Positions 1 to 64,000 of a DNA stretch of 64,000 bases are shown one piece after another. The notes under the pieces are model-generated. The model saw nothing but the letters and a program-made list of their open reading frames with translations, made no database searches and had not been told where the DNA came from. The first letter of the stretch is position 1. The number at the start of each line of letters is the position of its first letter. Both the position numbers and the translations under genes were made by a program. The stretch is from a virus, in IMG/VR virus record IMGVR_UViG_3300035698_026680, positions 1 to 64,000 of that record. The stretch is one strand, 5' to 3'.

Positions 1-1
1 T

Positions 2-94
2 AATCAAGAGAGCGATGTTATCAGAGTATTAAGAAAGGACTGTCCGCCTATTGACTTTCCTGTAAGTAAATATTCGGGCTTGCCTAAAAAGTAA
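2..94 (+). CDS. C-terminal end of a protein cut by the window edge
   Basis: An open frame runs in from the window edge and stops at TAA 92-94, leaving about 30 residues ending in SKYSGLPKK. It lies upstream of the structural module, so it is probably the tail of a head or packaging protein. Too little remains to assign a family. Confidence 0.5.
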   Translation, partial: NQESDVIRVLRKDCPPIDFPVSKYSGLPKK

Positions 95-150
95 AAGTTA
101 ACGGTCATTTGCAATACAATGCGCCGACTTGTTCGGAGGAATACAATCCT

Positions 151-693
151 ATGGCTATAAAATCACCTGGAAAACTAAGTGACCCACTAGAGAGAAAAGC
201 TAGAAGGGAACTTAAATACGAATGGACTGCTCTATACGGAAACAAGGTAGAGTTAAAACAGTATGATGAAAAAAGGGGCTTAGTTCACAATTTCAGGCAT
301 ATAGACCAAAAGAAGGTACAAGAGTTTGTATTAAAATCGAAAACAGGGATGAGATTCACGATCTCTGTTAATCTTTTGACTGGACTTTTTTATATTAACG
401 AAAAACCAGTTAAAGAGATTTTAATAGAAAATACTCGCATTCCTCTTGGTCTATCTTTTTTTGGAAAAAGGATAGAATCCCCTTGGGGAAGAAAAGCGAA
501 GTTAATCTATGTGCGACATGTTAGGAGAGATTTCAATATGGGTTTTGGGACAACAAGCGTTGCGATGACCTATGAACTGGGATACGAAGCAGAAGTAAAC
601 GGAGAACATGAAAAGCACACCATCGTTATTGATGAAAGAGGACATTTCGGAATCCCTATGACTCTAGAACAAGAAGGCTTCAAAGCATTGTAG
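151..693 (+). CDS. Hypothetical protein next to the structural module
   Basis: A 180-residue protein with no family I recognise. An upstream TTG at 109 would also open this frame. I prefer ATG 151 because GGAGGA (135-140) lies 10 nt before it and the region around 109 has no such site. The N-terminus is basic (SDPLERKARREL) and the rest looks like alternating beta strands. There is no signal peptide or membrane segment. It is followed at once by a terminator, so it ends a transcription unit from upstream. Confidence 0.75.
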   Translation: MAIKSPGKLSDPLERKARRELKYEWTALYGNKVELKQYDEKRGLVHNFRHIDQKKVQEFVLKSKTGMRFTISVNLLTGLFYINEKPVKEILIENTRIPLGLSFFGKRIESPWGRKAKLIYVRHVRRDFNMGFGTTSVAMTYELGYEAEVNGEHEKHTIVIDERGHFGIPMTLEQEGFKAL

Positions 694-716
694 AATTCAA
701 ATAAACCAAGTATAGG

Positions 717-757
717 CTCAGTTTAAGGCTAGTTTTAGTCTAGACTGAGTTTTTTTA
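717..757 (+). terminator. Rho-independent terminator
   Basis: CTCAGT (717-722) pairs with ACTGAG (744-749). An inner CTAG (729-732) pairs with CTAG (740-743), and a run of T follows from 750. It separates the gene ending at 693 from the fibre-type genes that start at 805. Confidence 0.8.
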
Positions 758-804
758 ATGAACTAATATGTTTAAATCTTTAATTTACTTTACCCATACC
801 TAAT

Positions 805-1803
805 ATGGCATTTAAAGACGGACTATCAGCATTTTTGACTACCTGGAGTGGTGTTCATACCGCTTTTTCGTTTAATCAATCTAATGCAAACACTGGTACA
901 GATACTAGCCATGACAGTAATGCGGCAAGTTTTTCCCAAGCTGATATTAGTGACTTCCCGAATTATGGTCAAAACGCAGATTGTAATCCCGCAAGTGGTG
1001 GGGATATGGACATATATTCAGTTGTTGACAACTGTATGATGTTGTATATTCCAGCCGCCCTTTCAACTGGTGTATATGGGCTTTGGTATAACGGTGGTGG
1101 AACAAACGCTCAGGGTGCTTTTATTAAGTCTGAGTCTAATGGAACGACAATTACGCTTGCAATTTCACACAACGCTAGTGGCACAAATCAGGATTACGAC
1201 ACCTATGTTATTACTGAGCGTGGCTGGGTTTGTGTGGGATTTCAGTTCGAAGATAACTCTGGCAATATGGCAATTTGGGTTAATGGGGTCAATGTTTCGG
1301 AAGTAGCTCGCTCTTACAATTTACTTTATGGTTCTGGAAACCCTGGCATTGGTGATAATAATGGTGATGGTATTCCCGGTTGGGCTGCGGAAAGTACAAT
1401 AAACGGCTCAGGCATAATTATTGCTAACTTTATAGCCGACAATAAAAATGATGATAATACCCAACCCGCCGGAAATGGTGATAGTTTTTATACAGATTAT
1501 TATGATGAACATTTAGCTGAAGAGACGATTACACAAACAATAACTGCTAAAGGGAATATTGCTGTTTTCATAGAAAAAATAAGAACCGTTACTGCAAAAG
1601 CGTCTATAAAAATATTTGCCCAACCAAGAACAATTTCAGCAAAGGCAAGTATTCGGTCAACAATAATTGATAAAACAATTTCTGCTAAAGCGGAAATTCA
1701 TATGTTCGTAGAATTATTTGATAGTGATACTTATAAAGATGCAGGAGAAACAGACGCAGATTGGGACACGGCAACTGAACGTGTTTATCTGCCCTTAATA
1801 TAA
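805..1803 (+). CDS. LamG-like structural protein with four 14-residue repeats
   Basis: A 332-residue virion protein. Residues about 70-215 read like a LamG/concanavalin-type jelly roll (runs such as YVITERGWVCVGFQFED and MAIWVNGVNVSE). Residues about 240-300 carry four copies of the (Q/R/K)-T-I-x-A-K-x-x-I repeat that fills the next gene. The last 35 residues are acidic. There is no clear Shine-Dalgarno sequence before ATG 805. It sits before the head-tail connector genes, so it could decorate the head rather than the tail. The structural role is inferred; the repeat homology is visible. Confidence 0.8.
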   Translation: MAFKDGLSAFLTTWSGVHTAFSFNQSNANTGTDTSHDSNAASFSQADISDFPNYGQNADCNPASGGDMDIYSVVDNCMMLYIPAALSTGVYGLWYNGGGTNAQGAFIKSESNGTTITLAISHNASGTNQDYDTYVITERGWVCVGFQFEDNSGNMAIWVNGVNVSEVARSYNLLYGSGNPGIGDNNGDGIPGWAAESTINGSGIIIANFIADNKNDDNTQPAGNGDSFYTDYYDEHLAEETITQTITAKGNIAVFIEKIRTVTAKASIKIFAQPRTISAKASIRSTIIDKTISAKAEIHMFVELFDSDTYKDAGETDADWDTATERVYLPLI

Positions 1804-1804
1804 T

Positions 1805-4800
1805 ATGACAACATTAACAGTTTACGCCAGAGCTCATATTAGAAAATCTGATGATGCCTATAAGTTTAGAATTGTTCAGTCGATTGCCCTTGATGATCTT
1901 AATGGCTGGGCTCCAACTTCTTCGACAGCTCAAGGAGCTGGAAGGGTAGAGTTTGACCCAAGGCAATACCCAGGTGGAACCAAATTCTACTTTTGCGGAT
2001 GGATAAGGCAAACTGGTGCCGGAGAAACTGTCCATGTTGAATTATGGGACGATACCAATGGAGCAAGTCTTGGTGAAATAACAACCACTGCAACCAGTCT
2101 TGAATATAATGTAGTCGAAATTACTAGATGGACAAATGAAAGCAGAACCTTAACTCCAAGATTCTGGCGATCAAATAATGGCGGAACCGTTCAGATGTAT
2201 AACGCCTTTCTTTTGATTGTCGTCCCAACAGATAGAGATTTTCTATCTCTTTGGTCTTCACAATACTGGATGTGTTTTGGACAAGAATCAATTTCATCTA
2301 CCGATTATGACGATGAAGAATCGCAAGGATTAGGAAGATTCTACTACGACTCAAGTAAGTTTAAGGGGACAACAACAATTCGTTTTCAAGCAACATTTAG
2401 TTTTGGTGATAGCGATACAGCCTACGCACGGCTTTATAACCTAACTGATGAGTCAGAAGTAAGCGGATCTGAAGTTTCTCACACAGCAAGCAGTGGCACA
2501 TTTTCTGAACTATCAGACCCAATTACTCTTGTTACTGGCAAAGAATACATCGTTCAAATTAAATCGGACAATGAAGATTGCTATCTGAGACAATCAAATT
2601 TGATTATTGACCAGGAAGATGTTGCTGGAGATGGGTCAATCAATCAAGTAAGATCATACGAAAAGATAGTTAAAAGCGGAGCCACTTCAGGGACAACATG
2701 GATAGAGAGTGCTTATAATGCACTCTCTACTAGACCAGATCCCTATACATGGCAATTGGTTACTAGAGAGTCATTTTTGCAAGCCTTTATGAAGGTGGCA
2801 GGAGCCAGCGATGGCGGTTCTATAGCTGTTAAAGATGAAGACGAAGGGATTTATACAATTATTGGGGGAATTCTTGAAGAACAGCCATTAACGATATCTT
2901 TTCAGCGATTTACGACTAGAGTACACAGATTTCCAGTAACTTCAGTTAAATTTAATGCCCTGTCTTATATCAGAGAAAGACATGCAGGGGGAGCAAGTGA
3001 TTTGTTTTCCTTCTCTGCTTTTTACATAATCACTGACTCTTATCTTAATGGAAGCAGTGCTCGCTATGTTCAGGTAAAAGCTAATATTTTTGCCACAACG
3101 CCAAGACCAATCACAGCTAAGGCAAGAATTTTAAAACACGATGTCGTCCTAACCACTTACTATTTTGATGCTTCTGATGCTGGACCAAATGATCCAGATA
3201 CCGCCTGGGCTGATGATGCTAATGCTTTTAACGGAGAAACAGAAAATTATGCTTCTTGTTCAACTCGGAGAGTCGGAGATGATAATGGATTAAATGCTAC
3301 TGGTACAAATGCCCCTGCCAGTCACGAGAAGTCGGCGATTCAATTAGTGAAAATGCGGTTCTATATGCAGACTCCAGAAGGAACATTTGATTATCTTGAT
3401 TGGAAAGTTGAATCTGGGGCAGAGCATTTAATCACTACTTTTGGAACTTTTATAGATTCTTACTATACATCAAGCACAGATGCCCTTTGGACTCCTTATT
3501 ACCTTATAGAAGATCCAGCTGATGGTTGGACATGGGCAAAAATACAAGCATTAAAAATCACTCTTTGGAATGACAACTGGAATGATGCAGAAGATCGAGT
3601 ATTCAAAGTAGAGATACTTGTTTATCACAATACGCCAACCCCACAGACGATTCAAGCTAAGGGAAGAGTTGCTAGCTATTCTTTTCCAGCGACAGCCCAA
3701 TCAAGTGCAATTAAGACATTGGCAGGCGATCTTCAGTTTGCTACCGCAACCCTGACAGCAGTTGATAGTATTCCCGCTAATACTTCAATCACTTATTATC
3801 TTTCTGCCGATGGTGGGAATAATTGGGAAGAAGTTACAGATGAAGTAGAGCATTCTTTTGTAGATAAGGGCACTGACCTAAGATGGAAGGCAATTCTCAC
3901 AACAACCGACTCTAAAGTTACCCCATATATTGAGACAGTTTCCGTTGACTGGACAACCGAATCGGCAGCAGCGGCAGAACAAACTATCACAGCAAAAGGG
4001 CGAATTCAGAAGCAATTTACACAGACGATCACCGCCAAGGGTCGAATTCAAATAGTCACAACTCAAACAATAAGTGCGAAAAGCCGAATCCAAAAAGACA
4101 GAACAGAAACAATCACGACTAAAGGACGGATTCAAATTGGCTTAACTCAGACAATAACTGCCAAGGCCAATATAAAAGTTACTTCAACACAAACGATTGA
4201 AGCAAAAGCCTCATTGATGAGGGAATTCAGTCAAACGATTAGTGCTAAAGCAAGAATTGGCATTTCTTCATCCCAAACAGTTACCGCAAAAGCCAGAATT
4301 AAAAAGCAGTTTAATCAAACGATAACTACTAAAGGTCGAATTCAAATATCTGGTTTACAAACTATAACTGCCAAGGCTTTAATTAAAAAGGAAACAAGTC
4401 AAACGATAACTGCCAAAGGGGTAATTACTAAGTCTTTTTCACAAACAATCGAAGCTAAAGGAAGAATCCAAATAACCTTTACCCAAACAATCACTGCAAA
4501 GGGTAGAATTACTATTGCTTCAAGTCAAACCATCACGGCAAAGGGGAGAATCACAGCTTTGCAAACACAAACAATAACGGCAAAGGTTAGTATTAAAAAA
4601 CTATCTACTCAAACAATTTCGGCTAAAGGAAGCATAAAAAGAGAGTTTGAACAAACAATTAGTGCCAAAGCCAGAATTGGACTTTTAACAACTAAGACAA
4701 TTACAGCAAAGAGTCGAATCACAAAAGAATTCACACAGACGATAACTGCCAAAGGGAACATAAAAGCAACGCAAGATCAAACAATCGAAGCCAAGGCCGC

Positions 4801-6436
4801 CATTAAACTCACAACCACACAAACCATAAGTGCAAAAACGGCGATCCAAAGGACACTTACACAAACCCTAACAGCAAAAGGTCGAATAACTATTAGTGGA
4901 AGTCAGACCCTAACTGCCAAGGGGCGGATTCAAAAACAGTTTAGCCAAAGCATACAAGCAAAAGGACGAATAACGATTTCTAGTACTCAAGCGATTAGTG
5001 CAAAGGCTTCTCTTGAAAAACCAACCTATCAGTATATTTCTGCCAAAGGACGGATCGAAGTACAAAGTCAGCAAACAATTACGGCCAAGGGAAGAATAAC
5101 TATTTCTAGTGAACGAACCATCACTTCTAAGGGTGATATTAAAAAGCAAACTACCCAAACAATTGAAGCAAAAGGAAGAATTCAACTAGCGGGAATTGGG
5201 GTTACGATTGATGCTAAAGCAAGAATTGAAAAAGAAGAATCAAGAACAATTTCTGCAAAGGGAGCAATTTCACGAACGTTCGAACAAACGATTTCCGCTA
5301 AAGGCAAGATTCAGAAGATCTTTACTCAAACACTATCAGCTAAAGGAAGAATTAGAGCGACTACGAGTCAAACTATTCAAGCCCTAGCTTCAATAAAGCG
5401 ATTAGCGGTCACTAGAACCATTCAAGCTAAAGGAAGGATACAAATTGCCACAAGTCAGTCTATTCAGGCAATAGGTCGTATCCAACAAGCCAGAACACAG
5501 ACTATAGGCGCTCTTGGGCGCATCAAAAAGCAGTTTAGCCAAACTATTGAAGCCAAAGGAAGAATCGGAGTTTTTGGCGGAAAAACAATTGATTCTAAGG
5601 CAAATATTAGGACAAGTATTAGTCAAACAATAAATGCAAAGGGAAGAATAACTGATGTAGGAACTCAAACAATAGAAGCCAAAGGAAGAATAACAATACT
5701 TGGTTCGCAAACAATTCAAGCAAAGGCTTCAATACAAAAAACATCTAGCCGAACGATTGAAGCTGTTGGGCGAATCGAAACGATTAGTACACAAACCCTG
5801 AGTGCTAAAGGAAGAATTCAAAGACAATCTAGCCAAACAATAAGCGCTAAGGGTTACATTGAAATTGTTTCTGAAAAAACAATCAGCGCAAAAGGACGAA
5901 TTGAGAGAAGTCAAGAACAAACGGTTAATGCAAAGGGAAGAATTGGTATTGTTTCTCAACAAACGATAGATGCAAAAGCAAATATCACAACAACAATAAC
6001 TCAAACAATTAGTGCTTTGGCGAGAATTTGTCGCGGTCAAACAATCGAAGCAAAAGCAAACATAAAAGCGGTAGCGACTCAAAGCATTTCCGCTAAGGGA
6101 AATATTCTTCTAACACAAGAGAAAACTATACAAACAAAAGCAAGTATATTAAAATTATTTGCAAAGACTATTCAGGCCAAGGGTTACATAATAACCTGGG
6201 AAGTTATCGACATCATAGATCAGGTAAGAGATCAAAAGATTGTTGATGAAGTAACCTATGTCAAAGAAATTACTAGAGAAATAAGTTATACTAAGGTTGA
6301 GACAGTCAACATCGTTGACGAAAGGTCACAGGTTAAGGATCTTCCTAGAACAAGGCCAAGAGTTATTGAAATCACTGACCTAAGCAGAACCCAACAAATT
6401 AAATGGATTACTGCTAAGGCCAGAATAAGGAGTTAA
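1805..6436 (+). CDS. Giant repeat fibre-like structural protein
   Basis: A 1543-residue protein starting one base after the stop of its neighbour. Residues 1-725 are several beta-rich, possibly carbohydrate-binding modules: an early jelly-roll-like stretch, a module near 450-610, and one around 640-720 with SITYYLSADGGNNW. Stray repeat copies sit between them near residues 420-445 and 612. Residues 726-1467 are 53 tandem units of about 14 residues. The last 75 residues are charged and end with another copy (ITAKARIRS). The form suggests a long thin beta-structured shaft. The location, before the connectors, leaves head fibre or tail fibre open. Confidence 0.85.
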   Translation: MTTLTVYARAHIRKSDDAYKFRIVQSIALDDLNGWAPTSSTAQGAGRVEFDPRQYPGGTKFYFCGWIRQTGAGETVHVELWDDTNGASLGEITTTATSLEYNVVEITRWTNESRTLTPRFWRSNNGGTVQMYNAFLLIVVPTDRDFLSLWSSQYWMCFGQESISSTDYDDEESQGLGRFYYDSSKFKGTTTIRFQATFSFGDSDTAYARLYNLTDESEVSGSEVSHTASSGTFSELSDPITLVTGKEYIVQIKSDNEDCYLRQSNLIIDQEDVAGDGSINQVRSYEKIVKSGATSGTTWIESAYNALSTRPDPYTWQLVTRESFLQAFMKVAGASDGGSIAVKDEDEGIYTIIGGILEEQPLTISFQRFTTRVHRFPVTSVKFNALSYIRERHAGGASDLFSFSAFYIITDSYLNGSSARYVQVKANIFATTPRPITAKARILKHDVVLTTYYFDASDAGPNDPDTAWADDANAFNGETENYASCSTRRVGDDNGLNATGTNAPASHEKSAIQLVKMRFYMQTPEGTFDYLDWKVESGAEHLITTFGTFIDSYYTSSTDALWTPYYLIEDPADGWTWAKIQALKITLWNDNWNDAEDRVFKVEILVYHNTPTPQTIQAKGRVASYSFPATAQSSAIKTLAGDLQFATATLTAVDSIPANTSITYYLSADGGNNWEEVTDEVEHSFVDKGTDLRWKAILTTTDSKVTPYIETVSVDWTTESAAAAEQTITAKGRIQKQFTQTITAKGRIQIVTTQTISAKSRIQKDRTETITTKGRIQIGLTQTITAKANIKVTSTQTIEAKASLMREFSQTISAKARIGISSSQTVTAKARIKKQFNQTITTKGRIQISGLQTITAKALIKKETSQTITAKGVITKSFSQTIEAKGRIQITFTQTITAKGRITIASSQTITAKGRITALQTQTITAKVSIKKLSTQTISAKGSIKREFEQTISAKARIGLLTTKTITAKSRITKEFTQTITAKGNIKATQDQTIEAKAAIKLTTTQTISAKTAIQRTLTQTLTAKGRITISGSQTLTAKGRIQKQFSQSIQAKGRITISSTQAISAKASLEKPTYQYISAKGRIEVQSQQTITAKGRITISSERTITSKGDIKKQTTQTIEAKGRIQLAGIGVTIDAKARIEKEESRTISAKGAISRTFEQTISAKGKIQKIFTQTLSAKGRIRATTSQTIQALASIKRLAVTRTIQAKGRIQIATSQSIQAIGRIQQARTQTIGALGRIKKQFSQTIEAKGRIGVFGGKTIDSKANIRTSISQTINAKGRITDVGTQTIEAKGRITILGSQTIQAKASIQKTSSRTIEAVGRIETISTQTLSAKGRIQRQSSQTISAKGYIEIVSEKTISAKGRIERSQEQTVNAKGRIGIVSQQTIDAKANITTTITQTISALARICRGQTIEAKANIKAVATQSISAKGNILLTQEKTIQTKASILKLFAKTIQAKGYIITWEVIDIIDQVRDQKIVDEVTYVKEITREISYTKVETVNIVDERSQVKDLPRTRPRVIEITDLSRTQQIKWITAKARIRS
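3980..6205 (+). repeat. 53-copy tandem array of 42-bp coding repeats
   Basis: The encoded unit is Q-T-I-x-A-K-G-R-I followed by five variable residues, 14 residues in all. I count 53 units, which matches 2226 bp exactly. Two units have 15 residues and one has 12. Third codon positions differ widely between units while the protein consensus holds, so the array is old and maintained by selection on the protein, not a recent expansion. Confidence 0.95.
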
Positions 6437-6438
6437 AA

Positions 6439-7413
6439 ATGCTAGATCAAATTTTAAAAGACACGGCTGACAAAATCGAAGTTGATATCTACTACAATAA
6501 TGTTTTAACTGCACCCGATTCTATTAGCATCAGAGAAATCAGAGATCCTAACGGAGTTGTTATCCTTACCAGTCAGGCAGTAGTTGCAGGATCTACAACG
6601 GGAAGATATGAATACACAATGGCATCTGCCTATACATCGGTTTTGGGAGTTTATACTGCCATTTGGAGATTTGTAATTAATAGTGCGACCTACGAACACA
6701 CCCAATCCTTTGAAGTAGTATCTACGCTAAGACAAGGATATATTGTTCCCCAGGAAGTAAGAGATTTGTCTGTTTATCCAGAAATCACTGCCGATAAACC
6801 AGTAGACGCAGTTCTCCAAAAATACATTGATAGATCCACTAGTATTATGGATGCCTATTTTGGAAGTTCTATAAACTATGCTATTTACACAGAAAAAATT
6901 CGGTGCGTTTTAGACAAACCACACAATGGGGTTCATATTCAGCTTAGACATAGACCAATCATTAGCTTAACAAGTGTCCAATTAATGCAGGGGCCAACCA
7001 ATACCTTAGATTTAAATGTCGATTATATTAGGATCAACGAATTGGCGGGCTATCTTGAATACTTCCAAGATATTTCTGTTCCTACTCTAAGAATTTGTAT
7101 TTTTGATCCAACTAAAACACAGATTATTCCTGTCGCTACGGTTGTTTATACCGCAGGCTATATCACCGTCCCTGACAATGTAAAGATGGCGGCGGCGATG
7201 ATAGTTGAAGAATTGTATAAACAGACCAAAGGGGATGACCAAAAGTTAAGCAGATTTAAAATTCAGGATATTTCAGAAACATATAAAGATTCTAAGTCTT
7301 TACAGCAATCGAAAAAGGAAATAGGAATGGAAGGGGCAGATACAATTGTTAAATTATTAAGACCCTATGTACAACCATTTAGAAGATTTGGGTTTGCAGG
7401 GCCGTTAGGATAA
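6439..7413 (+). CDS. Head-tail connector (gp6/gp15-like adaptor) with N-terminal Ig-like domain
   Basis: A 324-residue protein. Residues about 1-100 look like an immunoglobulin-like beta sandwich. From about residue 108 the protein resembles the helical head-tail adaptors of HK97 gp6 and SPP1 gp15, which sit under the portal (VPQEVRDLSVYPEI, then helices ending in KMAAAMIVEELYKQ). It starts three bases after the giant repeat protein and is followed by the stopper, tube-completion and terminator genes in the usual order. The family is assigned from pattern and gene order. Confidence 0.7.
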   Translation: MLDQILKDTADKIEVDIYYNNVLTAPDSISIREIRDPNGVVILTSQAVVAGSTTGRYEYTMASAYTSVLGVYTAIWRFVINSATYEHTQSFEVVSTLRQGYIVPQEVRDLSVYPEITADKPVDAVLQKYIDRSTSIMDAYFGSSINYAIYTEKIRCVLDKPHNGVHIQLRHRPIISLTSVQLMQGPTNTLDLNVDYIRINELAGYLEYFQDISVPTLRICIFDPTKTQIIPVATVVYTAGYITVPDNVKMAAAMIVEELYKQTKGDDQKLSRFKIQDISETYKDSKSLQQSKKEIGMEGADTIVKLLRPYVQPFRRFGFAGPLG

Positions 7414-7414
7414 A

Positions 7415-7846
7415 ATGTCAATTCGAAGAATACCAGACAGGTATCTAAAAGATACTCTTTATATTTATCGTGAATCGGCAACTATTGATGCAGTTGGAGA
7501 TTTTGATACTGTTAAAAGTCTTGCCTATGGGCAAATGAAGGCTAATGTCCAACCCCAAACTTCCGAAGCTGAATACGATATTCAAGGAACGATTCATAAA
7601 CAAACTCACTCTGCATATTTCAATAGATTCGTAGATGGAGTAAAAAGAGAAATTATTTTGGGAGACATTGTTTTGCGCGAAGATACTGGAAAAAGTTTTC
7701 TCGTCATAGGAATTCAGGAGTTAGAAGGGGCTAACCCAATGATTACTGATAGTCATCATTTCAAACTAATTCTAAAGAGAACAACTGGATATTTTGAAGG
7801 AATCACTCAATTTAAGATGGTTACTTCAAGAGCAAAAATAGTATGA
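7415..7846 (+). CDS. Head-tail joining / stopper protein
   Basis: A 143-residue protein with the size and strand pattern of the head-closure proteins that follow gp6-type adaptors (SPP1 gp16 or HK97 gp7 class). It opens with IPDRYLKDTLYIYRES, typical of small beta-barrel stoppers. Its TGA overlaps the next start (ATGA), so the two are translationally coupled. Assignment rests mainly on synteny. Confidence 0.65.
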   Translation: MSIRRIPDRYLKDTLYIYRESATIDAVGDFDTVKSLAYGQMKANVQPQTSEAEYDIQGTIHKQTHSAYFNRFVDGVKREIILGDIVLREDTGKSFLVIGIQELEGANPMITDSHHFKLILKRTTGYFEGITQFKMVTSRAKIV

Positions 7847-8352
7847 AAATAAGTTTGTCTATCTCAAATGTAAAAGAAACATTAAAAAACCTGAAGGAAG
7901 CTGGAATAGTTATTAAAAAGGACTTCCAGGGTGAATTAATCGAACATGGCAAAAGCCTTAGAGATCAGGCAAAAGAAATTCTCGAATCAGAGTCTCAAAT
8001 GAGAACAAATAAGAAATATTGGACAGGAAATTTAAAAGATTCGATAAAAATGAATATTATCGAAAGAGACGACGAAGTGGTTGGAATTTCCGTTGGTCCC
8101 GATATGAGAGTTGCTCCTTACGCTGAATGGATTGAAATTGGACATTTTACTGGATACGGGGCAAAACATGGGGGACAATGGTGGGAAGGTTATCATTATT
8201 TAGAACAAGCCTATCTTAGGGTCGCACCTGAAATAACCAATCAAATAGCAAAAACTTTAAGAGTTAGTTTGAATCGGTTCGAAAGAACCCATTTTAAGAG
8301 AACAAGACATAAAACAACTGGAAAATTTGTTAAAGGATTTGGAAACCTATAA
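7843..8352 (+). CDS. HK97 gp10-like neck / tail-completion protein
   Basis: A 169-residue protein: a helical start (ISNVKETLKNLKEAG), then YWTGNLKDSIK and a segment with APYAEWIEIGH. This matches the gp10-like neck proteins, which carry a tG-L-x-x-S motif and a YA-x-x-x-E-x-G-T type motif. It sits between stopper and tail terminator as expected. The C-terminus is basic. Confidence 0.75.
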   Translation: MKISLSISNVKETLKNLKEAGIVIKKDFQGELIEHGKSLRDQAKEILESESQMRTNKKYWTGNLKDSIKMNIIERDDEVVGISVGPDMRVAPYAEWIEIGHFTGYGAKHGGQWWEGYHYLEQAYLRVAPEITNQIAKTLRVSLNRFERTHFKRTRHKTTGKFVKGFGNL

Positions 8353-8354
8353 AT

Positions 8355-8795
8355 ATGCCAACATACGATAAAAATCTACACTATTTAAAAGAAGCAATTT
8401 TTGCCAAATTAAACGATGATGCTACTTTAAAGAGCCTATTGGGTGCAACTGGAAGAATTTACCATAGAAATCCACCAAAAGCTCCCCAATACCCCAGCAT
8501 TGTGTATTCGATCATCTCTGATAGAGACAATGTTTTTAACGAAGATCGAAGCACTGGCGAAGTTACTGGAACATATTTCCGTACCACAATATTTAGTAAA
8601 AGTAAAAAAACAGAAGAGTTAGACAACTTAGAAGCGAGAGTAAAAGCGCTATTGCATGGTCAAACCAGCTTGAATACAAGTAAGGTAATCTGCTATAGTT
8701 GTTTTAGAGAAAATCTTTTGGAACCCAGGAAAGATCCCGATTTACAAATTTGGATTTATCCGATAAGATATAGAGTAGTCTGGGCAGTAAAGTAA
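8355..8795 (+). CDS. Tail terminator-like protein
   Basis: A 146-residue protein resembling the tail-terminator family (SPP1 gp17 / DUF3168 type). It has a helical first 30 residues ending in LLGATGRIYH, a P-x-x-P-x-x-P-S-I-V-Y strand, and a closing beta hairpin with IWIYPIRYRVVW. In the virion such proteins cap the tail tube at the neck. Its position directly before the tube region supports this. Confidence 0.65.
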   Translation: MPTYDKNLHYLKEAIFAKLNDDATLKSLLGATGRIYHRNPPKAPQYPSIVYSIISDRDNVFNEDRSTGEVTGTYFRTTIFSKSKKTEELDNLEARVKALLHGQTSLNTSKVICYSCFRENLLEPRKDPDLQIWIYPIRYRVVWAVK

Positions 8796-8824
8796 AAATA
8801 GTATTAGCAAAAGGAGGAAGTATT

Positions 8825-9190
8825 ATGACAAGCAATCTAAAGGTCAGTTCTGAGAATAAGGGAGCTTTAATTAAAAAACCGTCTTACCTTATTGAGATGG
8901 AAGCTAAGTGGAAAAGGTGGACTAAAATTGACGATAAAGAAGCCTTTGAAGCCTTAAAAGATTTAACGGGCGATCTTTGGGGAGAATTGAGAAAGCTACA
9001 AGCTATTCTTTGTAAAGAATGCGAGAATAGAAAACTCCCAGAAGATTTTAAAGAATTCGTCAAAGTCCAGATTCGGGATTCTTGGAGAGACATTATCGGG
9101 CATCAAAAAATTGGTTTAGATAAATTATGTATTGTCGTTCGAAAACATTTAAAGGAGGAAGATGGCAAGGAAGAAAAGAAAGTTTCATAG
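8825..9190 (+). CDS. Hypothetical helical protein in tail module
   Basis: A 121-residue, highly charged and mostly helical protein with a strong AAAGGAGG site before ATG. No family is recognised. The last 29 bp overlap the next gene. It sits between the tail terminator and tube genes, where small chaperones or decoration factors are common, but nothing in the sequence proves such a role. Confidence 0.7.
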   Translation: MTSNLKVSSENKGALIKKPSYLIEMEAKWKRWTKIDDKEAFEALKDLTGDLWGELRKLQAILCKECENRKLPEDFKEFVKVQIRDSWRDIIGHQKIGLDKLCIVVRKHLKEEDGKEEKKVS

Positions 9191-9542
9191 AACAATAAAA
9201 GGAAAAAAGACTGCCATTAGATCGTCTTTTGATAAAGTGAAAGTAAAAGAACCTAAGATTAAAGTAGAACCCAAAAGGGTTACTAGAAAAATTATCCGAC
9301 CTAGAGTACAATATAGAGAAATAGTTTATGTCGGAACCGCTAATAAATCCACAGTAGTAGGAAAAGTTACGGGCAAAAAGTATACATTTTTGAAGAATGC
9401 GTACAACATGCCAAAACCTACTAAAGTGAATGAGAGTGATTGTTTAGGTATATTAGCGATTAAAGGAAAAGGTTGTGCTCGTAGGAATCCCGAAGCACTC
9501 TTCATGTCAAAGCTTGATTGGGATCTCGAGTCAAAAGGTTAA
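9162..9542 (+). CDS. Hypothetical basic protein in tail module
   Basis: A 126-residue protein with a strong GGAGGA site 5-6 nt before ATG inside the preceding gene. The first 55 residues are lysine/arginine-rich (ARKKRKFHRT). The second half is compact, with V-T-G-K-K-Y-T-F and a Cys-containing SDCLGILAIKGKGCARR stretch. Function unknown. The basic tail could bind nucleic acid or a protein partner during assembly. Confidence 0.7.
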   Translation: MARKKRKFHRTIKGKKTAIRSSFDKVKVKEPKIKVEPKRVTRKIIRPRVQYREIVYVGTANKSTVVGKVTGKKYTFLKNAYNMPKPTKVNESDCLGILAIKGKGCARRNPEALFMSKLDWDLESKG

Positions 9543-9599
9543 GTAAAAGCTAAAGGATTAGGACTAGATTTATTAAAAAATATAGGAGGATTCTAATCC

Positions 9600-10160
9600 A
9601 TGGCTGTAACTGTAGCCAACATTAATGTTAAGGGCGCTGTGGTCAGAGTTGGGGGAACTGTCGCTGCCGATGGCGGAAACGCTGATTGGTTCGATGTTAG
9701 CCCACAAGGAACTGATGTCGGATGTACCCAGGGTGGAGTGACTGTAACTTACACTCTTGAGCAATCTGATATCTTCTGCGACCAAGTAACTGCCCCTGTC
9801 GATGTTGCTGTAACGGGTGAAACGGCTGTAGTTGAATTCTCGATGTTAGAGTCAACCGCTGAAAACATGAAGTTGGTTCTAGGCGATTTTGCTTCATCAG
9901 AAGACGAAGCAGGAATTGCTTACTGGCTTGGTGTCGGGGGAATTAATACAATTTCCTACACAGCGTTGGAACTAGAAGTATCGGATAACGATACAGGATT
10001 CCTAACTACTTGGACATTCTTTAGATGTATAAGTGGTGGGATCGAAGCTAACTTCGAGAGAGAGAATCCGACAGCATTTGGTGTAAGCTTTACTGCCTAC
10101 GCAGATACAACACATGCTAGCGGAAAACAGTTGTTCCAAGTAAGGCAAAACAAAGTATAA
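9600..10160 (+). CDS. Major tail tube protein
   Basis: A 186-residue beta-rich protein with a strong GGAGG site. It opens with alternating strands (VTVANINVKGAVVRVGG). The middle has VTVTYTLEQSDIFCDQ and DVAVTGETAVVEFSM, a strand pattern typical of siphoviral tube proteins. Its position directly before the frameshifted G/GT chaperones and tape measure is the classical tube position. It should polymerise as the tube around the tape measure. Confidence 0.75.
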   Translation: MAVTVANINVKGAVVRVGGTVAADGGNADWFDVSPQGTDVGCTQGGVTVTYTLEQSDIFCDQVTAPVDVAVTGETAVVEFSMLESTAENMKLVLGDFASSEDEAGIAYWLGVGGINTISYTALELEVSDNDTGFLTTWTFFRCISGGIEANFERENPTAFGVSFTAYADTTHASGKQLFQVRQNKV

Positions 10161-10185
10161 ACACCGACTGAGTAAGGAGGTTTTT

Positions 10186-10677
10186 ATGAATGAAGTAAAA
10201 GAACCCAAGAAAACTGGGACTATTTCTAGTGGTAAAAAAACCGCAGAAGTTACTTTTGGAGACAAGAAATATACTATTCACAAACTGAAAGCTGGCAAGT
10301 TCTATGATGCCATGCAGGTTTACATGGATATTATTAAAGAGATTGCTCCAAGCGTACCCCATGTGGATTCCAAAAAAGAAGAAGGAATTGATCTGGCAAA
10401 ACTGATTGTCAGCATGTTCAAGACTTGGCCAGAAAAGATGATAGGATTTATCGTTATTTGTTGTTCGACTATAGATATGGAAGAAAAAATAACGGTGGAA
10501 TTTGTCAAAGAAGAAGCCTATCCAGAAGAAATTTCGGCTGCTTTTAAAGTTTGTGAAAAGCTTAATAATGTAAAGGATAATCTAAAAAACTTCGTCGCCC
10601 CTATGCAAGAGTTGGGGGCCACGATCACAAGCCAAGTAAGAGCAAAACCCCAAACGAAAGCAGAGTCCCAAAAGTAG
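10186..10677 (+). CDS. Tail assembly chaperone, short form (gpG-like)
   Basis: A 163-residue protein with a strong GGAGG site. It occupies the lambda gpG position between tube and tape measure. Such chaperones coat the tape measure and recruit tube subunits. The core is mixed alpha/beta (KYTIHKLKAGKFYDAMQ, then helical residues), and the last 20 residues are a polar tail. The A_AAA_AAC heptamer at 10584-10590 lies in frame and allows a second, longer product. Confidence 0.8.
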   Translation: MNEVKEPKKTGTISSGKKTAEVTFGDKKYTIHKLKAGKFYDAMQVYMDIIKEIAPSVPHVDSKKEEGIDLAKLIVSMFKTWPEKMIGFIVICCSTIDMEEKITVEFVKEEAYPEEISAAFKVCEKLNNVKDNLKNFVAPMQELGATITSQVRAKPQTKAESQK

Positions 10678-10988
10678 CTTTCTTTCTTTGGTGCATTGAT
10701 TCAATAGCTTCTCGATACGGATGGACTAAAAAGTATATAGAGACAGAATTATACTGGGAAGAATTTTGTGACTTAGTCCAATTAACGGCCAATTTTGCAG
10801 TAGATGAAAAGAATGCTGATCTAAAGTTTCATTTCATGCTACACGCTGATAAGAAATCGGCAGGAAAATGGAAGGATTTTCCACTTCCTTTCCCAGAAAC
10901 AAAGGATAAAGTAAAAGTAAAAGAAGATGTAAGTGGGGTATCTCAATTACCGCCACATTTAAGAAAACTTGTTTTTAGGGAGAAATAA
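10186..10988 (+). CDS. Tail assembly chaperone, long -1 frameshift form (gpGT-like)
   Basis: The -1 frame is open from 10581 to the TAA at 10986-10988. The slippery heptamer A_AAA_AAC (A 10584, AAA 10585-10587, AAC 10588-10590) starts three bases after the last -1 stop (TAA 10578-10580). Slippage joins the first 135 residues to 132 new ones, about 267 in all. The extension has the look of a gpT domain: SIASRYGWTKKYIETELYWEEF, and a C-terminus ending in PPHLRKLVFREK. The stop overlaps the tape-measure ATG by one base. The same arrangement is well known in lambda and most long-tailed phages. Confidence 0.8.
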
Positions 10989-13900
10989 TGGCAACAGTCG
11001 GTCAACTCTTAATATCTCTTGCAGGTGATTCAAAACCGTATAGTCAGGCTATTAATGAATCAGGTAAACTTCTTCAAAGTTTTGTCAAGGAAGTAGAAAA
11101 AGCTGGCAAAAAAATAGAAGAAGTTAGCTATCAGTGGATTGCTGCACAAAAAAGATGGGGAAGCGATGCAGGAAAAGTCTGGAAGCAGTATAGCGATTCT
11201 TTGGGTGGCGTAAAGCAAGGACTCGTAGATACGGGGCGTGCGGTATCTTCAACACAGAGCGGAATTACCACTCTTGCCACTAAGGCAGTTACCGCCAATG
11301 AAGACCTAAAACAATTAACTAATACCCTTAAAGGTGTTTCTAATCAGCTATGGTTAATGACAATGGGTCTTCAGCAATTTGGAAGAACCATGACCACGGC
11401 CTTTACTGTTCCACTTGCCGCCGCCGCTGGACTATCAACTAAAGTATTCATGGATTGGGAAAGCGGATCAATCGCTATTCAAAGGGCGGCTGAAATTACC
11501 ACCGAAGAAGCAAAAAAGATTACAGATGCCTTTATAGAAATTTCTCAACAAGTCCCTATCACTGTTGAAGAATTACAAAAAGCGGGATACGCCGCCGCTC
11601 AAGCAGGAATTACAGGAGAAGAAGGAATCACAAACTTTGCCCTAGCAGCCGTTAAATTAAGCAAAGTTGGTGGTGATGCTTTTAGGGATCTTCCTATAGA
11701 AAAACTTGCCAATAATCTTGCCAAACTTTCTATCGCCTTTGGAGTCGCCGAAGACGACATGGAAGCGATTAATAATACTTCATCAATGATGCTAGCAGTC
11801 GCTAAAGCGGTTCCTGGTGGATTAGGAGAGATCGTAGAAGCAATGCGGAGAGTGGCTGGATCAGCCGCTACCTATGGAGTTTCAATGGAACAGGCCGCCG
11901 CCCTTACAGGAACGCTAGTGGCCGCAGGTGTACCCGCAGCGAGAGCCGGAACTGAACTGGCTAGAGTCTTTGAGAATATGGTTTCTAAAATTGATTTGGT
12001 TGGAGAAGTAATGGGATACACAGGAGACGAATTGATGATTCTTAAAGAAAGAATGGAAGAAGATATGGGTGAAGTTTTGAACGAATTGATCGGGCGATTG
12101 GGAGCAACTGAAGATATGTGGGTCAAAAATGCCGTTGCTTCAGAGATTTTTGGAGAAACTGGTAAAAAGGCACTACTTCCACTAATTAATAATTACGACT
12201 TGCTTCAGGATTTACAAGCAAGGGCTAATCAAGAATTAGAAAGTGGCGCTTTGTTATCAGCGGAATTTGATCTGGAAGCGAGTAGTTTAACGGGAACATT
12301 GAAAGTTTTTGCCAATAATCTGAGAGCCTTGGGTAAAGTTATTGGTGATGACCTAGCTCCCTATGTAAGCTACTTTTTAAAAACTTTTACATTAGGAGTA
12401 GTGGGACTTATTAAAGCATGGCAAAATTTAAGCCCAGCTTTTAAATTCGCAATCTTTTTACTTGGAAGCATGTTGGCGATAGTCGGGCCCCTGGCCCTTG
12501 CTTTAAACACAATGTTTCTTGCCCCGCTTTCAGGATTAATAACCTTCATCACCCATCAGGCAAGATTATTGGTTCAATTGGGAATTCAAACAGCCTTAAC
12601 AAATAGTGCCGCCGCCGCAAGTATTGGTTTTGGCGGTGCGATGGCCGCCGCCGCTACGGGAGTATTAACACTGGCTAAGGCAATGGCAATCTTATCATTG
12701 AAGTTTGTGGCAGTTTTGGGAGTCATAGGACTTGTAGCGGCAGCTCTATACGGAATAGGAAAACTTCTTGGAATTGGCTTTAAATTGCCAACACTGCCCA
12801 AAATCAATTTACCTAAATTTAACAAACTAAACCAACCTAAACTTGTTGGCGAAGGGGTCACAGGGGAAGAAGTAACCGAAAAAGATAAAAAAGCGGCCAA
12901 AAAACGACAAAAAGCAATCGAAAAAGATCTAAGAGATAAAAAGAGAGCTAGACAAAAAGAATTAAGAGAGTTGGAAAAGAGCATTGATGCTTATGAAAAA
13001 ATTAGAAAAGCAGAAATTAAAATAAGACAAAAATTGGTTAATGACCAAAAAGATGCCTTAGATTTAAGAAAAGAACAATGGGAAGATGAAAAAAGAATTG
13101 AAGATGAAAAAATTAGAGCCCAAGAAGAAACACTGGAAATTACCAAGGCAACTCTTAAAAAATCTAAAAGGGCATTAAGGGAATTGCAGGACGCACAAGA
13201 TCAAGAATTAGATAACGCTGAAAATAAAGCTGATTACGCAGAATTAAACTTAAAGGCCGCTCAAAACGCTCTTAAAAGAGAGAAGATTCTTGGTCGAGAC
13301 GAATTTGATGCTAGTTTCAGAGCCGCTGAAGCTAGGGTTAAAGCATGGGAAGATGCGGCCCAATTAGCCGATGAAAATGTAATTAAAGTCAAAAGAGTTT
13401 ATCAAAAACAAATAGAAGCTCAAAAAGATATTGTCGAAGCCAATCAAGATCAAGCCGATCTTGAAGTGGTCGCCTTAGATGATTTGAGAGATGCCCTAAA
13501 AGCAAGAAGGGCAATCGTAGATAAAGAAATTGATTTACTCAATGATGAGTTAAAAATTAGACAAAAGGCACTAAGCGTAACTAGAGATAATACTCAAGAA
13601 AAATTGGATTTACTAAGAGAAGAAAAACAGGTAAGACAAACTGCCTGGGATGATGAAATTTCCATTATTCAAGACCAGTTGGACGCAGCCAGAGATCAGG
13701 CACAGGCCATTTCTGATATGCCACTTCCCGAGCTACCCGATATAGCAGGGAGCTGGCAGGACATAAATGATGAGCTTGAAGATCAATATAAAGAATTGCA
13801 GGGAACAATGGGAGCATCATTTGATATGGGGGGACCAGAAGTAATTACTGGTGGATTAATAGATGATTATAAAAAAGCATGGGGAATGGCTAAAGAATCA

Positions 13901-14704
13901 GCCGAGATAGAAGGCAAAAGTGCTGGGTTTATATATGTAAAGGCCTTGTATGACAGTTTGGCTGAAACAACTAGACAACTACTTGAACCATATAATAAAC
14001 TTTGGATGGACTTTTTATTCGGTAAAGGGACTTGGGATAGATTAAATGAAGAAGCAGAAGAAAAAGGCAAATCACTTGTTGGATACTTATGGGGTGGATT
14101 TGTTGAAAAGATCGGAATCCTTTTATCTCAAGTAAAACAAGCGGGCAAAGACATTGTCGGCAATATCGCTCAAGGTATTTGGGATGGACTCGGTTGGGTT
14201 AGAGATGCAATCAGAGCAATTGGAACCTGGCCTATGGATGGATTAAAAAATGTAATAGGAAATGCTAAACAATGGGGCAAAGACATGATTGGCGGTTTTG
14301 CTCAAGGAATTTGGGATGGCATGATATGGGTTAAAGATGCTATTCGAAATATGGCTGATTGGATCAAAGGAATTCTTCACTTCTCTGAGCCAGATTTTGG
14401 ACCACTAAAAGGAATGAATAGTTGGGGCAAAGACATGATAAAGAGCTACATAGATGGAATTGAAAGTGAAATACCCAATCTAGAAAATGTGTTAAGTGAA
14501 ATAAATGTTGATAAAAATACTATTGGTAATAGTAATAACCTAGCGATAAAAAGACCAGGAACAGATTCAGCATCTACTCCCGTTGCACCATCGGTTGTCA
14601 AAAATTATTATATTCAACCAGGACAGATGATAGCAACAAGGGGAGAAGTTAGAAGTTTTGTAAGATTACTGAAAGAATATGAAACATTTGAAAAGGACAG
14701 ATAA
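10988..14704 (+). CDS. Tail tape measure protein
   Basis: A 1238-residue protein after an AGGGAGA site. Residues about 90-400 look like the TP901-type tape-measure core (helical, with EEITNFALAAVKLSK-like stretches and repeated A-G-x-x-A motifs). Residues about 475-600 are strongly hydrophobic and Ala/Gly-rich, the segment thought to enter the host membrane. Residues about 630-920 are a long charged coiled coil. The C-terminus has tryptophan-rich IWDG-type repeats (AQGIWDGLGWV, AQGIWDGMIWV). By the usual rule of about 0.15 nm per residue the tail would be near 185 nm; that is an estimate. Confidence 0.93.
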   Translation: MATVGQLLISLAGDSKPYSQAINESGKLLQSFVKEVEKAGKKIEEVSYQWIAAQKRWGSDAGKVWKQYSDSLGGVKQGLVDTGRAVSSTQSGITTLATKAVTANEDLKQLTNTLKGVSNQLWLMTMGLQQFGRTMTTAFTVPLAAAAGLSTKVFMDWESGSIAIQRAAEITTEEAKKITDAFIEISQQVPITVEELQKAGYAAAQAGITGEEGITNFALAAVKLSKVGGDAFRDLPIEKLANNLAKLSIAFGVAEDDMEAINNTSSMMLAVAKAVPGGLGEIVEAMRRVAGSAATYGVSMEQAAALTGTLVAAGVPAARAGTELARVFENMVSKIDLVGEVMGYTGDELMILKERMEEDMGEVLNELIGRLGATEDMWVKNAVASEIFGETGKKALLPLINNYDLLQDLQARANQELESGALLSAEFDLEASSLTGTLKVFANNLRALGKVIGDDLAPYVSYFLKTFTLGVVGLIKAWQNLSPAFKFAIFLLGSMLAIVGPLALALNTMFLAPLSGLITFITHQARLLVQLGIQTALTNSAAAASIGFGGAMAAAATGVLTLAKAMAILSLKFVAVLGVIGLVAAALYGIGKLLGIGFKLPTLPKINLPKFNKLNQPKLVGEGVTGEEVTEKDKKAAKKRQKAIEKDLRDKKRARQKELRELEKSIDAYEKIRKAEIKIRQKLVNDQKDALDLRKEQWEDEKRIEDEKIRAQEETLEITKATLKKSKRALRELQDAQDQELDNAENKADYAELNLKAAQNALKREKILGRDEFDASFRAAEARVKAWEDAAQLADENVIKVKRVYQKQIEAQKDIVEANQDQADLEVVALDDLRDALKARRAIVDKEIDLLNDELKIRQKALSVTRDNTQEKLDLLREEKQVRQTAWDDEISIIQDQLDAARDQAQAISDMPLPELPDIAGSWQDINDELEDQYKELQGTMGASFDMGGPEVITGGLIDDYKKAWGMAKESAEIEGKSAGFIYVKALYDSLAETTRQLLEPYNKLWMDFLFGKGTWDRLNEEAEEKGKSLVGYLWGGFVEKIGILLSQVKQAGKDIVGNIAQGIWDGLGWVRDAIRAIGTWPMDGLKNVIGNAKQWGKDMIGGFAQGIWDGMIWVKDAIRNMADWIKGILHFSEPDFGPLKGMNSWGKDMIKSYIDGIESEIPNLENVLSEINVDKNTIGNSNNLAIKRPGTDSASTPVAPSVVKNYYIQPGQMIATRGEVRSFVRLLKEYETFEKDR

Positions 14705-15075
14705 TGGCATCAATAAATAAACCAACGCTTGGGGCGGCAACAATGCCTTTCCCAGATGAAGCCAACATTAAGCCAGATTGGGTTTCTGCCGAAGTAACAA
14801 CTTTAGGCGGAAAAACTCGCCGAGATGTCATGGCAAGAAAATATCAATATACTCTGAAGTGGAACTACATGAAAGTCTCGGATTACGATTCTCTGGAGAC
14901 AGTGGTTAATGCTTTAGTTGCCGCAGATTTTACCTATGGCAAATGGCCCCAAAGCGCAGTTGCAGTAAGTTGTTTAGGTGCATTATCTGAAAGAAAATTA
15001 ATGCATGGCGTTGGGGATTCTGCCTTTTTTTCTGGGGTCACACTAACATTAATTGAAGTAGAGAGTCGTTTGTAA
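14704..15075 (+). CDS. Small tail-tip protein of unknown type
   Basis: A 123-residue protein whose ATG overlaps the tape-measure stop by one base. It is beta-rich with short loops (MPFPDEANIKPDWV, QYTLKWNYMKVSDYD). A distal-tail or hub-adaptor role is suggested by its place between tape measure and hub, but I see no diagnostic motif. Confidence 0.7.
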   Translation: MASINKPTLGAATMPFPDEANIKPDWVSAEVTTLGGKTRRDVMARKYQYTLKWNYMKVSDYDSLETVVNALVAADFTYGKWPQSAVAVSCLGALSERKLMHGVGDSAFFSGVTLTLIEVESRL

Positions 15076-15081
15076 AAATAT

Positions 15082-18000
15082 ATGTCAGGATTAGACGCTA
15101 ATACAAAATTGTTGCTTCATGGCGACGGAGCAGATACATCCACTAACTTTCCAGATGTTTCTCCTTCGGGTCATACTGTAACAGCCAATAATGGAGCAGA
15201 AGTAGATACCGCAGAGAAAAAATGGGGTACTGGATCTCTTAAATTAGATGGTGTAGATGATTACTTAATTTCTGCTGATAATGCTGACTGGGATTTATGT
15301 GGTAGTAATTCAGATGACTGGACCATAGACTTCTGGGTAAAACACACCGATCATGTTGGCAATGAGGCCTATCTTTCACAAACAGAAACTATTAATTCTG
15401 ATGAATGGCGCATCATACATCAGCATGGCACTGGTTTTATTTTTACTTTAAAGTCAGGTGGTGGTAATGTAATTATTTTAAGTGGTGGCGGGGAAATTAC
15501 TGATACTGATTGGCATCATATCGCTTTTATTAAGGTTGGGGATGAGTACGCATTCTATAAAGATGGTGTCCAAGTCAATTATGTGCAAGATAATAGTATT
15601 GATACCTTTGCTGCTTCATTGGGAATAGGTGTTCTCGAACCTGGGGGGAATAATTACGATCCCTTAGACGGATGGATGGATGAAATTAGGATTCAAAAAT
15701 CTAATTATTTTGGTGCTAGTCCAAATGCGGGAATTAGCAATACGATCACGATTCCAACAAAAGCATACGAATATAAAAGTGCGAGTTTTATTGATTACGG
15801 ACCAGAATATAATTTCAATGCTGAAGAAACCTTAACTATTGCAACTGTCTGGTTAGACAGTACTCACTTTGTTGTTGCTTATTACAGTAATGTTGCCGTT
15901 ACGGGTATTTACGCCAAAGTCGGAGTAGTTTCAAACGGAAATCAAATATCCTATGGATCTGAATATCTTATTGATAGTAGTGGCTTTGGTGGAAGTGGAA
16001 TTAGATCATTCGCCATAGATAGAATAGATGCTAATAATTTTGTCATTGTCTGGGTTGACGGATCTGGATTCAAATATGGTTTGGCTGCAATAGGAGTTGT
16101 CTCAAATGGTGATGAAATTGCCTTCGGAACCGCAGTTAAATTTAATAATGCGGCCACAGGGACAGATATTGATGTTGCTGTTCTAGATACTACACACTTC
16201 GTAGTGGCTTTCAGAGATGATGGGGGAAGCGACTACGGAATCGCCATGATCGGTGTTATTTCAAGCGGAGATGTAATTACCTTCGGAAGTGAATATAACT
16301 TCAATGAAACTAGCACTTATTGGATTAAGGTTGGAAAAATAGATGCTACTCACTTTGTCGTCATTTATGACGATGATGGTGGAGATGGTTATGGAGAGTC
16401 TAAAATTGGAACTGTATCTAGCGGCGATCAAATAGCCTATGGAAGCGAATTTACCTGGACTAGCACAGATAACCCCCAGCATCTTGGTATGGCAATGTTG
16501 GATTCAACACACTTCGTCATTGCCTATAGAAAAACAGTTGATACCTGGGATGGTAGAGTCAAAATAGGAACTATCAGTGGGGCTAATATTAGCTATGAAA
16601 GCGCCACTGTTTTTCTTTCTGGTTCAAGTCCCACAGAAACTACTGTTTGCGCATTAGATGCTACCCACTTTGTTATTGGTTATTCTGACCTTGGAGACTC
16701 TGGTAAGGGATTTTGTGTCTTTGGAATCGTTTCAGACGGAAATACAATAGCAGCTGGAGATGCATATGAATATAACGCAGTAGACACAAACTACAACGCA
16801 ATTACCAAACTAGACGCTACCCATTTTGTAATTGCCTTTATGGATGATGGCGGTAGTGATTACGGAATAGCCAGAATAGGCGATATTGAAAGGAATTTAA
16901 CTGCCAAAGGAAGTATCCAGCGTTTAGGAGTTCAAAAAACGATAACCGCCAAAGGAAGAGTTCAGCATACCAGGACAAATTCAATTACTGCAAAAGGGCA
17001 AATTGGAGCTGTTTCAACATCAACCATAAATGCTAAAGCAGATATTCTCGCTACTACGTCTAAGTCTATACAGGCAAAATCAGCAATACAAAAATCTTTC
17101 TCTAGGGAAATTAGTTCTAAGAGTCGAATAGAAAAACAATTTAGTCAGTCAATTCAGGCTAAGGCAAACTTATCCGCAGTCTTAACTCAAACAATTACTT
17201 CAAAAGCAAGCATATTTAAAGGTGGCACTCGAACAATATCGGCAAAAGCAGCTATTCAAAAAGAATTTACCAAAACAATCACTGCAACAGCATGGATTCA
17301 TAACCCGCTAGTTCCACCAACACCATTTATAGAAGAAATAAATAAAACAGTAAGACAATTATCATTTAAAGTTGAAATTCAATGGGACGGAATTTCTTGG
17401 ACAGATGAAAGCACCTATTTCGTTAGTGCCAGGGGAAATGAAAAGTTATCAAAAACTTCTGGAGAAGGAATCGCCGCTACCTTAGATGTTGAGCTAGATA
17501 ACACCACAGAAAGATTTACTCCTGATAATACATCATCACCACTTTATGGCTACTTGAAACCAAGAGTCCCAATTAGAATCTATGTTACTGCTGGTGGATA
17601 CGATTATAGAATCTTTACTGGCTACATAAAAAATCTTCATCCCGATACAAGAAGTAGAATTTGTAGTCTAGAATGTTTTGATAATCAAGTCCTGGTTTAC
17701 AACAAAAGAGCCAATGGAATAGTCTATGAAGATTATAGAAGCGATCAATTAATGGAAGCCCTGTCTGATCTAGCTGGCCTAACGGCAGATCAATATATTT
17801 TCAATGTTGGTACTCTTGTGGTTAATTTTGGTTACTTTGAAGATAGAAATGTTTGGCCGGTTATGGGAGAAATAGCAGTTGCAGAAAGAGGAAGAATCTT
17901 CTTTGATAGATATGGAATCTTAACATTTTGGAATAGAGATAAATTACATAATCAATCAGCACGAGCTATTTTACCTACAATTTCTTTATCTGAATGGGTC

Positions 18001-18762
18001 GTAGATTTAGATTATTCTGTCTCTGAGCATGAAATTAAAAACACTATTATTGTTCAAGCTAAACCTAGAGCAAGTGCTGGAGTACAGGTCGTTTGGTCAA
18101 GCGGAAATGCCGAATATTTAGATCCATACCAAGATACTCTAGTTTGGATTCCGGCAGGAAAGACTCAAATTGCCTTCCTTGAATTAGAAGACCCATGTAC
18201 TGCTTTCATCACTCCCGTTGCTAATACGGACTATACAGCTAATAGCGCCCAGGATGGCTCAGGAGATGATTTAACAAGCGATATCACTATTCACGAGTTC
18301 ATTAACTACGGGAATGCAATTTTCATTACTGTGCTTAATACAGGAGCTCAAGATGCTTATCTAACAAAATTCCAAGTTAGGGGCAATCCTGCTCAAGTGG
18401 TAAAATGGATTAGAGTTACTGCCACAGACGATACAAGCATAGCTTTTTATGGTAAACAGGATTTCAGTATAGAGAATCACTTTATTGATAGCGAAGGGGC
18501 AGCTACAGCAATCGCCAATGAAGAATTGTATCGAAGAAAAGAAGCAATTAATCTTTTTAAAATCAATATTGTGGGTATTCCGCATCTACTTTGCGGTGAT
18601 GTAATTAATTTAGAATATCGATCAGGCGAATTTAAAGACTACATGGTAGGCCAACTTGATTGGACATTCGATAGCGGCGGATTTAATCAAAAATTAATAT
18701 TAGTTAATCCATATATTTTCCCAAGCATTCAAACAGTTGATGCTAGGGCAAATATCATTTAA
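15082..18762 (+). CDS. Tail hub / receptor-binding fusion protein
   Basis: A 1226-residue modular protein. Residues about 1-230 are a LamG-like jelly roll (VDGVDDYLISADN-type strands, WHHIAFIKVGDEYAFYKDGVQV). Residues about 235-600 are repeated blades of about 50 residues built on LDATHFVIAY and VSSGDQIAYGSE, most likely a beta propeller. Residues 604-744 are ten copies of the 14-residue T-I-x-A-K repeat. Residues about 750-1226 look like a baseplate-hub domain of siphoviral tail proteins (IRIYVTAGGYDYRIFTGYI, later ERGRIFFDRYGILTFW). The hub location and order make this the tail tip, probably with host binding at the N-terminus. Confidence 0.75.
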   Translation: MSGLDANTKLLLHGDGADTSTNFPDVSPSGHTVTANNGAEVDTAEKKWGTGSLKLDGVDDYLISADNADWDLCGSNSDDWTIDFWVKHTDHVGNEAYLSQTETINSDEWRIIHQHGTGFIFTLKSGGGNVIILSGGGEITDTDWHHIAFIKVGDEYAFYKDGVQVNYVQDNSIDTFAASLGIGVLEPGGNNYDPLDGWMDEIRIQKSNYFGASPNAGISNTITIPTKAYEYKSASFIDYGPEYNFNAEETLTIATVWLDSTHFVVAYYSNVAVTGIYAKVGVVSNGNQISYGSEYLIDSSGFGGSGIRSFAIDRIDANNFVIVWVDGSGFKYGLAAIGVVSNGDEIAFGTAVKFNNAATGTDIDVAVLDTTHFVVAFRDDGGSDYGIAMIGVISSGDVITFGSEYNFNETSTYWIKVGKIDATHFVVIYDDDGGDGYGESKIGTVSSGDQIAYGSEFTWTSTDNPQHLGMAMLDSTHFVIAYRKTVDTWDGRVKIGTISGANISYESATVFLSGSSPTETTVCALDATHFVIGYSDLGDSGKGFCVFGIVSDGNTIAAGDAYEYNAVDTNYNAITKLDATHFVIAFMDDGGSDYGIARIGDIERNLTAKGSIQRLGVQKTITAKGRVQHTRTNSITAKGQIGAVSTSTINAKADILATTSKSIQAKSAIQKSFSREISSKSRIEKQFSQSIQAKANLSAVLTQTITSKASIFKGGTRTISAKAAIQKEFTKTITATAWIHNPLVPPTPFIEEINKTVRQLSFKVEIQWDGISWTDESTYFVSARGNEKLSKTSGEGIAATLDVELDNTTERFTPDNTSSPLYGYLKPRVPIRIYVTAGGYDYRIFTGYIKNLHPDTRSRICSLECFDNQVLVYNKRANGIVYEDYRSDQLMEALSDLAGLTADQYIFNVGTLVVNFGYFEDRNVWPVMGEIAVAERGRIFFDRYGILTFWNRDKLHNQSARAILPTISLSEWVVDLDYSVSEHEIKNTIIVQAKPRASAGVQVVWSSGNAEYLDPYQDTLVWIPAGKTQIAFLELEDPCTAFITPVANTDYTANSAQDGSGDDLTSDITIHEFINYGNAIFITVLNTGAQDAYLTKFQVRGNPAQVVKWIRVTATDDTSIAFYGKQDFSIENHFIDSEGAATAIANEELYRRKEAINLFKINIVGIPHLLCGDVINLEYRSGEFKDYMVGQLDWTFDSGGFNQKLILVNPYIFPSIQTVDARANII
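16891..17313 (+). repeat. Ten-copy array of the 14-residue repeat inside the hub protein
   Basis: Ten units of x-x-I-(T/Q/S/N)-A-K-x-x-I plus five variable residues, the first with one extra residue. The consensus is the same as in the 53-copy array at 3980-6205. It links the propeller-like domain to the hub domain. Confidence 0.9.
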
Positions 18763-18764
18763 AA

Positions 18765-19574
18765 ATGGCAATAGAAGTCAGAGTACCAAGCGGATCAAAA
18801 ATTCCACCCCTATTTACACCTGTGGAAGTTTTTCAAATAGGGAATCCAGGGCAACCAACTCAGTTGATTGTCCATAACGGAATGCTTTATGTTTATAATC
18901 CCGCAGGACAAACATTAATTGATGGTGGAATTATCCAAACCCTGGGTGTAGCAGTTGGGCTAAAGGCTTGGGTACACGATATAGTCTTTAGTGCTACCGA
19001 CCAAGATACTGCCGACTGGGCTAGTGGGGCAATTTACTTTGGAGATGGTAGTACTCAAGCTATTGATGCTGGAGATACTGGAGATATCGGAGCTAAAACC
19101 TATATTTATTATGATGGAACTGCCACTCTCAAAAAGACCACTAATGCAAACTTTATAAGTGATAGTTTTATTCTTATTGCTACCGTAGAAGAAGGGGCTG
19201 CGAGTGAAAAATGTGTAATCACAGTTTCCCAGCTTCCTGGCGGAACAATCTCGGCGGAACAAGTAGTTACTGGATTCCTTGATGCTGACCGCATTGAAGC
19301 TCTAAGTATTGTAACAGCTAAATTGGCAGTAGGGGCTGTAACTGAAGCTAAACTAGGAACAGACTCCGTTACAGGATTAAAAATAAAAGATGGGGAAGTT
19401 GTAGATGCCAAAATAGGTTCTATGGCGGCAGGCAAACTTCTTACTGGAACTCTTACTGTTGCGGTAGATGTTGGAGAAGGAAATGTAAAAATTGATGGGG
19501 CTAATAAAAGAATTCTTATTAATGATGGAACAGATGATAGAATTTTAATGGGCTATCAAAGCGGGGGATTTTAA
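18765..19574 (+). CDS. Central tail fibre / tip attachment protein
   Basis: A 269-residue protein. It begins with a beta-rich domain, and residues about 160-269 are repeats of the type TAKLAVGAVTEAKLGTDSV and VVDAKIGSM. Such runs are common in phage tail fibres that form trimeric shafts. The C-terminus has KIDGANKRILINDGTDDRILMG, seen in fibre or tip proteins. Its stop overlaps the next start by one base. Confidence 0.7.
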   Translation: MAIEVRVPSGSKIPPLFTPVEVFQIGNPGQPTQLIVHNGMLYVYNPAGQTLIDGGIIQTLGVAVGLKAWVHDIVFSATDQDTADWASGAIYFGDGSTQAIDAGDTGDIGAKTYIYYDGTATLKKTTNANFISDSFILIATVEEGAASEKCVITVSQLPGGTISAEQVVTGFLDADRIEALSIVTAKLAVGAVTEAKLGTDSVTGLKIKDGEVVDAKIGSMAAGKLLTGTLTVAVDVGEGNVKIDGANKRILINDGTDDRILMGYQSGGF

Positions 19575-19993
19575 TGGGTAATTATGGAGTCAAAATTACG
19601 AAAGATGGATTTGATATTGCTGATGGCGGATTAACTATTGATGATCTAGTCTTTAGTTCTGCTTATAATATTTTTAAAATAAGAGAACCACAAATAGGAA
19701 CTTGGGAAGTTACAAGCGGGAATCAATTCGGTACCAAGTCAATTGTATTAACAGGATACACAACCAAGCCAATTTACATGATCTTTGTTGAAGTAAATGG
19801 TAAAAATTACTATGTAGGCAATGGTGGATATATTGAAAATGTTGATGGAGCAAATGATATATTCTTATACACCTGGATAGACGATAGTATTCCGCCAGTT
19901 TTGAAAATTGGTGCTTCTCCTAATGCCAATCCTATTTTTGCTGACGATAGAGATTTAGATTATCTCTTATATTTAGGGATTGACGATATTTAA
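19574..19993 (+). CDS. Fibre-associated paralogue 1 of 3
   Basis: A 139-residue protein starting MGNYGVKITKDGFDIAD. This N-terminal signature (x-Y-G-x-K-I-x-K-x-G-x-D) is shared with the next two genes. The body is beta-rich and hydrophobic-aromatic. Likely an accessory tip or fibre protein by location. Confidence 0.7.
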   Translation: MGNYGVKITKDGFDIADGGLTIDDLVFSSAYNIFKIREPQIGTWEVTSGNQFGTKSIVLTGYTTKPIYMIFVEVNGKNYYVGNGGYIENVDGANDIFLYTWIDDSIPPVLKIGASPNANPIFADDRDLDYLLYLGIDDI

Positions 19994-19994
19994 T

Positions 19995-20357
19995 ATGGCT
20001 AACTACGGATTTAAAATCTCAAAACCAGGATTTGATGTAAAAACTTGTACCGATAAACAATGTATTTTTACTTCAAAATATGGCTCAATGAAGGTAAGAA
20101 TGTCTGGCATAAAAGCGTGTACTGCCGGTGTTTGGACAGATATTACTCATAGTTTTGGCTATAATCCTAATTATTTCTGTTTTATTGATGATGTCGATTC
20201 GGAAGGCAGTAACGGTATTTTTCCAATGGGATTTCTTGATACAGTTTTTGATGCGGGGCTTTATTTACATACCTACACTACCACTGCAAAATTATATTTA
20301 AAGTCAAAAAATACAAAAAACGTTTATTATTATTTATTTGCCGAAAAAGGTGCTTAA
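19995..20357 (+). CDS. Fibre-associated paralogue 2 of 3
   Basis: A 120-residue protein. A TTG at 19980 would extend it by five residues. ATG 19995 is preferred because the protein then starts MANYGFKISKPGFDV, matching its two paralogues exactly. It contains ITHSFGYNPNYFCFID, echoed in paralogue 3 as HSLGYSPVVFCWE. A beta-rich structural role is likely. Confidence 0.7.
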   Translation: MANYGFKISKPGFDVKTCTDKQCIFTSKYGSMKVRMSGIKACTAGVWTDITHSFGYNPNYFCFIDDVDSEGSNGIFPMGFLDTVFDAGLYLHTYTTTAKLYLKSKNTKNVYYYLFAEKGA

Positions 20358-20972
20358 ATGGATTATGGGGTCAAAATTTCTAAAGCAGGAATAGATGTAC
20401 TAAGCGCAGATCCAGAAGAATTATATTTTTCTTCTAAATATTTTAATTTGAAAGTAAAGAATTCAGGGGAATATAGTTTTATTTCTGGACAAGAAACGAC
20501 TTTAAGCGCCAATATAGATAATGCTGTTACCACTATTCCAGTTAATGCTCCAATCACCGATTATCCTAGTACTGGTGTTATTTGGATTGGTGATGGGGGA
20601 TTTGGTCATTACGAAGCAATAAAATATACTGGAAAAACAGCTACGAGCTTCACAGGCTGTACAAGGGGACATTGGGGAACATCAAAAGATTCTTGGAGCA
20701 GTGGAGATGATGTCGCACCTGGCTATACTAAAAAAACTGTTTATACACATTCATTAGGGTATTCTCCTGTCGTCTTTTGTTGGGAAACAAATGCTTTAAA
20801 TGATTTTACATATCAAATGCCAATATTCACCGCTACTTCAGCTTTTTATTACATTATCACCACTAATACGATAGAAATTGCTCTGCAAGTTAGTGCTTAT
20901 ATTAGTATTCCTTCAGGTGGACATGAATTTACTATAAATTATAGTTGTATGTATGATAAGATAAAAGCATGA
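20358..20972 (+). CDS. Fibre-associated paralogue 3 of 3, with an insert
   Basis: A 204-residue protein starting MDYGVKISKAGIDVL, like its two neighbours. Residues about 55-125 form an insert absent from the other two (TLSANIDNAVTTIPVNA through HYEAIKYTGKTATSFTGCTRG). That segment resembles small beta modules found in phage fibre and tip proteins. The HSLGYSPVVFCW motif then resumes the shared fold. Its TGA overlaps the next ATG. Confidence 0.7.
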   Translation: MDYGVKISKAGIDVLSADPEELYFSSKYFNLKVKNSGEYSFISGQETTLSANIDNAVTTIPVNAPITDYPSTGVIWIGDGGFGHYEAIKYTGKTATSFTGCTRGHWGTSKDSWSSGDDVAPGYTKKTVYTHSLGYSPVVFCWETNALNDFTYQMPIFTATSAFYYIITTNTIEIALQVSAYISIPSGGHEFTINYSCMYDKIKA

Positions 20973-21340
20973 TTATCTTTTATGATAAAAAATCAGGTAA
21001 AATAGTCGGAAGTATACTTGGACGAGTACATGATAAACACACCCTGGAAAAGTCATGGGTTGGAGATAAGAAAAAAACAAAAAGATATATCATTCCTTTT
21101 GTCCCAATTATTAAAGAAGTAGAAGTACCAATTAAAGAAATGCGTGTGGTTGATAAAAAAACATTGCGTGTTGAAGAAGTGGTAATTGGTAAGAAAAAAA
21201 TAAAAGTTAGAAAAGGAATGAAACCTTCAGGTTGTATAAAAGATTTAGTTTTGGATTTTGAATCTAAAAAGAAAAGAATATTTGACTACAGGGCAAAATT
21301 AAACAAAAAGAAAGAGCTTATCGGTTTAGTAAAAATTTAA
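20969..21340 (+). CDS. Hypothetical lysine-rich protein after the fibre genes
   Basis: A 123-residue protein joined to its neighbour by ATGA. It is rich in Lys and Val (IIKEVEVPIKEMRVV, KKKIKVRKGMK). Small proteins at this place often act as fibre chaperones or attachment factors. No family is recognised. Confidence 0.65.
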   Translation: MIIFYDKKSGKIVGSILGRVHDKHTLEKSWVGDKKKTKRYIIPFVPIIKEVEVPIKEMRVVDKKTLRVEEVVIGKKKIKVRKGMKPSGCIKDLVLDFESKKKRIFDYRAKLNKKKELIGLVKI

Positions 21341-21370
21341 TTAGTTTATTATAGAATAAGGAAAGGAAAA

Positions 21371-21646
21371 GTGGCAAGTAAATCAGCCTATCAACGTATT
21401 GCCGATGCTACAGAATTAATTTCTGGAACATTGGGAAAGATGGAAGAAAACCTAAAAACACTGAATGACTCAAATATTTTACACCAAGCCAGAGTAGAAG
21501 AAGAACACAAAACTTTTGGAGAAAAGTTAAAGGAGTTGACCACCAAATATTGGTATCTAGTATTAATAGCCTTTATTCTTTTGGCTTTGTTAGCAGGAAT
21601 TAAGGAAGCGGTCAACCTAATTCCCTTAGCCACAGGAGGGGGCTAA
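21371..21646 (+). CDS. XhlA-like holin-associated membrane protein
   Basis: A 91-residue protein with a GTG start after AAGGAAAGG. The first 55 residues are a helical, charged segment. Residues about 60-85 are a single transmembrane segment (YLVLIAFILLALLAGI). Size and layout match XhlA-type lysis proteins, which work with a holin. It heads the lysis cassette. Confidence 0.65.
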   Translation: MASKSAYQRIADATELISGTLGKMEENLKTLNDSNILHQARVEEEHKTFGEKLKELTTKYWYLVLIAFILLALLAGIKEAVNLIPLATGGG

Positions 21647-21649
21647 CAA

Positions 21650-22009
21650 ATGGAGCAGTCAATGATGCTCGACCCACTTTTTAAAATAGGTGCAATAACC
21701 GCTCTTGTAGAAAGTTCTGTTTTGATAGTCGCATCAGTTTTATACTGGGGAGCATATAAGGAAATGAAGCGCTCTCCCATTATTGGTTCGATTGCTACAA
21801 CAACAGGGGCAGGAGCAATTACCGCCTTTTTAGTAGCAGTAAACTGGCTCTTTCCTGCAAAAATTTGTCTTGTCATTCTTTTATTTTCGAGACTTGTCTT
21901 GATAGTTAGTGTTATAATGTTTATTAAATGTTCTCTAACTTCTGAGCCAATGAAAAAATTTGAAAAAGATATTAAAAATATAAAAAAGGAGAAAAATGGA
22001 AAGGCCTAA
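21650..22009 (+). CDS. Three-span membrane protein, holin candidate
   Basis: A 119-residue protein with three hydrophobic spans (about 10-33, 46-65, 70-93) and a basic C-terminus (KKFEKDIKNIKKEK). Small multi-span proteins between XhlA-like and endolysin genes are usually holins or holin partners. It overlaps the next gene by 14 bp. Confidence 0.65.
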   Translation: MEQSMMLDPLFKIGAITALVESSVLIVASVLYWGAYKEMKRSPIIGSIATTTGAGAITAFLVAVNWLFPAKICLVILLFSRLVLIVSVIMFIKCSLTSEPMKKFEKDIKNIKKEKNGKA

Positions 22010-22256
22010 ACTAGAAGCTCTTAAAACTCTTGTAAGATGGACGCTCTTTTTTCTTACTGGTGCAACGCTTAGGGGAGTTTTAGTACAGTTAGAAATGCTT
22101 CCTGAGCTACTAAAACCAACAGTTAGCTATGCTGTCCCGCTTTTGATCGGTGCTTTAGACAACTATAAGCACGAATTAGGCAAAGCGAAGGTAAAAGCAT
22201 CGCTAAAAGCCAATGAAGTAGTTGAGTCAAAATCTTATGGAATTTTACCTTTTTAA
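21996..22256 (+). CDS. Small membrane protein, second holin candidate
   Basis: An 86-residue protein with AAGGAG before ATG. There are two hydrophobic spans (about 14-32 and 40-52), followed by a charged tail. With its two upstream neighbours and the endolysin downstream it forms a lysis cassette. Which protein makes the lethal pore cannot be told from sequence. Confidence 0.65.
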   Translation: MERPKLEALKTLVRWTLFFLTGATLRGVLVQLEMLPELLKPTVSYAVPLLIGALDNYKHELGKAKVKASLKANEVVESKSYGILPF

Positions 22257-22294
22257 GAGTAAAAATTAAGAATAAAAGCAAAAATAATCAAATT

Positions 22295-22309
22295 ACTCAT
22301 CAATGAGTG
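22295..22309. promoter_or_regulatory. Dispersed palindromic element, copy 1
   Basis: ACTCATCAATGAGTG, the reverse complement of CACTCATTGATGAGT. Related copies are at 23733-23747 and 30170-30184. It lies 20 nt before the endolysin start. The palindrome suggests a site for a dimeric regulator; that is inference. Confidence 0.45.
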
Positions 22310-22328
22310 AAATGATGCTTGTTAAGCT

Positions 22329-23129
22329 ATGTTAAAACGACCCGTTGGCAAAAAATACAGAGTTTCACAGAAATTTGGCAATAAACTATACCTAAATGGT
22401 AAGGATATTTACGGTCAATGGGGTTTAAAGGGTCATAATGGTATAGATTATGCTACTCCAATAGGGACACCCCTTTATGCCGCTCACGATGGAATTGTCA
22501 AAGAAAAAAGATACGATACCAATGGATACGGAAAATACCTAAAAATTGAAAGCGCAACACAGGGTTCAATCTATGCCCACTTGTCAGATCGAAAAGTTAA
22601 TATTAATCAAAGAGTCGAAGAAGGACAATTAATTGGTTATACGGGGAATACTGGATTTTCTACCGCACCGCATTTGCATTGGGGCTGGTATCCAGTTCCA
22701 AGAAATCGCAAAAACGGGTATAATGGCTATGAAGATCAAGAGCCCTATATAGAAAATGAGGTGGATATTATGATTCGCAAATTTCTTGTTAGTAAAGGGT
22801 ATATTAGTCCTAAAGCCCATCTTGGTGTTGTTAAAGCAATGCACAAGTCAGACTTGGATTTGAAGTCTGGAAAATATATAATAAAAACGGAATGCGAGCA
22901 ACAACTTAGAGCAACGGAAAATAAACTAAGAAGGGAATTTAAGGGAGAAACAGAAAAAGCAGTTGAAAGTGCTATTAAGCAAGCGAAAAAGGATTGTAAG
23001 GATGAGAATGAGAAACAGACAAAGGAAATAAAAGAGATCAAAAAAAGTACTGTCTATAAAGTGGTAGTCTTTATTAAAGGTCTTCTTAAAGTATTAAAGA
23101 TTCAAGCGTTAAAAATTATTAAAAAATAG
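22329..23129 (+). CDS. Endolysin, M23 (LytM-type) zinc endopeptidase
   Basis: A 266-residue peptidoglycan peptidase. The M23 signature is complete: H36-N-G-I-D40 for the first zinc ligands, H84 (IYAHLSD) and H115-L-H117 (APHLHWG). The catalytic domain spans about residues 10-140. The rest is a charged helical region and a basic-hydrophobic end (GLLKVLKIQALKIIKK) that could bind membrane or wall. No signal peptide is seen, so release would depend on the holins. No clear Shine-Dalgarno precedes ATG 22329. Confidence 0.9.
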   Translation: MLKRPVGKKYRVSQKFGNKLYLNGKDIYGQWGLKGHNGIDYATPIGTPLYAAHDGIVKEKRYDTNGYGKYLKIESATQGSIYAHLSDRKVNINQRVEEGQLIGYTGNTGFSTAPHLHWGWYPVPRNRKNGYNGYEDQEPYIENEVDIMIRKFLVSKGYISPKAHLGVVKAMHKSDLDLKSGKYIIKTECEQQLRATENKLRREFKGETEKAVESAIKQAKKDCKDENEKQTKEIKEIKKSTVYKVVVFIKGLLKVLKIQALKIIKK

Positions 23130-23140
23130 GAGAAAGATAA

Positions 23141-23413
23141 ATGGCCGATACTGTACCTGGAAGTTTAACATCTCAAAGGGGCCAAGTAACCAAATATCTT
23201 TATTATCGGGAAGATTCGGAACTTAACGAGCCTAACTACAATCATAATGCCGAAGCAACGGGGAAACAGGGAAGCGATTCGCTTCAAGGTATTCCACAAG
23301 CTGAAGTAGATGCTTTTTTGGCTGCCTATGGTTGGACTTCGGGTGGAGAAGTTTTATCTTATAATCCGATAACCGATAGATATGCGGTTAAAAATGGTTC
23401 GTATGTTTTATAG
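23141..23413 (+). CDS. Hypothetical protein after endolysin
   Basis: A 90-residue acidic protein with a clear AGGAGA site. It contains VTKYLYYREDSELNEPNYNHNAEATG and ends in ITDRYAVKNGSYVL. No membrane segment. No family is recognised. It is co-directional with the lysis genes. Confidence 0.7.
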   Translation: MADTVPGSLTSQRGQVTKYLYYREDSELNEPNYNHNAEATGKQGSDSLQGIPQAEVDAFLAAYGWTSGGEVLSYNPITDRYAVKNGSYVL

Positions 23414-23455
23414 CAAAAGGTTTAGTTTTATTTATTAATTAATCAGGAGGAAGAT

Positions 23456-23662
23456 ATGACTGGAAGTACACCAAATACTCCAACCAGAATGCCAAATGTC
23501 CCAACTGGGCCAAGAGCGACTTCTAAAGGATCTAAAAGCAAGGTCATGCGACCTATGCCAAAGGCAGGGGGAACTACCATGGGTAAAACTCCACCTTCAA
23601 ACAAGAGATCAGTAAGTCCTAAATCCCAAAGTCAGACCGTTCAGGGTGGACCAAAGAAATAA
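23456..23662 (+). CDS. Low-complexity Pro/Ser/Thr/Lys protein
   Basis: A 68-residue protein after a strong AGGAGGAAG site. Almost every residue is P, S, T, K, G, M or R, so it is probably disordered and basic. It is the last gene before the bidirectional terminator. No function is apparent. Confidence 0.65.
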   Translation: MTGSTPNTPTRMPNVPTGPRATSKGSKSKVMRPMPKAGGTTMGKTPPSNKRSVSPKSQSQTVQGGPKK

Positions 23663-23698
23663 TTCTTTTCATTAGTGCACTGGTGAGAAGAAAAAAGA

Positions 23699-23733
23699 AT
23701 AGGGTAGTTTTTAAGCTACCCTATTTTTATTTC
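23699..23733. terminator. Bidirectional rho-independent terminator
   Basis: ATAGGGTAG (23699-23707) pairs with CTACCCTAT (23716-23724). T-rich tracts follow on both strands (TTTTTATTT on plus, TTCTTTTTT on minus). It separates the plus-strand lysis region from the converging minus-strand tRNA operon. Confidence 0.9.
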
Positions 23734-23747
23734 ACTTATTGATGAGT
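23733..23747. promoter_or_regulatory. Dispersed palindromic element, copy 2
   Basis: CACTTATTGATGAGT lies between the bidirectional terminator and the 3' end of tRNA-Thr. It is related to the copies at 22295 and 30170, with flanking matches (ATTT before, AAATTG after). Confidence 0.45.
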
Positions 23748-23751
23748 AAAT

Positions 23752-23827
23752 TGGAGCTAGTGGTTGGTCTCGAACCAACTGCCTTCTCGTTACAAAGGAG
23801 ATGCTCTGCCAGATGAGCTACACCAGC
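23752..23827 (-). tRNA. tRNA-Thr(TGT), CCA encoded
   Basis: The cloverleaf can be drawn: acceptor GCTGGTG/CACTAGC, T loop TTCGAGA, anticodon loop TTTGTAA. The discriminator is T and the CCA end is encoded (23752-23754). It is the promoter-distal gene of the minus-strand tRNA operon and overlaps the end of a small ORF. Confidence 0.9.
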
Positions 23828-24084
23828 TTATAAGTTCTTCCTGGGAACAAGACTGTAGCAATGTTCCCTGCATTCGTATCATAAACCACTATAAACTTCT
23901 TTCCTAGTAGAGAAACTTGATGGACTGTTCTACTAGGTGTTTGTCTTCCTAAAAAGATACTAATTCCGTTTTTAACCTGTTGGCAAAGTTTTCGATATTC
24001 TTTTCCGCTAATCCTAATATCATATCTCTCTAATAATCTTCTCCTAAAATGGATATGATTATTTCTCTTTTTTGATCTACCCAT
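23818..24084 (-). CDS. Small basic protein between tRNA genes
   Basis: An 88-residue protein: a basic N-terminus (MGRSKKRNNHIHFRRR), then RYDIRISGKEYRKLC and a C-terminal strand pair (KKFIVVYDTNAGNIATVLFPG). I recognise a pattern shared with small phage proteins that end in a VVYD...I-x-T-V-L-P hairpin, but no function. The frame opens further upstream inside tRNA-Phe. ATG 24084 is chosen because it follows the tRNA discriminator by one base. No Shine-Dalgarno is present. The stop lies within tRNA-Thr. Confidence 0.6.
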   Translation of the reverse strand: MGRSKKRNNHIHFRRRLLERYDIRISGKEYRKLCQQVKNGISIFLGRQTPSRTVHQVSLLGKKFIVVYDTNAGNIATVLFPGRTYKLV

Positions 24085-24085
24085 G

Positions 24086-24160
24086 TGGGACTTTGTGGAA
24101 TCGAACCACAGCTTTCTGTTTTTCAGACAGACGCGCAATAACCAACTACGCTAAAGTCCC
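24086..24160 (-). tRNA. tRNA-Phe(GAA)
   Basis: Acceptor GGGACTT/AAGTCCC with A73, T loop TTCGATT, anticodon stem TCTGT/ACAGA with loop CTGAAAA. No CCA is encoded. The next base after A73 is C, followed at once by the ATG of a small ORF. Confidence 0.93.
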
Positions 24161-24165
24161 CTTTG

Positions 24166-24239
24166 AGCCCTGAGTCAGAATCGAACTGACGCATAGTGGG
24201 TTTGCAAGCCACCGCGTTAAACCACTTCGCCACCAGGGC
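24166..24239 (-). tRNA. tRNA-Cys(GCA)
   Basis: Acceptor GCCCTGG/TCAGGGC with T73, which is the cysteine identity discriminator. Anticodon loop TTGCAAA; the closing pair 31-39 is a C-C mismatch. T loop TTCGATT. Confidence 0.88.
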
Positions 24240-24243
24240 TTAG

Positions 24244-24314
24244 TGACCCTACGGGGTTACGATCCCCGCCTTCTGGTTAGAAAGACCAGCGTCCTGCCAT
24301 TAGACTATAGGGCC
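24244..24314 (-). tRNA. tRNA-Glu(TTC)
   Basis: Acceptor GGCCCTA/TAGGGTC, anticodon stem CTGGT/ACCAG with loop CTTTCTA. The T loop is ATCGTAA instead of TTCRANN. Confidence 0.88.
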
Positions 24315-24318
24315 TGAG

Positions 24319-24390
24319 TGACGCTACAGGGAATCGAACCCTGCCTGCTAAGTTGAGAACCTAGTGTCCTAACCGATAGACGATAGCGCC
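24319..24390 (-). tRNA. tRNA-Glu(CTC)
   Basis: Acceptor GGCGCTA/TAGCGTC with A73, anticodon stem CTAGG/CTTAG with loop TTCTCAA, T loop TTCGATT. A second glutamate tRNA next to the TTC one. Confidence 0.9.
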
Positions 24391-24394
24391 TTAG

Positions 24395-24485
24395 CGGAAG
24401 CAATAGGACTCGAACCTATGTTGCTGTTTGACGAGCAAACCAGTTTAGCAAACTGGCACGGCTAGCCTTCACCGAAACTACTTCC
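24395..24485 (-). tRNA. tRNA-Ser(GCT)
   Basis: Acceptor GGAAGTA/TGCTTCC with G73, anticodon loop TTGCTAA, and a long variable arm as expected for serine. Confidence 0.92.
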
Positions 24486-24488
24486 ATG

Positions 24489-24549
24489 TAGCAGCGATAG
24501 ATTTTGTTCCAAACCGATCAAAATTCAGAAGTGTTCTCTATCGTTGCTG
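24489..24549 (-). ncRNA. Structured spacer S1 in tRNA operon
   Basis: GCAGCGATAGA (24491-24501) pairs with TCTATCGTTGC (24537-24547) with one G-U pair, and two more pairs extend it outward. The loop is about 35 nt. It is not a tRNA. It may be a processing spacer or a small RNA. Confidence 0.4.
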
Positions 24550-24622
24550 TGCTCGATGACGGATTCGAACCGCCGACGCTCGGTATGTAAAACCGACGCT
24601 CTGGCCACTGAGCTAATCGAGC
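24550..24622 (-). tRNA. tRNA-Val(TAC)
   Basis: Acceptor GCTCGAT/ATCGAGC with A73, anticodon stem TCGGT/ACCGA with loop TTTACAT, T loop TTCGAAT. Confidence 0.93.
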
Positions 24623-24626
24623 ATTG

Positions 24627-24698
24627 TAGGCCAAGTTGGGATCGAACCAACGACTCCCACTTCATCAGAGTGGTACTCTGCCACTGAGTTACTGGCCT
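24627..24698 (-). tRNA. tRNA-Ile(GAT)
   Basis: Acceptor AGGCCAG/TTGGCCT with A73, anticodon stem CCACT/AGTGG with loop CTGATGA, T loop TTCGATC. Confidence 0.93.
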
Positions 24699-24703
24699 AT
24701 GTG

Positions 24704-24778
24704 TGCACCTAGTAGGACTCGAACCTACAGCCTACTGTTTCGAAGACAGTCGGCTCTGTCCAATTGAGCTATAAGTGC
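24704..24778 (-). tRNA. tRNA-Arg(TCG)
   Basis: Acceptor GCACTTA/TAGGTGC with A73, anticodon stem ACTGT/ACAGT with loop CTTCGAA, T loop TTCGAGT. Confidence 0.93.
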
Positions 24779-24782
24779 TTTG

Positions 24783-24856
24783 TGAGTCTGGATGGATTCG
24801 AACCATCGACACCCTAGTTAAGAGCTAGGTGCTCTGGCCAACTGAGCTACAGACCC
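24783..24856 (-). tRNA. tRNA-Lys(CTT)
   Basis: Acceptor GGGTCTG/CAGACTC with A73, anticodon stem CCTAG/CTAGG with loop CTCTTAA, T loop TTCGAAT. The stop codon of the small ORF at 24972-24847 lies inside its 5' part. Confidence 0.93.
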
Positions 24857-24972
24857 TTGTTGAAATGATATCTAAGCCACCATTTATGAATCATTCTTGA
24901 CCAAAAGCCGTTTTTAGGAATCCTTTTATTTTTCCTTGTATTCCTGCTTTTGTTTTTCTTTTTATGATTCAT
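24847..24972 (-). CDS. Possible 41-residue basic peptide between lysine tRNAs
   Basis: The ORF fills the 117-nt spacer between the two lysine tRNAs. The peptide is very basic and aromatic (MNHKKKNKSRNTRKNK, later FWSRMIHKWWLRYHF). Its ATG follows the tRNA-Lys(TTT) discriminator by one base, as in the ORF at 24084. There is no Shine-Dalgarno. It could be chance, but the matching start position makes it worth keeping. Confidence 0.4.
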   Translation of the reverse strand: MNHKKKNKSRNTRKNKRIPKNGFWSRMIHKWWLRYHFNKGL

Positions 24973-24973
24973 G

Positions 24974-25047
24974 TGAGTCCAGATGGAATCGAACCATCGA
25001 CCTGCAGGTTAAAAGCCTGTTGCTCTGCCGGACTGAGCTATGGACCC
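24974..25047 (-). tRNA. tRNA-Lys(TTT)
   Basis: Acceptor GGGTCCA/TGGACTC with A73, anticodon stem CAGG/CCTG with loop CTTTTAA, T loop TTCGATT. Closely related to tRNA-Lys(CTT) nearby, so probably a duplication. Confidence 0.93.
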
Positions 25048-25049
25048 AA

Positions 25050-25292
25050 TTATCCGCTACTTAGGAAAATTCCTGGCATACAAGGACATTCAAAAGTATA
25101 AGGATCGCCCTTGACTTGTTTCAGCTTTTTTCCACAATTAGCGCATTTATTATTTTTTACTAGACTAAGAAGGTACTTGTTTGCCTTTTGGCAATCTTTA
25201 CAAGTATCTTGATTATGCCCCTTTTTCTTGCCAAGATTTTTCGTCAAATGTTCTAAACAAGGCTTAATTTTTTTCGGTGCATGCTTAATCAT
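25050..25292 (-). CDS. Small zinc-ribbon-like protein between tRNA genes
   Basis: An 80-residue protein with CKDCQ, CANCGKK and ECPC, enough cysteines for one or two zinc sites, on a lysine-rich background. The frame extends upstream through tRNA-Ser. ATG 25292 is chosen because its A is also the final A of the encoded CCA of tRNA-Ser(TGA). No Shine-Dalgarno is present. Function unknown. Confidence 0.6.
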   Translation of the reverse strand: MIKHAPKKIKPCLEHLTKNLGKKKGHNQDTCKDCQKANKYLLSLVKNNKCANCGKKLKQVKGDPYTFECPCMPGIFLSSG

Positions 25293-25294
25293 GG

Positions 25295-25381
25295 CGGAAG
25301 GTGTAGGACTCGAACCTACACGACCTTGCGGCCTGCTTGTTTTCAAGACAAGGGCGATATCCAATTACGCTTTAACCTTCC
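25295..25381 (-). tRNA. tRNA-Ser(TGA), CCA encoded
   Basis: Acceptor GGAAGGT/ACCTTCC with G73, anticodon stem CTTGT/ACAAG with loop CTTGAAA, long variable arm. CCA follows in the genome (25294-25292) and its last base is the first base of the next ORF's ATG. Confidence 0.92.
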
Positions 25382-25385
25382 TTTG

Positions 25386-25456
25386 TCGCTAGGTCGGGAG
25401 TCGAACCCGAACTTTCAGATTATGAGCCTGATGTGCGGCCTTTACACTACCCAGCA
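25386..25456 (-). tRNA. tRNA with CAT anticodon (Met or Ile2)
   Basis: Acceptor TGCTGGG/CCTAGCG begins with a weak U-G pair; A73. Anticodon stem TCAGG/TCTGA with loop CTCATAA. It lacks the three G-C pairs of an initiator anticodon stem, so it is elongator Met or a lysidine-type Ile tRNA. Sequence alone does not decide. Confidence 0.85.
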
Positions 25457-25460
25457 TTTG

Positions 25461-25534
25461 TGCCTGAAAAGAGATTCGAACTCTTACAGTACCGGTTTTA
25501 AGCCGATTGTGTCTACCAATTGCACCATTCAGGC
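25461..25534 (-). tRNA. tRNA-Leu(TAA) with short variable loop
   Basis: Acceptor GCCTGAA/TTCAGGC with A73, a leucine-like D arm (GGTGCAATTGGTAGACAC), anticodon loop CTTAAAA, T loop TTCGAAT. The variable loop is only five bases (ACTGT), whereas leucine tRNAs normally have a long arm. It is 74 nt long. Confidence 0.85.
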
Positions 25535-25540
25535 TTTAGG

Positions 25541-25625
25541 CCAAGGAGTCGTAAGACCTTTCGCCAGAGCTAATTTTTATCTAGAAACAATTAGCAACTT
25601 CATCATCCATTTCAAGATGCCTTGG
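25541..25625 (-). ncRNA. Structured spacer S2 in tRNA operon
   Basis: CCAAGG and CCTTGG (25541-25546 and 25620-25625) close the element. Inside, AATTAGC and GCTAATT form a hairpin. Length and closing stem are tRNA-like, but no anticodon or T arm can be drawn. Possibly a decayed tRNA or a small structured RNA. Confidence 0.4.
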
Positions 25626-25698
25626 TAGGCGGGGCAGGAGTTGAACCTGCTTCCTTCTCTTTATAAGAGAGATGCTCCTTCCGTCAAGCTGACCGCCT
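25626..25698 (-). tRNA. tRNA-Ile(TAT)
   Basis: Acceptor AGGCGGT/CCCGCCT with a mismatch at 7-66 and A73, anticodon stem TCTCT/AGAGA with loop CTTATAA, T loop TTCAACT. It reads ATA codons, common in this AT-rich genome. Confidence 0.88.
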
Positions 25699-25702
25699 AT
25701 AG

Positions 25703-25775
25703 TGCCTTCAACAGGAATCGAACCTGTAGTCTACTCCTTAGAAGGGAGTTGCTTTATCCGTTAAGCTACAAAGGC
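25703..25775 (-). tRNA. tRNA-Arg(TCT)
   Basis: Acceptor GCCTTTG/TGAAGGC with A73, anticodon stem ACTCC/GGAGT with loop CTTCTAA, T loop TTCGATT. Confidence 0.93.
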
Positions 25776-25779
25776 TTAG

Positions 25780-25851
25780 TGCGCCGACCAGGAATCGAAC
25801 CTGGGTCTAGGGCTTAGGAAGCCCCCATTCTATCCGCTAAACTACCAGCGC
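25780..25851 (-). tRNA. tRNA-Arg(CCT)
   Basis: Acceptor GCGCTGG/TCGGCGC with A73, anticodon stem GGGGC/GCCCT with loop TTCCTAA, T loop TTCGATT. Confidence 0.92.
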
Positions 25852-25854
25852 ATT

Positions 25855-25944
25855 CCTTGGCTTATTAATAAGTGACAGTGGCCGTCTGTCATGCAGTGGG
25901 AACTGCTCGTATTTTTTGACCCAGTGTTTCGCTGGGCTCCTTGG
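25855..25944 (-). ncRNA. Structured spacer S3: four consecutive hairpins
   Basis: Between two tRNAs lie four perfect small stems: CTTATTAATAAG (25861-25872), TGACAG/CTGTCA (25873-25878 with 25886-25891), GCAGT/ACTGC (25893-25897 with 25902-25906) and CCCAG/CTGGG (25920-25924 with 25932-25936). The block is flanked by direct copies of CCTTGGCT. No cloverleaf fits. Function unknown. Confidence 0.45.
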
Positions 25945-25947
25945 CTG

Positions 25948-26021
25948 TGCCTAAGATTGGATTCGAACCAACACTGTCGGGGTTTTGAATCCCGTATCTC
26001 TACCGATTGGATTACTTAGGC
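25948..26021 (-). tRNA. tRNA-Leu(CAA) with short variable loop
   Basis: Acceptor GCCTAAG/CTTAGGC with A73, anticodon stem CGGGA/CCCCG (one A-C mismatch) with loop TTCAAAA, T loop TTCGAAT. The variable loop is five bases (ACAGT). The anticodon implies leucine (TTG codons), but the D arm is less leucine-like than in the other two. Confidence 0.75.
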
Positions 26022-26025
26022 TTAA

Positions 26026-26122
26026 AAGAACTATGGGGGCGACAATCCCCATCGTACCGCTTTCGTTATCTTGCGACCTACTCACGACCCGCAGTAGAGC
26101 CTTTCTGCATTTATAGTTCTTA
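26026..26122 (-). ncRNA. Structured RNA S4 with a tRNA-like acceptor and T arm
   Basis: AAGAACTAT (26026-26034) pairs with ATAGTTCTT (26114-26122), nine pairs. Next to the 3' strand on the minus strand is GGGG-ATTGTCG-CCCC, a stem with a 7-base loop placed like a T arm. Inside, CTACT/AGTAG and CGC/GCG form further stems. No anticodon arm fits. It recalls the stable non-tRNA RNAs in the T4 tRNA cluster. Confidence 0.5.
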
Positions 26123-26124
26123 GT

Positions 26125-26198
26125 AGCCGATACAGGACTCGAACCTGTAAAACCTTGTTTCTAAAACAAGTATGTATACCAAATTCCATCAATCGGCC
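26125..26198 (-). tRNA. tRNA-Leu(TAG) with short variable loop
   Basis: Acceptor GGCCGAT/ATCGGCT with A73, leucine-like D arm (ATGGAATTTGGTATACAT), anticodon stem CTTGT/ACAAG with loop TTTAGAA, T loop TTCGAGT. The variable loop is five bases (GTTTT) in place of the usual long arm. Confidence 0.87.
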
Positions 26199-26208
26199 AT
26201 AAAGTGAG

Positions 26209-26237
26209 ATATTATCAAAAAGAGAGATATTTTAAAG
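26209..26237 (-). promoter_or_regulatory. Internal promoter of the tRNA operon
   Basis: On the minus strand CTTTAA, a 17-bp spacer and TAATAT. The spacer AATATCTCTCTTTTTGA is identical to that of the promoter at 26784-26812. It lies between tRNA-Tyr and tRNA-Leu(TAG). Confidence 0.55.
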
Positions 26238-26245
26238 TGCAAATG

Positions 26246-26328
26246 TGCCGCCTATAGGAATCGAACCTATCTGGCCTTACGACAACAGCTTTACAGGCTG
26301 CCCCACCTCCTTAATGGACTACGACGGC
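26246..26328 (-). tRNA. tRNA-Tyr(GTA)
   Basis: Acceptor GCCGTCG/AGGCGGC (mismatch at 7-66) with A73, anticodon stem GCAGC/GCTGT with loop CTGTAAA, long variable arm as in bacterial tyrosine tRNAs, T loop TTCGATT. It is the promoter-proximal tRNA of the operon. Confidence 0.9.
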
Positions 26329-26354
26329 ATTAATCTATTTTAACACACCATTTC

Positions 26355-26484
26355 AATTAACCGCTTAAAAGAGACTCTCTAGTGTGGCTACTTCTACCAT
26401 TCTAGAGCGGTATGAATTTATCGAAACACGTGAAGGGCAAGTACTTCCCGACCTTCTCAAGCAGTCTCATCCAAATTGTTAATT
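26355..26484 (-). ncRNA. Structured RNA S5 at the start of the tRNA operon
   Basis: Two nested long-range stems (AATTAAC 26355-26361 with GTTAATT 26478-26484; GAGACT 26371-26376 with AGTCTC 26463-26468) enclose smaller ones, including CTCTAG/CTAGAG (26377-26382 with 26402-26407) and GAAG/CTTC. It lies between a zinc-ribbon ORF and tRNA-Tyr and overlaps the ORF stop. About 130 nt, multi-branched, of unknown function. Confidence 0.45.
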
Positions 26485-26614
26485 ACTTTTTAACCCAAAG
26501 TCCATATTTCCCACAATTAGGACATTTAATTTGATAATGAGTTTTGCTCATTTTTTCAGCCCATGCATGAAATTGAATATATCCCTGTGGTTTTTTGGTA
26601 TGTTTACATTTCAT
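26483..26614 (-). CDS. Small zinc-ribbon protein leading the tRNA operon
   Basis: A 43-residue protein with CKH near the start and CPNCGKYG near the end, likely one zinc site. It is the first cistron after the minus-strand promoter at 26784-26812. No Shine-Dalgarno is obvious before ATG 26614. Related small zinc ribbons are frequent in this genome, which supports it. Confidence 0.6.
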   Translation of the reverse strand: MKCKHTKKPQGYIQFHAWAEKMSKTHYQIKCPNCGKYGLWVKK

Positions 26615-26783
26615 ATTGTCAATTGAAAGAAACAATCCCAGGGTAAGCATAATAAAAGTTACGATGATATCCCCGCGGATTCACCCAAACCGATTTTATT
26701 TTTGCCATTCGTATCGGACAAAACAAAACCGATGTCATTTCAAAGAGCAATTCCTTCTTACTTCCTTTTATCATATTACTTAT

Positions 26784-26812
26784 ATTATATCAAAAAGAGA
26801 GATATTTATCAC
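26784..26812 (-). promoter_or_regulatory. Main promoter of the minus-strand tRNA operon
   Basis: On the minus strand GTGATA, 17 bp and TATAAT. The -35 resembles the GTGATT of the phage promoters at 30422 and 31501. It faces the zinc-ribbon ORF and the tRNA genes. Confidence 0.65.
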
Positions 26813-26988
26813 GAGTTAGTTAGGCTTATGAGGGAGACACCACCCCACGCCTAGTAAATAATTCTAACAATAGCCCCCCCCGTCTAAATAGCGAGCATTA
26901 GCTAGTCTTTTCGTGAGTTTGAGTCCTAAGCCCTTATTTTACTTATAGGCAGTCTTGCTATGGAATAGTTTTATATAGTAATTGACAG
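26813..26988. other. Divergent intergenic region
   Basis: This stretch separates the minus-strand promoter from the plus-strand promoter at 26989. It has a run of eight C at about 26874-26881 and a weak TAGGC/GCCTA hairpin near 26822-26853. I see no gene, repeat or tRNA in it. Confidence 0.5.
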
Positions 26989-27017
26989 TTGATTCTTATC
27001 TCCCCATTTGATATGAT
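26989..27017 (+). promoter_or_regulatory. Promoter of the rightward small-gene region
   Basis: TTGATT (26989-26994), 17 bp, TATGAT (27012-27017). A TTGACA just upstream (26982-26987) is spaced too far from the -10. It drives the gene at 27089. Confidence 0.65.
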
Positions 27018-27088
27018 ATATATAGAATACAAACAAAGCAAACAAATTAAATTACTTTTATCTCAGCTTATGAAAGGAGAATTATAAA

Positions 27089-27229
27089 ATGATTGCTAAA
27101 GATATATTCAAAGTTCAAAAGGCGCTTGCGCAGCAAGACGAATTTTACGAAGAAAATAAGTATATTTTTGAAGAAATAGTCAAGCTATTAAATGCAACAA
27201 GTCTTGACTTAAAGTTAATTAAAAAATAA
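27089..27229 (+). CDS. Small hypothetical protein
   Basis: A 46-residue, charged, probably helical protein (MIAKDIFKVQKALAQQDEFY) behind a GAAAGGAGA site. First gene of the rightward transcript. A strong hairpin follows its stop. Confidence 0.65.
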   Translation: MIAKDIFKVQKALAQQDEFYEENKYIFEEIVKLLNATSLDLKLIKK

Positions 27230-27236
27230 TTCGAGC

Positions 27237-27272
27237 TTGTTTTAGCTTACTAGCAATAGCGAGCTAAGACAA
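27237..27272 (+). ncRNA. Intercistronic hairpin
   Basis: TTGTTTTAGCT (27237-27247) pairs with AGCTAAGACAA (27262-27272) with one G-U pair and a 14-nt loop. No T-run follows, so it is not a simple terminator. Similar hairpins separate the next small genes. Confidence 0.5.
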
Positions 27273-27303
27273 ATTCAAATAACATAATTATTAAATTCAA
27301 ACT

Positions 27304-27504
27304 ATGAAAGTAGCAGACTTAAATATCAATCAATCGCTGAAAACTAAACGCATTCTTCTTCATCTTGCTTATCTTCTAGAAGAGAAAGTCAAAAACAAAA
27401 ATTGTAATTGCAAAGAGCATTACAATGGCATTATCAAAGATGCTTACGAATTAAACGATTTCTTTAATAAAAAGATTCAAGCTTATAAAGACGCAAGAGA
27501 ATAA
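27304..27504 (+). CDS. Small hypothetical protein
   Basis: A 66-residue helical protein with a CNCKEH motif in the middle. There is no clear Shine-Dalgarno before ATG. No family is recognised. Confidence 0.6.
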   Translation: MKVADLNINQSLKTKRILLHLAYLLEEKVKNKNCNCKEHYNGIIKDAYELNDFFNKKIQAYKDARE

Positions 27505-27540
27505 AAAGATAAATAAACAGATTGGGGGTGAGACACAAAT

Positions 27541-27750
27541 ATGATAGTAAAAGAGTTTAAAGCAAAAGCTAAAAAAGAAAACGGCTATACAGCTAATGGC
27601 GAATACAGAAAGTTCTATAATCAAGCGAAAAACGAGCTAGTTAAGCGCCATAACGACGAACACAAAGCGATTATGCTTGAGCTAGGCTATAAACCAGCGC
27701 CTAAGAAAGTAAAGAAAATAGAGAAGAAAGAAGTAGTTAAGAAACAATAA
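27541..27750 (+). CDS. Small basic hypothetical protein
   Basis: A 69-residue lysine-rich protein ending in PKKVKKIEKKEVVKKQ. The ribosome site is GGGGGTGAG, the variant class used by several genes here. Possibly nucleic-acid binding from its charge; otherwise unknown. Confidence 0.7.
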   Translation: MIVKEFKAKAKKENGYTANGEYRKFYNQAKNELVKRHNDEHKAIMLELGYKPAPKKVKKIEKKEVVKKQ

Positions 27751-27913
27751 GAGCTTTATCTAGCTCTTTATACGCATAGAGAGCTAGGATAAGCCCCTTA
27801 AACTATAGGCTAAAACAGTTTTATGGTTTACCCCTATAGAAACTTAATGAATTAGGCTTAAAACGAGAAATAGCAAGAATTAACTATAGGATAACAGAAA
27901 GGAGATAATAGGC

Positions 27914-28159
27914 GTGGAATACACAAACAGCATATTCGTATTAGCTTTTACAGCAGGACTCTTTTGCTTAATAAGCGGAATAGAGATGAGCGTAGCAGAC
28001 GCTAGAAAGAAACTTAATAAACGCAATTACATGAGAGCTTATAGAGCTAATAAAAGCGTTAAAAGCGTTAAAATCAAGGCTAAAAGCGTTAAAAAAGATA
28101 TATTAGTAAATGATTTTAATGGAGAGAGTTTTAAGATTAAAAGGATAGCCTTAGCTTAA
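27914..28159 (+). CDS. Small membrane protein
   Basis: An 81-residue protein with GTG start after GAAAGGAGA. Residues 6-26 form one membrane span (IFVLAFTAGLFCLISG). The rest is basic (SVKSVKIKAKSVKK) and presumably cytoplasmic. Confidence 0.7.
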   Translation: MEYTNSIFVLAFTAGLFCLISGIEMSVADARKKLNKRNYMRAYRANKSVKSVKIKAKSVKKDILVNDFNGESFKIKRIALA

Positions 28160-28331
28160 TTTTACAATCCTTTTACTCATTCTCTATAGTATTCTAGGTA
28201 GCAGAGATTAGCTATAAAACCTGCTACAAAAGCGTCATAAGACGAAAACAACGAGTGACTTTTTATCTCGGCTTATGATAAGATTATATAAATTAACAAT
28301 CTATAGCTAAAAAGAAAGAGGTGACGACTTT

Positions 28332-28550
28332 ATGCAGGATACAGACAATTTAAAGAAAGAGATTAGGCGATTTCGATGGTTGCTACAAGTAAAGAAAAAT
28401 GCTGTCGCATTGCCATCAAGGACGAGGCGATACTTAAATAGTGCGCGAGATAAACAAATTCTAGTATTGAAAGGCCAAGGGCTTTCCTATCACAAGATTT
28501 GCGGAATAGCTAGCCAGAAACAAAGCGAATTAGAATTGCTTTTCGATTAG
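28332..28550 (+). CDS. Small helix-turn-helix-like protein
   Basis: A 72-residue basic protein with AGAGGTGAC as ribosome site. Residues about 38-65 (ARDKQILVLKGQGLSYHKI) look like a helix-turn-helix of the sigma-factor region 4 or resolvase type. It may be a small DNA-binding regulator; low certainty. A 9-bp hairpin follows the stop (CTTTGCCCA with TGGGCAGAG). Confidence 0.65.
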   Translation: MQDTDNLKKEIRRFRWLLQVKKNAVALPSRTRRYLNSARDKQILVLKGQGLSYHKICGIASQKQSELELLFD

Positions 28551-28644
28551 GGTTTTCCTTTGCCCATCTTCTTGGTGGGCAGAGATAAGATTCTAAAAGA
28601 GCTCTTTAATAATTAAATACTAAAGACGAGAGAAGGGAGAGTCT

Positions 28645-29199
28645 ATGACAACTTGGCAAGAAGAAAAAAATGCAGTAACCAAGGCACTATTCAATGAGTT
28701 AAAAGCGCTTACAAAAGAAAAAGTAACGCTTGAGAAAAAGGATGAACTCTTGCGTGTTAGGCTAACCACTGATTATCCAATCTATGTTAGACCAAAAGGC
28801 TACGACAATCGATATTCTTTTACTTTAAGTAATCAACTACCTTTTATTGGTAGCGGAGATTTTGGTACTAAAGTAGAAAAAGCGCCCAATAAAGTAGGAG
28901 TCCTGAGTGCTAAGAAGATTAGTGATTGGGTTGAGTATCTCAGCAAGGGCCATGATGTCTTAGTCAAAGAGAGTGCAATTCGCGGAGCTAAGGTCGACGC
29001 TTTTTTGGTTAGAATCAACAAGATAAAGGGAGTACGCTTCGGGGACGACAGTATGTCGGGCGAAATTATCAGAAACGGACTTGTATTCAAATTTGAGATC
29101 AGTAATTGTGGTTACATTAGCCAGAAGATTAAAGTCCGCTATACGATTGAAAATAATCTTGATAGTTTCTTGAAACTATCGAAGAACAAGCTCACTTAG
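28645..29199 (+). CDS. Hypothetical protein
   Basis: A 184-residue protein after an AAGGGAGAG site. A helical N-terminus (EEKNAVTKALFNELKAL) is followed by strands and turns (RVRLTTDYPIYVRPKGYD). No membrane segment or zinc motif. No family is recognised. Confidence 0.75.
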   Translation: MTTWQEEKNAVTKALFNELKALTKEKVTLEKKDELLRVRLTTDYPIYVRPKGYDNRYSFTLSNQLPFIGSGDFGTKVEKAPNKVGVLSAKKISDWVEYLSKGHDVLVKESAIRGAKVDAFLVRINKIKGVRFGDDSMSGEIIRNGLVFKFEISNCGYISQKIKVRYTIENNLDSFLKLSKNKLT

Positions 29200-29251
29200 T
29201 TATTTTAAAGCGCTTGTCTTTAGTATTTAGCTATTAAAAGGAAAGGAGAAT

Positions 29252-29434
29252 ATGAAAAGCTGTAAACAATGCGGAAATGCCTGTAAGAACGAGTCAGTCT
29301 TAGAGTCTTGCGGTCAATTTTGCTCTATTAACTGCGCTCAGATCGACTACGAAGATAAGTGCCTACAAGATGAATTAAGATCGAGTAATCCAAGTATGGA
29401 AGGTCTAGAAGAAGCAGTTATGAGAATGATTTAA
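29252..29434 (+). CDS. Small treble-clef zinc protein
   Basis: A 60-residue protein: CKQCGNAC near the start, then FCSINCA. These fit a small zinc finger. The acidic C-terminus is helical. Strong AAAGGAGAA site. Confidence 0.7.
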   Translation: MKSCKQCGNACKNESVLESCGQFCSINCAQIDYEDKCLQDELRSSNPSMEGLEEAVMRMI

Positions 29435-29461
29435 TTAAATCAGATTGGGGGTGATACGAGT

Positions 29462-29671
29462 ATGATGACAGCAAAAGAATTAAAAGAAGCTGGTCTTTAC
29501 AAAGAAGCAAGCAAAAATTTATTTGTGGCTGTTGGGAAAAGTCTTAATGCTATGATTGATCCTTTTTGCATGAGTCAATTAACTTCAGACGAAACAATAG
29601 TTCACCAGCCTATAATTAAAAAGTTTGTTGATTTTATTAAAAGCGGTGGAAGCTGGGAGTTTAAGGGTTAA
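29462..29671 (+). CDS. Small hypothetical protein
   Basis: A 69-residue protein with the GGGGGTGAT ribosome site. The first half is helical (AKELKEAGLYKEASKNLF). No motif is recognised. Confidence 0.65.
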   Translation: MMTAKELKEAGLYKEASKNLFVAVGKSLNAMIDPFCMSQLTSDETIVHQPIIKKFVDFIKSGGSWEFKG

Positions 29672-29684
29672 AGTAAGGATTTGA

Positions 29685-29714
29685 CTGATAAGATAAAATA
29701 ATTTGTCTTATCAG
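29685..29714 (+). ncRNA. Very strong intercistronic hairpin
   Basis: CTGATAAGATAAA pairs with TTTGTCTTATCAG over 13 pairs (one G-U) with a 4-nt ATAA loop. It stands between two small genes. No T-run follows. Confidence 0.6.
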
Positions 29715-29757
29715 ATGAAACCATTACCAAGTTGATTAGATCGGGGTGATTACAAGT

Positions 29758-29937
29758 ATGGAAAAGACCACTATTGAGTATTACGCTAGGCAGAATTATG
29801 GAAAAACCCAGTTCTATATCAAAAACGAAAGAGAGAATAGGATCATCGGCCAGTTGTTAAGGCAGAAGACGATTAGCAGAGATCAGATTAGATCCTTTGA
29901 GCAATTGGGACTCAAGTTTGAGTTGGTTCTCGAATGA
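29758..29937 (+). CDS. Small hypothetical protein
   Basis: A 59-residue charged protein. ATG 29758 follows GGGGTGAT, so an upstream GTG within that site is not the start. Mostly helical (RIIGQLLRQKTISRDQIRSF). Function unknown. Confidence 0.65.
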   Translation: MEKTTIEYYARQNYGKTQFYIKNERENRIIGQLLRQKTISRDQIRSFEQLGLKFELVLE

Positions 29938-29970
29938 TTAAAATTAAATTGAGATTGGGGGTAAGAATTT

Positions 29971-30162
29971 ATGAAATGTACTAAATGTGATGAAGACGCG
30001 ATTAAAGTAGATGACGAGTCTCACTATTGCAGTGCTTGCGAAAAGTGTTTTCCGCCAACCGAACAAACCTATGTCGAGAAAATACTTAACTGTAGCGACA
30101 CTAAGGCTATTGAAAAGGAAATAGTTAATTGTGGCTCGACAATCGGATTTCGAGTGTGTTAG
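29971..30162 (+). CDS. Small zinc-ribbon protein
   Basis: A 63-residue protein beginning MKCTKCDED and followed by CSACEKC, a typical four-cysteine ribbon. The ribosome site is GGGGGTAAG. Role unknown. Confidence 0.7.
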   Translation: MKCTKCDEDAIKVDDESHYCSACEKCFPPTEQTYVEKILNCSDTKAIEKEIVNCGSTIGFRVC

Positions 30163-30169
30163 TTCAATT

Positions 30170-30184
30170 CACTCTTTGATGAGT
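30170..30184. promoter_or_regulatory. Dispersed palindromic element, copy 3
   Basis: CACTCTTTGATGAGT lies 20 nt before the gene at 30204, between the zinc-ribbon gene and its neighbour. It is related to the copies at 22295 and 23733. Confidence 0.45.
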
Positions 30185-30203
30185 GGAATCAGAAAGGAGA
30201 ATT

Positions 30204-30362
30204 ATGGCTACTTATAATGTGATTTGGGAAGAAAAGCATAGTGTCAATGTTGAAGCCAAGAGCGAAAACGAAGCGATTGATAAGATTCACAGAAGTGATT
30301 ACGACCAGGGCGAAACATCGGCAGAAGTTTCTGTACCGCCTAAAGCCTACAAAATGGATTAA
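30204..30362 (+). CDS. Small hypothetical protein
   Basis: A 52-residue acidic protein (MATYNVIWEEKHSVNVEAKS) with AAAGGAG 5 nt before ATG. The strand-then-helix pattern is seen in several small phage proteins. A longer frame over the same bases has no ribosome site. Confidence 0.7.
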   Translation: MATYNVIWEEKHSVNVEAKSENEAIDKIHRSDYDQGETSAEVSVPPKAYKMD

Positions 30363-30370
30363 GGGCTTGA

Positions 30371-30450
30371 TAGGGGAGCCAAGGCTACTTGACTCTCCTA
30401 ATGAAGCACTTAGTTTCCCGAGTGATTTTTGGGAAAAAATAAGTTATAAT
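30371..30450 (+). promoter_or_regulatory. Hairpin-promoter cassette 1
   Basis: A hairpin (TAGGGGAG 30371-30378 with CTCTCCTA 30393-30400) flanked by GCTTGA and ATGAA is followed by GTGATT (30422-30427), 17 bp and TATAAT (30445-30450). The same arrangement recurs at 31453-31529. It drives the gene at 30489. Confidence 0.7.
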
Positions 30451-30488
30451 TATTATTAGAGAATAGAAAATTTAAAAAGGAGAATTTA

Positions 30489-30953
30489 ATGAAAATTGAT
30501 CTTCAAGAATGTAAAACTTCCGCTCAAGCAATGATTAAGCTTGGTTTTAATGAAGCAACTCGCAATCTCCAGTTTCGTGTTAACTGCGAAGATTTAAGTG
30601 ATTTGAGAAATTGTGTTTCTCTTATCAACGAATATAACAGTTTCAATTGGATAACAGTAAATAAGGCGATTGATTCTTTCCTATCCGATAAACATCATTC
30701 TAAAAAGGAGTATCTCCTTGATTTCGATATTGGCAGAGAGTTTAAGCCAGTATTGTATGTCAAGTGCTGGGCATACGATATCTCCAAACAGGATTTTGTT
30801 AAAAAAATGGAGACTTTTATGTCTGTGTCTGGGGCAAACGAGTGTGAATTTAATTTCGAAACGCCCGTGCCCGATAGCGATCAATTCAAGTTTAGAAAAG
30901 CGCCAGCTTTAACTATAAATAGATTTGAGTGTCGTATCTGTTGGAATAATTAG
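30489..30953 (+). CDS. Hypothetical protein
   Basis: A 154-residue protein after AAAAGGAGA. It has mixed helices and strands and ends with RFECRICWNN. No family is recognised. It is the first gene after hairpin-promoter cassette 1. Confidence 0.75.
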   Translation: MKIDLQECKTSAQAMIKLGFNEATRNLQFRVNCEDLSDLRNCVSLINEYNSFNWITVNKAIDSFLSDKHHSKKEYLLDFDIGREFKPVLYVKCWAYDISKQDFVKKMETFMSVSGANECEFNFETPVPDSDQFKFRKAPALTINRFECRICWNN

Positions 30954-30965
30954 AAAGGAGAAACT

Positions 30966-31253
30966 ATGGCCGCGAATCACCCACTTAAAAAGGAATGGGA
31001 TAAGGCAGGTGGTAAGCTAGCTCGTAAGTGTAGAATCTGTGGAGTAGAGTTTAAGCCCGAAAGATGGGGAATCACTCTCTGTGACTCAGAGCTTTGTAAG
31101 AAGGTTAGTTTTACTATTTCGCATACTCTAGCTAGTATTAAGCGCTTTCACGCTTCGTCTAAGGAAGCTAAAGACGTAGATGCTTATAAAATACTAATGA
31201 GTGAAGCAAAGCGCAAAAAGATCAGTCTAAACCTAGAAGGGAGTAAAAAATGA
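30966..31253 (+). CDS. Small zinc-finger protein
   Basis: A 95-residue protein with CRICGVEF and LCDSELCKK, a two-part zinc finger, then a basic helix. It recalls the small finger proteins of phages that bind nucleic acid. ATGA overlap with the next gene. Confidence 0.7.
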   Translation: MAANHPLKKEWDKAGGKLARKCRICGVEFKPERWGITLCDSELCKKVSFTISHTLASIKRFHASSKEAKDVDAYKILMSEAKRKKISLNLEGSKK

Positions 31254-31444
31254 AGTTTATTCAAAAACAAACAGATAAGGAACTAAAAGAATTGGCAATT
31301 AATTTGTGGAGTTCAATCTATCAGACGGAGTGTTATGGAGTGAAAGACTATCAGGTTTACTGGATGACAGTCGCAGAACTAGAGAAACGTGGCTACTCTC
31401 TAGAAGCAAACACTAGACTGACCATTAAGCACCTTGAAAACTAA
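31250..31444 (+). CDS. Small hypothetical protein
   Basis: A 64-residue helical protein translationally coupled to the zinc-finger gene by ATGA. The central part reads VKDYQVYWMTVAELEKRGYS. No family is recognised. Confidence 0.65.
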   Translation: MKFIQKQTDKELKELAINLWSSIYQTECYGVKDYQVYWMTVAELEKRGYSLEANTRLTIKHLEN

Positions 31445-31452
31445 GAGCTTGA

Positions 31453-31529
31453 TAGGGTGCGTTTGCCAAAGCCCGCAAGCGCGTCCTAATGAATCTCTGA
31501 GTGATTTTTTAGGCAATTTAAGTTATAAT
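31453..31529 (+). promoter_or_regulatory. Hairpin-promoter cassette 2
   Basis: TAGGGTGCG (31453-31461) pairs with CGCGTCCTA (31480-31488), with an inner TTGC/GCAA stem. Then GTGATT (31501-31506), 17 bp and TATAAT (31524-31529). Flanks GCTTGA and ATGAA match cassette 1. Confidence 0.7.
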
Positions 31530-31562
31530 ATAAAAAGAGAATAGAGAATTTAAGGAGAATTT

Positions 31563-31646
31563 ATGTCAAAACCTATACATTATAACTTAAATGGCTCTAC
31601 GGAAGCCATTTTTTTATTGGAAAGGATGGACAATGAGAAAAAATAG
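31563..31646 (+). CDS. Possible 27-residue leader peptide
   Basis: A short ORF after AAGGAGAATTT, starting MSKPIHYNLNGSTEAIF. A terminator hairpin lies inside it, and its stop is 13 nt past the start of the next gene. This is the geometry of an attenuator leader. It could also be a remnant, but its ribosome site is as good as any nearby. Confidence 0.5.
   Translation: MSKPIHYNLNGSTEAIFLLERMDNEKK
31589..31615 (+). terminator. Attenuator-type terminator inside a leader ORF
   Basis: AAATGGCT (31589-31596) pairs with AGCCATTT (31604-31611) with a 7-nt loop, and T residues follow. It is about 60 bp after the -10 of cassette 2, so most transcripts might stop here. Confidence 0.7.
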
Positions 31647-32001
31647 TCTAACTTTTTTAATAGAAATCAGTTTAATAATTTGGGCCTTTTCAAAATCAAT
31701 AATTTTAGGAATTTTTATCTTAGTCTATATAATTCACATAAACGGACACATAAAAAACTTGCTAGAGCAGATACTAGCAGGGGATGAAGAAAAGAAAGAT
31801 CCAGAAGATCCTTTCCGAATCCCAAAGATGACACCGAATAAGATTTATCCTTACCGTGGTTGTGTCATCGAACACTATCCGAATCTTTTTTTAATTATAA
31901 AACAGAATGGGCAAAGATTAGAGCGATATTTCTTCGATATAGAAAAGGCTAAAGAAGAAATTGACTTAATTTCCCCTAGCTCTGAGAGAGAAAGAAAATG
32001 A
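31633..32001 (+). CDS. Membrane protein with cytoplasmic tail
   Basis: A 122-residue protein. The first 40 residues form one or two membrane spans (FLIEISLIIWAFS, GIFILVYIIHING). The remaining 80 are charged and soluble. ATG 31633 is preferred to 31591 because GGAAAGGA precedes it, and the longer frame would cross the terminator. Confidence 0.65.
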   Translation: MRKNSLTFLIEISLIIWAFSKSIILGIFILVYIIHINGHIKNLLEQILAGDEEKKDPEDPFRIPKMTPNKIYPYRGCVIEHYPNLFLIIKQNGQRLERYFFDIEKAKEEIDLISPSSERERK

Positions 32002-32177
32002 CTAAATTAAAAAACAGATTCTATCACTGTCCGAAGTGTGGGCTAAAAACATACTTGTATGTAAAAGTAGTTAGGGGATATAAAAAATGTCCTATCTGCA
32101 AAGAAAATATAATGCATCAGGAAAAGGATCATGGTGGAAGCCAATGTAATGCTCATTATGAGAAAGACAAAAGATGA
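31998..32177 (+). CDS. Small zinc-ribbon protein
   Basis: A 59-residue protein with CPKCGLKT and CPICKEN, a classic ribbon. It overlaps both neighbours by ATGA, so it is clearly part of the operon. Confidence 0.75.
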   Translation: MTKLKNRFYHCPKCGLKTYLYVKVVRGYKKCPICKENIMHQEKDHGGSQCNAHYEKDKR

Positions 32178-32371
32178 AATTTTTGATAAACGTACACCTA
32201 GGACTCTTTATAGTTGAAGCAGAAAGTGCAACAAAAGCATTGGCTAACTATCTGACAATACAAAAGCCAGATATGAAAAACTCGTTTCTTAATAGAAAAG
32301 ACTTATTAAAAATGGGCTACAAATATCTTTTTACGACAGCACACAAAGAAGTGTTTTATTTACGAAACTAA
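32174..32371 (+). CDS. Small hypothetical protein
   Basis: A 65-residue protein (MKFLINVHLGLFIVEAESAT) with a beta-alpha start, coupled by ATGA to the zinc ribbon. No family is recognised. Confidence 0.65.
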   Translation: MKFLINVHLGLFIVEAESATKALANYLTIQKPDMKNSFLNRKDLLKMGYKYLFTTAHKEVFYLRN

Positions 32372-32383
32372 AAAGGAATAATT

Positions 32384-32560
32384 ATGAAAACACACTATGT
32401 ACAATCGCACAGTGATCCAAAAGTAGCTTACAAAGTAGAATACTATCCAGAAGGCGATAAGTTTGTTTGCAAGTGCAAAGACTACAAGCATCGCTCTTAC
32501 CGCTTTGATAAGTACGAATGTAGGCATATTAAAGAAGTAAAAGGAGATTTGAAAAAATGA
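32384..32560 (+). CDS. Small SWIM-type zinc-finger protein
   Basis: A 58-residue protein with VCKCKDYKH followed by YECRHI. This is the C-x-C...C-x-H pattern of SWIM fingers, which bind DNA or protein. AAAGGAAT precedes the start. It overlaps the next gene by ATGA. Confidence 0.75.
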   Translation: MKTHYVQSHSDPKVAYKVEYYPEGDKFVCKCKDYKHRSYRFDKYECRHIKEVKGDLKK

Positions 32561-32913
32561 AGCCAACCAATGAGAGCGTAAAAAGAATCATTCTCGAACT
32601 TAGTACTGGCAAGAAGTTTAAGATTAAAAACCCTGCAGGGTCAGTCGTAACCTATACTACAAAAGAAGTACGCAAACTGGCTACAAAAAAAGGCATTCAA
32701 GCTGTAAAGGGTGGAATTCATTTCTTTGGTACAAAAGACGATATTCTATTTAACCTTTTTCTACTAATCCAGGAGTTAATAAAAAAGTTTGGAGATGAAT
32801 CAGTAGTTAGGGTATTTAACATTATTTTTGATAAAAAAGTTAATAGTATGAAAAAAGAAGCTTTAGTACAAGCAATGATGCAAAGATCGACAGAAGAAGG
32901 GAAAGTTCACTAA
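32557..32913 (+). CDS. Hypothetical protein
   Basis: A 118-residue protein, basic at the N-terminus (STGKKFKIKNPAGSVVTYTTKEV) and helical after residue 65. Its stop overlaps the next start by one base. No family is recognised. Confidence 0.7.
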   Translation: MKPTNESVKRIILELSTGKKFKIKNPAGSVVTYTTKEVRKLATKKGIQAVKGGIHFFGTKDDILFNLFLLIQELIKKFGDESVVRVFNIIFDKKVNSMKKEALVQAMMQRSTEEGKVH

Positions 32914-33296
32914 TGATAAAAAATATGCCTGGTGCAATTATAGATATACCAACAAAGCAAACTCTTTTAAATCAATTTCCTGAGTTCGAAGTGATAGTAA
33001 AACGGGATGGAGAGACTATCTATCACAATAAAACCTATGCGGTAGTGATGAACCTAGTGCAATCAGTTACTAAACTACACATGGATACAGTTGAATTAGA
33101 AGGTGACACTCAGATTTTGGGAGTAGGCCACCCAATTGTTCAGTATTTCGCTCTACTTCAGTTAAGAGACAAGATGAAAAAGGCAGGAATAGTAAATATG
33201 GCTCTTGGTATGATAAACCAAGTTATGAAGAATCCTAAACTAAAAAAGAAAATAGCGGCAATCGCTAAGAAAGTAAAAGATGGGCCAACTACATAG
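32913..33296 (+). CDS. Hypothetical protein
   Basis: A 127-residue protein with a strand-rich first half (FEVIVKRDGETIYHNKTYAVVM) and a basic helical end (KNPKLKKKIAAIAKKVK). It overlaps the next gene by 17 bp. Function unknown. Confidence 0.7.
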   Translation: MIKNMPGAIIDIPTKQTLLNQFPEFEVIVKRDGETIYHNKTYAVVMNLVQSVTKLHMDTVELEGDTQILGVGHPIVQYFALLQLRDKMKKAGIVNMALGMINQVMKNPKLKKKIAAIAKKVKDGPTT

Positions 33297-33522
33297 ATGT
33301 CATAGTTGCAATGGCTCTTTCCCGGACAATATGATGGCCGATTGGACTATTTGTGCAGGATGCAAGCAAAGAGAAATGGAAAAAATTTCTGGAGAATCAG
33401 TTTTTGTTGATTCTCTCGGAATAGCCTGGACTAAAAGCGAACTGGAAGAAGCTGGCGGAATGGATGAAGTTGTAAAAATGGCTAAAGAAGCCGATGTTAG
33501 AAATAATTTTAATAAGGAGTAA
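33280..33522 (+). CDS. Small zinc-ribbon protein
   Basis: An 80-residue protein with RCHSCNGSFP and CAGCKQRE, then a helical acidic domain. Part of the same coupled operon. Confidence 0.7.
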   Translation: MGQLHRCHSCNGSFPDNMMADWTICAGCKQREMEKISGESVFVDSLGIAWTKSELEEAGGMDEVVKMAKEADVRNNFNKE

Positions 33523-33524
33523 GT

Positions 33525-33674
33525 ATGGACAATTTAGAAAAAGCATTAAAAAAATTGCTAGATGCCTGTAAAAAACTAGGAGAAGACAAGGTACTCAATG
33601 CAATCTATGAAGCGTATGATAACGGAGCCAAAGCCGAAGAAATTATTTATAACGCAATAGAATTACTACCATAA
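33525..33674 (+). CDS. Small hypothetical helical protein
   Basis: A 49-residue protein (MDNLEKALKKLLDACKKLGE) with AAGGAG before ATG. Probably two amphipathic helices. Function unknown. Confidence 0.65.
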   Translation: MDNLEKALKKLLDACKKLGEDKVLNAIYEAYDNGAKAEEIIYNAIELLP

Positions 33675-33691
33675 CAAACAAGAAAGGAATT

Positions 33692-33832
33692 ATGTCTATC
33701 ACAAAATGTCACCTTTGCAAGAAAAGGCTTGTCGGTTTTCAGAAATGTCTCGTAGTAAAGAAAAAAAGAGTCTCTTTTCATATACTTTGTTTTGATAAAT
33801 TTTTAGCTAGAAGAAAAAGAAAGGTAAATTAA
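33692..33832 (+). CDS. Small cysteine-containing basic protein
   Basis: A 46-residue protein with KCHLCKKR near the start and CFDK further on, so a zinc finger is possible. It ends in LARRKRKVN. AGAAAGGAAT precedes the start. Confidence 0.65.
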   Translation: MSITKCHLCKKRLVGFQKCLVVKKKRVSFHILCFDKFLARRKRKVN

Positions 33833-34213
33833 ATGTCTTACAACATAACAACTTTAGATATCAAAGAATTGAGCGTTAATGTTCCGCTTTCAGAATTTCT
33901 GATGGAATTTATCGGGAGTGCCTTTCGTGAAAAATATTCATTATCAGAGTATTGTGGAATGACGTGGAATGAAAAAGGATTTGTTTTTTCTTTAGATGGA
34001 GAGAATGAGGTTCACGGAAAACTAAAGGATAAAGACACTATTAATATTTTTGATCTAGGTGTTTCATCTTCCTACTCGTCAGACTTGCTAGAAATAGTTA
34101 AAAGCTGGTGTAAGAAATATAAAGGCACCATAAAGGGTGTTGCTGTTTGGGAAGGTGGCGATAGCATAGAAAAAATTTCTATTAAAAATGGCACAGTTAA
34201 AAAAGGGAAATAG
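33833..34213 (+). CDS. Hypothetical protein
   Basis: A 126-residue acidic protein starting directly after the stop of its neighbour. It has mixed strands and helices, with no motif recognised (VSSSYSSDLLEIVKSWCKKYK). Confidence 0.7.
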   Translation: MSYNITTLDIKELSVNVPLSEFLMEFIGSAFREKYSLSEYCGMTWNEKGFVFSLDGENEVHGKLKDKDTINIFDLGVSSSYSSDLLEIVKSWCKKYKGTIKGVAVWEGGDSIEKISIKNGTVKKGK

Positions 34214-34231
34214 ATTTATAGAAAGAATTTT

Positions 34232-34426
34232 ATGTCTTATACAAAAAGCAAGATAGAAGATTGGAAAGAATTTGAACGAACTTGTTTAATAATAGAGATA
34301 AGAAGCTGGGAAGAATTTGAACAAGCCTGTCTGATGTCAGGCATTGACGCAGAGAGTTTCTGTGACACAGATGATCTCTTTGAAGAATTCGAGAAATATA
34401 AAAAGTGGAGAGCAAAGAAAGGTTGA
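34232..34426 (+). CDS. Small protein with an internal repeat
   Basis: A 64-residue protein. Residues about 11-20 (WKEFERTCLI) are repeated at about 26-35 (WEEFEQACLM), so it arose by an internal duplication. It is acidic and helical. Function unknown. Confidence 0.65.
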   Translation: MSYTKSKIEDWKEFERTCLIIEIRSWEEFEQACLMSGIDAESFCDTDDLFEEFEKYKKWRAKKG

Positions 34427-34427
34427 A

Positions 34428-34781
34428 ATGAAAAAACAAAGATTTTTTGTCATATCTAAAATGGGAAGCTACGATACACTTAATCCTTTAATTTGGTTTG
34501 AGAGCTTAGAACATGCAATGACAATGTTCAAAATCTTAACTGAAGGCAAAACCATAGAACTTGGAGCCAAAGATATTAAAAAGGTAAGAAAGAAGAAAAA
34601 TGAATTTCGCGACTACGATACATTTCGTTTTATGAAAAGGGACTCGGTTTATCACTTAGAGAGCAAATTTGTTGATGTTTATACTGAAGAAGAACTTAAT
34701 AAGACAAAAAAAGCAAGGGAAAGTCAATTAAAAGATATAGCCAAAGCTAAAAAGGCTAGGAAAAGGAAAAAAGTAAAATGA
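34428..34781 (+). CDS. Hypothetical protein with basic tail
   Basis: A 117-residue protein. ATG 34428 follows AGAAAGGTTGA; an upstream ATG at 34344 lies inside the previous gene with no ribosome site. The N-terminus is beta-alpha (QRFFVISKMGSYD) and the last 25 residues are lysine/arginine-rich. Confidence 0.7.
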   Translation: MKKQRFFVISKMGSYDTLNPLIWFESLEHAMTMFKILTEGKTIELGAKDIKKVRKKKNEFRDYDTFRFMKRDSVYHLESKFVDVYTEEELNKTKKARESQLKDIAKAKKARKRKKVK

Positions 34782-35110
34782 CTTTATTTGACAAAGACAA
34801 AATGAAACTAGAAAGTGTAATTGATGTTGGCGAGACAGTGCTTTGCGACATCTGCAATGCTGACTATAGTTATTCTGAAAGAAAAGGCGGATTTCTTTTT
34901 AATAGCAAGAGTGTTTGTCCAAGATGTGAGCCCAGAATGAGAGAAAACATTGCCAAGCACAAAGAAGAAAGGTTTATCAAAGCAGAATGTCCTAAAGAGA
35001 TGAGTTTTAGAGAGTTTGTTTTAAAATGTCGCAAGGGAGATAACACTATTAAAATTTATGTTGAGAAAGGGAAAAATGAGTCAAGCAAAAGTAACCAAAA
35101 AAGCTATTGA
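34778..35110 (+). CDS. Zinc-ribbon protein
   Basis: A 110-residue protein with LCDICNADY and VCPRCEPR, a split ribbon, then a helical domain. Coupled by ATGA upstream, with a 35-bp overlap downstream. Confidence 0.7.
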   Translation: MTLFDKDKMKLESVIDVGETVLCDICNADYSYSERKGGFLFNSKSVCPRCEPRMRENIAKHKEERFIKAECPKEMSFREFVLKCRKGDNTIKIYVEKGKNESSKSNQKSY

Positions 35111-35648
35111 GAATATTTTTAGTGGCATATTGTCGGGCGTTTCAAAAGAAACTAAAGAAACATATCCAAGGCTTATTGAAATGTTGGGCAAACTTAAAGA
35201 TGCAGACGATTTCTATATGACCTTTATGTATCCTGTCGAAAATTGCCTGGATGAAGCAATAATAAAAAGGATTGATTTTGCTAAGGTAAAAGATGTTAAT
35301 GATTCAAAATCTAAGCTGGGTTTTATATATCGCAATCATGGTTTTATAGAAAACCATCTAACAAAACTTATAGTTAGTCTTGAAGGGAGTGCATGTTCGG
35401 CTGATAAATCGAGATACATTATCAAGGCTTATGAAAAGTATTTCTTTGCAGGTGTGCCACTAGGACTTCCGAGAAGCAAGAAAGATGATAAAAAGGGTTG
35501 CTATTGGAAACCCAAATTTTGGAATGATAAAAAATGGTTAGAATATCTTGGAACGTTGGTTTCGTTGTACTATGGAGAGTTCAAACCATATGTAGTGTTT
35601 ATAAAAGAAAATTATTTACCATTACTCACGAAAGGAAAAAATGAGTAA
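35076..35648 (+). CDS. Hypothetical helical protein
   Basis: A 190-residue protein. ATG 35076 has AGAAAGGG before it, so it is preferred to 35058. Mostly helical and basic, with a conserved-looking patch (GCYWKPKFWNDKKWLEYLG). No family is recognised. Confidence 0.7.
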   Translation: MSQAKVTKKAIENIFSGILSGVSKETKETYPRLIEMLGKLKDADDFYMTFMYPVENCLDEAIIKRIDFAKVKDVNDSKSKLGFIYRNHGFIENHLTKLIVSLEGSACSADKSRYIIKAYEKYFFAGVPLGLPRSKKDDKKGCYWKPKFWNDKKWLEYLGTLVSLYYGEFKPYVVFIKENYLPLLTKGKNE

Positions 35649-35889
35649 AAGATATGTTTGGTGGATTGAAAATAATAAGGGTGGATGGGGACAATGGAAT
35701 ACTGAAAAGAAGGCCCAAAAAGCTATTGATCTTGCTGTACAATACGGCTTTTTAAGAGAAGACTTTAGATCGGTTAAATATGAAGCCGAGCAGTGTTCTT
35801 GTGGCAGATATACTAGAAAAGACCTTTTAGAAAGTTTAGGAGAGTGTTTGTGCTGTGACCACGTTCATGGTGATGTTACATGCGAATAG
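35641..35889 (+). CDS. Small cysteine-rich protein
   Basis: An 82-residue protein beginning MSKRYVWWIENNKGGWGQW. The C-terminal half has CSCGRY and CLCCDHVHG, suggesting a zinc site. Its start resembles that of the WGR-like protein downstream. Its stop lies within the left arm of a 66-nt hairpin. Confidence 0.7.
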   Translation: MSKRYVWWIENNKGGWGQWNTEKKAQKAIDLAVQYGFLREDFRSVKYEAEQCSCGRYTRKDLLESLGECLCCDHVHGDVTCE

Positions 35890-35951
35890 TGAGTCCAGGG
35901 CGGGTTTGAGTGTAGATAACACTTAACTCGGACCCGGCCTAGGCTCACTAT
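35886..35951 (+). ncRNA. 66-nt near-continuous RNA hairpin
   Basis: ATAGTGAG (35886-35893) pairs with CTCACTAT (35944-35951). Inside, CCAGG/CCTAGG and CGGGT/ACCCG continue the stem, then TTGAGT/ACTCGG. The T-run after it is weak. It may be a stability or processing element between two cistrons. Confidence 0.6.
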
Positions 35952-35980
35952 CAAACCTTTTAATTATGGGAATTATACTT

Positions 35981-36262
35981 ATGAGTACTCAAAGATATGT
36001 TTACTGGGAAAATACCGATAATGGGCATAGTAAGTTTTGGGCGGCTCAAATTATTGAAAAGAGAGAGTGTGCTGGTTATTCAGGCAGGGTTGTTAATGGA
36101 GTAAACATAGTAATCAAATATGTTCTAGTTAGAAAGTGGGGAGCAATAAATACCAAAGGACAAGGCATGGAGCAAGAATTTGATAATAAGATTGATGCAC
36201 AAGAAACTCTCAATAAATTAGTTTGGGAAAAAGAAGCTAAAGGCTACACAGGAAAGTTTTAA
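35981..36262 (+). CDS. WGR-domain-like protein
   Basis: A 93-residue protein. VRKWGAINTKGQG followed by a helix ending in EKEAKGYTGKF fits the WGR fold, which in PARPs and some bacterial proteins binds nucleic acid. A domain this short standing alone is typical of phage and plasmid versions. ATG 35981 gives the same start pattern as the gene at 35641; an in-frame ATG at 35966 is also possible. Confidence 0.65.
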   Translation: MSTQRYVYWENTDNGHSKFWAAQIIEKRECAGYSGRVVNGVNIVIKYVLVRKWGAINTKGQGMEQEFDNKIDAQETLNKLVWEKEAKGYTGKF

Positions 36263-36263
36263 T

Positions 36264-36620
36264 ATGAAAAAAGTAGATAGAATTAAAGCACTAGACAAAC
36301 TAGCCGATAAACTAGATGGTAAAAACCTTTTAACAAATGGGGTTTGGTTAATTATGGACAAAAAAAGAGGAGTGGTAGCTAAGGGTGTACCAAGAAATAG
36401 GTATCTCTGTCTAGTCACTGATCTAAAAGACCGAAAAAGGCTTTTAACATACAGTTCTGAAGCAATGGCAAGAAATGGTTTTAAACTTAGCGGGTTCTAT
36501 AATGAAAAAGGAGTAAGTGAGTATTTTCAGAAGACATATGGAATAAGCAAAGAAGCTTATCGCTCTAGTTATAAAAAATATCTTGAACCAGTAAAAGCAG
36601 TTTTATCGATAAAAATATGA
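36264..36620 (+). CDS. Hypothetical protein
   Basis: A 118-residue basic protein, helical with a central beta segment (NGVWLIMDKKRGVVAKGVPRN). ATGA overlap with the next gene. Function unknown. Confidence 0.65.
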   Translation: MKKVDRIKALDKLADKLDGKNLLTNGVWLIMDKKRGVVAKGVPRNRYLCLVTDLKDRKRLLTYSSEAMARNGFKLSGFYNEKGVSEYFQKTYGISKEAYRSSYKKYLEPVKAVLSIKI

Positions 36621-36841
36621 ATGAAGAAACTGGAAAACTATTTAACTATAAAGGAAAAGACATTGTAGTCAAGCAAGTTGACAAGGGCTTTTATATTGGA
36701 ATAAAGGGTAAAACAACGATTTGGTTTGAGTCAATATTATATAATAGCTTTAAATTAGTTAGTACTAGCGGGCGAGAATATGCTCGAAATATGATCGACA
36801 AAATGCTTGTCGCTAGAAGAAGGGAAAGACATAATGAGTAG
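36617..36841 (+). CDS. Small hypothetical protein
   Basis: A 74-residue basic protein (GKLFNYKGKDIVVKQVDKGF) with a beta-rich start and a helical end. It overlaps the next gene. Confidence 0.65.
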   Translation: MNEETGKLFNYKGKDIVVKQVDKGFYIGIKGKTTIWFESILYNSFKLVSTSGREYARNMIDKMLVARRRERHNE

Positions 36842-37694
36842 CTGGGATAGATTATTTGAAAGTTGGGCTGGGTTCAGACCCGACAATGACCTATATGCTC
36901 AAAAGAAGATTAAAAAAAGAAAAAAGAAAGGAAAAAATCTAATGAGTAACAACAATGACCCCTTGATAAGTATCAATTGGTCTAAAATAAAGCGCTACCT
37001 GGGCGCACTATTAAAAACAGGAGTAGGTTTAGTAAGGGGAGTAGTAGAAGGGATAGCCAAGGGAATTTTAAAGATTCTGACACTCTTTGTGCGTGGCCTT
37101 TTCGAAATTTATAAAGGCTTTAGCAAGTTTGCCAAAAGCAAACAAAAGGGAGTCTGGATACTTCTCTTAATCTTTTTTCTATTTTTCTTAGCTTTTCGGG
37201 TTTATGCTCAAGGATCTGAAAAACAAGACCTACAAAAAAAGTTAGAAATTAGAAACGAAGAGTTCCAAAACTCGCTTGATAAATATGACGAGTTAATAGA
37301 TACAATAGGAGATTTGGACGACAAGATTCAGGTGTACAATACCCAGAAGCAGAAATTGGCAAAAGCACAGGCGCAACTGGCATACAGTATACCTGAACCA
37401 GAATTGAAAGCAAAAATCACCAAGTATGCCATTGCAAACAATGTTAATATCCCGATGAGCGAGTGTGTTGTAATGCGTGAGAGTGGGGGACGACCAAACG
37501 CCGTAGGAGACAATGGAAAGGCTGTCGGGCTGGCTCAATACTGGTTAGCCACTTGGCAAAGGCATAGACGACAGATGGGGCGTTCTACTGAAGATTTAAG
37601 GAGAGATCCTGATGAAGCCCTAGATACTATGACTTGGGCAATATCTCAAGGTATGGGTAGAGAATGGACTGCCTATCGAAAGTTTTGTACTTAA
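36834..37694 (+). CDS. Membrane-anchored lytic-transglycosylase-like protein
   Basis: A 286-residue protein if ATG 36834 is used. A second start at 36942 has AAAGGAAAA and would remove the basic N-terminus. One membrane span (GVWILLLIFFLFFLAFRVYA) follows a basic region. Then comes a coiled coil and a C-terminal SLT-like domain with VVMRESGGRPNAVGDNGKAV and GLAQYW, where the Glu of ESGG is the likely catalytic acid. It sits in the accessory region, not in the lysis cassette, so it may act at infection, as a lysis helper or in exclusion. Confidence 0.75.
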   Translation: MSSWDRLFESWAGFRPDNDLYAQKKIKKRKKKGKNLMSNNNDPLISINWSKIKRYLGALLKTGVGLVRGVVEGIAKGILKILTLFVRGLFEIYKGFSKFAKSKQKGVWILLLIFFLFFLAFRVYAQGSEKQDLQKKLEIRNEEFQNSLDKYDELIDTIGDLDDKIQVYNTQKQKLAKAQAQLAYSIPEPELKAKITKYAIANNVNIPMSECVVMRESGGRPNAVGDNGKAVGLAQYWLATWQRHRRQMGRSTEDLRRDPDEALDTMTWAISQGMGREWTAYRKFCT

Positions 37695-37703
37695 AACTAA
37701 CGA

Positions 37704-37732
37704 TTGATTTTTACTCATTTATAAGTTAAAAT
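37704..37732 (+). promoter_or_regulatory. Promoter before the MoxR-type ATPase
   Basis: TTGATT, 17 bp, TAAAAT, with the AAGT immediately before the -10 that marks this promoter family. Confidence 0.7.
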
Positions 37733-37780
37733 AGATATTAGGAAAATTAAGACAATATATTAAGACAATAAGGAGAATTT

Positions 37781-38956
37781 ATGACAAACCAGACCCCCAT
37801 TATTCCAAGCGATCTTTTCACAGGCAAGATTTTAGGTCTTGTTGATAGAGAAAGAGAAGTTAAACAATTCATGTATGCTCTCTATACTAAGGAGCACATG
37901 ATTCTCATGGGACCCCCAGGAACAGCTAAGTCTCAATTCGCTGTTAACGCATTTTCGGCTATTGCCAAAGCAGAAACTTTTCAAATCCACCTGACTAAAC
38001 AAACTACCGAAGAATATGTCTTTGGTCCTTTGAATATACTTGAGTTAAAGAAAGGGAATCTTGTTCATAATACAAAAGGCAGTATGCTTACGGCTGACTT
38101 TGCTTTCCTTGACGAATTCTTTGACGCTTCTGATGTTTTGTTAAGATCACTGCTCGGCATTTTAAACGAGAGAGTTTGGTTAAAGGGGTCACAAAGAATA
38201 AAAGCCAAATTGCACACGGCTGTTTTAACTTCAAACTACCAAAGAGAAAATAAAGTTACCGAAGCCGTTTTAGATAGAATCATTTTTAAGTGTGATATTA
38301 AAGCTATTACTGCTCGCGGCAAAAGACTAAAAGTCTATCGAAATGCTATCAAGCATCCCGTTTTTAATTCAAAGCAAGTCTTGGATCTAGATAAGCTAAA
38401 GAAGTTTACCGATTTAGTAGAAGATCCTAACTCTGTTAAATTCTCAAAAGAACTTTTGGGAACCTATGACCGATTTTTGGGGGAATTCCAAAAAGAAAGC
38501 AAAAAGTATATTTCTCAACGAACTGCAAATAAGGCTCTCAAAGTATTAAAAGTATCGGCTTTGCTAGACAACAGGGACGAAGCTAGTTACAAAGACCTAG
38601 AAGAACTGCGCTATGTTCTTTGTGTCTTAAATCGAAGAATGGAAGAAGCAATCTTTGACGCTGTTTATGAGAAACATATTGGCAAGGCAGAAGAAGAAAG
38701 AGTTACGCTTCAAGACCTAAAAAATGTAGAAGAAAAAGTCAAAAAAATGCCTGATAATTTCGATGGTCTGCCAGATAAAGAATTTATTGGCAAAATGAGA
38801 GAATTGAATGAGTATGTCCACTTACTTGAAGGCATTGATAGTCCAACTCAAAGGACTTCGCAAAAAAGAGATACGATTCTTACAGAGATAAGAAAGTTAA
38901 TCGCTGACAATAGGGACAAGTTATTTAAAAAACAACAGGCAAACCCAACGCCATAA
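37781..38956 (+). CDS. MoxR/RavA-type AAA+ ATPase
   Basis: A 391-residue AAA+ protein. Walker A is GPPGTAKS at residues 44-51, and Walker B ends in FLDEFF with D111 and E112. The C-terminal third is helical and highly charged. MoxR-class ATPases work with a VWA-domain partner to remodel or insert cofactors into target complexes. The VWA gene is five genes downstream at 39895. It is driven by the promoter at 37704 and has an AAGGAG site. Confidence 0.88.
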   Translation: MTNQTPIIPSDLFTGKILGLVDREREVKQFMYALYTKEHMILMGPPGTAKSQFAVNAFSAIAKAETFQIHLTKQTTEEYVFGPLNILELKKGNLVHNTKGSMLTADFAFLDEFFDASDVLLRSLLGILNERVWLKGSQRIKAKLHTAVLTSNYQRENKVTEAVLDRIIFKCDIKAITARGKRLKVYRNAIKHPVFNSKQVLDLDKLKKFTDLVEDPNSVKFSKELLGTYDRFLGEFQKESKKYISQRTANKALKVLKVSALLDNRDEASYKDLEELRYVLCVLNRRMEEAIFDAVYEKHIGKAEEERVTLQDLKNVEEKVKKMPDNFDGLPDKEFIGKMRELNEYVHLLEGIDSPTQRTSQKRDTILTEIRKLIADNRDKLFKKQQANPTP

Positions 38957-38965
38957 GGAGAAAAT

Positions 38966-39139
38966 ATGAAAAGAAAAACTTTAAATGAAGATAGGGTTCC
39001 ATACTTTTTGCACGCTGTGATAGATTTTATTGCTTATTTCACAATATACAAAGTATTTGGCTTTGAAATCTGTGTAGTTTTTGCCCTATCCAATATTAGC
39101 ACAGACATCTCAAGAAGAAATAAATGGCTAGGAAGGTAA
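38966..39139 (+). CDS. Small membrane protein
   Basis: A 57-residue protein with one or two hydrophobic stretches (FLHAVIDFIAYFTIYKVF, ICVVFALSNI). AAGGAG precedes ATG. It is the first of three tiny genes between the MoxR and YkgJ-like genes. Confidence 0.6.
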   Translation: MKRKTLNEDRVPYFLHAVIDFIAYFTIYKVFGFEICVVFALSNISTDISRRNKWLGR

Positions 39140-39145
39140 ATATCT

Positions 39146-39289
39146 ATGAGTAATACTTGTATGACAAAAAAGGAACAGTTGGATTGGAGCAAACAAAAGC
39201 ATAAGGAAACTGTTCATAACACAATTTGTACTTTTCATTTAGACAAAAATTGTGGTTGTTTAAGATGCAGGGGAAAACATGAAAAATAA
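39146..39289 (+). CDS. Small cysteine-rich protein
   Basis: A 47-residue basic protein ending in CGCLRCRGKHEK, with further Cys and His earlier. A zinc site is likely. Weak ribosome site (GGAAGGT). Confidence 0.55.
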   Translation: MSNTCMTKKEQLDWSKQKHKETVHNTICTFHLDKNCGCLRCRGKHEK

Positions 39290-39404
39290 AGACAACAAGT
39301 CCTATATATTCAAAAGAATGGACACCGTAATAGAGAAATTTTATCGTGATTGCGATAATTTTAAAGAGAAGTTAAGTGAAAAAACTAAAAAGGAGAAAAC
39401 ATGA
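39279..39404 (+). CDS. Small charged protein
   Basis: A 41-residue lysine-rich helical peptide (MKNKDNKSYIFKRMDTVIEK). It overlaps its upstream neighbour by 11 bp and its downstream neighbour by ATGA. That chained layout supports translation. Confidence 0.5.
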   Translation: MKNKDNKSYIFKRMDTVIEKFYRDCDNFKEKLSEKTKKEKT

Positions 39405-39892
39405 AAAATAGTGCTTGTGATTGTAGAAGGTGTAAAAATTGTTGTTGGCGCAGTATGGGATGGTTTGGATCAATTAAAGAAGTTAGGAGTGCGGCTAAGA
39501 TTCTAAAAATGTCGGTAAGAAAATTTGCTAAAAAATACTTAATCAGAGAGTGGCACGCAGGGAAAGACGAGATAATGGTTCCTGCTCCTAGAAAAAACTT
39601 TAATAGAGAACCAAAAGCAATAAAAGAAATGGAAGTAGAAGGTAGAGATGCCTGGAAAGATGAAAAATTAAGGAATGGTAAGGGATTTATTCTGGCTAGT
39701 TGGGGACACAACCTTATGACAGGATTCGCTTGTATTTTTTTAACCAAAGATGAAAGATGTGGCATTCATAAAAGTAAGCCAACAGAATGTAGGGAGTCTT
39801 TTGCTTGTAAAAAAAGTAGCTTTAATAAAAGAAAACCCCTTTTATCTTATTGGAAAAAACATCAGGACTTTATTAGATATTTAACGGAGTAA
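39401..39892 (+). CDS. YkgJ-type cysteine-cluster protein
   Basis: A 163-residue protein. CDCRRCKNCC at the start and CIFLTKDERCGIHKSKPTECR later give the cysteine pattern of the YkgJ family (predicted zinc or iron-sulfur binding). It sits between MoxR and VWA genes. A second family member is at 49503. Confidence 0.7.
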   Translation: MKNSACDCRRCKNCCWRSMGWFGSIKEVRSAAKILKMSVRKFAKKYLIREWHAGKDEIMVPAPRKNFNREPKAIKEMEVEGRDAWKDEKLRNGKGFILASWGHNLMTGFACIFLTKDERCGIHKSKPTECRESFACKKSSFNKRKPLLSYWKKHQDFIRYLTE

Positions 39893-39894
39893 AC

Positions 39895-41352
39895 ATGAGA
39901 ATAACTAAAAAAAGACTGCTTAAAAGAGAAGGCAAAAAAATAGTCAAAATGGTTGATAATCTAGTGACTGTTAAAGACTTCACTTTGTCCGTTGATTTTG
40001 CCAAAGATGCTTTTGCTCTATTCAAAGAAGAAATCAGCAAGCGCAAGATGCTTAAAAGCTATTGGGAACTCTTTCAAGATGTTCGAAAGCTATATGCTAG
40101 GTATCAAATAGGCGACTTGATTAAGAATGTCAATTTTTATGTGAAGACTCGGAGTTTTTTCCGCGACTTCATTTATTCTAGCCTATTCCACGAGCTAGAC
40201 AAGCTAGACCCAGTGGAAGCCTTAGAGAAGTTTCTAAAGATGTTCCAGCCACCACCACCGCCGCAACCACAGCCTAAGCCACAACCAAAGAAGGGGCCAA
40301 AAGGGGGCAAAGGGAAGGGTAAGGGTAAGGGAAAAGGGCAAGGCCAGCCACAACAAAAACAGGGAAAAGGGGGAAAACAGGGGCAAACTCAGAAACAGGG
40401 AAGCGGCAGTCCAAGCGGTAAATCACAAGACAAAAAGGGTCTTAGTGCCAACGAAGCTAATCTGCCAATCGACATGACTAAATTTCGCAAAAATCTGCCT
40501 AAAATAGAAAAGGCTCTTGATAGTGGCATTCTTAATAAGGGTGATTTTCAAAAATATTTAAGTAAGAGTGCCGGAATTGGACATAAAGAAATCGAAATCG
40601 GGAATATTGTTAAATTAATTGAAAAGATAGCAACTGAATTACATGAAAGGGAACTAGATATATTTTATATTGCTAGAAAGAAAGAACTTACAGAAAAGTA
40701 TCGCAGGGAAAAGGTGCTTAAAAGCGTTCCTTTTCCTGACAATGAAATGTCAGTTGATCGTCTTAAAAAACATGAAGATTTATTAAAAACTGTTCCCACA
40801 CAGTTTGCTCTTGACGATGACCTTTTCTTTCAGAAGTTCTTAAAGAAGGAGCTTCTAGTAAGAGACTATCAATCAAGAAGACTCAAGAAGCAGGCTCTAT
40901 ACATGCTAATTGATGTTTCGGGAAGCATGAGATCTGCGAGAAATACTTATGCTTCAGGAGTTAGTTTATCTCTTGTTAGACAGGCCATTGATGAAGGAGC
41001 GACATACTTTTTAAGATTCTTTGATGGTAGTCCGCATGATCTACATAAAATCACAACTAAAAAGGAAGCAGAAGAAATGGCGAGTGTTTTAGTGAAGCAA
41101 CCCTATTCAGGTGGTGGAACCAATATTGAAGCGGCTATTGAAAAAGCGATAATAGATATTAAGAAAGATCCTATCAAGTTTGAAAAGGCAGAAATCATGG
41201 TGATTACTGATGGCGAAGATGGTGTTAATTTAAGTAAAAAAGACTTAAAAGGGATCAAGGTTCACTCTACTATTATTGATGGGGATAACAGTGGCTTAGA
41301 AGATATTTCAGAAACCTATACTAAGTTGGATTCCAACGACATTGAAAATTAG
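39895..41352 (+). CDS. VWA (CoxE/ViaA-like) partner of the MoxR ATPase
   Basis: A 485-residue protein. The MIDAS motif is complete: DVSGS at 340-344, the GGTN threonine and TDGED with D439. Upstream of the VWA domain is a helical region. Between residues about 118 and 182 lies a low-complexity Pro/Gln/Lys/Gly linker (many PQP and GKG repeats). MoxR plus VWA pairs act as metal-dependent chaperones; the client here is unknown. Confidence 0.85.
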   Translation: MRITKKRLLKREGKKIVKMVDNLVTVKDFTLSVDFAKDAFALFKEEISKRKMLKSYWELFQDVRKLYARYQIGDLIKNVNFYVKTRSFFRDFIYSSLFHELDKLDPVEALEKFLKMFQPPPPPQPQPKPQPKKGPKGGKGKGKGKGKGQGQPQQKQGKGGKQGQTQKQGSGSPSGKSQDKKGLSANEANLPIDMTKFRKNLPKIEKALDSGILNKGDFQKYLSKSAGIGHKEIEIGNIVKLIEKIATELHERELDIFYIARKKELTEKYRREKVLKSVPFPDNEMSVDRLKKHEDLLKTVPTQFALDDDLFFQKFLKKELLVRDYQSRRLKKQALYMLIDVSGSMRSARNTYASGVSLSLVRQAIDEGATYFLRFFDGSPHDLHKITTKKEAEEMASVLVKQPYSGGGTNIEAAIEKAIIDIKKDPIKFEKAEIMVITDGEDGVNLSKKDLKGIKVHSTIIDGDNSGLEDISETYTKLDSNDIEN

Positions 41353-41360
41353 TAGAAACG

Positions 41361-41389
41361 TTGATTTTCACTTATAAATAAGTTATAAT
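41361..41389 (+). promoter_or_regulatory. Promoter
   Basis: TTGATT, 17 bp, TATAAT, with AAGT immediately before the -10. It drives the gene at 41411. Confidence 0.75.
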
Positions 41390-41410
41390 TAAAGCAGAGA
41401 AGGAGAATTT

Positions 41411-41710
41411 ATGAAATATAGAGAAGCAGATTTGGACTACATCTTCATAAGAGCCCAAGACCAAGACGGTAAGTGGCAAAACCTATCCCTTAATGCAATT
41501 TCTGACGAGCAATTTCTTGATTGGGCTGAAAGAAGGTTTGGGATAGAAGTTAAAGACGATGCTAACGCAACTGGAACCCCTTGGACATCCGCACAAAAAG
41601 TAGATTTCCTTAATGATATGAATAAGCGCTTAGGCAATAAGCCTTGTGTTACTATGATTAGAAAAGAAGCAAGAAACAAGTGGGGTAAAAATGAAAAAGA
41701 AGGAGCCTAG
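41411..41710 (+). CDS. Hypothetical protein
   Basis: A 99-residue protein after AAGGAG. Soluble and mostly helical (ISDEQFLDWAERRFGIE). No family is recognised. It overlaps the next gene by 20 bp. Confidence 0.7.
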   Translation: MKYREADLDYIFIRAQDQDGKWQNLSLNAISDEQFLDWAERRFGIEVKDDANATGTPWTSAQKVDFLNDMNKRLGNKPCVTMIRKEARNKWGKNEKEGA

Positions 41711-41930
41711 AAAACAAATTAGCCTAGACAATGGAGTTTTAGTTACTATCCCTGTTAGATTCAGCTACGCTAGTTGTCGGTGTGGAAAAAAAGATATTGT
41801 TTGGGCGATAACAGAAAAGAATAAAAGGCCGACTCCTGTTCGCTGGAGTGAGCTTAAAGAAGCCTGGATTAGCCATTTTGCAGATTGTCCATTAGCAAAA
41901 GATTTCAGAAAGAAAGGAAACAAAAAATGA
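41691..41930 (+). CDS. Small cysteine-containing protein
   Basis: A 79-residue protein with SCRCGKKD and a later HFADCP, four candidate zinc ligands. Basic at both ends. Coupled by ATGA to the next gene. Confidence 0.65.
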   Translation: MKKKEPRKQISLDNGVLVTIPVRFSYASCRCGKKDIVWAITEKNKRPTPVRWSELKEAWISHFADCPLAKDFRKKGNKK

Positions 41931-42361
41931 GTTTTAAAAAAGGCGATAAGGTTAAAATAACTAAATGTACCCATGTGTATGAAAATGGAAAAGACAATAG
42001 GCCTTGTAAGCTTTGCAAGGGCAAAGAAGGAACTATCAAGAGCGTTGATCTTAGTGAGCTCTGTCCTTATACAGTTAAATTTAAAAAGGAAATTGCCATA
42101 GGACACAGTCCGATATACGAAGCAAAAGAATTGCAATTGCTTAAAAGAAAACAAATTAAGTATGTTGTTCTTTATGACGAAGAAGATGGAGATCCAGCTA
42201 AAACATTCTCTAATCTCTTGAGTCTCAAAACTTGGTTATTTACTGCTCTTTTCAAAAGTGAAATTAAATACGAGACAATTCAGATCTTTGAAGTAAAAGA
42301 TGAGTTTCAACCAAAGAATGTAGTTGGTTTAACTAAAATGAGTAATGATGAAAATGTCTAA
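41927..42361 (+). CDS. Protein with a KOW/SH3-like start and zinc-type Cys pairs
   Basis: A 144-residue protein. ATG 41927 follows GAAAGGAAA and gives the start FKKGDKVKITKCTHVYENG. An upstream ATG would sit inside the previous gene. CKLCKGKEG adds cysteines. The SH3-like start is typical of small regulators. Function unknown. Confidence 0.65.
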   Translation: MSFKKGDKVKITKCTHVYENGKDNRPCKLCKGKEGTIKSVDLSELCPYTVKFKKEIAIGHSPIYEAKELQLLKRKQIKYVVLYDEEDGDPAKTFSNLLSLKTWLFTALFKSEIKYETIQIFEVKDEFQPKNVVGLTKMSNDENV

Positions 42362-42452
42362 TTGGCTTAGACACTCAGTTCAATGGTTTTTAGAATTAAT
42401 TAATAAATTAACAGGCTGGCCGTGGGGAGACAATGTGCCAGAAATGAAATAA
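42354..42452 (+). CDS. Possible tryptophan-rich peptide
   Basis: A 32-residue ORF (MSNWLRHSVQWFLELINKL, later GWPWGDN) between two clear genes. It has no clear ribosome site. It may be a small membrane-active peptide or chance. Confidence 0.4.
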   Translation: MSNWLRHSVQWFLELINKLTGWPWGDNVPEMK

Positions 42453-42463
42453 AGGAGACTATT

Positions 42464-42760
42464 ATGGCCTATATGCGCGGCACTTGGTACATTTTTAAAG
42501 ATTGGAGTGAAATATTCCATATTCACGGACAAGATGGAGAATTTTATCTTCCAAAAGAGATATTGGATCAACTTGTGGTAATGAGATTCGCTCAACTGAG
42601 TCCCGAAGAAGTAGAGAAAGCAGAAAAAAAAGCTGTCACTAATCACGCTGGAAATATTGGTTGTGATGCTCTTTGTAAAAAGCATGGCCTACCAACTGCG
42701 ACAGAAATCATTGATAGAAGAACTGAAGAAGCATTAAAAAAGAAAAAGAAAGGAAAATAA
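42464..42760 (+). CDS. Hypothetical protein
   Basis: A 98-residue protein. ATG 42464 follows AAAGGAGAC; the upstream GTG-like starts lack a site. It ends in a basic tail (EEALKKKKKGK). No family is recognised. The next gene starts directly after its stop. Confidence 0.7.
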   Translation: MAYMRGTWYIFKDWSEIFHIHGQDGEFYLPKEILDQLVVMRFAQLSPEEVEKAEKKAVTNHAGNIGCDALCKKHGLPTATEIIDRRTEEALKKKKKGK

Positions 42761-43273
42761 ATGGAGAATTTAAACGCTCTCACAGAAGAATTAGGACTAG
42801 ACACAAATACTATAGTCCCTATTAAAAGAAATGTTGGCTTGATCGCCTATCGAAAATACCTTTGGGCCTTAAAGTTTATCGGGGAAAAGGTCGTTAAGTT
42901 AAAGGAATACCGATCTCAAATCGTTGAAGATGTTGATATTGAGATTAAAAAGCAAGAAGCGAATATCGACAGGATCAAAGAAGAAATTAAGCAAAATGCT
43001 CTCGTTGATCCAATATCCGAAAGAACAAAAACAAAGGGAAGAAAGCTAGTTTTGCCTGACATTGCAACTGTGTCGGTAAGCAAAGAAAATAGAAAAGTCG
43101 ACATAAACGATTCAGAAGCAGTTTTGGACGAATTAGGCAACGAGTTCATAAGAGAAACAAGGCCATCTCTCGATACTACTAAGGCCAAGCAACACATTTT
43201 GGAAACAAATCAAGTTCCAAAAGGGGCAACCATAGAATCCAGTCGCACATTATCAATTAGATTTAAGAAGTAG
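42761..43273 (+). CDS. Siphovirus Gp157-like protein
   Basis: A 170-residue protein. A helical charged N-terminus, then TKGRKLVLPDIATVSVSKENRKVDI, and a C-terminal ISxPGATIE-like end (VPKGATIESSRTLSIRFKK). This layout matches the Gp157 family linked to host-nuclease inhibition and replication regions. Assigned by pattern only. Confidence 0.6.
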   Translation: MENLNALTEELGLDTNTIVPIKRNVGLIAYRKYLWALKFIGEKVVKLKEYRSQIVEDVDIEIKKQEANIDRIKEEIKQNALVDPISERTKTKGRKLVLPDIATVSVSKENRKVDINDSEAVLDELGNEFIRETRPSLDTTKAKQHILETNQVPKGATIESSRTLSIRFKK

Positions 43274-43346
43274 TTGGGTGTATCAATCGTATCCTGAGAA
43301 GTCGCTAGATTCACCCTTGTGTATCCCAACGCTTTTCGGGGTACGG
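43273..43346 (+). promoter_or_regulatory. Candidate two-state RNA switch
   Basis: GTTGGG (43273-43278) can pair with CCCAAC (43325-43330). GTATCCC (43321-43327) can instead pair with GGGGTAC (43338-43344). The two share CCC and exclude each other. It sits in the leader of the gene at 43360. Confidence 0.4.
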
Positions 43347-43359
43347 TTAATGTAAAACT

Positions 43360-43515
43360 ATGCCAGAACCAATAGCCTACGAAGATTTAGACATAACAGA
43401 AAAAATTCCGCTTTGTCAAAGGTGTTATAAAAAAGTGGGCTTTAAATTCCATAACGAAGTTTGGCTTTGCAAAGGTTGCTATAAAATTGCCGAAAGAAAG
43501 GATATAGTTCATTAA
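43360..43515 (+). CDS. Small zinc-ribbon protein
   Basis: A 51-residue protein with CQRCYKKV and CKGCYKIA, a complete ribbon. No clear ribosome site; the leader holds the candidate switch. Its stop overlaps the next ATG by one base. Confidence 0.7.
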   Translation: MPEPIAYEDLDITEKIPLCQRCYKKVGFKFHNEVWLCKGCYKIAERKDIVH

Positions 43516-43604
43516 TGGCTGGTAAGTCTAGAAAAAAGAAGAATCTTGCTAAAAGAAGAAGGAAAAGGTTAAAGAAAAAGTTAAAAAAGTTAGGAGTTAA
43601 ATAG
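43515..43604 (+). CDS. Possible 29-residue basic peptide
   Basis: The peptide is almost all Lys and Arg (SRKKKNLAKRRRKRLKKK). Start and stop are coupled to both neighbours (TAATG before, TAG then ATG after). It may bind nucleic acid or be a translational coupler. Confidence 0.45.
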   Translation: MAGKSRKKKNLAKRRRKRLKKKLKKLGVK

Positions 43605-43605
43605 T

Positions 43606-43983
43606 ATGAAAGGTGAAAAAGTTGTTGCCCAAAGAATTCTGAAAGATTTTATTTGGCAAGTGACTAGCAAAAGAAGGGTCATTTGTCGTAATAAAAAATC
43701 AAAAGGATACTTCGCTTTCGACATTACTCGATACATTTCTTTTCTTAAATTCGCGCCTAGTGTTTTGAATAAGATGCGAATAGAGATCAGCAAAGAACTG
43801 CGCTTAAATTTAAGGGGAAAGATTCAAGATATCAGATTATTGAGACAAGATATCAAAAAACTGAAAAAAGAGATTCGGGAATTAAAAAAGGAAGTCAGAG
43901 TAACGAAAAAGCAAAGACCAGTACAGCAAAGCGTCTTTGCTCGCGCCAGAAAGGTTAAAAGTGAAAAAAGCGATAATAATTAA
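43606..43983 (+). CDS. Coiled-coil protein
   Basis: A 125-residue basic protein after AGGAGTTA. Residues about 65-105 form a long charged helix (RLLRQDIKKLKKEIRELKKE). Function unknown. Confidence 0.65.
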   Translation: MKGEKVVAQRILKDFIWQVTSKRRVICRNKKSKGYFAFDITRYISFLKFAPSVLNKMRIEISKELRLNLRGKIQDIRLLRQDIKKLKKEIRELKKEVRVTKKQRPVQQSVFARARKVKSEKSDNN

Positions 43984-44110
43984 AAAGTTAGAAAAAATGC
44001 TTCGTCATTCTGAAGCTCGCTGTGCTAATCTAAAATGTAGTCAAGATGGCTACGAATTTGGATTAGAAGACGCATTACAAGCTATTAAATCCCAAGGAAG
44101 GAAAACATGA
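43961..44110 (+). CDS. Small hypothetical protein
   Basis: A 49-residue protein with GTG start after AAAGGTTAAAA, inside the end of the coiled-coil gene. It has two cysteines (RCANLKCS). ATGA overlap with the next gene. Confidence 0.55.
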   Translation: MKKAIIIKKLEKMLRHSEARCANLKCSQDGYEFGLEDALQAIKSQGRKT

Positions 44111-44343
44111 CTGACCTAACAAAAGAAGAAAAAAAAGAAATAGACACAGAAATTTTTAGTATTATTCGTTTCCACTTAATGGCCTTAAAAATGCCAGCTA
44201 CAAAAGAAAATGTCAACGCAGGAACTGTGATGTTTATTGAAGGCGTTAAGTACATAAGGAAAAAATTAGAAACAGAACAAGAAAAGTTATTAGAAGGTTT
44301 TAGTTACAAGAAAAAGAAAAATGGGAAGAAAAGGACTACTTAA
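44107..44343 (+). CDS. Small hypothetical protein
   Basis: A 78-residue helical protein (EEKKEIDTEIFSIIRFHLMA) with AAGGAA before ATG. No motif is recognised. The next gene begins inside it. Confidence 0.6.
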   Translation: MTDLTKEEKKEIDTEIFSIIRFHLMALKMPATKENVNAGTVMFIEGVKYIRKKLETEQEKLLEGFSYKKKKNGKKRTT

Positions 44344-44818
44344 TTACACTACTCAAATAGAGCCTGGAAAAACGATTGCCGAGATTCAGGCTGAGTTGGT
44401 AAAGCACGGGGCTAAGTCTATCATGTGCAATTACGATGATGATGGGAAAATTGAGTCTCTTTCTTTCGGTATAAAAATGGATAAGAAGGAGCTTGGAATA
44501 AAGCTCCCTTGCGACCCTGGGCCAGTTTTAAAGGTGCTAGAGCAACAAGTTGAAGAAAGATTGATTCCTAGAAGTTTTGCTAACGAACACCAAGCTCTTA
44601 GAGTAGCCTGGAGAATAACTAAAAACTGGGTAGAAGCTCAAATGGCTATTTTGGAAACAAGGATGGTAAAAATGGAGCAAATCTTCTTACCTTATGCGAT
44701 TATGAGAGATGGAAAAACTTTGTTTGAAACTATGAAAAAGAAGGGGTTTGCCTTACTAGAAGCTAAAATTACAACATTTAGGCCTGAAGCCGAAGAAGGA
44801 GAAGTTGAACATGAATGA
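44321..44818 (+). CDS. Hypothetical phage protein
   Basis: A 165-residue protein with a beta-alpha start (AEIQAELVKHGAKSIMCNYDDDG) and helices afterwards (ALRVAWRITKNWVEAQMAIL). Similar proteins are familiar from phage accessory regions, but I do not know a function. Confidence 0.7.
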   Translation: MGRKGLLNYTTQIEPGKTIAEIQAELVKHGAKSIMCNYDDDGKIESLSFGIKMDKKELGIKLPCDPGPVLKVLEQQVEERLIPRSFANEHQALRVAWRITKNWVEAQMAILETRMVKMEQIFLPYAIMRDGKTLFETMKKKGFALLEAKITTFRPEAEEGEVEHE

Positions 44819-45122
44819 TTTTTTTTCAAAAATAAGTGAGTTTGTCGGCATAGCATTAATAATTCTTGCGTCGGGTTTTGTTCTTTGGATAGCACTGCCA
44901 TACATCTCAAACGAAAGCGAAAAGTTTAAAAAGACCATCGCTCAGACTTATGAAGATGGATTTCGTGATGGCTGGAGAAACAATACCGACATGGAATTGT
45001 GCATGTTGGGTGGCAAGTTTGCAGTAGAATCGCTAGAAATACCTTTTTATAGAGATTGTATCCCATTGGAAGACAAAGAAGGTCACTCAGGTTCTTATTT
45101 AACAGATGAAGGCCCAGAATAA
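44811..45122 (+). CDS. Single-span membrane protein
   Basis: A 103-residue protein. ATG 44811 is used; a TTG two codons earlier is weaker. Residues about 10-30 are a membrane span (VGIALIILASGFVLWIALP). The soluble tail contains YEDGFRDGWRNNTDME. Confidence 0.65.
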   Translation: MNDFFSKISEFVGIALIILASGFVLWIALPYISNESEKFKKTIAQTYEDGFRDGWRNNTDMELCMLGGKFAVESLEIPFYRDCIPLEDKEGHSGSYLTDEGPE

Positions 45123-45124
45123 AA

Positions 45125-45559
45125 ATGAATTCTAAAAATTTAGTAACCAGTTTAAAGCTCAGTAAACGCCTAGCCAAACTCTTGAAAGAGAAGGGGATGG
45201 AAGTGGAGACTTTATTCTCCTATGCTCTTTGGAACAAAAAAGAATGGAAATTGCAATATAATCCCAACATTGAATTGCCCACGCTTCCAGAAAATACTAT
45301 ACCCGCCTTTCTTTCAGTAGAGTCAGGGGAGTTGTTGCCAGCAATTCTAACTAAAACAACCTTAAATAATTATGAGCTTAGAACTCAAAAGCTAGACGAT
45401 AATGGAAAATGGGAGTGTTTTTATAAAGATTGGAATGTTCCTGAAATCGGACATGGACACCTTAAAGGGCAGACCTTTAAAGCCAAAACCGAAGCAGAAG
45501 CCCGTGGCCTGCTTTACGAATACCTACTTAAAAATAATTTAATAGAGAATGACAAATAA
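45125..45559 (+). CDS. Hypothetical protein
   Basis: A 144-residue protein with a helical start (KRLAKLLKEKGMEVETLFSY) and a beta-rich body. Trp/His-containing segment VPEIGHGHLKGQ. No family is recognised. Confidence 0.65.
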   Translation: MNSKNLVTSLKLSKRLAKLLKEKGMEVETLFSYALWNKKEWKLQYNPNIELPTLPENTIPAFLSVESGELLPAILTKTTLNNYELRTQKLDDNGKWECFYKDWNVPEIGHGHLKGQTFKAKTEAEARGLLYEYLLKNNLIENDK

Positions 45560-45761
45560 ACAAAAGTTCAAATTCTTAATAGGAGACTTCCTAGTAGACC
45601 TACGAATACTAAGAGCCAACATTCCCATCACTAAGGGGCTAGGCGGTGGCAAGATAGCTAGGGGAATGATTAAAAAGTTGATTGAGAAGTGGGAGAAACA
45701 TGAAAAAATGACTGGCGGCTGCCATGGTTACCATGATGTAGGGGAGTTTTATAAAGAATGA
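45549..45761 (+). CDS. Small hypothetical protein
   Basis: A 70-residue basic helical protein (KKLIEKWEKHEKMTGGCHGYHD). It overlaps its neighbours on both sides. Confidence 0.6.
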   Translation: MTNKQKFKFLIGDFLVDLRILRANIPITKGLGGGKIARGMIKKLIEKWEKHEKMTGGCHGYHDVGEFYKE

Positions 45762-45913
45762 AAAATAAATCAACTGTAAAACTAGAGTATGCAAACCCAG
45801 ACTGGTTCATAACCATTGGTGATAATGATGTTGAACACACCTGGGCTGTTTCAAGCGAAGAACTGGCTGAACTAAAGCGTAAATTAAATAATATTAATTT
45901 CGATGAAAACTAA
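45758..45913 (+). CDS. Small hypothetical protein
   Basis: A 51-residue acidic protein (LEYANPDWFITIGDNDVEHT), coupled by ATGA upstream. A strand-helix fold is likely. Confidence 0.6.
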   Translation: MKNKSTVKLEYANPDWFITIGDNDVEHTWAVSSEELAELKRKLNNINFDEN

Positions 45914-46187
45914 TAAAGAGCTGATAAACTGGGAAAAAGAATTTGATCAAATAGGCTTCGGCAATCAAGCTAGAATTGTCGGGGTAAAGAGAGTAGAGCT
46001 AAAAGATTTTATAATAGAAGCCCTGGATAGAGCAAGAGAAGAAGGCTGGCAAATAGGACACAAGCAAACCAAGGAAGACTATCAAGACTTCCTAATAAAG
46101 ATAATCAAAAACAACACAGATAGACTCGATCAGGTAGACTATGACGGAATAGCGAAAGATATTATAAAAATAGCGGAGGGAAAATGA
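45903..46187 (+). CDS. Hypothetical protein
   Basis: A 94-residue helical protein (VELKDFIIEALDRAREEGW). It overlaps both neighbours. No motif is recognised. Confidence 0.65.
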   Translation: MKTNKELINWEKEFDQIGFGNQARIVGVKRVELKDFIIEALDRAREEGWQIGHKQTKEDYQDFLIKIIKNNTDRLDQVDYDGIAKDIIKIAEGK

Positions 46188-46405
46188 AAAACAAACTGTT
46201 GTGCTTACTGCTAGGTCATGTTGTTCATACATATAATAAGGGTAGACCTGATAATCCGGAGCAGGCATGGGGTTGTTTGGTATGTGGAAAAGAGTTATTA
46301 GGTGAAGAGAAAATAAGCAGTTTTTTTGAATATATAAAATACGTTAAGGAAAAAAGAGAAAAAAAGCTTGAAAAGGTGAAAGATTCAGAAAATCTCCCAT
46401 TCTAA
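46184..46405 (+). CDS. Small Cys-pair protein ending in an SSB-like tip
   Basis: A 73-residue protein with CLVCGKE, a histidine-rich start, a basic helix and the C-terminus DSENLPF. This tail resembles the acidic-proline-phenylalanine tip of bacterial SSB, which recruits repair enzymes. Possibly coincidental, but the Rad52-type protein here has an even clearer tip. Confidence 0.65.
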   Translation: MKNKLLCLLLGHVVHTYNKGRPDNPEQAWGCLVCGKELLGEEKISSFFEYIKYVKEKREKKLEKVKDSENLPF

Positions 46406-46444
46406 CAGCTAGAAAGATTATTAAAATAGCAAAAGGAGGATAAG

Positions 46445-46609
46445 GTGATTATAATACACAGTTGTCCGCATTGTGGTTCCGGCGATATTCTCTCTAACAC
46501 AGGTGGTTATTATTGCAATTCATGTTATCAGTGGCTAGGGCTTGGACAACAAAAAGAAAAGCACTTTATGAAACGATATTATGAGAAAACAAGTGCCATT
46601 AATAGCTAA
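46445..46609 (+). CDS. Small zinc-ribbon protein
   Basis: A 54-residue protein with GTG start after AAAGGAGGA. CPHCGSGD and CNSCYQW form a complete ribbon. Function unknown. Confidence 0.7.
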   Translation: MIIIHSCPHCGSGDILSNTGGYYCNSCYQWLGLGQQKEKHFMKRYYEKTSAINS

Positions 46610-46644
46610 AACAAATACTATAAAGATTTAATTAGTTATACAAA

Positions 46645-46839
46645 ATGAGAAGAAAAATGAAAACAGTAGAGAAGATTAAAGAATTCAACAATGGAGTCTG
46701 GAATGCTGGTGGCGGCCCAGAGTCGAGTATTAGTCCGAGTGGTTTTTTGACTAATTCTTCATATAAGAATAAGCAAAAGTTAGACATGATTAGACTAAAG
46801 ATAAACGAAATGATAGGGGTTCTAAATGAGAAAAAATAA
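46645..46839 (+). CDS. Small hypothetical protein
   Basis: A 64-residue protein. It may instead start at 46657 (MKTVEKIKEF), where GAGAAGAAAA precedes. No motif is recognised. Confidence 0.55.
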   Translation: MRRKMKTVEKIKEFNNGVWNAGGGPESSISPSGFLTNSSYKNKQKLDMIRLKINEMIGVLNEKK

Positions 46840-47023
46840 AACTAAGAAAATGAAGAAGAAAAAACTTACAGAACAGATATTAGCAGAACTTTGGGACGTT
46901 ATTAACGAAAAGGGACTAGGTGTTTGGGGGAATATAGGGTCAGATGATTGGAAGTTGGCTAGAGAACTATTTAGGCTAGAAAATTTAAATAAAGAAAAAA
47001 TAGAAAAGAGTATCAATGACTAA
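46826..47023 (+). CDS. Small hypothetical protein
   Basis: A 65-residue protein with a lysine-rich start (MRKNKTKKMKKKKL) and a soluble C-terminal helix (DDWKLARELFRLENLNKE). Overlaps the previous gene by 14 bp. Confidence 0.6.
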   Translation: MRKNKTKKMKKKKLTEQILAELWDVINEKGLGVWGNIGSDDWKLARELFRLENLNKEKIEKSIND

Positions 47024-47054
47024 ATGTAAACGCAAACTAAAAGGAGGGGAGAAA

Positions 47055-47216
47055 ATGAAGAAAGTAAAGAAAAAGGTTATCTTTGGGAAAAAGTGTAGCC
47101 TTTGTAGAAGGGAGCCAATAATTGGGTTGATTGACTTGACTGAAAAGGGAGACAATATTTGTTTGTGCGAGAAGCATATAAAAGAGTTTTGTAAAAAAAC
47201 ACTAAAATCAAAATGA
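47055..47216 (+). CDS. Small zinc-finger protein
   Basis: A 53-residue protein: CSLCRREP and CLCEKHIKEFC. ATG 47055 follows AAAGGAGGGG. The longer frame from 47016 has no comparable site. ATGA links it to the next gene. Confidence 0.65.
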   Translation: MKKVKKKVIFGKKCSLCRREPIIGLIDLTEKGDNICLCEKHIKEFCKKTLKSK

Positions 47217-47419
47217 CCAACTGTAAATGCAAACCAACCGACATGGCGACAGGAAAAAGTATTTCTGGGGAGTGTCCGGTGTGTGAGAAGGGGAAGGGGA
47301 AAAATAATTGTCCCAGGTGTGGATCAAAAGTTAACTGGATAAATAAAAATGTTTATGTTTGCCCTGATTGTAATTGGGGGGAAGGAAAAGATGAACAAAA
47401 AAATAGTTTACTTAATTAA
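47213..47419 (+). CDS. Small double zinc-ribbon protein
   Basis: A 68-residue protein with CKCKP, CPVCEKG, NCPRCGSK and CPDCNWG, enough for two zinc sites. Coupled to the previous gene. Confidence 0.7.
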   Translation: MTNCKCKPTDMATGKSISGECPVCEKGKGKNNCPRCGSKVNWINKNVYVCPDCNWGEGKDEQKNSLLN

Positions 47420-47552
47420 ATTTGGCCTGATTTACTTGATACTGTTAGCAATTCTTATCAATATTTTAAGGCATATCAGGATAGATTTTATAACTTACTG
47501 TCCGACTGGATGTCTTAGAGCGTGGGAGTTCCGTTTTATTTGGTTAAGATAA
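47391..47552 (+). CDS. Small membrane protein
   Basis: A 53-residue protein. ATG 47391 follows GGAAGGAAAAG, and the N-terminal half is a membrane span (YLIKFGLIYLILLAILINIL). The remainder has a CPTGC pair. Confidence 0.65.
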   Translation: MNKKIVYLIKFGLIYLILLAILINILRHIRIDFITYCPTGCLRAWEFRFIWLR

Positions 47553-47556
47553 TGCC

Positions 47557-47691
47557 ATGACTAAACCCAAACACAAGATTAGTAAGGAACATGAAAAACC
47601 AAAAAAATTATCCAAGGAAGTGACTAGGGTGTTAGCAAAAATTATAATTAAAGATAAGTCGTTGTTTAAAAGTTTTATTTTGAGTTTTTAA
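47557..47691 (+). CDS. Possible small basic protein
   Basis: A 44-residue lysine-rich ORF (MTKPKHKISKEHEKPKKL) that fills the gap to the phosphatase gene. Ribosome site not evident. Confidence 0.45.
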   Translation: MTKPKHKISKEHEKPKKLSKEVTRVLAKIIIKDKSLFKSFILSF

Positions 47692-47693
47692 AA

Positions 47694-48452
47694 ATGAGTA
47701 AAATATTCGCAATATCCGATATTCATGGGTGCTATGATGAATTGATGGCTTTAATGAAAAAGCTACCCTTGAATCCAATAAAAGACAAAATGGTCTTTCT
47801 TGGTGACTATATTGATCGTGGTCATCAGTCAATGCAGGTAGTCAAGCAATTAATAAAATGGGATAAGAAGTATCCCCATTGGGAATTTCTCTATGGGAAC
47901 CACGAAGACCTGATGCTTGATGCTTTAGTCTATAAAGGTCGGATCTATCATTCCTACGATCTCTGGTACGGTCAGGGGGGCAAAGAAACAGCTAAGAGTT
48001 ACTTTCGTAAGAACATGAATAAATACGACATGGCTATTAGTCAACCGAAGGATCACATAAAATGGAAACATTTAGATTGGCTCAGAAAACGACCAATTTA
48101 TCACGAAACGGAGAAATACTTTTTTGTCCACGCTGCGGTTTTGCCAAATATAACCCTGGCGGAGTTCAAGCATCATATTGATAATAACGAAGCTCCTGTT
48201 AGGGGAGCGGCGATTTGGGCAAGAGAAGACTTTATTAATTGTAAATACGATTGGGGGAAAAAGATTATTTTTGGACACACCGCCAATAGTAGCAATCGAA
48301 AATGGGGAAAACCTTTTGAGCCGATTGTGATGGAAAACAAAATAGGAATAGATACGGCAGTTTGTCCAGGTCGATGCAATAAATTAACGGCAGTCGAATT
48401 GCCAATAGAAAAGTTTTACTTTCAGGAGTACATATGGAAAAACAAAATATAA
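47694..48452 (+). CDS. Metallophosphoesterase (lambda phosphatase-like)
   Basis: A 252-residue protein of the serine/threonine phosphatase superfamily. D9-I-H11-G12, G37-D-Y-I-D41-R-G43 and G68-N-H-E71 are the metal and catalytic motifs; HAAV and GHTAN follow. Size and motifs match phage PPP-type phosphatases such as lambda NinI. It may dephosphorylate proteins or nucleotides. Confidence 0.88.
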   Translation: MSKIFAISDIHGCYDELMALMKKLPLNPIKDKMVFLGDYIDRGHQSMQVVKQLIKWDKKYPHWEFLYGNHEDLMLDALVYKGRIYHSYDLWYGQGGKETAKSYFRKNMNKYDMAISQPKDHIKWKHLDWLRKRPIYHETEKYFFVHAAVLPNITLAEFKHHIDNNEAPVRGAAIWAREDFINCKYDWGKKIIFGHTANSSNRKWGKPFEPIVMENKIGIDTAVCPGRCNKLTAVELPIEKFYFQEYIWKNKI

Positions 48453-48805
48453 CTGTTTTCAAAATCAGAATAGATAGCATTAAAAAACACGCAATAGGTT
48501 TTGAGTTATTCTCAGGGGAAAGAGTCCAAGATACCTATGTTAATGTTTTGGCTAAAGGCGGCTATGGAGTTAAGGGAAGATTTCTACTTACTCCTAAACA
48601 ATTTGCCGATTTCGCCAATAGACTAATTGCCTATGTCTATCTCAGTCCCAAAGCTTTCAATGACGAAGAACTCTTTGTTCTCTGGGGATTGAGATTGAAT
48701 ATTTTTGATTGTGAAACACAACAGATGTCAGGGACTATTTTTACACATGAAAGACTAAGAAGAATCAAGGAAATATTAAAAACATTAAAAAATAAAAAGA
48801 CCTAA
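48434..48805 (+). CDS. Hypothetical protein
   Basis: A 123-residue protein with a beta-rich start (ITVFKIRIDSIKKHAIGFELF) and helical end. Overlaps the phosphatase gene by 19 bp. Function unknown. Confidence 0.65.
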   Translation: MEKQNITVFKIRIDSIKKHAIGFELFSGERVQDTYVNVLAKGGYGVKGRFLLTPKQFADFANRLIAYVYLSPKAFNDEELFVLWGLRLNIFDCETQQMSGTIFTHERLRRIKEILKTLKNKKT

Positions 48806-48814
48806 GGAGGCCAC

Positions 48815-49441
48815 ATGTCAGAAAATGAAGTAAAAGTAAAAGTAAAATATCCTTCTGATGAAGCGATAGTTTTAGACCCAAGGCTTATCAAGCAAGCTAA
48901 GGATTGGGAAGAAATTGTTAGTCTTTGGACTATTTCCAAAGAAATTGATATTAAAAATCAATGGATCAAGGGCGACATTATTAATCGGGCGATTGCTGTT
49001 CATGGAGAAGGCTGTCTAAAAAAGTTTGCCGAACAAGTCAACGAGTCGATTAGAACAATAGAGAATTATCGTAGAGTAGCAAGGGCATTTCCCGCATCAA
49101 TGAGGAATTTGAATATTAGTTGGACCCATTATCTTATTTCTTCTTACTCTGATTCTTATAATCGAAAACTAAAGAAGTTCGTTACTAGAAATCGGTTTGA
49201 CTGGCTTAGGAAAGCTCACGATAATAGCTGGTCTTGTCCCAGGCTAACACAAGAGATTAAAAAGTCTGGAGCAATAGTTGATAGGGGCGATGTCTTTAAC
49301 TATTACGAAGCCTATATCAAAAAGGTCAGACACGTCTTGCTTCATATCGAAAAAGACAAGCTTAAACCAGTAGAAAAGAAAAGGTTAATCGGTATATTAT
49401 TGCACGTCTATAACGAGTTCATGGTTTATCTTGCAAGCTGA
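48815..49441 (+). CDS. DNA-binding-like hypothetical protein
   Basis: A 208-residue helical protein. Residues about 50-95 (WIKGDIINRAIAVHGEGCLKK, then ESIRTIENYRRVARAFP) resemble a helix-turn-helix as found in phage and plasmid proteins of the ParB/DUF3102-like group. GGAGG precedes ATG. A regulator or partition-like role is possible. Confidence 0.65.
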   Translation: MSENEVKVKVKYPSDEAIVLDPRLIKQAKDWEEIVSLWTISKEIDIKNQWIKGDIINRAIAVHGEGCLKKFAEQVNESIRTIENYRRVARAFPASMRNLNISWTHYLISSYSDSYNRKLKKFVTRNRFDWLRKAHDNSWSCPRLTQEIKKSGAIVDRGDVFNYYEAYIKKVRHVLLHIEKDKLKPVEKKRLIGILLHVYNEFMVYLAS

Positions 49442-49449
49442 TTTCAGCG

Positions 49450-49478
49450 TTGATTTTAGCCTTGAAATAAGTTATAAT
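49450..49478 (+). promoter_or_regulatory. Promoter
   Basis: TTGATT, 17 bp, TATAAT, with AAGT immediately before the -10. It drives the recombination region starting at 49503. Confidence 0.75.
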
Positions 49479-49502
49479 TAATATAGAAAATTAGGAGAAT
49501 AA

Positions 49503-50546
49503 ATGGAAAAAAAATACGGTCTAAAACTTGTGGAAGAGTTAAAAAGCGGGAAGAGAAAGAAACTTAAACAAAGTGATACGATTCCCTTCAAATGCACTGC
49601 TTGTGGTAAATGCTGTTTTAACACTGATATTTTATTAAACGCTTACGACATAATTCGATTAAGACATGGGCTTGGAATTTCGACAAAAGAACTACTCCAG
49701 AAAAAATACATTTCTTTTCATATTGGGCCAAGTTCTGGCTTGCCAGTTGCTATGATTGAATTTCAGCAAGTAGACGAAAAACTGTTTCGATGTCCTTTTC
49801 TTTCTCCTGCAATAAGAGCGCAAGTAATAATGGAAGAATTGAAAAAGCTGAAAAAGGTAAAGAGCAAATCAGAAATGAAAAGACTAATGACGATTTTTAA
49901 AGAAAATCCAAGTCAAATAATGAAGGAAATTGGCAAAGTTAAAATTGAAAGATGGCTTTGCTCTGTTCATTCCGATCGACCAATTGTTTGTCGCTTTTAT
50001 CCAACGGGAAGAATTAAATCTGGTAAGAAAAACCAAGAAATTCGAGATTATGAAAACACCTTCTTTCTTCAAGATCCGCCAAAATATTGCAATGGATTCA
50101 AAACTAAGGAAAAACAGACCTTAAAAAAGTTTTTAAAAGATGCTAACTTCTATCAGTATGACGAAGGAAGTGCCAAGTTCTATGAAATCATAGAAAAGCT
50201 AGCTAAATCAGGCCTTTTTGCATCTACAAAAGAGAACAGTAAAAAGTTAGCGACCCATAAACCACTATTATCTGATGGTTCAAAAGTATTTTTCATTATT
50301 GCTAATATGCTCTACAACTTTGATTCCTTCATTTTTTTCTCGGAAGATAACTTGGTTCAAAGAACAATTACTGAAAAAGATCAGACACACGAAAATTTTA
50401 TGTATGTCCTTAGAAAAATAGAAATGATGATTAATTTGCTAATCAAAATTTATAAAACACAGGGCGGAGAAGCCGCCTTTGATCAATTTACAAACATGAT
50501 GCCTAACAAAGGGGGTGAATCGAACAATGGCAAAAGCCAAAACTAA
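49503..50546 (+). CDS. Larger YkgJ-type cysteine-cluster protein
   Basis: A 347-residue protein. CTACGKCC near residue 31, CPFL near 100 and CSVHSDRPIVCRFYP near 158 form the YkgJ cysteine pattern. The rest is helical and extends far beyond the usual family length. Its start is just past the promoter at 49450. Predicted metal or iron-sulfur binding; function unknown. Confidence 0.75.
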   Translation: MEKKYGLKLVEELKSGKRKKLKQSDTIPFKCTACGKCCFNTDILLNAYDIIRLRHGLGISTKELLQKKYISFHIGPSSGLPVAMIEFQQVDEKLFRCPFLSPAIRAQVIMEELKKLKKVKSKSEMKRLMTIFKENPSQIMKEIGKVKIERWLCSVHSDRPIVCRFYPTGRIKSGKKNQEIRDYENTFFLQDPPKYCNGFKTKEKQTLKKFLKDANFYQYDEGSAKFYEIIEKLAKSGLFASTKENSKKLATHKPLLSDGSKVFFIIANMLYNFDSFIFFSEDNLVQRTITEKDQTHENFMYVLRKIEMMINLLIKIYKTQGGEAAFDQFTNMMPNKGGESNNGKSQN

Positions 50547-51276
50547 AACTATGAGTAGTTTAACGAAAAAACTAAACGAACCTTTACCAAAAGAAGCTAT
50601 TAAGCAAAGAGAAGGTGGTCGTGGCATGATGCTCGATTACCTAGAAGGCTGGTGGGCGATTAAAAACGCTAACAAGCTTTTTGGTATTGATAATTGGAGT
50701 TACGAAGCTGTTTGGGAGAGATTAGAACACATCACTTTGCCTAATACAGCAAAGGGCAAAAAATCAGGTCTTTACACTGTTCCCGTGATTCTTAAAGTCA
50801 AAATTGGTGATAAAGAAGTAGTTAGAAGCGATATTGGAATGACGCAGTACTACGGAGAACAAGGTAAGGAAATGGCGATTAAAGGTTGTGTTACCGATGC
50901 TCTAAAGAGATGTCTTAGAACCTTTGGTGCTCAATTCGGATTGGAGCTTTACGACAAAGGAGATATTACTCCGCCAACTACCAGGGTTCAGGGTAGAAAG
51001 CCTTATTTATCTCAACAGCAATTAATGGAGCAGTTCAAAATGGATGTTAACCAAAAACCGCCAACTTGCCCTGATTGTCAGTCGGGAATGAAGTTAGTGC
51101 CGAGAAAAGACGGATCTAGTCTATTTTGGAGTTGTCCAAATTGGAGAAGTAAGGGTTGTAAGGGTTACAATGTCGATGATGTCGATATTGATGGAAACCT
51201 TACTCCAAAAAAAGGGGCTATTCCAAAAAAGCCCGTAAAAAAGGATGATGTCAAGACAGACGACATCCCATTCTAA
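50527..51276 (+). CDS. Rad52-type annealing protein with zinc ribbon and SSB-like tip
   Basis: A 249-residue protein starting at ATG 50527 after GGGGGTGA. Residues about 15-150 match the Rad52/Rad22 annealing domain (EGWWAIKNANKLFGIDNWSY, then CVTDALKRCLRTFGAQFG). Next comes a topoisomerase-type zinc ribbon (CPDC...CP...GC). The last residues are DDIPF, the same as the acidic tip of E. coli SSB. It should anneal strands and may recruit repair partners through the tip. Confidence 0.82.
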   Translation: MAKAKTKTMSSLTKKLNEPLPKEAIKQREGGRGMMLDYLEGWWAIKNANKLFGIDNWSYEAVWERLEHITLPNTAKGKKSGLYTVPVILKVKIGDKEVVRSDIGMTQYYGEQGKEMAIKGCVTDALKRCLRTFGAQFGLELYDKGDITPPTTRVQGRKPYLSQQQLMEQFKMDVNQKPPTCPDCQSGMKLVPRKDGSSLFWSCPNWRSKGCKGYNVDDVDIDGNLTPKKGAIPKKPVKKDDVKTDDIPF

Positions 51277-51285
51277 TTAAAAACT

Positions 51286-51315
51286 GGGGGGTTTGTTAAA
51301 ACTCACAAGCCCCCC
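51286..51315 (+). ncRNA. Strong GC-rich hairpin
   Basis: GGGGGGTTTGT (51286-51296) pairs with ACAAGCCCCCC (51305-51315) with an 8-nt loop. The sequence after it is TTGGATC, not a T-run. It lies 13 nt before the next gene and may attenuate transcription or protect the RNA. Confidence 0.6.
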
Positions 51316-51328
51316 TTGGATCATTACT

Positions 51329-51712
51329 ATGAAAAAAACACATAAACAACTATTCGAAATACTTATCAAATTTTTAGACGTTAAGTCATGGGATTTTATG
51401 GGGTGGAAGGAGAAAATGGTGTATTGGAGAGTTGGTAACTATTCAGCATCAGACTTACTTTCATTGATGATTTTATGCGATTTTGACTCCAAGGAAATAA
51501 TTTACGACCTTGCAACAATCCTAGGCCAGGAGGAAGTAAGGAAGTTGGTTTTTGGGGAAGAGATATTAGACATTGAAGAACTAGGATTTGAAGCAATTAC
51601 CGATAAGACAAAGACGGTATCTTTTAAATTTCACTCACTCGCTATGATTCTCACCGGCAACCCCATAGACTGGTTAAAATATGCAATCAGGTTTATTGAA
51701 GGGAAAAAATGA
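51329..51712 (+). CDS. Hypothetical protein
   Basis: A 127-residue protein. The frame opens earlier, but ATG 51329 starts just after the hairpin. Mostly helical (YSASDLLSLMILCDFDSKEI). No family is recognised. Confidence 0.65.
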   Translation: MKKTHKQLFEILIKFLDVKSWDFMGWKEKMVYWRVGNYSASDLLSLMILCDFDSKEIIYDLATILGQEEVRKLVFGEEILDIEELGFEAITDKTKTVSFKFHSLAMILTGNPIDWLKYAIRFIEGKK

Positions 51713-51891
51713 AAAAAATACTTGTCTATCGCCGAACAGTTATCTGGGAATTCAAATTCAAAAGATGCTTTAGATGCAAAAGAAGGGTTTGGCCTTTCGA
51801 AAAAAGGGCAAAATCAATAGTATTTTATAAACATAAAAAGAAGCGAAAAAGATTAACTTATTGTATTAAATGTTTAAAGGAGCTAGCATGA
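51709..51891 (+). CDS. Small zinc-finger-like protein
   Basis: A 60-residue basic protein with CFRCKRRV and YCIKCLKE, one zinc site. ATGA overlaps before and after. Confidence 0.65.
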   Translation: MKKILVYRRTVIWEFKFKRCFRCKRRVWPFEKRAKSIVFYKHKKKRKRLTYCIKCLKELA

Positions 51892-52646
51892 GAAATTATG
51901 ATTGCCAAGATTCACATAATGAAGGACAGTTCCCGGGGTTCCCAGAGAAGCTACAATATCAATCATGGCAATTTCCATCTATCATTAATGGTTTTGTTCA
52001 TTCGTTAACAGGGGCAGAATTTAAGGTTCTTTGGTACATTTTACGACACACTTTTGGATGGCAAAAAAACACCGATAGACTATCAATTTCACAGATACAA
52101 AAAGGAATTACTAAAAAAAACGGGGAAATTCTCGATAGTGGAACAGGCCTATCACGACCTAGCGTTATAAAATCAGCTAGTAATTTAGAAACAATGGGGT
52201 TTATTGAGACTAAAAAAGCCCCGGGGAAAGTAACTGTTTATACAGTTCGACTAGTAAAGAATTTTAACCAGACTAGTAAAAAAAGTTTACCAGTCGCTAG
52301 TAAAGAAATTTTACCCACAATAAATAATAATACAAAAAATAATAATACAAATATTCACGAACAAAAAATTCGTGTGTATAAAAGATTCCCAAAAGAGAAA
52401 CAACAATGCGTTCATAGACTTTGTTATCACTTAGAAGATTTGACTGGAACAAGAATCGTTAATTGGGGCAAGCAAGGAAAAGCGATGAGTGCAATGTTAA
52501 GAGCTGGTTTTACCGAAGAAGAAATTAAAAGAACAATCACTTATATGGCTAAAGGCGATGAATTTTTTAGCGATAAAGGTTTTGATCTCGTAACTGTAAG
52601 CAATAGCATTGGCCGTTATAAATCAATGTCAGAAAGGAAATTATGA
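51888..52646 (+). CDS. Phage replication initiation protein (O-like)
   Basis: A 252-residue protein from ATG 51888 after AAAGGAG. Residues about 28-110 form a winged-helix domain of the phage replication protein O type (LTGAEFKVLWYILRHTFGWQ, then TGLSRPSVIKSASNLETMG). The Asn-rich middle is a linker, followed by a helical C-terminus. It would recognise the origin and recruit a helicase loader. No origin repeat is obvious inside the gene. Confidence 0.75.
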   Translation: MRNYDCQDSHNEGQFPGFPEKLQYQSWQFPSIINGFVHSLTGAEFKVLWYILRHTFGWQKNTDRLSISQIQKGITKKNGEILDSGTGLSRPSVIKSASNLETMGFIETKKAPGKVTVYTVRLVKNFNQTSKKSLPVASKEILPTINNNTKNNNTNIHEQKIRVYKRFPKEKQQCVHRLCYHLEDLTGTRIVNWGKQGKAMSAMLRAGFTEEEIKRTITYMAKGDEFFSDKGFDLVTVSNSIGRYKSMSERKL

Positions 52647-52939
52647 AACTAACAAAAGAAGAAAGAAACCTTTTACTGTTTCTCGAATACACTGCAGTAG
52701 ATCAATGGGGCTGGGTCAAAGACATAAGACATTTAAACGCAGGAGATCTTGAGATTATGAAACAGTGGAATAAGTCTGGTTTTGTTTTATCAAAGCGAGC
52801 CCATAAAAGTAAAGGCAAGCTAACCCAACTCACCTATGTTGTTAAACTTTCTCCTGAAGCATGGGGGATGGCTCACAAGCTAAGGAGAGAAAAAGCAGAA
52901 AGACATATTCCAGAAAAATTTAATAAGGAGAAAATATGA
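52643..52939 (+). CDS. Winged-helix-like hypothetical protein
   Basis: A 98-residue basic protein coupled by ATGA to the O-like gene (LLLFLEYTAVDQWGWVKDI, later LTQLTYVVKLSPEAWGM). A small winged helix is plausible. It ends in an ATGA overlap with rtcB. Confidence 0.6.
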   Translation: MKLTKEERNLLLFLEYTAVDQWGWVKDIRHLNAGDLEIMKQWNKSGFVLSKRAHKSKGKLTQLTYVVKLSPEAWGMAHKLRREKAERHIPEKFNKEKI

Positions 52940-54117
52940 AAGTAATAAACAAAAAAAACTATAAAGTACCAGTTTTTAATTGGTGTCCAGAAATTGAAGA
53001 TGGTGCTATGGCTCAAATAGACAACTTGGCACAATTGCCATTTGTATTTAAAAGAATTTCAATAATGAGTGACTGCCATCAAGGGTACGGGATGCCTATT
53101 GGTGGAGTTATGGCCGCCGAAGGCGTAATAGTTCCAAATGCTGTCGGTGTCGATATTGGTTGCGGAATGTGTGCGGTCAAAAGCAATTTGCGAGCAATTG
53201 ATACCGATTTGCTTAAAAAGATAATGGGGGAGATTAGGAAAGTAATTCCTTTGGGATTTAATAAGCATGATAAAGAACAAGATATCAAATTAATGCCCGA
53301 CAATGAAGAATTAAAGCTAATAGTTTATCAAGAGTATAACAACGCCCTAAAATCTCTCGGCTCTCTCGGTGGTGGTAACCACTTTATCGAAATCCAAAAA
53401 GGCGACGATGGTCATATTTGGATTATGATTCATTCTGGAAGTAGAAACTTGGGGTTCAAGGTAGCCCAACACTACAACAAACTGGCGGTTGAATTAAACG
53501 AAAAATGGAAAAGCGAAGTTCCTAAGAGTTGGGGGTTAGCTTTTTTACCAGTGGATTCTCAGGAAGGTCAAGACTACATAAAAGAAATGCAATACTGTGT
53601 TGACTTTGCTTTGGCCAATCGCAAGTTGATGATGGAAAGAGTGAAGGGAATTGTTGCTAAGGTTATTCAGGAAAGTTGGATTGATGGAATAATATCTATT
53701 GGATTCGAGCCAATGATAAATATAGCCCACAACTATGCTTCTTTAGAGAATCACTTTGGGAAGAATGTATGGGTACATAGAAAAGGGGCCACAAAAGCGA
53801 CCAAGGGGTTAGTAGGCATAATTCCTGGCTCACAAGGGACTAAAAGCTATATTGTCGAAGGCTTGGGCAATAAAGAGTCGTTTATGTCTTGTTCTCATGG
53901 AGCGGGTAGAAAAATGAGTCGAAGCCAAGCAAGGAAAGAACTAAGCCTTGTGGAAGAACAATACAAAATGGAAGGTATTGTTCACGGGATCAGAAGCGCT
54001 CAAGACTTAGATGAAGCCCCAGGATCTTATAAAGACATTGGCAAAGTGATGGAAAATCAAAAAGACCTAGTTAAAATTTTAGTTGAGTTAACACCACTAG
54101 CTGTTATTAAAAGTTAA
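52936..54117 (+). CDS. rtcB: RtcB-type RNA ligase
   Basis: A 393-residue ligase that joins 2',3'-cyclic phosphate to 5'-OH RNA ends. Motifs: DCHQGYGMPIGGV near residue 46, VGVDIGCGM near 70 (metal Asp and Cys), GGGNHFIE, HSGSRN, GSQGT and the guanylylated histidine H321 in CSHGAGR. All key residues are present. In a phage with two tRNA clusters it may repair tRNAs cut by host anticodon nucleases, or join the interrupted tRNA at 60145. Confidence 0.93.
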   Translation: MKVINKKNYKVPVFNWCPEIEDGAMAQIDNLAQLPFVFKRISIMSDCHQGYGMPIGGVMAAEGVIVPNAVGVDIGCGMCAVKSNLRAIDTDLLKKIMGEIRKVIPLGFNKHDKEQDIKLMPDNEELKLIVYQEYNNALKSLGSLGGGNHFIEIQKGDDGHIWIMIHSGSRNLGFKVAQHYNKLAVELNEKWKSEVPKSWGLAFLPVDSQEGQDYIKEMQYCVDFALANRKLMMERVKGIVAKVIQESWIDGIISIGFEPMINIAHNYASLENHFGKNVWVHRKGATKATKGLVGIIPGSQGTKSYIVEGLGNKESFMSCSHGAGRKMSRSQARKELSLVEEQYKMEGIVHGIRSAQDLDEAPGSYKDIGKVMENQKDLVKILVELTPLAVIKS

Positions 54118-54126
54118 AGGAGAATT

Positions 54127-54564
54127 ATGTATAACCAAGGCCAACAATCAAACAGGGCTTTAAAGCAAGAAAAAGATAAACTTGAAATGCGGAAAACAAT
54201 GCTTGAAAGAACAACCGAAGTTACGACCTATCTGGCTTGGGGTCAATTACCACCATTAGAAAAGCTAAGGATTAAAAATGAATGGATTGCCTATTATGCA
54301 AAAGTTTCCCAAACTCAATCTTTTAAAGAGTTTATGGAAATGAGAGACGCTTACAAAGAAAACAAAATGGCCAGAGTAAAAGAATTGACTCTTAAAGCTA
54401 AGAAAAGAAGGGAAGATAAAAACTTTATGCCCAAACCACAAGATACTGATCCCTGGGAATTCTCTCATGGAGTGTGTGGAACCTATCAGGGTGTTTGCAA
54501 CCGAATTGAACAAATTAGTTTAAAGTTAACAGGAGTTAAAGATGTCCAAGAAATTTTTAAATAA
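54127..54564 (+). CDS. Hypothetical helical protein
   Basis: A 145-residue charged, helical protein (ALKQEKDKLEMRKTMLERT). A short GVCGTYQGVC motif stands near the C-terminus. No family is recognised. Confidence 0.65.
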   Translation: MYNQGQQSNRALKQEKDKLEMRKTMLERTTEVTTYLAWGQLPPLEKLRIKNEWIAYYAKVSQTQSFKEFMEMRDAYKENKMARVKELTLKAKKRREDKNFMPKPQDTDPWEFSHGVCGTYQGVCNRIEQISLKLTGVKDVQEIFK

Positions 54565-54694
54565 AGTTAATATTCTGAATCGCTGGGTAATAACCAGGAT
54601 TCCGGTAGGGAAAGATGCTGTTCCACTAAAGTGGCGAGTTAGCACTAGGTATAATATCTTAGGTTTTAAATTTATTATTTGGGAGTTAAAATGA
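54542..54694 (+). CDS. Small basic protein
   Basis: A 50-residue protein (MSKKFLNKVNILNRWVITRIP) with AGGAGTTAAAG before ATG, inside the end of the previous gene. ATGA overlap with the next. Confidence 0.6.
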   Translation: MSKKFLNKVNILNRWVITRIPVGKDAVPLKWRVSTRYNILGFKFIIWELK

Positions 54695-55149
54695 AAAAAA
54701 GAAAAAGTAAAATATTAAAAATCGCTCTCGTTTTTCTAATTCTTGGTCTATATGTAGATGTTCGAATGATGCGTAAAGGCGATGGTATTTGTGTTGGGAC
54801 TGCCAAACAAAGGACTTTTAACATTCAAGTTATCGTTCCTTTTAGACCCCAAAGAGAAATATTTTATTTTGGAGTCGGAAATAGACACTACAATCATAAT
54901 CGTTATACTACTTATTACATTGACAAAGAAAGAGTTGACGATGAAGGATCGCCTATTGTTTTAGGAAAAAAGACTATTGAAAATGGCTGTTCTGTAAGAT
55001 ACGAAGGAGAAGATAGAAGTTGGTTTGGCCGCCATGCTCATTATATTAATTTAAGACCCTTTAATCGAATCAGAGAAGACGGGATAGTTGATTGGCATTT
55101 TGACGAAAGATACATGACTCAAGAAGATTACAAGGAGTGGTACAAATAA
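54691..55149 (+). CDS. Membrane-anchored or secreted protein
   Basis: A 152-residue protein. The first 22 residues form a signal-type anchor (KILKIALVFLILGLYVDV). The rest is soluble, aromatic and beta-rich, rich in His and Tyr (VGNRHYNHNRYTTYY). It could be periplasmic or surface-exposed. Start ATG 54691 after GGAGTT. Confidence 0.65.
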   Translation: MKKRKSKILKIALVFLILGLYVDVRMMRKGDGICVGTAKQRTFNIQVIVPFRPQREIFYFGVGNRHYNHNRYTTYYIDKERVDDEGSPIVLGKKTIENGCSVRYEGEDRSWFGRHAHYINLRPFNRIREDGIVDWHFDERYMTQEDYKEWYK

Positions 55150-55505
55150 TGTACGGAAAAGTAGCTATCGACCAATTCGGATTGTTTATTTGCGAGTTTC
55201 CCGTTAGGGGGGCGAATGGCGAACTGGAAACTTGCAAGCATAGGGCCAAAGATCTAGTAAGGCATCTTAGAAGTCATGGAATAAGCTCCAAAGACTATAA
55301 AAAGATGCTCGGGCTAAATCGGAAGGAGTCGCTCCTTAGTGAAGAAACACTAAAAAGTCTCAGGAAGGCCAACATCAAGTACAAAAATTATGAGAATCTC
55401 GAAAAGGGCAAACCGTTTAGATTTAGAAAGGGCAGTTCCCATGCACAAAAGTATGATCGAAGCGAACAAACAAAAAAGAGATTACGGGGCTTGCGAAAAA
55501 AGTAA
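55149..55505 (+). CDS. MucR/Ros-like zinc-finger protein
   Basis: A 118-residue protein from ATG 55149. CEFPVRGANGELETCKHRAK followed by VRHLRSHGIS, then DYKKMLGLN, resembles the Ros/MucR finger region of bacterial and phage transcription regulators. Basic C-terminus (TKKRLRGLRKK). A regulatory DNA-binding role is likely. Confidence 0.6.
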   Translation: MYGKVAIDQFGLFICEFPVRGANGELETCKHRAKDLVRHLRSHGISSKDYKKMLGLNRKESLLSEETLKSLRKANIKYKNYENLEKGKPFRFRKGSSHAQKYDRSEQTKKRLRGLRKK

Positions 55506-55519
55506 AAAAAGATTATAAT
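55491..55519 (+). promoter_or_regulatory. Promoter before recA-region genes
   Basis: TTGCGA (55491-55496), 17 bp, TATAAT (55514-55519). It precedes the gene at 55540. Confidence 0.6.
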
Positions 55520-55539
55520 ATACTCAGAAAAGGAAAATT

Positions 55540-55824
55540 ATGAAAACAGAAGAAAAAGAGAAGAAATCCTACGATACGACCAACTTCCACATTTTTGTTT
55601 GGCTTTTAATGAACGATGTTCCCTTGATTAAAGTCTTTTGGGCCAGTGATAAATCGGGTGACAGAGATCAGGCACATTTTGTTTTTGAAGACTTCCCTAA
55701 AAGAAAAGAATTGATTGACAAGTTTTTTGAACAAAAGCAATTACAAAAGTGGATTATAACTACTCAGGAAGCTAAGTCTCGAATGTACGCCAATCGGACA
55801 CCTGTTGAATATGACCGTAAATAG
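55540..55824 (+). CDS. Hypothetical protein
   Basis: A 94-residue protein (TTNFHIFVWLLMNDVPLIKV, later RKELIDKFFEQKQLQKW). It resembles small phage proteins of DUF5659 type; this is tentative. It overlaps recA. Confidence 0.6.
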   Translation: MKTEEKEKKSYDTTNFHIFVWLLMNDVPLIKVFWASDKSGDRDQAHFVFEDFPKRKELIDKFFEQKQLQKWIITTQEAKSRMYANRTPVEYDRK

Positions 55825-56794
55825 CCTAGACAAAGTTGTTCTGAAATTAAACAAGAAATTCGGCCAAAACACTATCGGCAGGGTTAATGTAATGCCGGAT
55901 CTTAAAATCAAAAAGATTTCTTCTGGATCTCCCTATCTTGATTGGGCTCTTGGTGGTGGTTGGCCTTTAGGTAGGTCAATCGAACTATATGGCCCTGCTT
56001 CCGCAGGCAAATCTCTAACTGCTCTAAGAACCATTATCGAAGCTCAGAAATTAGGCAAAAGATGCGTTTATTTAGATGCTGAAAATACCTTCGATCCCGA
56101 CTTCGCTAAGTCAGTTGGCGTTGACACTGATAAGCTAGTTGTCTCTCAAATGACGGGGGGAGAAAATGTATTTGATACAATTAATCTTCTTTTAGAATCC
56201 GATGTTTCTATTATTGTTGTTGATACTGTGGCTTCATTACTTCCTGAATACGAAGAAAACGAAGAAACGGGGAAAATGACAATAGGCTTGCATGCTCGAT
56301 TGATGAGTAAGGCAATGAGAAAAATAACAGGGAAAGCTTCTAAAAACAAGACTCTCATTTTTTTCATTAATCAGATAAGAGAGAAAATAGGGGGCTATGG
56401 AAATCCTGAAATAACAACAGGTGGTAGAGCCTTAACATTTTATGCTTCGTTAAGAGTTGAAGTTAGGCGCGGTGAATTTTTAACTGAAGGCAAGAAAAAA
56501 ATCGGCCATCAAATCAAATTTAAGGTTACTAAATCTAAAATCGGCCAACCCTGGCGAAATGGCTACTTCTTATTTTACTGGCCTGACTCTCAAAATCCCA
56601 ATCTTGAATTATTTGATAATGCCGATGAGTTAGTCTCAATGTTGCTAATTCAAGGTAAAATTAAAAGGCGTGGGGCTTACTATGATGTTGTTGGTAAGAC
56701 TTTTCAGGGCAGAGAAGAATTAGAACAGGAAGTTAGAAGTAATCCAAAATTTAATAAAAAATTAACAGAGCTATGGAATCCACAGGACCAGTAA
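55811..56794 (+). CDS. recA: RecA recombinase
   Basis: A 327-residue RecA/UvsX-class protein. Walker A is G-P-A-S-A-G-K-S (61-68), the beta strand IIVVDTVASLLP is Walker B, and FINQIREKIGG with TTGGRAL follows. ATG 55811 is preferred to a TTG two codons earlier. It lacks the long acidic tail of cellular RecA. It should form filaments on single-stranded DNA for recombination and repair. Confidence 0.93.
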   Translation: MTVNSLDKVVLKLNKKFGQNTIGRVNVMPDLKIKKISSGSPYLDWALGGGWPLGRSIELYGPASAGKSLTALRTIIEAQKLGKRCVYLDAENTFDPDFAKSVGVDTDKLVVSQMTGGENVFDTINLLLESDVSIIVVDTVASLLPEYEENEETGKMTIGLHARLMSKAMRKITGKASKNKTLIFFINQIREKIGGYGNPEITTGGRALTFYASLRVEVRRGEFLTEGKKKIGHQIKFKVTKSKIGQPWRNGYFLFYWPDSQNPNLELFDNADELVSMLLIQGKIKRRGAYYDVVGKTFQGREELEQEVRSNPKFNKKLTELWNPQDQ

Positions 56795-57327
56795 GTATCT
56801 TTGAAGAAGACCTAAAATTTAGCGAAGATGCAACAACAGAACAAATTATCAAAGAGATTTTGCTTAAATACATTCCTGGGGCAATCGAAGTAAAAAAAGC
56901 CGAGAAATGGCAAGATAAACAGGGAACGGATTATTGGGTTCATTGCGGTACTAAAAGACCACCTTTATCAATAGATGCAAAGGTAAGAAGTGTCGATCCC
57001 GTAGAAGAAATGAATAAGGGAAAAATGGGATTTAAGGACGATTTAGCACTTGAAACATGGAGCAAAATTGGAACACAGGTTGGCTGGACAAGAGACAGAA
57101 AAAAAAGAACCGATTATATTCTTTGGTTTTTTGAGTCAACTAGAAGATGGGCTCTTGTTCCGTTCATAATGTTATGCGGAGTTTTTGAAAAATATTGGGA
57201 AGAATGGAAAGGAATTTATAAGGTGAAGACCCACACCTGCAGGGGAGATCTTGACACTTGGGAAAGTGAATGCGTTTTTGTTCCTAGACAAGTAATTTGG
57301 GACAAAATGCAAGAAATGTATGGTTAA
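56773..57327 (+). CDS. PD-(D/E)XK-like nuclease
   Basis: A 184-residue protein. QGTDYWVHCG and PPLSIDAKVRS give the D...(D/E)-x-K core of the restriction-endonuclease fold. A preceding conserved Glu is in the N-terminal helix. It overlaps recA by 22 bp, so it may act with it in recombination or degrade host DNA. Confidence 0.6.
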   Translation: MESTGPVSIFEEDLKFSEDATTEQIIKEILLKYIPGAIEVKKAEKWQDKQGTDYWVHCGTKRPPLSIDAKVRSVDPVEEMNKGKMGFKDDLALETWSKIGTQVGWTRDRKKRTDYILWFFESTRRWALVPFIMLCGVFEKYWEEWKGIYKVKTHTCRGDLDTWESECVFVPRQVIWDKMQEMYG

Positions 57328-57350
57328 TTAATAAACGAAAGGGGGCTAAA

Positions 57351-57512
57351 ATGGGACCATCATTAGAAAAACAAATTGAATCAATAATGAAAAAAGTGAG
57401 AGATTATCAAAAAGAAGCTGGTCGATCAGAAAAAGGAAGAATGTGGGCGATTGTTAACACTCATTTAGAAACAGCAAAACTGTACGCTAAAGAAATTAAA
57501 ACAATAGAATAA
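57351..57512 (+). CDS. Small helical protein
   Basis: A 53-residue protein from ATG 57351 after GAAAGGGGGC (EKQIESIMKKVRDYQKEAGR). The longer frame from 57297 overlaps the nuclease gene without a ribosome site. Function unknown. Confidence 0.6.
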   Translation: MGPSLEKQIESIMKKVRDYQKEAGRSEKGRMWAIVNTHLETAKLYAKEIKTIE

Positions 57513-57546
57513 ACTAATCATTATATTAAAACGAAAGGATATTGAA

Positions 57547-58047
57547 ATGTCACGATCATTAAACAGAATAGAATTAATTGGGAACTTGACGAGAGATGTA
57601 GAGTTAAAATATACTCCACAGGGAACAGCGGTCTGTACTTTTTCAGTCGCTACCAATAGGCAATGGACTGATTCTCAGGGAAATAAAAAGGATGAAGCAA
57701 CCTTTCACCGAATAGTTGCTTGGGCTAAACTAGCTGAGATTTGTTCCCAATATCTTGCTAAGGGAAGAAAAGTCTATATCGCAGGTCGATTATCTAATAG
57801 ACGATGGAAAGACGATCAGGGAGTTGACCATTTCGCGACAGAAACAGTCGCTTCTGATATGATTATCTTAGATCGAAAAGATCAAGGGGCAGGTCAACCA
57901 CCCGCTCCCCAGCCACCCGCTCCAACTCAAGGAGTAGCACAATCTGAGCCTGCACAAGCAGCCCCAGAGCCTGCTCCTGCTCAACCAGAGCCAGAGCAAA
58001 CAAGTATTAAACAGGCTGAAAAAGTCTTTAAAGCAAAAGCAGTTTAA
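57547..58047 (+). CDS. ssb: Single-stranded DNA-binding protein
   Basis: A 166-residue SSB. The OB fold spans residues 1-115 (LNRIELIGNLTRDVELKYTP, NKKDEATFHRIVAWAKLAEI). A Pro/Gln/Ala/Glu-rich linker follows. The end is KVFKAKAV. The usual acidic DDIPF tip is missing, whereas the Rad52-type protein at 50527 has it. Confidence 0.9.
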   Translation: MSRSLNRIELIGNLTRDVELKYTPQGTAVCTFSVATNRQWTDSQGNKKDEATFHRIVAWAKLAEICSQYLAKGRKVYIAGRLSNRRWKDDQGVDHFATETVASDMIILDRKDQGAGQPPAPQPPAPTQGVAQSEPAQAAPEPAPAQPEPEQTSIKQAEKVFKAKAV

Positions 58048-58075
58048 TTGTTAACAACCTAAGGGGGTGATAGTT

Positions 58076-58333
58076 ATGGTGTTTTTAGCAAGCGGAAATG
58101 GTCCTGGCAGTAAAGTTGGACCTATTGTGGTGGTAGAAGAAACTCCAACAGCGGTTCCAACAGAAACCCTTGAAGTTAAGCCTACAGAAATTGCTACCGA
58201 ATCAGCTCAATCAACTCCATTACCTACCCCAACTCCCGAAGACGGTGGTCTTGGCGTTGTTGGTTGGTGTCTTTTAGGAATAGTCGGATTGTTCGTTTTG
58301 GTTTTAGGTGCGAAAGCAGTTTTTAAGAAATAA
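58076..58333 (+). CDS. Thr/Pro-rich single-span membrane protein
   Basis: An 85-residue protein from ATG 58076 after GGGGGTGAT. Residues 20-55 are Thr/Pro/Glu-rich (PTETLEVKPTEIATES, TPLPTPTPE). Residues about 58-80 are a membrane span (VVGWCLLGIVGLFVLVLG). No signal peptide. It resembles a tail-anchored membrane protein. Confidence 0.65.
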   Translation: MVFLASGNGPGSKVGPIVVVEETPTAVPTETLEVKPTEIATESAQSTPLPTPTPEDGGLGVVGWCLLGIVGLFVLVLGAKAVFKK

Positions 58334-58641
58334 TGGAGAAGTGGCAAAAAAAGGAAAAGGATGATGCTAAATCTTTTGGTGGTAAAAGAACTCCCAAAAG
58401 CGGTGGTTATTGGTCTTTCCCTGGAGATGTAACCACCAAGCATTTCCTTATTGATAGTAAAACTACAGAAAAAAAAGGCTTTAGAGTTACAGAAAGCATG
58501 TGGAAAAAGATCTACTATGAAGCCCTAAAAGCAAGAAAGCTACCAGTTCTTTCAATTTCACTTATCAATGAGGATATCGAACTGGTAGTTCTTGATAAGA
58601 ACGATTTTATTTCTTTTCTTAAAGATGATAGGATGAAATAG
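58333..58641 (+). CDS. Resolvase-like PD-(D/E)XK nuclease
   Basis: A 102-residue protein. GDVTTKHFLIDSKTTEKKGF carries the D-x-K of small Holliday-junction resolvase-type nucleases. The N-terminus is basic. Its ATG overlaps the previous stop. Likely a structure-specific endonuclease. Confidence 0.65.
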   Translation: MEKWQKKEKDDAKSFGGKRTPKSGGYWSFPGDVTTKHFLIDSKTTEKKGFRVTESMWKKIYYEALKARKLPVLSISLINEDIELVVLDKNDFISFLKDDRMK

Positions 58642-58643
58642 AT

Positions 58644-58775
58644 ATGAAAAACAATGTACTCACTAACAATTTTGATTTAGTTATTTATAGTAAAGAATAT
58701 CCCCAAGTCCCTGAAGGCTCACTAATTCCTAAAGTTAAAAACTCTCCTGTAATTTCCGATGATGTGCTAAAATAA
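58644..58775 (+). CDS. Small hypothetical protein
   Basis: A 43-residue protein (MKNNVLTNNFDLVIYSKEYP) beginning three bases after the nuclease gene. No motif is recognised. Confidence 0.5.
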   Translation: MKNNVLTNNFDLVIYSKEYPQVPEGSLIPKVKNSPVISDDVLK

Positions 58776-58784
58776 GCGACTATA

Positions 58785-58886
58785 ATGCTTATTCTTCTTG
58801 CAGGAATAGGAGTGTCAATCTTGTTTGTGATAGTCTTTATTTTTCTCTTTAAAGGAGAGCAAAGATTCCCGCCACAAGAAAAATAG
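58785..58886 (+). CDS. Possible 33-residue membrane peptide
   Basis: Residues 1-23 are hydrophobic (LILLAGIGVSILFVIVFIFL), followed by a polar tail. A ribosome site is not obvious. Small membrane peptides are common in phage accessory regions. Confidence 0.45.
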   Translation: MLILLAGIGVSILFVIVFIFLFKGEQRFPPQEK

Positions 58887-58891
58887 AAGAC

Positions 58892-58920
58892 TTGAGTAAA
58901 AGAATACTTTGCTGTACTAT
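58892..58920 (+). promoter_or_regulatory. Candidate promoter
   Basis: TTGAGT (58892-58897), 17 bp, TACTAT (58915-58920). It precedes the gene at 58949. Confidence 0.45.
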
Positions 58921-58948
58921 GTTCCTATAGTTATAGAAAGGAGATATA

Positions 58949-59188
58949 GTGAGACTTTATCAATACGACGATATTAAAAAACTCAATCAAGCACTAGGAA
59001 GTTTTAAAAGAAATACACTCAAAGTAATTGATGTTAAAATCATAACAGTCGAAGGTAAGAATCAATTTTTCGTAGTGGCAGATCCGCCTTACGACTCAAA
59101 ACCAAAGAAAAAGAAGGCCGAAAAGGAAAAGGTAGAGAAAAAAGTAGAAGTAAAAGAGCCCGCTAAGAAGAAAACGGAGAAAAAATGA
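58949..59188 (+). CDS. Small protein with lysine-rich tail
   Basis: A 79-residue protein with GTG start after AAAGGAGA. The first 50 residues are a beta-alpha fold (RNTLKVIDVKIITVEGKNQF). The last 28 are almost all Lys, Glu and Val. ATGA overlap with the next gene. Confidence 0.65.
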   Translation: MRLYQYDDIKKLNQALGSFKRNTLKVIDVKIITVEGKNQFFVVADPPYDSKPKKKKAEKEKVEKKVEVKEPAKKKTEKK

Positions 59189-59451
59189 AAGAAATTAAAT
59201 ATGTAGAATGTCAGGGTTGCGGACAAATTCATTACATTGTCGGTAAAAAAGAAGCAGAAACTTTGAAGAAAAAGGGTTATAAAGCAGACGGATTTTCCGA
59301 TAGAAATATGCAGCACTGTTCAAACTGTGGTTCAAAAAAGCAATTCTCAGGAGTAACTCAATCTTATGCGAATCAATATTCGCCAGGTGGAGAAATTCAC
59401 CCGATTCTCTTAACCGATGAGAAGCTTAAAGAACCAAAAGTCAAACCTTAG
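59185..59451 (+). CDS. Zinc-ribbon protein
   Basis: An 88-residue protein with CQGCGQIHYI and CSNCGSKK, a clear ribbon. The rest is soluble. Function unknown. Confidence 0.7.
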   Translation: MKEIKYVECQGCGQIHYIVGKKEAETLKKKGYKADGFSDRNMQHCSNCGSKKQFSGVTQSYANQYSPGGEIHPILLTDEKLKEPKVKP

Positions 59452-59467
59452 CGAGTTTCTGGAAGAA

Positions 59468-59596
59468 ATGGCACAATTAGAAGGACTCTTGAAGTCTTCT
59501 ATTAAAGTGTCATTAAAAAGAAACATTGAGTGGTATTGTAGTAATAGGATTAAACGATACTACAGACAGTACCGAAAGAATCGTGGTGAAAGCTAG
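59468..59596 (+). CDS. Small basic protein before the tRNA cluster
   Basis: A 42-residue Arg/Tyr-rich protein (NRIKRYYRQYRKNRGES) with GGAAGAA directly before ATG. It may bind RNA; unknown. Confidence 0.5.
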   Translation: MAQLEGLLKSSIKVSLKRNIEWYCSNRIKRYYRQYRKNRGES

Positions 59597-59606
59597 ACAG
59601 ATAGTG

Positions 59607-59612
59607 TATAAT
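59607..59612 (+). promoter_or_regulatory. -10 element before the plus-strand tRNA cluster
   Basis: A clear TATAAT lies 13 nt before tRNA-Trp. The -35 region (TGGTGA at 17 bp) is weak. It probably drives the nine tRNAs and the interrupted gene. Confidence 0.5.
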
Positions 59613-59624
59613 AAAAAACAATAA

Positions 59625-59692
59625 AGGTCGGGCGCTGGGCGCAAGAAGCACTCCAAACGCTTCTCCGCCGGGTTCAATCCCTGGACGGCCTG
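59625..59692 (+). tRNA. tRNA-Trp(CCA)
   Basis: Acceptor AGGTCGG/ACGGCCT (last pair mismatched) with G73, the tryptophan discriminator. Anticodon stem GAAGC/GCTTC around CTCCAAA. The D arm is unusually short and the gene is 68 nt. Confidence 0.75.
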
Positions 59693-59713
59693 CAAAAACT
59701 TAACGGGCAACTA

Positions 59714-59744
59714 TTGAGAAGTGTGAGAGCAGGCCACTTCTCAA
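59714..59744 (+). ncRNA. Perfect 10-bp spacer hairpin
   Basis: TTGAGAAGTG (59714-59723) pairs with CACTTCTCAA (59735-59744) between tRNA-Trp and tRNA-Gly. There is no T-run after it. Perhaps a processing signal. Confidence 0.5.
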
Positions 59745-59747
59745 AAA

Positions 59748-59818
59748 GCGGGGTTAGTTGATTGGCTCAACGAGTCCCTTCCAAGGATTAAAAGCGAGTT
59801 CGATTCTCGCATCCCGCT
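59748..59818 (+). tRNA. tRNA-Gly(TCC)
   Basis: Acceptor GCGGGGT/ATCCCGC with T73 (typical of glycine), anticodon stem AGTCC/GGATT with loop CTTCCAA, T loop TTCGATT. Confidence 0.92.
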
Positions 59819-59868
59819 CTATGAGTATTAAAGGAGAGTTTTACCATCGAAGCACAATCACCAAACAT

Positions 59869-59941
59869 GGTGTCGGTAGCTTAGTGGTTGAAGCGCTGGC
59901 CTGTGAAGCCAGAGACGGGAGTTCGATTCTCCTTCGATACC
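59869..59941 (+). tRNA. tRNA-His(GTG) with encoded G-1
   Basis: G-1 (59869) faces C73, the histidine signature. Acceptor GTGTCGG/TCGATAC, anticodon stem CTGGC/GCCAG with loop CTGTGAA, T loop TTCGATT. Confidence 0.92.
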
Positions 59942-59988
59942 CAAGTAGCACTTTAAATCAACAGAATTAATTACATTAAATCGGATAT

Positions 59989-60059
59989 TCCGAGATAGTG
60001 TAATGGCAGCACGGCTGGCCTTGGACCAGCTAATGTAGGTTCGACTCCTACTCTCGGAA
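59989..60059 (+). tRNA. tRNA-Gln(TTG)
   Basis: Acceptor TCCGAGA/TCTCGGA with A73, anticodon stem GCTGG/CCAGC with loop CCTTGGA. Position 33 is C instead of the near-universal T. T loop TTCGACT. Confidence 0.85.
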
Positions 60060-60068
60060 CACAGAAAA

Positions 60069-60139
60069 TGGCGTGTAGTATAACGGCAACACGCTCGGCT
60101 GTTAACCGAGAAATCTGGGTTCGATTCCCAGCGTGCCAG
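60069..60139 (+). tRNA. tRNA-Asn(GTT)
   Basis: Acceptor TGGCGTG/CGTGCCA with G73, anticodon stem CTCGG/CCGAG with loop CTGTTAA, T loop TTCGATT. Confidence 0.93.
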
Positions 60140-60144
60140 CAAAT

Positions 60145-60321
60145 GCGGCGATGGTGTAGTGGTAGCACATCCTTTATCGAGCAACACCCTGGGACAAGCT
60201 CCCCAGTTCGGTACCGCTCACAATATAAATTCACTAGGTTTAAAGGTCTAGAGTTTTCTCGAGAACCTTTAAGCGGATGAAGTTACAATGGAAGACAAGG
60301 GTTCGAATCCCTTTCGCCGCT
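60145..60321 (+). tRNA. Interrupted tRNA-like gene, 177 nt
   Basis: Acceptor GCGGCGA (60145-60151) and TCGCCGC (60314-60320) pair perfectly, with T73. A D arm (GTGTAGTGGTAGCAC) and a normal T arm (AAGGG/CCCTT around TTCGAAT) are present. Where the anticodon arm should be, CATCC (60168-60172) pairs with GGATG (60275-60279). About 100 nt with two long hairpins lie between them: GAGC/GCTC with CTGGG/CCCAG, and a 16-pair arm from 60238 to 60274. The anticodon cannot be assigned; T73 fits Gly or Cys. Either a split or intron-bearing tRNA or a tRNA-like RNA. Confidence 0.6.
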
Positions 60322-60327
60322 CAAAAT

Positions 60328-60400
60328 GGGCTTGTAGCTCAGTCGGAAGAGCATTCGCTTTGCAAGCGAAAGGCCGAGAGTTCGATTCTCTCCAGGTCCA
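60328..60400 (+). tRNA. tRNA-Ala(TGC)
   Basis: Acceptor GGGCTTG/CAGGTCC with A73, anticodon stem TTCGC/GCGAA with loop TTTGCAA, T loop TTCGATT. Confidence 0.93.
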
Positions 60401-60405
60401 CATAT

Positions 60406-60479
60406 CAGGGATTGGCGGAGTTGGCCACCGCGCTCGGTTTGGAACCGAGAGATCATAGGTTCGAATCCTGTATCCCTGA
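60406..60479 (+). tRNA. tRNA-Pro(TGG)
   Basis: Acceptor CAGGGAT/ATCCCTG with A73, anticodon stem CTCGG/CCGAG with loop TTTGGAA, T loop TTCGAAT. Confidence 0.93.
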
Positions 60480-60484
60480 CTAAA

Positions 60485-60555
60485 GGCTTGTTGATTTAAT
60501 GGTAGAATGTCGTCTTGTCAAGGCGATTGCAGGAGTTCGATTCTCCTACAGGCCG
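60485..60555 (+). tRNA. tRNA-Asp(GTC)
   Basis: Acceptor GGCTTGT/ACAGGCC with G73, anticodon stem TCGTC/GGCGA with loop TTGTCAA, T loop TTCGATT. Last gene of the plus-strand tRNA cluster. Confidence 0.93.
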
Positions 60556-60587
60556 CTAAGTAATGAGTATTAGGAAAAGGAGAAGAA

Positions 60588-60920
60588 ATGGGCAAAGCAT
60601 GGAAAGATTTAGAAAGAACTGCCGCTAAAATTCTTGGTGGCAAAAGAATAATCAGAGAACATTTTGGCGTTAAAAAGCCGGATGTAAAACTAAAAGACTT
60701 CCCTAACTTCAAGATTGATACTAAACGCTATAAAAAGTTTAGAGTTTTTTCTTTATACGAAGAAGTCAAAAAGAGATATTGCAAAAAGCCTGTAGATCAG
60801 GTTATTCTTGTTTTAAGACAACACAATAAACAAACCAAATTAGCAGTCATAGACTTAAATCTATTGGCAAAGCTTATTAATTTTGTAAGAGAAAAGGAAG
60901 GTCAAAATGGTTTTCGTTAA
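60588..60920 (+). CDS. Holliday-junction-resolvase-like nuclease
   Basis: A 110-residue basic protein. GVKKPDVKLKDFPNFKIDTK has the paired Asp and D-x-K of small archaeal- and phage-type resolvases. Similar in plan to the protein at 58333 but with different details. AAAAGGAG precedes ATG. Confidence 0.65.
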   Translation: MGKAWKDLERTAAKILGGKRIIREHFGVKKPDVKLKDFPNFKIDTKRYKKFRVFSLYEEVKKRYCKKPVDQVILVLRQHNKQTKLAVIDLNLLAKLINFVREKEGQNGFR

Positions 60921-60951
60921 AAATTTACTTTCTAGATTTCGAAAGGATAAA

Positions 60952-61407
60952 ATGAGAGATAAAAGATATTTCTTAAATGCGGAAATAAAGTTTGATTCCG
61001 CTCATCGTTTGTCTAATTATAAGGGAAAATGTAGCAATCTTCATGGTCATACTTACCGGGTCATAATCACTGTTAGTTCAAACAAATTGAATAATTGGGG
61101 AGCCGTAATGGATTTTGGTAAATTAAAGCATCTTCTAAAAGAGAAGGTTGATGAAAAATACGACCATAAAACGATTCTCTATATCGGAGATAAAGAAAAC
61201 CAAGTTATTGGCAATGTCTTAACAGAAGATGCTATTGCTTGGATGAACAGCAATCCAACTGCCGAAAATATGGCAAGAGAGATTTTTCAAGACTTAGTTC
61301 CAAGCATAAAGGCAGAAAGAAAAAATATTAAATTAGAAGTAGTGGCAGTTTACGAAACAGAGACAAATGTTGCCCGCTATTCAGAAGACTATGAAAAAAA
61401 CAAATAA
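60952..61407 (+). CDS. queD: 6-carboxytetrahydropterin synthase
   Basis: A 151-residue QueD, the second step from GTP to preQ0. Zinc ligands are in FDSAHRL and NLHGHTY, and the catalytic Cys in KGKCSN sits just before HGH. MDFGKLK is the next conserved block. ATG 60952 after GAAAGGAT gives the usual family start. An upstream ATG at 60907 (after GGAAGG) would add 15 residues. Confidence 0.88.
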   Translation: MRDKRYFLNAEIKFDSAHRLSNYKGKCSNLHGHTYRVIITVSSNKLNNWGAVMDFGKLKHLLKEKVDEKYDHKTILYIGDKENQVIGNVLTEDAIAWMNSNPTAENMAREIFQDLVPSIKAERKNIKLEVVAVYETETNVARYSEDYEKNK

Positions 61408-62098
61408 AAAACTTCTAGTAAGTAAAGATGGTGTTTTCTTCTCTTTACAAGGAGAAGGCCCGACAATGGGAAAGCCCGCTATTTTTTTGAGACTTCAATT
61501 ATGCAATCTTCATTGTGCATGGTGCGATACTAAACACACCTGGAATTCGCAAGATGGCGAGTCTTGGAGTATCACTAAAACAGTAATAAAGCTAGGCAGA
61601 TACATGGATAGCGAGCGCTATCGTTATCAGCGTATTGTTATTACAGGCGGCGAGCCACTTCTTCAATCAGATGCGATAGATGAGCTTTTAGGCCAATTTT
61701 GCTATCCACATAGAGTAGAGATTGAAACAAACGGAACAATTAGTCCAAGTCAGGCGATGATTAGTGATGGAGTTAGATTTAATGTTTCTCCAAAATTAGA
61801 AAATTCTGGCAACCTAAAGGAATCAAGATACGCACCTGCAATTCTTCAAGTATTTAATGAAGTGAAAAAGACGAGTTTTAAATTTGTTGTTACTGGACCA
61901 AAAGACATTGCTGAAATTGAAAGAATAGTTAGAGAATGCGATTTGGATTCTGAAAAGATTATTTTAATGCCCGAAGGCAGAAGCCAAGAAGCCATTTCTA
62001 AGCATGGAAAAGCAGTCGCTGAAATATGCAAAGAAAAAGGCTGGCAGTTAATTCCGAGATTACAAGTTATGCTTTGGGGAGACGAAAGGAAAAAATGA
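61391..62098 (+). CDS. queE: 7-carboxy-7-deazaguanine synthase, radical SAM
   Basis: A 235-residue QueE. The N-terminus has FFSLQGEGPTMGKPAIF, then the CNLHCAWC cluster motif (C-x3-C-x2-C) that binds 4Fe-4S and SAM. TGGEPLLQ follows. It makes CDG from the QueD product. ATG 61391 overlaps queD by 17 bp; the upstream ATG is too far from the motif. Confidence 0.9.
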   Translation: MKKTNKKLLVSKDGVFFSLQGEGPTMGKPAIFLRLQLCNLHCAWCDTKHTWNSQDGESWSITKTVIKLGRYMDSERYRYQRIVITGGEPLLQSDAIDELLGQFCYPHRVEIETNGTISPSQAMISDGVRFNVSPKLENSGNLKESRYAPAILQVFNEVKKTSFKFVVTGPKDIAEIERIVRECDLDSEKIILMPEGRSQEAISKHGKAVAEICKEKGWQLIPRLQVMLWGDERKK

Positions 62099-62925
62099 AA
62101 AGAGCAATAGCAGTAATTGGATATACAGGTATGGTTGGCAACCCTACTTATAGATGGTTGCATAAGCAAGGACACGAAGTAATGGGAATGGCTCTTGAAA
62201 GCAAAACGCATAGTTGGGACGAGATTAATGCTCGTGCTGAATACATTATTGTCGCAGTCCCGACTCCTTTTGATTGGAAAACAAAAAAATATAAATTAGA
62301 TATTCTTGAAGAAGTTTTGGAAAAGATAGGCAAAAACAAGAAGGTAATTATTAAGTCAACTATTGTACCAGGAACAACCGACAGACTTCAGGCGAAATAC
62401 CCAGAAATGTTCCTTTTCTTTAACCCAGAGTTTTTAAGTGTAAAAACTGCATGGGAAGACTTTGTTAATCCCGATAGACAGATAATTGGACACACACAAA
62501 AGAGTTATAAATACGCCCAAGATGCTTTAAGTCTACTACCCCAAAGTCCATTTGATGTAATTATGAGAGCTAGTGAAGCTGAAATTTGTAAGTATGTCAA
62601 TAATTTCCACGGAGCATTAATGGTAATGTTTACTAATTTATTCTACGATATTTCTCAAAAAATTGGAGCACAATATGAAATGGTTAAAAAAGGAAGCCTT
62701 GCTTCTAAATGGGTAGGATCACCAATGGGAAGAATGTATTGGGACGTGTTTCACAAAGGCAAAAGGGGCTATGGGGGTGGATGTTTCCCTAAAGATATTA
62801 ACAGTCTAATTCAGTGGTGTAAAGAAAACAAAATTGATGCTGAAATTCTTGAAGCCACTAAAAAAGCCAATATGCGTATATTAAAAACTCAGGGCTTGAC
62901 TGAAGAAGCCGCGGAGAAAAAATGA
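62095..62925 (+). CDS. Short UDP-glucose/GDP-mannose dehydrogenase-like enzyme
   Basis: A 276-residue protein. The Rossmann start is AVIGYTGMVGNPTYRWL, followed by STIVPGTTDRL, PEFLSVKTAWEDFVNPDR and GYGGGCFPKDINSLI with the catalytic Cys. It lacks the C-terminal UDP-binding domain of full-length enzymes (about 400 residues). Placed inside the preQ0 operon with ATGA overlaps, it may act on a sugar nucleotide or on a modified base. The link is inference. Confidence 0.75.
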   Translation: MKRAIAVIGYTGMVGNPTYRWLHKQGHEVMGMALESKTHSWDEINARAEYIIVAVPTPFDWKTKKYKLDILEEVLEKIGKNKKVIIKSTIVPGTTDRLQAKYPEMFLFFNPEFLSVKTAWEDFVNPDRQIIGHTQKSYKYAQDALSLLPQSPFDVIMRASEAEICKYVNNFHGALMVMFTNLFYDISQKIGAQYEMVKKGSLASKWVGSPMGRMYWDVFHKGKRGYGGGCFPKDINSLIQWCKENKIDAEILEATKKANMRILKTQGLTEEAAEKK

Positions 62926-63074
62926 AAGAACTATTTTTATCAACTTTAACAGGAAGTGTTTGCGGATTTATTTTTAGCAAACTAGGACTTCCTATTCCTG
63001 CCCCTGGCGTATTAGCAGGGATCATGGGAATTATAGGAATCTTTCTAGGTTATAAACTTGCAGGATTAATATGA
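62922..63074 (+). CDS. XapX-like small membrane protein
   Basis: A 50-residue protein with two hydrophobic segments and LGLPIPAPGVLAGIMGIIGI, which closely follows the XapX domain pattern (L-P-x-P-A-P-x-V-L-A-G). XapX proteins occur in nucleoside-metabolism operons and have unknown function. ATGA overlaps both neighbours. Confidence 0.75.
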   Translation: MKELFLSTLTGSVCGFIFSKLGLPIPAPGVLAGIMGIIGIFLGYKLAGLI

Positions 63075-63739
63075 AAACCAAAAAAACAATTTTAGTTATG
63101 TCGGGCGGAATTGATTCTTCAACTCTTGCCTATTACCTAAAAGACAAGGGACATGAAGTTAAAGCCCTAACTTTTAACTATGGCCAAAAACATGATAATG
63201 AAATAGATGCTGCGGCTAAAATTTGCGTAGAAGCAGAAATTCCCTGGAAACTCGTTGATATTTCTGCGGTGAAATATCTTCTTGATTCAGCTTTAACCAA
63301 CGATAAAAGAAAAATTCCCGAAGGCCATTATGCTGATAAAAACATGGAATCAACGGTTGTTCCAAACAGAAATATGATTATGCTATCAATCGCTGCGGGC
63401 TATGCCAAGTCGATTGGGTTTGATTATATTGCTTTTGCTGCTCATGGTGGTGACCATTTTATCTATCCTGATTGTCGCCCTGGATTTGTTGATATACTTA
63501 CTGCCGCCATTAGGTCTGCTTTTGGACACTCAGACGATGCCCCTAAATTAATCGCTCCCTTTGTCGATTTCGACAAAACAGATATTGTTAGAATGGGCCA
63601 CATGTTAAAAGTCCCTTTTAAAATTACTTGGTCTTGTTATAAAGGAAGGGTAAAGCACTGCGGCAAATGTGGGACTTGCGTTGAGCGCAAAGAAGCGTTC
63701 AAGCTCGCTAAAGTGTCTGATCCAACAAAATATGAATAA
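63071..63739 (+). CDS. queC: 7-cyano-7-deazaguanine synthase
   Basis: A 222-residue QueC, which converts CDG to preQ0 with ATP and ammonia. The PP-loop is SGGIDS at residues 11-16. The zinc site is CYKGRVKHCGKCGTC near the C-terminus. PNRNM and AAHGGDHFIYPDCRP are further family motifs. Confidence 0.93.
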   Translation: MKTKKTILVMSGGIDSSTLAYYLKDKGHEVKALTFNYGQKHDNEIDAAAKICVEAEIPWKLVDISAVKYLLDSALTNDKRKIPEGHYADKNMESTVVPNRNMIMLSIAAGYAKSIGFDYIAFAAHGGDHFIYPDCRPGFVDILTAAIRSAFGHSDDAPKLIAPFVDFDKTDIVRMGHMLKVPFKITWSCYKGRVKHCGKCGTCVERKEAFKLAKVSDPTKYE

Positions 63740-63769
63740 ATATTACTATCCATGGGAGATTAACGAAAA

Positions 63770-64000
63770 ATGAGCTTACAAAGCGGATCAACCAAACCAT
63801 CTAAAAACAAAATTAATAGCGTAAAGCTTTTTAAAGCGGCAGAGATGCTTCTAGATGCAATAGAAGGGCCAAACAGGAGAGAAGGAACGGAAAGAACACC
63901 AGAAAGAATAGCCCGTGATTGGCCAGAGATTTTTGAAGGCTATAATTACAAAGCAAAAGATGTTCTTAATAGGACATTTCAGGCAGAGCGCTATGATGAA
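63770..64000 (+). CDS. folE: GTP cyclohydrolase I, N-terminal part
   Basis: The first 77 residues are present; the gene runs past the window edge. AAEMLLDAIEGPNRREGTERTPERIARDWPEIF is the start of the FolE domain. It makes dihydroneopterin triphosphate, the QueD substrate. GGGAGATTA lies before ATG 63770. Confidence 0.88.
   Translation, partial: MSLQSGSTKPSKNKINSVKLFKAAEMLLDAIEGPNRREGTERTPERIARDWPEIFEGYNYKAKDVLNRTFQAERYDE

What the first reader, a model, noticed from the sequence alone, without database searches (positions are those of the whole stretch)
23818..25295. Three small ORFs begin 1-2 nt after tRNA 3' ends
On the minus strand the ATGs at 24084 and 24972 each follow a tRNA discriminator by exactly one base (A, C, ATG). 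The ATG at 25292 shares its A with the encoded CCA of tRNA-Ser(TGA). None has a Shine-Dalgarno sequence. Cutting the tRNA 3' end from the transcript would leave a nearly leaderless mRNA, or in the third case compete with the start codon. That would tie protein expression to tRNA maturation. Start positions are seen directly; the mechanism is inferred.
Basis: partly seen in the sequence, partly recalled or inferred. Interest (0 to 1): 0.68.

Follow-up and report, generated by a model that had tools for sequence, protein, structure and literature searches.

The report
Phage genes starting at tRNA ends
In this phage three small genes start right where a tRNA ends, and comparison with many other phages and some bacteria shows the same fixed junction again and again, which suggests that trimming a tRNA also makes the start of a protein-coding message.

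Summary
The junctions are real. ORF1 (24084-23818) and ORF2 (24972-24847) start one base (C) after a tRNA discriminator A; ORF3 (25292-25050) shares its A with the encoded CCA of tRNA-Ser. Chance open frames are unlikely for ORF1 and ORF3 (about 1e-3 each); ORF2 is weaker. None has homologs in what I searched.
The junction is not peculiar to this phage. In IMG/VR, tRNA-A|C|ATG opens much longer frames than A|C|A[ACG]G, including UDG, HD and HAD proteins. Starts cluster 1-3 nt after tRNAs, are rare at 4-11, and rise again from 12 nt. At +1 long frames use ATG or GTG, never TTG, and mostly lack a Shine-Dalgarno. Thirteen Streptomyces phages keep the junction in 25 of 26 cases; the one displaced gene has AAGGAGG. 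Bacterial ppiA is pinned at +1 in 18 of 28 loci with an upstream tRNA-Ala, while its N-terminus varies in length.
Best reading: 3' maturation of the tRNA releases a (nearly) leaderless mRNA, a phage and bacterial form of mitochondrial tRNA punctuation. Cleavage and translation were not measured. ORF1 and ORF2 borrow their stop from the next tRNA, which complicates clean excision.

The parts
23818..24084 (-). ORF1, 88 aa, ATG one base after tRNA-Phe, stop TAG = bases 8-10 of tRNA-Thr; no Pfam/PHROG match
24847..24972 (-). ORF2, 41 aa basic peptide, ATG one base after tRNA-Lys(TTT), stop TAG = bases 8-10 of tRNA-Lys(CTT)
   Evidence: coding status weak
25050..25292 (-). ORF3, 80 aa, Cys-rich (zinc-ribbon-like by eye), ATG shares its A with the encoded CCA of tRNA-Ser(TGA); TAA stop 2 nt before tRNA-Lys(TTT)
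24085..24160 (-). tRNA-Phe(GAA) with C at +1 (discriminator 24086)
24973..25047 (-). tRNA-Lys(TTT) with C at +1 (discriminator 24974)
25292..25381 (-). tRNA-Ser(TGA) with encoded CCA
23752..23827 (-). tRNA-Thr(TGT), supplies the stop codon of ORF1
24782..24856 (-). tRNA-Lys(CTT), supplies the stop codon of ORF2
23752..26328 (-). tRNA island 1, 20 tRNAs, minus strand
23698..23725 (-). intrinsic-terminator-like hairpin after the last tRNA of the island
26784..26812 (-). promoter-like site (GTGATA-17-TATAAT, TG before the second hexamer) upstream of the island; the number of promoter-like hits in the region is near chance

Best explanation
The island is transcribed as one RNA. Maturation of the tRNA 3' ends cuts the RNA at or next to base 74 (after the discriminator, or after the encoded C), and this frees downstream mRNAs that begin with 0-2 nt before AUG. 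These (nearly) leaderless mRNAs are translated without a Shine-Dalgarno. tRNA genes thus act as punctuation that makes mRNA 5' ends, as in animal mitochondria. Shown here: the junction geometry, its recurrence in unrelated phages and in bacteria, its conservation while neighbouring sequence changes, the ATG/GTG-only long frames at +1, the general lack of SD, and the SD present when the spacing is lost. Inferred: the single transcript, the cut, the nuclease, the actual 5' end, and translation, above all in this phage, whose host is unknown.
For: CATG after the discriminator: open run median 46 codons, 42/118 at least 60, against median 11 and 13/100 for CA[ACG]G (Fisher p=9e-5). tRNAs whose sampling did not depend on the junction (n=1572): frames of 60+ codons per ATG are 8/27 at d=1, 20/241 at d=4-11 (p=0.003), 102/469 at d=12-25. 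At d=1 RTG 11/42 vs TTG 0/36 (p=0.0006). SD-like 4-mers in 7/42 long d=1 frames vs about a third beyond 12 nt. Streptomyces phages: 25 of 26 junctions at +1 with ATG or GTG, three unrelated proteins in one slot, the Elmer exception with AAGGAGG. Bacteria: ppiA at +1 in 18 of 28 loci with an upstream tRNA-Ala (15 of 25 without the three seeds found by the pattern), distance to the conserved core 12-33 nt; CofD domain from residue 4 of a +1 ORF. No -10 motif excess inside the tRNA ends (4/47 vs 10% background). Literature: ATG or GTG at the 5' end is enough for leaderless initiation in mycobacteria (PMC4633059); tRNA 3' cleavage between the two Cs of CCA in P. acnes (PMC3848588); mycobacterial RNase E cuts 5' of C (PMC10641625).
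Against: No RNA 5'-end, ribosome or protein data. ORF1-3 have no homologs and no related island was found, so conservation is shown only in other phages and bacteria. The host and its ability to start leaderless mRNAs are unknown; many genes of this phage have an SD. ORF1 and ORF2 stops lie inside the next tRNA, so RNase P cutting would leave a non-stop mRNA. A one-nt leader is not the same as none, and the paper cited tested RTG at the exact 5' end. The d=1 peak in the unbiased set rests on 8 frames, and the spacing classes were chosen after seeing a smaller sample.
Confidence: 0.66

Rival explanations
1. Gene packing only: tRNAs and ORFs abut because phage genomes are compact, the ORFs are translated from the uncut transcript, and no cut is needed.
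For: ORFs also end close to the next tRNA (16 of 53 between 10 nt inside and 10 nt before it); compact phages overlap genes widely.
Against: Packing alone does not predict the dip at 4-11 nt, the RTG-only starts at +1, the fixed ATG with varying ppiA N-termini, or the SD in Elmer. A folded tRNA directly upstream should hinder 30S binding on uncut RNA (inference).
Confidence: 0.17
2. A Shine-Dalgarno inside the tRNA 3' half drives initiation on the uncut RNA.
For: 7 of 42 long d=1 frames have an SD-like 4-mer inside the tRNA end vs 3 of 43 short ones.
Against: 83% lack one; ORF1-3 and most of the Streptomyces phage and ppiA junctions lack one; starts at 4-11 nt, which could use the same element, are rare.
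Confidence: 0.05
3. A promoter inside the tRNA gene starts a leaderless transcript at the ATG.
For: Leaderless mRNAs by transcription start are common in actinobacteria (PMC4633059, PMC3848588).
Against: TANNNT at the -10 place in 4 of 47 long d=1 frames, 9%, equal to the 10% background.
Confidence: 0.04
4. ORF1-3 of this window are not translated; the arrangement is chance or decayed genes.
For: No homologs; codon usage at the low end of the phage's genes; ORF2 is within chance.
Against: ORF1 and ORF3 open frames are unlikely by chance and start at the slot that other phages use for real genes.
Confidence: 0.08

Closest known systems
tRNA punctuation of animal mitochondria
   Same: tRNAs separate ORFs with about no spacer, no SD, and tRNA excision would give mRNAs with leaders of 0-3 nt
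   Different: Here in a phage and in bacteria; stops are encoded (two of them inside the next tRNA); only some tRNAs carry an ORF; excision not shown
Leaderless mRNAs of actinobacteria (PMC4633059, PMC3848588)
   Different: Those 5' ends were mapped as transcription starts; here the end would come from tRNA 3' processing and may keep one C
Leaderless mRNAs cut by MazF in E. coli (described in PMC3848588)
   Same: Leaderless message made by an endonuclease after transcription
   Different: Toxin cleavage under stress, not tRNA maturation
tRNA 3' processing within CCA in P. acnes (PMC3848588)
   Same: Endonucleolytic cut next to C74 with a downstream product
   Different: The passage read links no downstream mRNA or translation to it

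Membership tests
tRNA punctuation (mitochondrial type) | ORF start abuts the tRNA 3' end with 0-3 nt | tested here: met
tRNA punctuation (mitochondrial type) | mRNA and tRNA released from one transcript by 5' and 3' tRNA nucleases | not testable with these tools
   needs 5'- and 3'-end mapping
tRNA punctuation (mitochondrial type) | Both ORF ends clear of the tRNAs, or stop completed by polyadenylation | tested here: not met
   ORF1 and ORF2 stops are bases 8-10 of the next tRNA; ORF3 has its own stop but shares an A with CCA
Leaderless mRNA (bacterial) | Start codon ATG or GTG, not TTG | tested here: met
   (other phages); window ORFs are ATG
Leaderless mRNA (bacterial) | No Shine-Dalgarno | tested here: met
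Leaderless mRNA (bacterial) | mRNA 5' end at the start codon | not testable with these tools
   the sequence gives 0-2 nt leaders only if the tRNA is cut off

The most novel reading that the evidence does not exclude
Across phages and some bacteria tRNA genes are mRNA 5'-end makers: a fixed slot one base after the discriminator is reused by unrelated proteins, so that tRNA maturation switches on translation of leaderless messages and ties protein output to tRNA output; where the stop codon lies in the next tRNA, each transcript yields either the complete protein message or that tRNA.
Probability: 0.5. Interest if true: 0.82.

Novelty: new variant of a known kind. Interest (0 to 1): 0.72.

Why it matters
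It would carry the mitochondrial tRNA punctuation idea into phages and bacteria and explain why phages string small genes between tRNAs. It names a class of genes whose starts are set by RNA processing, which gene callers can misplace (in Jay2Jay and Mildred21 a gene is annotated 6 nt downstream of a +1 GTG). It is easy to test with existing phages and reporters.

Tried and rejected
Homologs of ORF1-3 in Pfam and PHROGs; of ORF1 and ORF3 in IMG/VR (12, 13); of ORF1 in phages and plasmids (14, 37, 38): none. Relatives of the phage: two fragments with TerL 80% identical (L005, L006); neither holds ORF1 and each has a single tRNA. Structures of ORF1 and ORF3 from single sequences: pLDDT 53 and 60; the PDB search with ORF1 gave nothing significant. 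A 112-aa family after tRNA-Ile in IMG/VR contigs has homologs in Flavobacterium phages that have no annotated tRNA nearby, so the junction is not fixed in every family. A 101-aa family after tRNA-Met had no match among deposited phages. CCATG starts: marginal. Papers: 8 searches; among the hits I saw none that describes leaderless mRNA made by tRNA processing in bacteria or phages; most subscription journals are not held.

Full report
What is there. The window is part of a 102,499-base virus record. Island 1 on the minus strand holds 20 tRNAs between 23752 and 26328, island 2 on the plus strand 7. All but one of 108 non-overlapping ORFs of 100 aa or more lie on the plus strand. Three gaps of island 1 hold ORFs that run from the 3' end of one tRNA to the 5' end of the next. 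ORF1 and ORF2 start A-C-ATG after tRNA-Phe and tRNA-Lys(TTT); ORF3 starts on the A of the encoded CCA of tRNA-Ser(TGA).

More than chance. Shuffling each gap with its dinucleotides kept gives one open frame in 0.09%, 10% and 0.16% of cases for ORF1, ORF2 and ORF3; with an ATG in the first bases the values are 0 of 20,000, 1.1% and 0.02%. ORF1 and ORF3 are therefore probably genes; ORF2 alone could be chance. Codon usage fits weakly. No homologs were found.

Is the junction special elsewhere? Many of these ATGs open long frames, among them a uracil-DNA glycosylase, an HD protein and a HAD hydrolase by Pfam, and several tRNA|ORF junctions in one contig, as in L017, L105 and L085. As control I used CA[ACG]G at the same place: median open run 11 codons against 46, 13 of 100 against 42 of 118 at 60 codons or more (p=9e-5).

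Spacing. In 1572 tRNAs sampled without regard to what follows, frames of 60 or more codons begin at 8 of 27 ATGs at distance 1, 6/68 at 2, 5/35 at 3, only 20/241 at 4-11, and 102/469 at 12-25. The second rise is where an SD fits: SD-like 4-mers precede about a third of those starts, and 17% of the long d=1 starts. At distance 1 ATG and GTG open long frames (11 of 42), TTG never (0 of 36; p=0.0006); at 4-11 the difference is not significant. This matches the start codons that leaderless mRNAs accept in mycobacteria, ATG and GTG only (PMC4633059). A promoter inside the tRNA is not indicated: the -10 motif is at background.

Conservation. In 13 Streptomyces phages (L562, L564-L575) found by protein similarity, not by junction, the gene after tRNA-Leu(caa) starts at +1 in 12; in Elmer it lies 14 nt after the annotated tRNA end and has AAGGAGG just before it. 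After tRNA-Leu(gag) all 13 have ATG or GTG at +1, although the slot holds three unrelated proteins. Two of those 13 are annotated at an ATG six bases further on, so the +1 GTG is my reading there. In an actinobacterial group, ppiA orthologs were taken by protein similarity and read together with three seed loci that the junction pattern had found. Of 33 loci 30 could be read and 28 have an upstream tRNA-Ala. ATG stands at +1 in 17 and GTG in 1; 4 more have ATG at distance 4, and 6 are 50 nt or further away. Without the three seeds the +1 count is 15 of 25. The distance from the junction to the conserved core varies from 12 to 33 nt in the +1 cases, so the start is pinned to the tRNA and not to the protein. 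The genomes are related, so these are not independent events.

How it would work. Nearly all CCA-less phage tRNAs carry C at +1 (39 of 42 by Rfam ends, and the listed tRNAs of the window). A cut before or after this C gives C-AUG or AUG. In P. acnes tRNA 3' processing can cut between the two Cs of CCA (PMC3848588), and mycobacterial RNase E cuts 5' of C (PMC10641625); which enzyme acts here is open. For ORF3 a cut that keeps the CCA removes the A of the ATG, so tRNA and mRNA compete unless the cut falls before or within CCA; CCATG starts in other phages are only slightly more often real (8/61 vs 11/196, p=0.05).

A complication. ORF1 and ORF2 stop at TAG formed by bases 8-10 of the next tRNA. 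If RNase P trims that tRNA first, the mRNA has no stop codon. Either the message is translated before that cut or such ends are rescued. Three other viral d=1 ORFs overlap the next tRNA by the same 10 nt. This goes against the simplest excision picture.

Verdict. The closest known process is mitochondrial tRNA punctuation. I found no report of it for phages or bacteria in the open-access library, which is not proof that none exists.

Noticed in passing
window 24486-24548, 25535-25622, 25852-25946, 26022-26122 (-): ORF-less spacers of island 1 fold into structured RNAs (e.g. -26.3 kcal/mol for 101 nt), with no Rfam family over threshold; possibly stable non-tRNA RNAs like those of the T4 tRNA cluster (recalled, not tested).
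   Followed up: partly
window 60147-60322 (+): tRNA-like ends (GCGGCGA...TTCGAATCCCTTTCGCCGC) separated by a structured insert of roughly 110 nt; only a short weak tmRNA hit (E=0.008) at its T-arm.
   Followed up: partly
window 59628-59694 (+): Possible tRNA-Trp(CCA) with a reduced D arm, not called by ARAGORN or Rfam; Trp is the only amino acid absent from the tRNA list.
   Followed up: partly
window 26619-26774 (-): First ORF upstream of island 1 starts about 10 nt after an extended -10 TATAAT, so it may itself be leaderless by transcription start.
   Followed up: no
window 52936-54117 (+): RtcB-like RNA ligase by eye, in a phage rich in tRNAs.
   Followed up: no
window 60907-63739 (+): QueD-, QueE- and QueC-like genes by eye (7-deazaguanine pathway).
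   Followed up: no
window 1805-6436 (+): 1543-aa protein built of many TQTITAKGRI-type repeats; the same motif recurs in the protein at 15082-18762.
   Followed up: no
L003 and L004 (record 64001-102499): Long run of glycosyltransferase- and methyltransferase-like genes after the terminase genes, by eye.
   Followed up: no
L476, L453, L498, L452: Bacterial genes (CofD/YvcK-like; TadA-, RecJ- and response-regulator-like by eye) start one base after a tRNA.
   Followed up: partly
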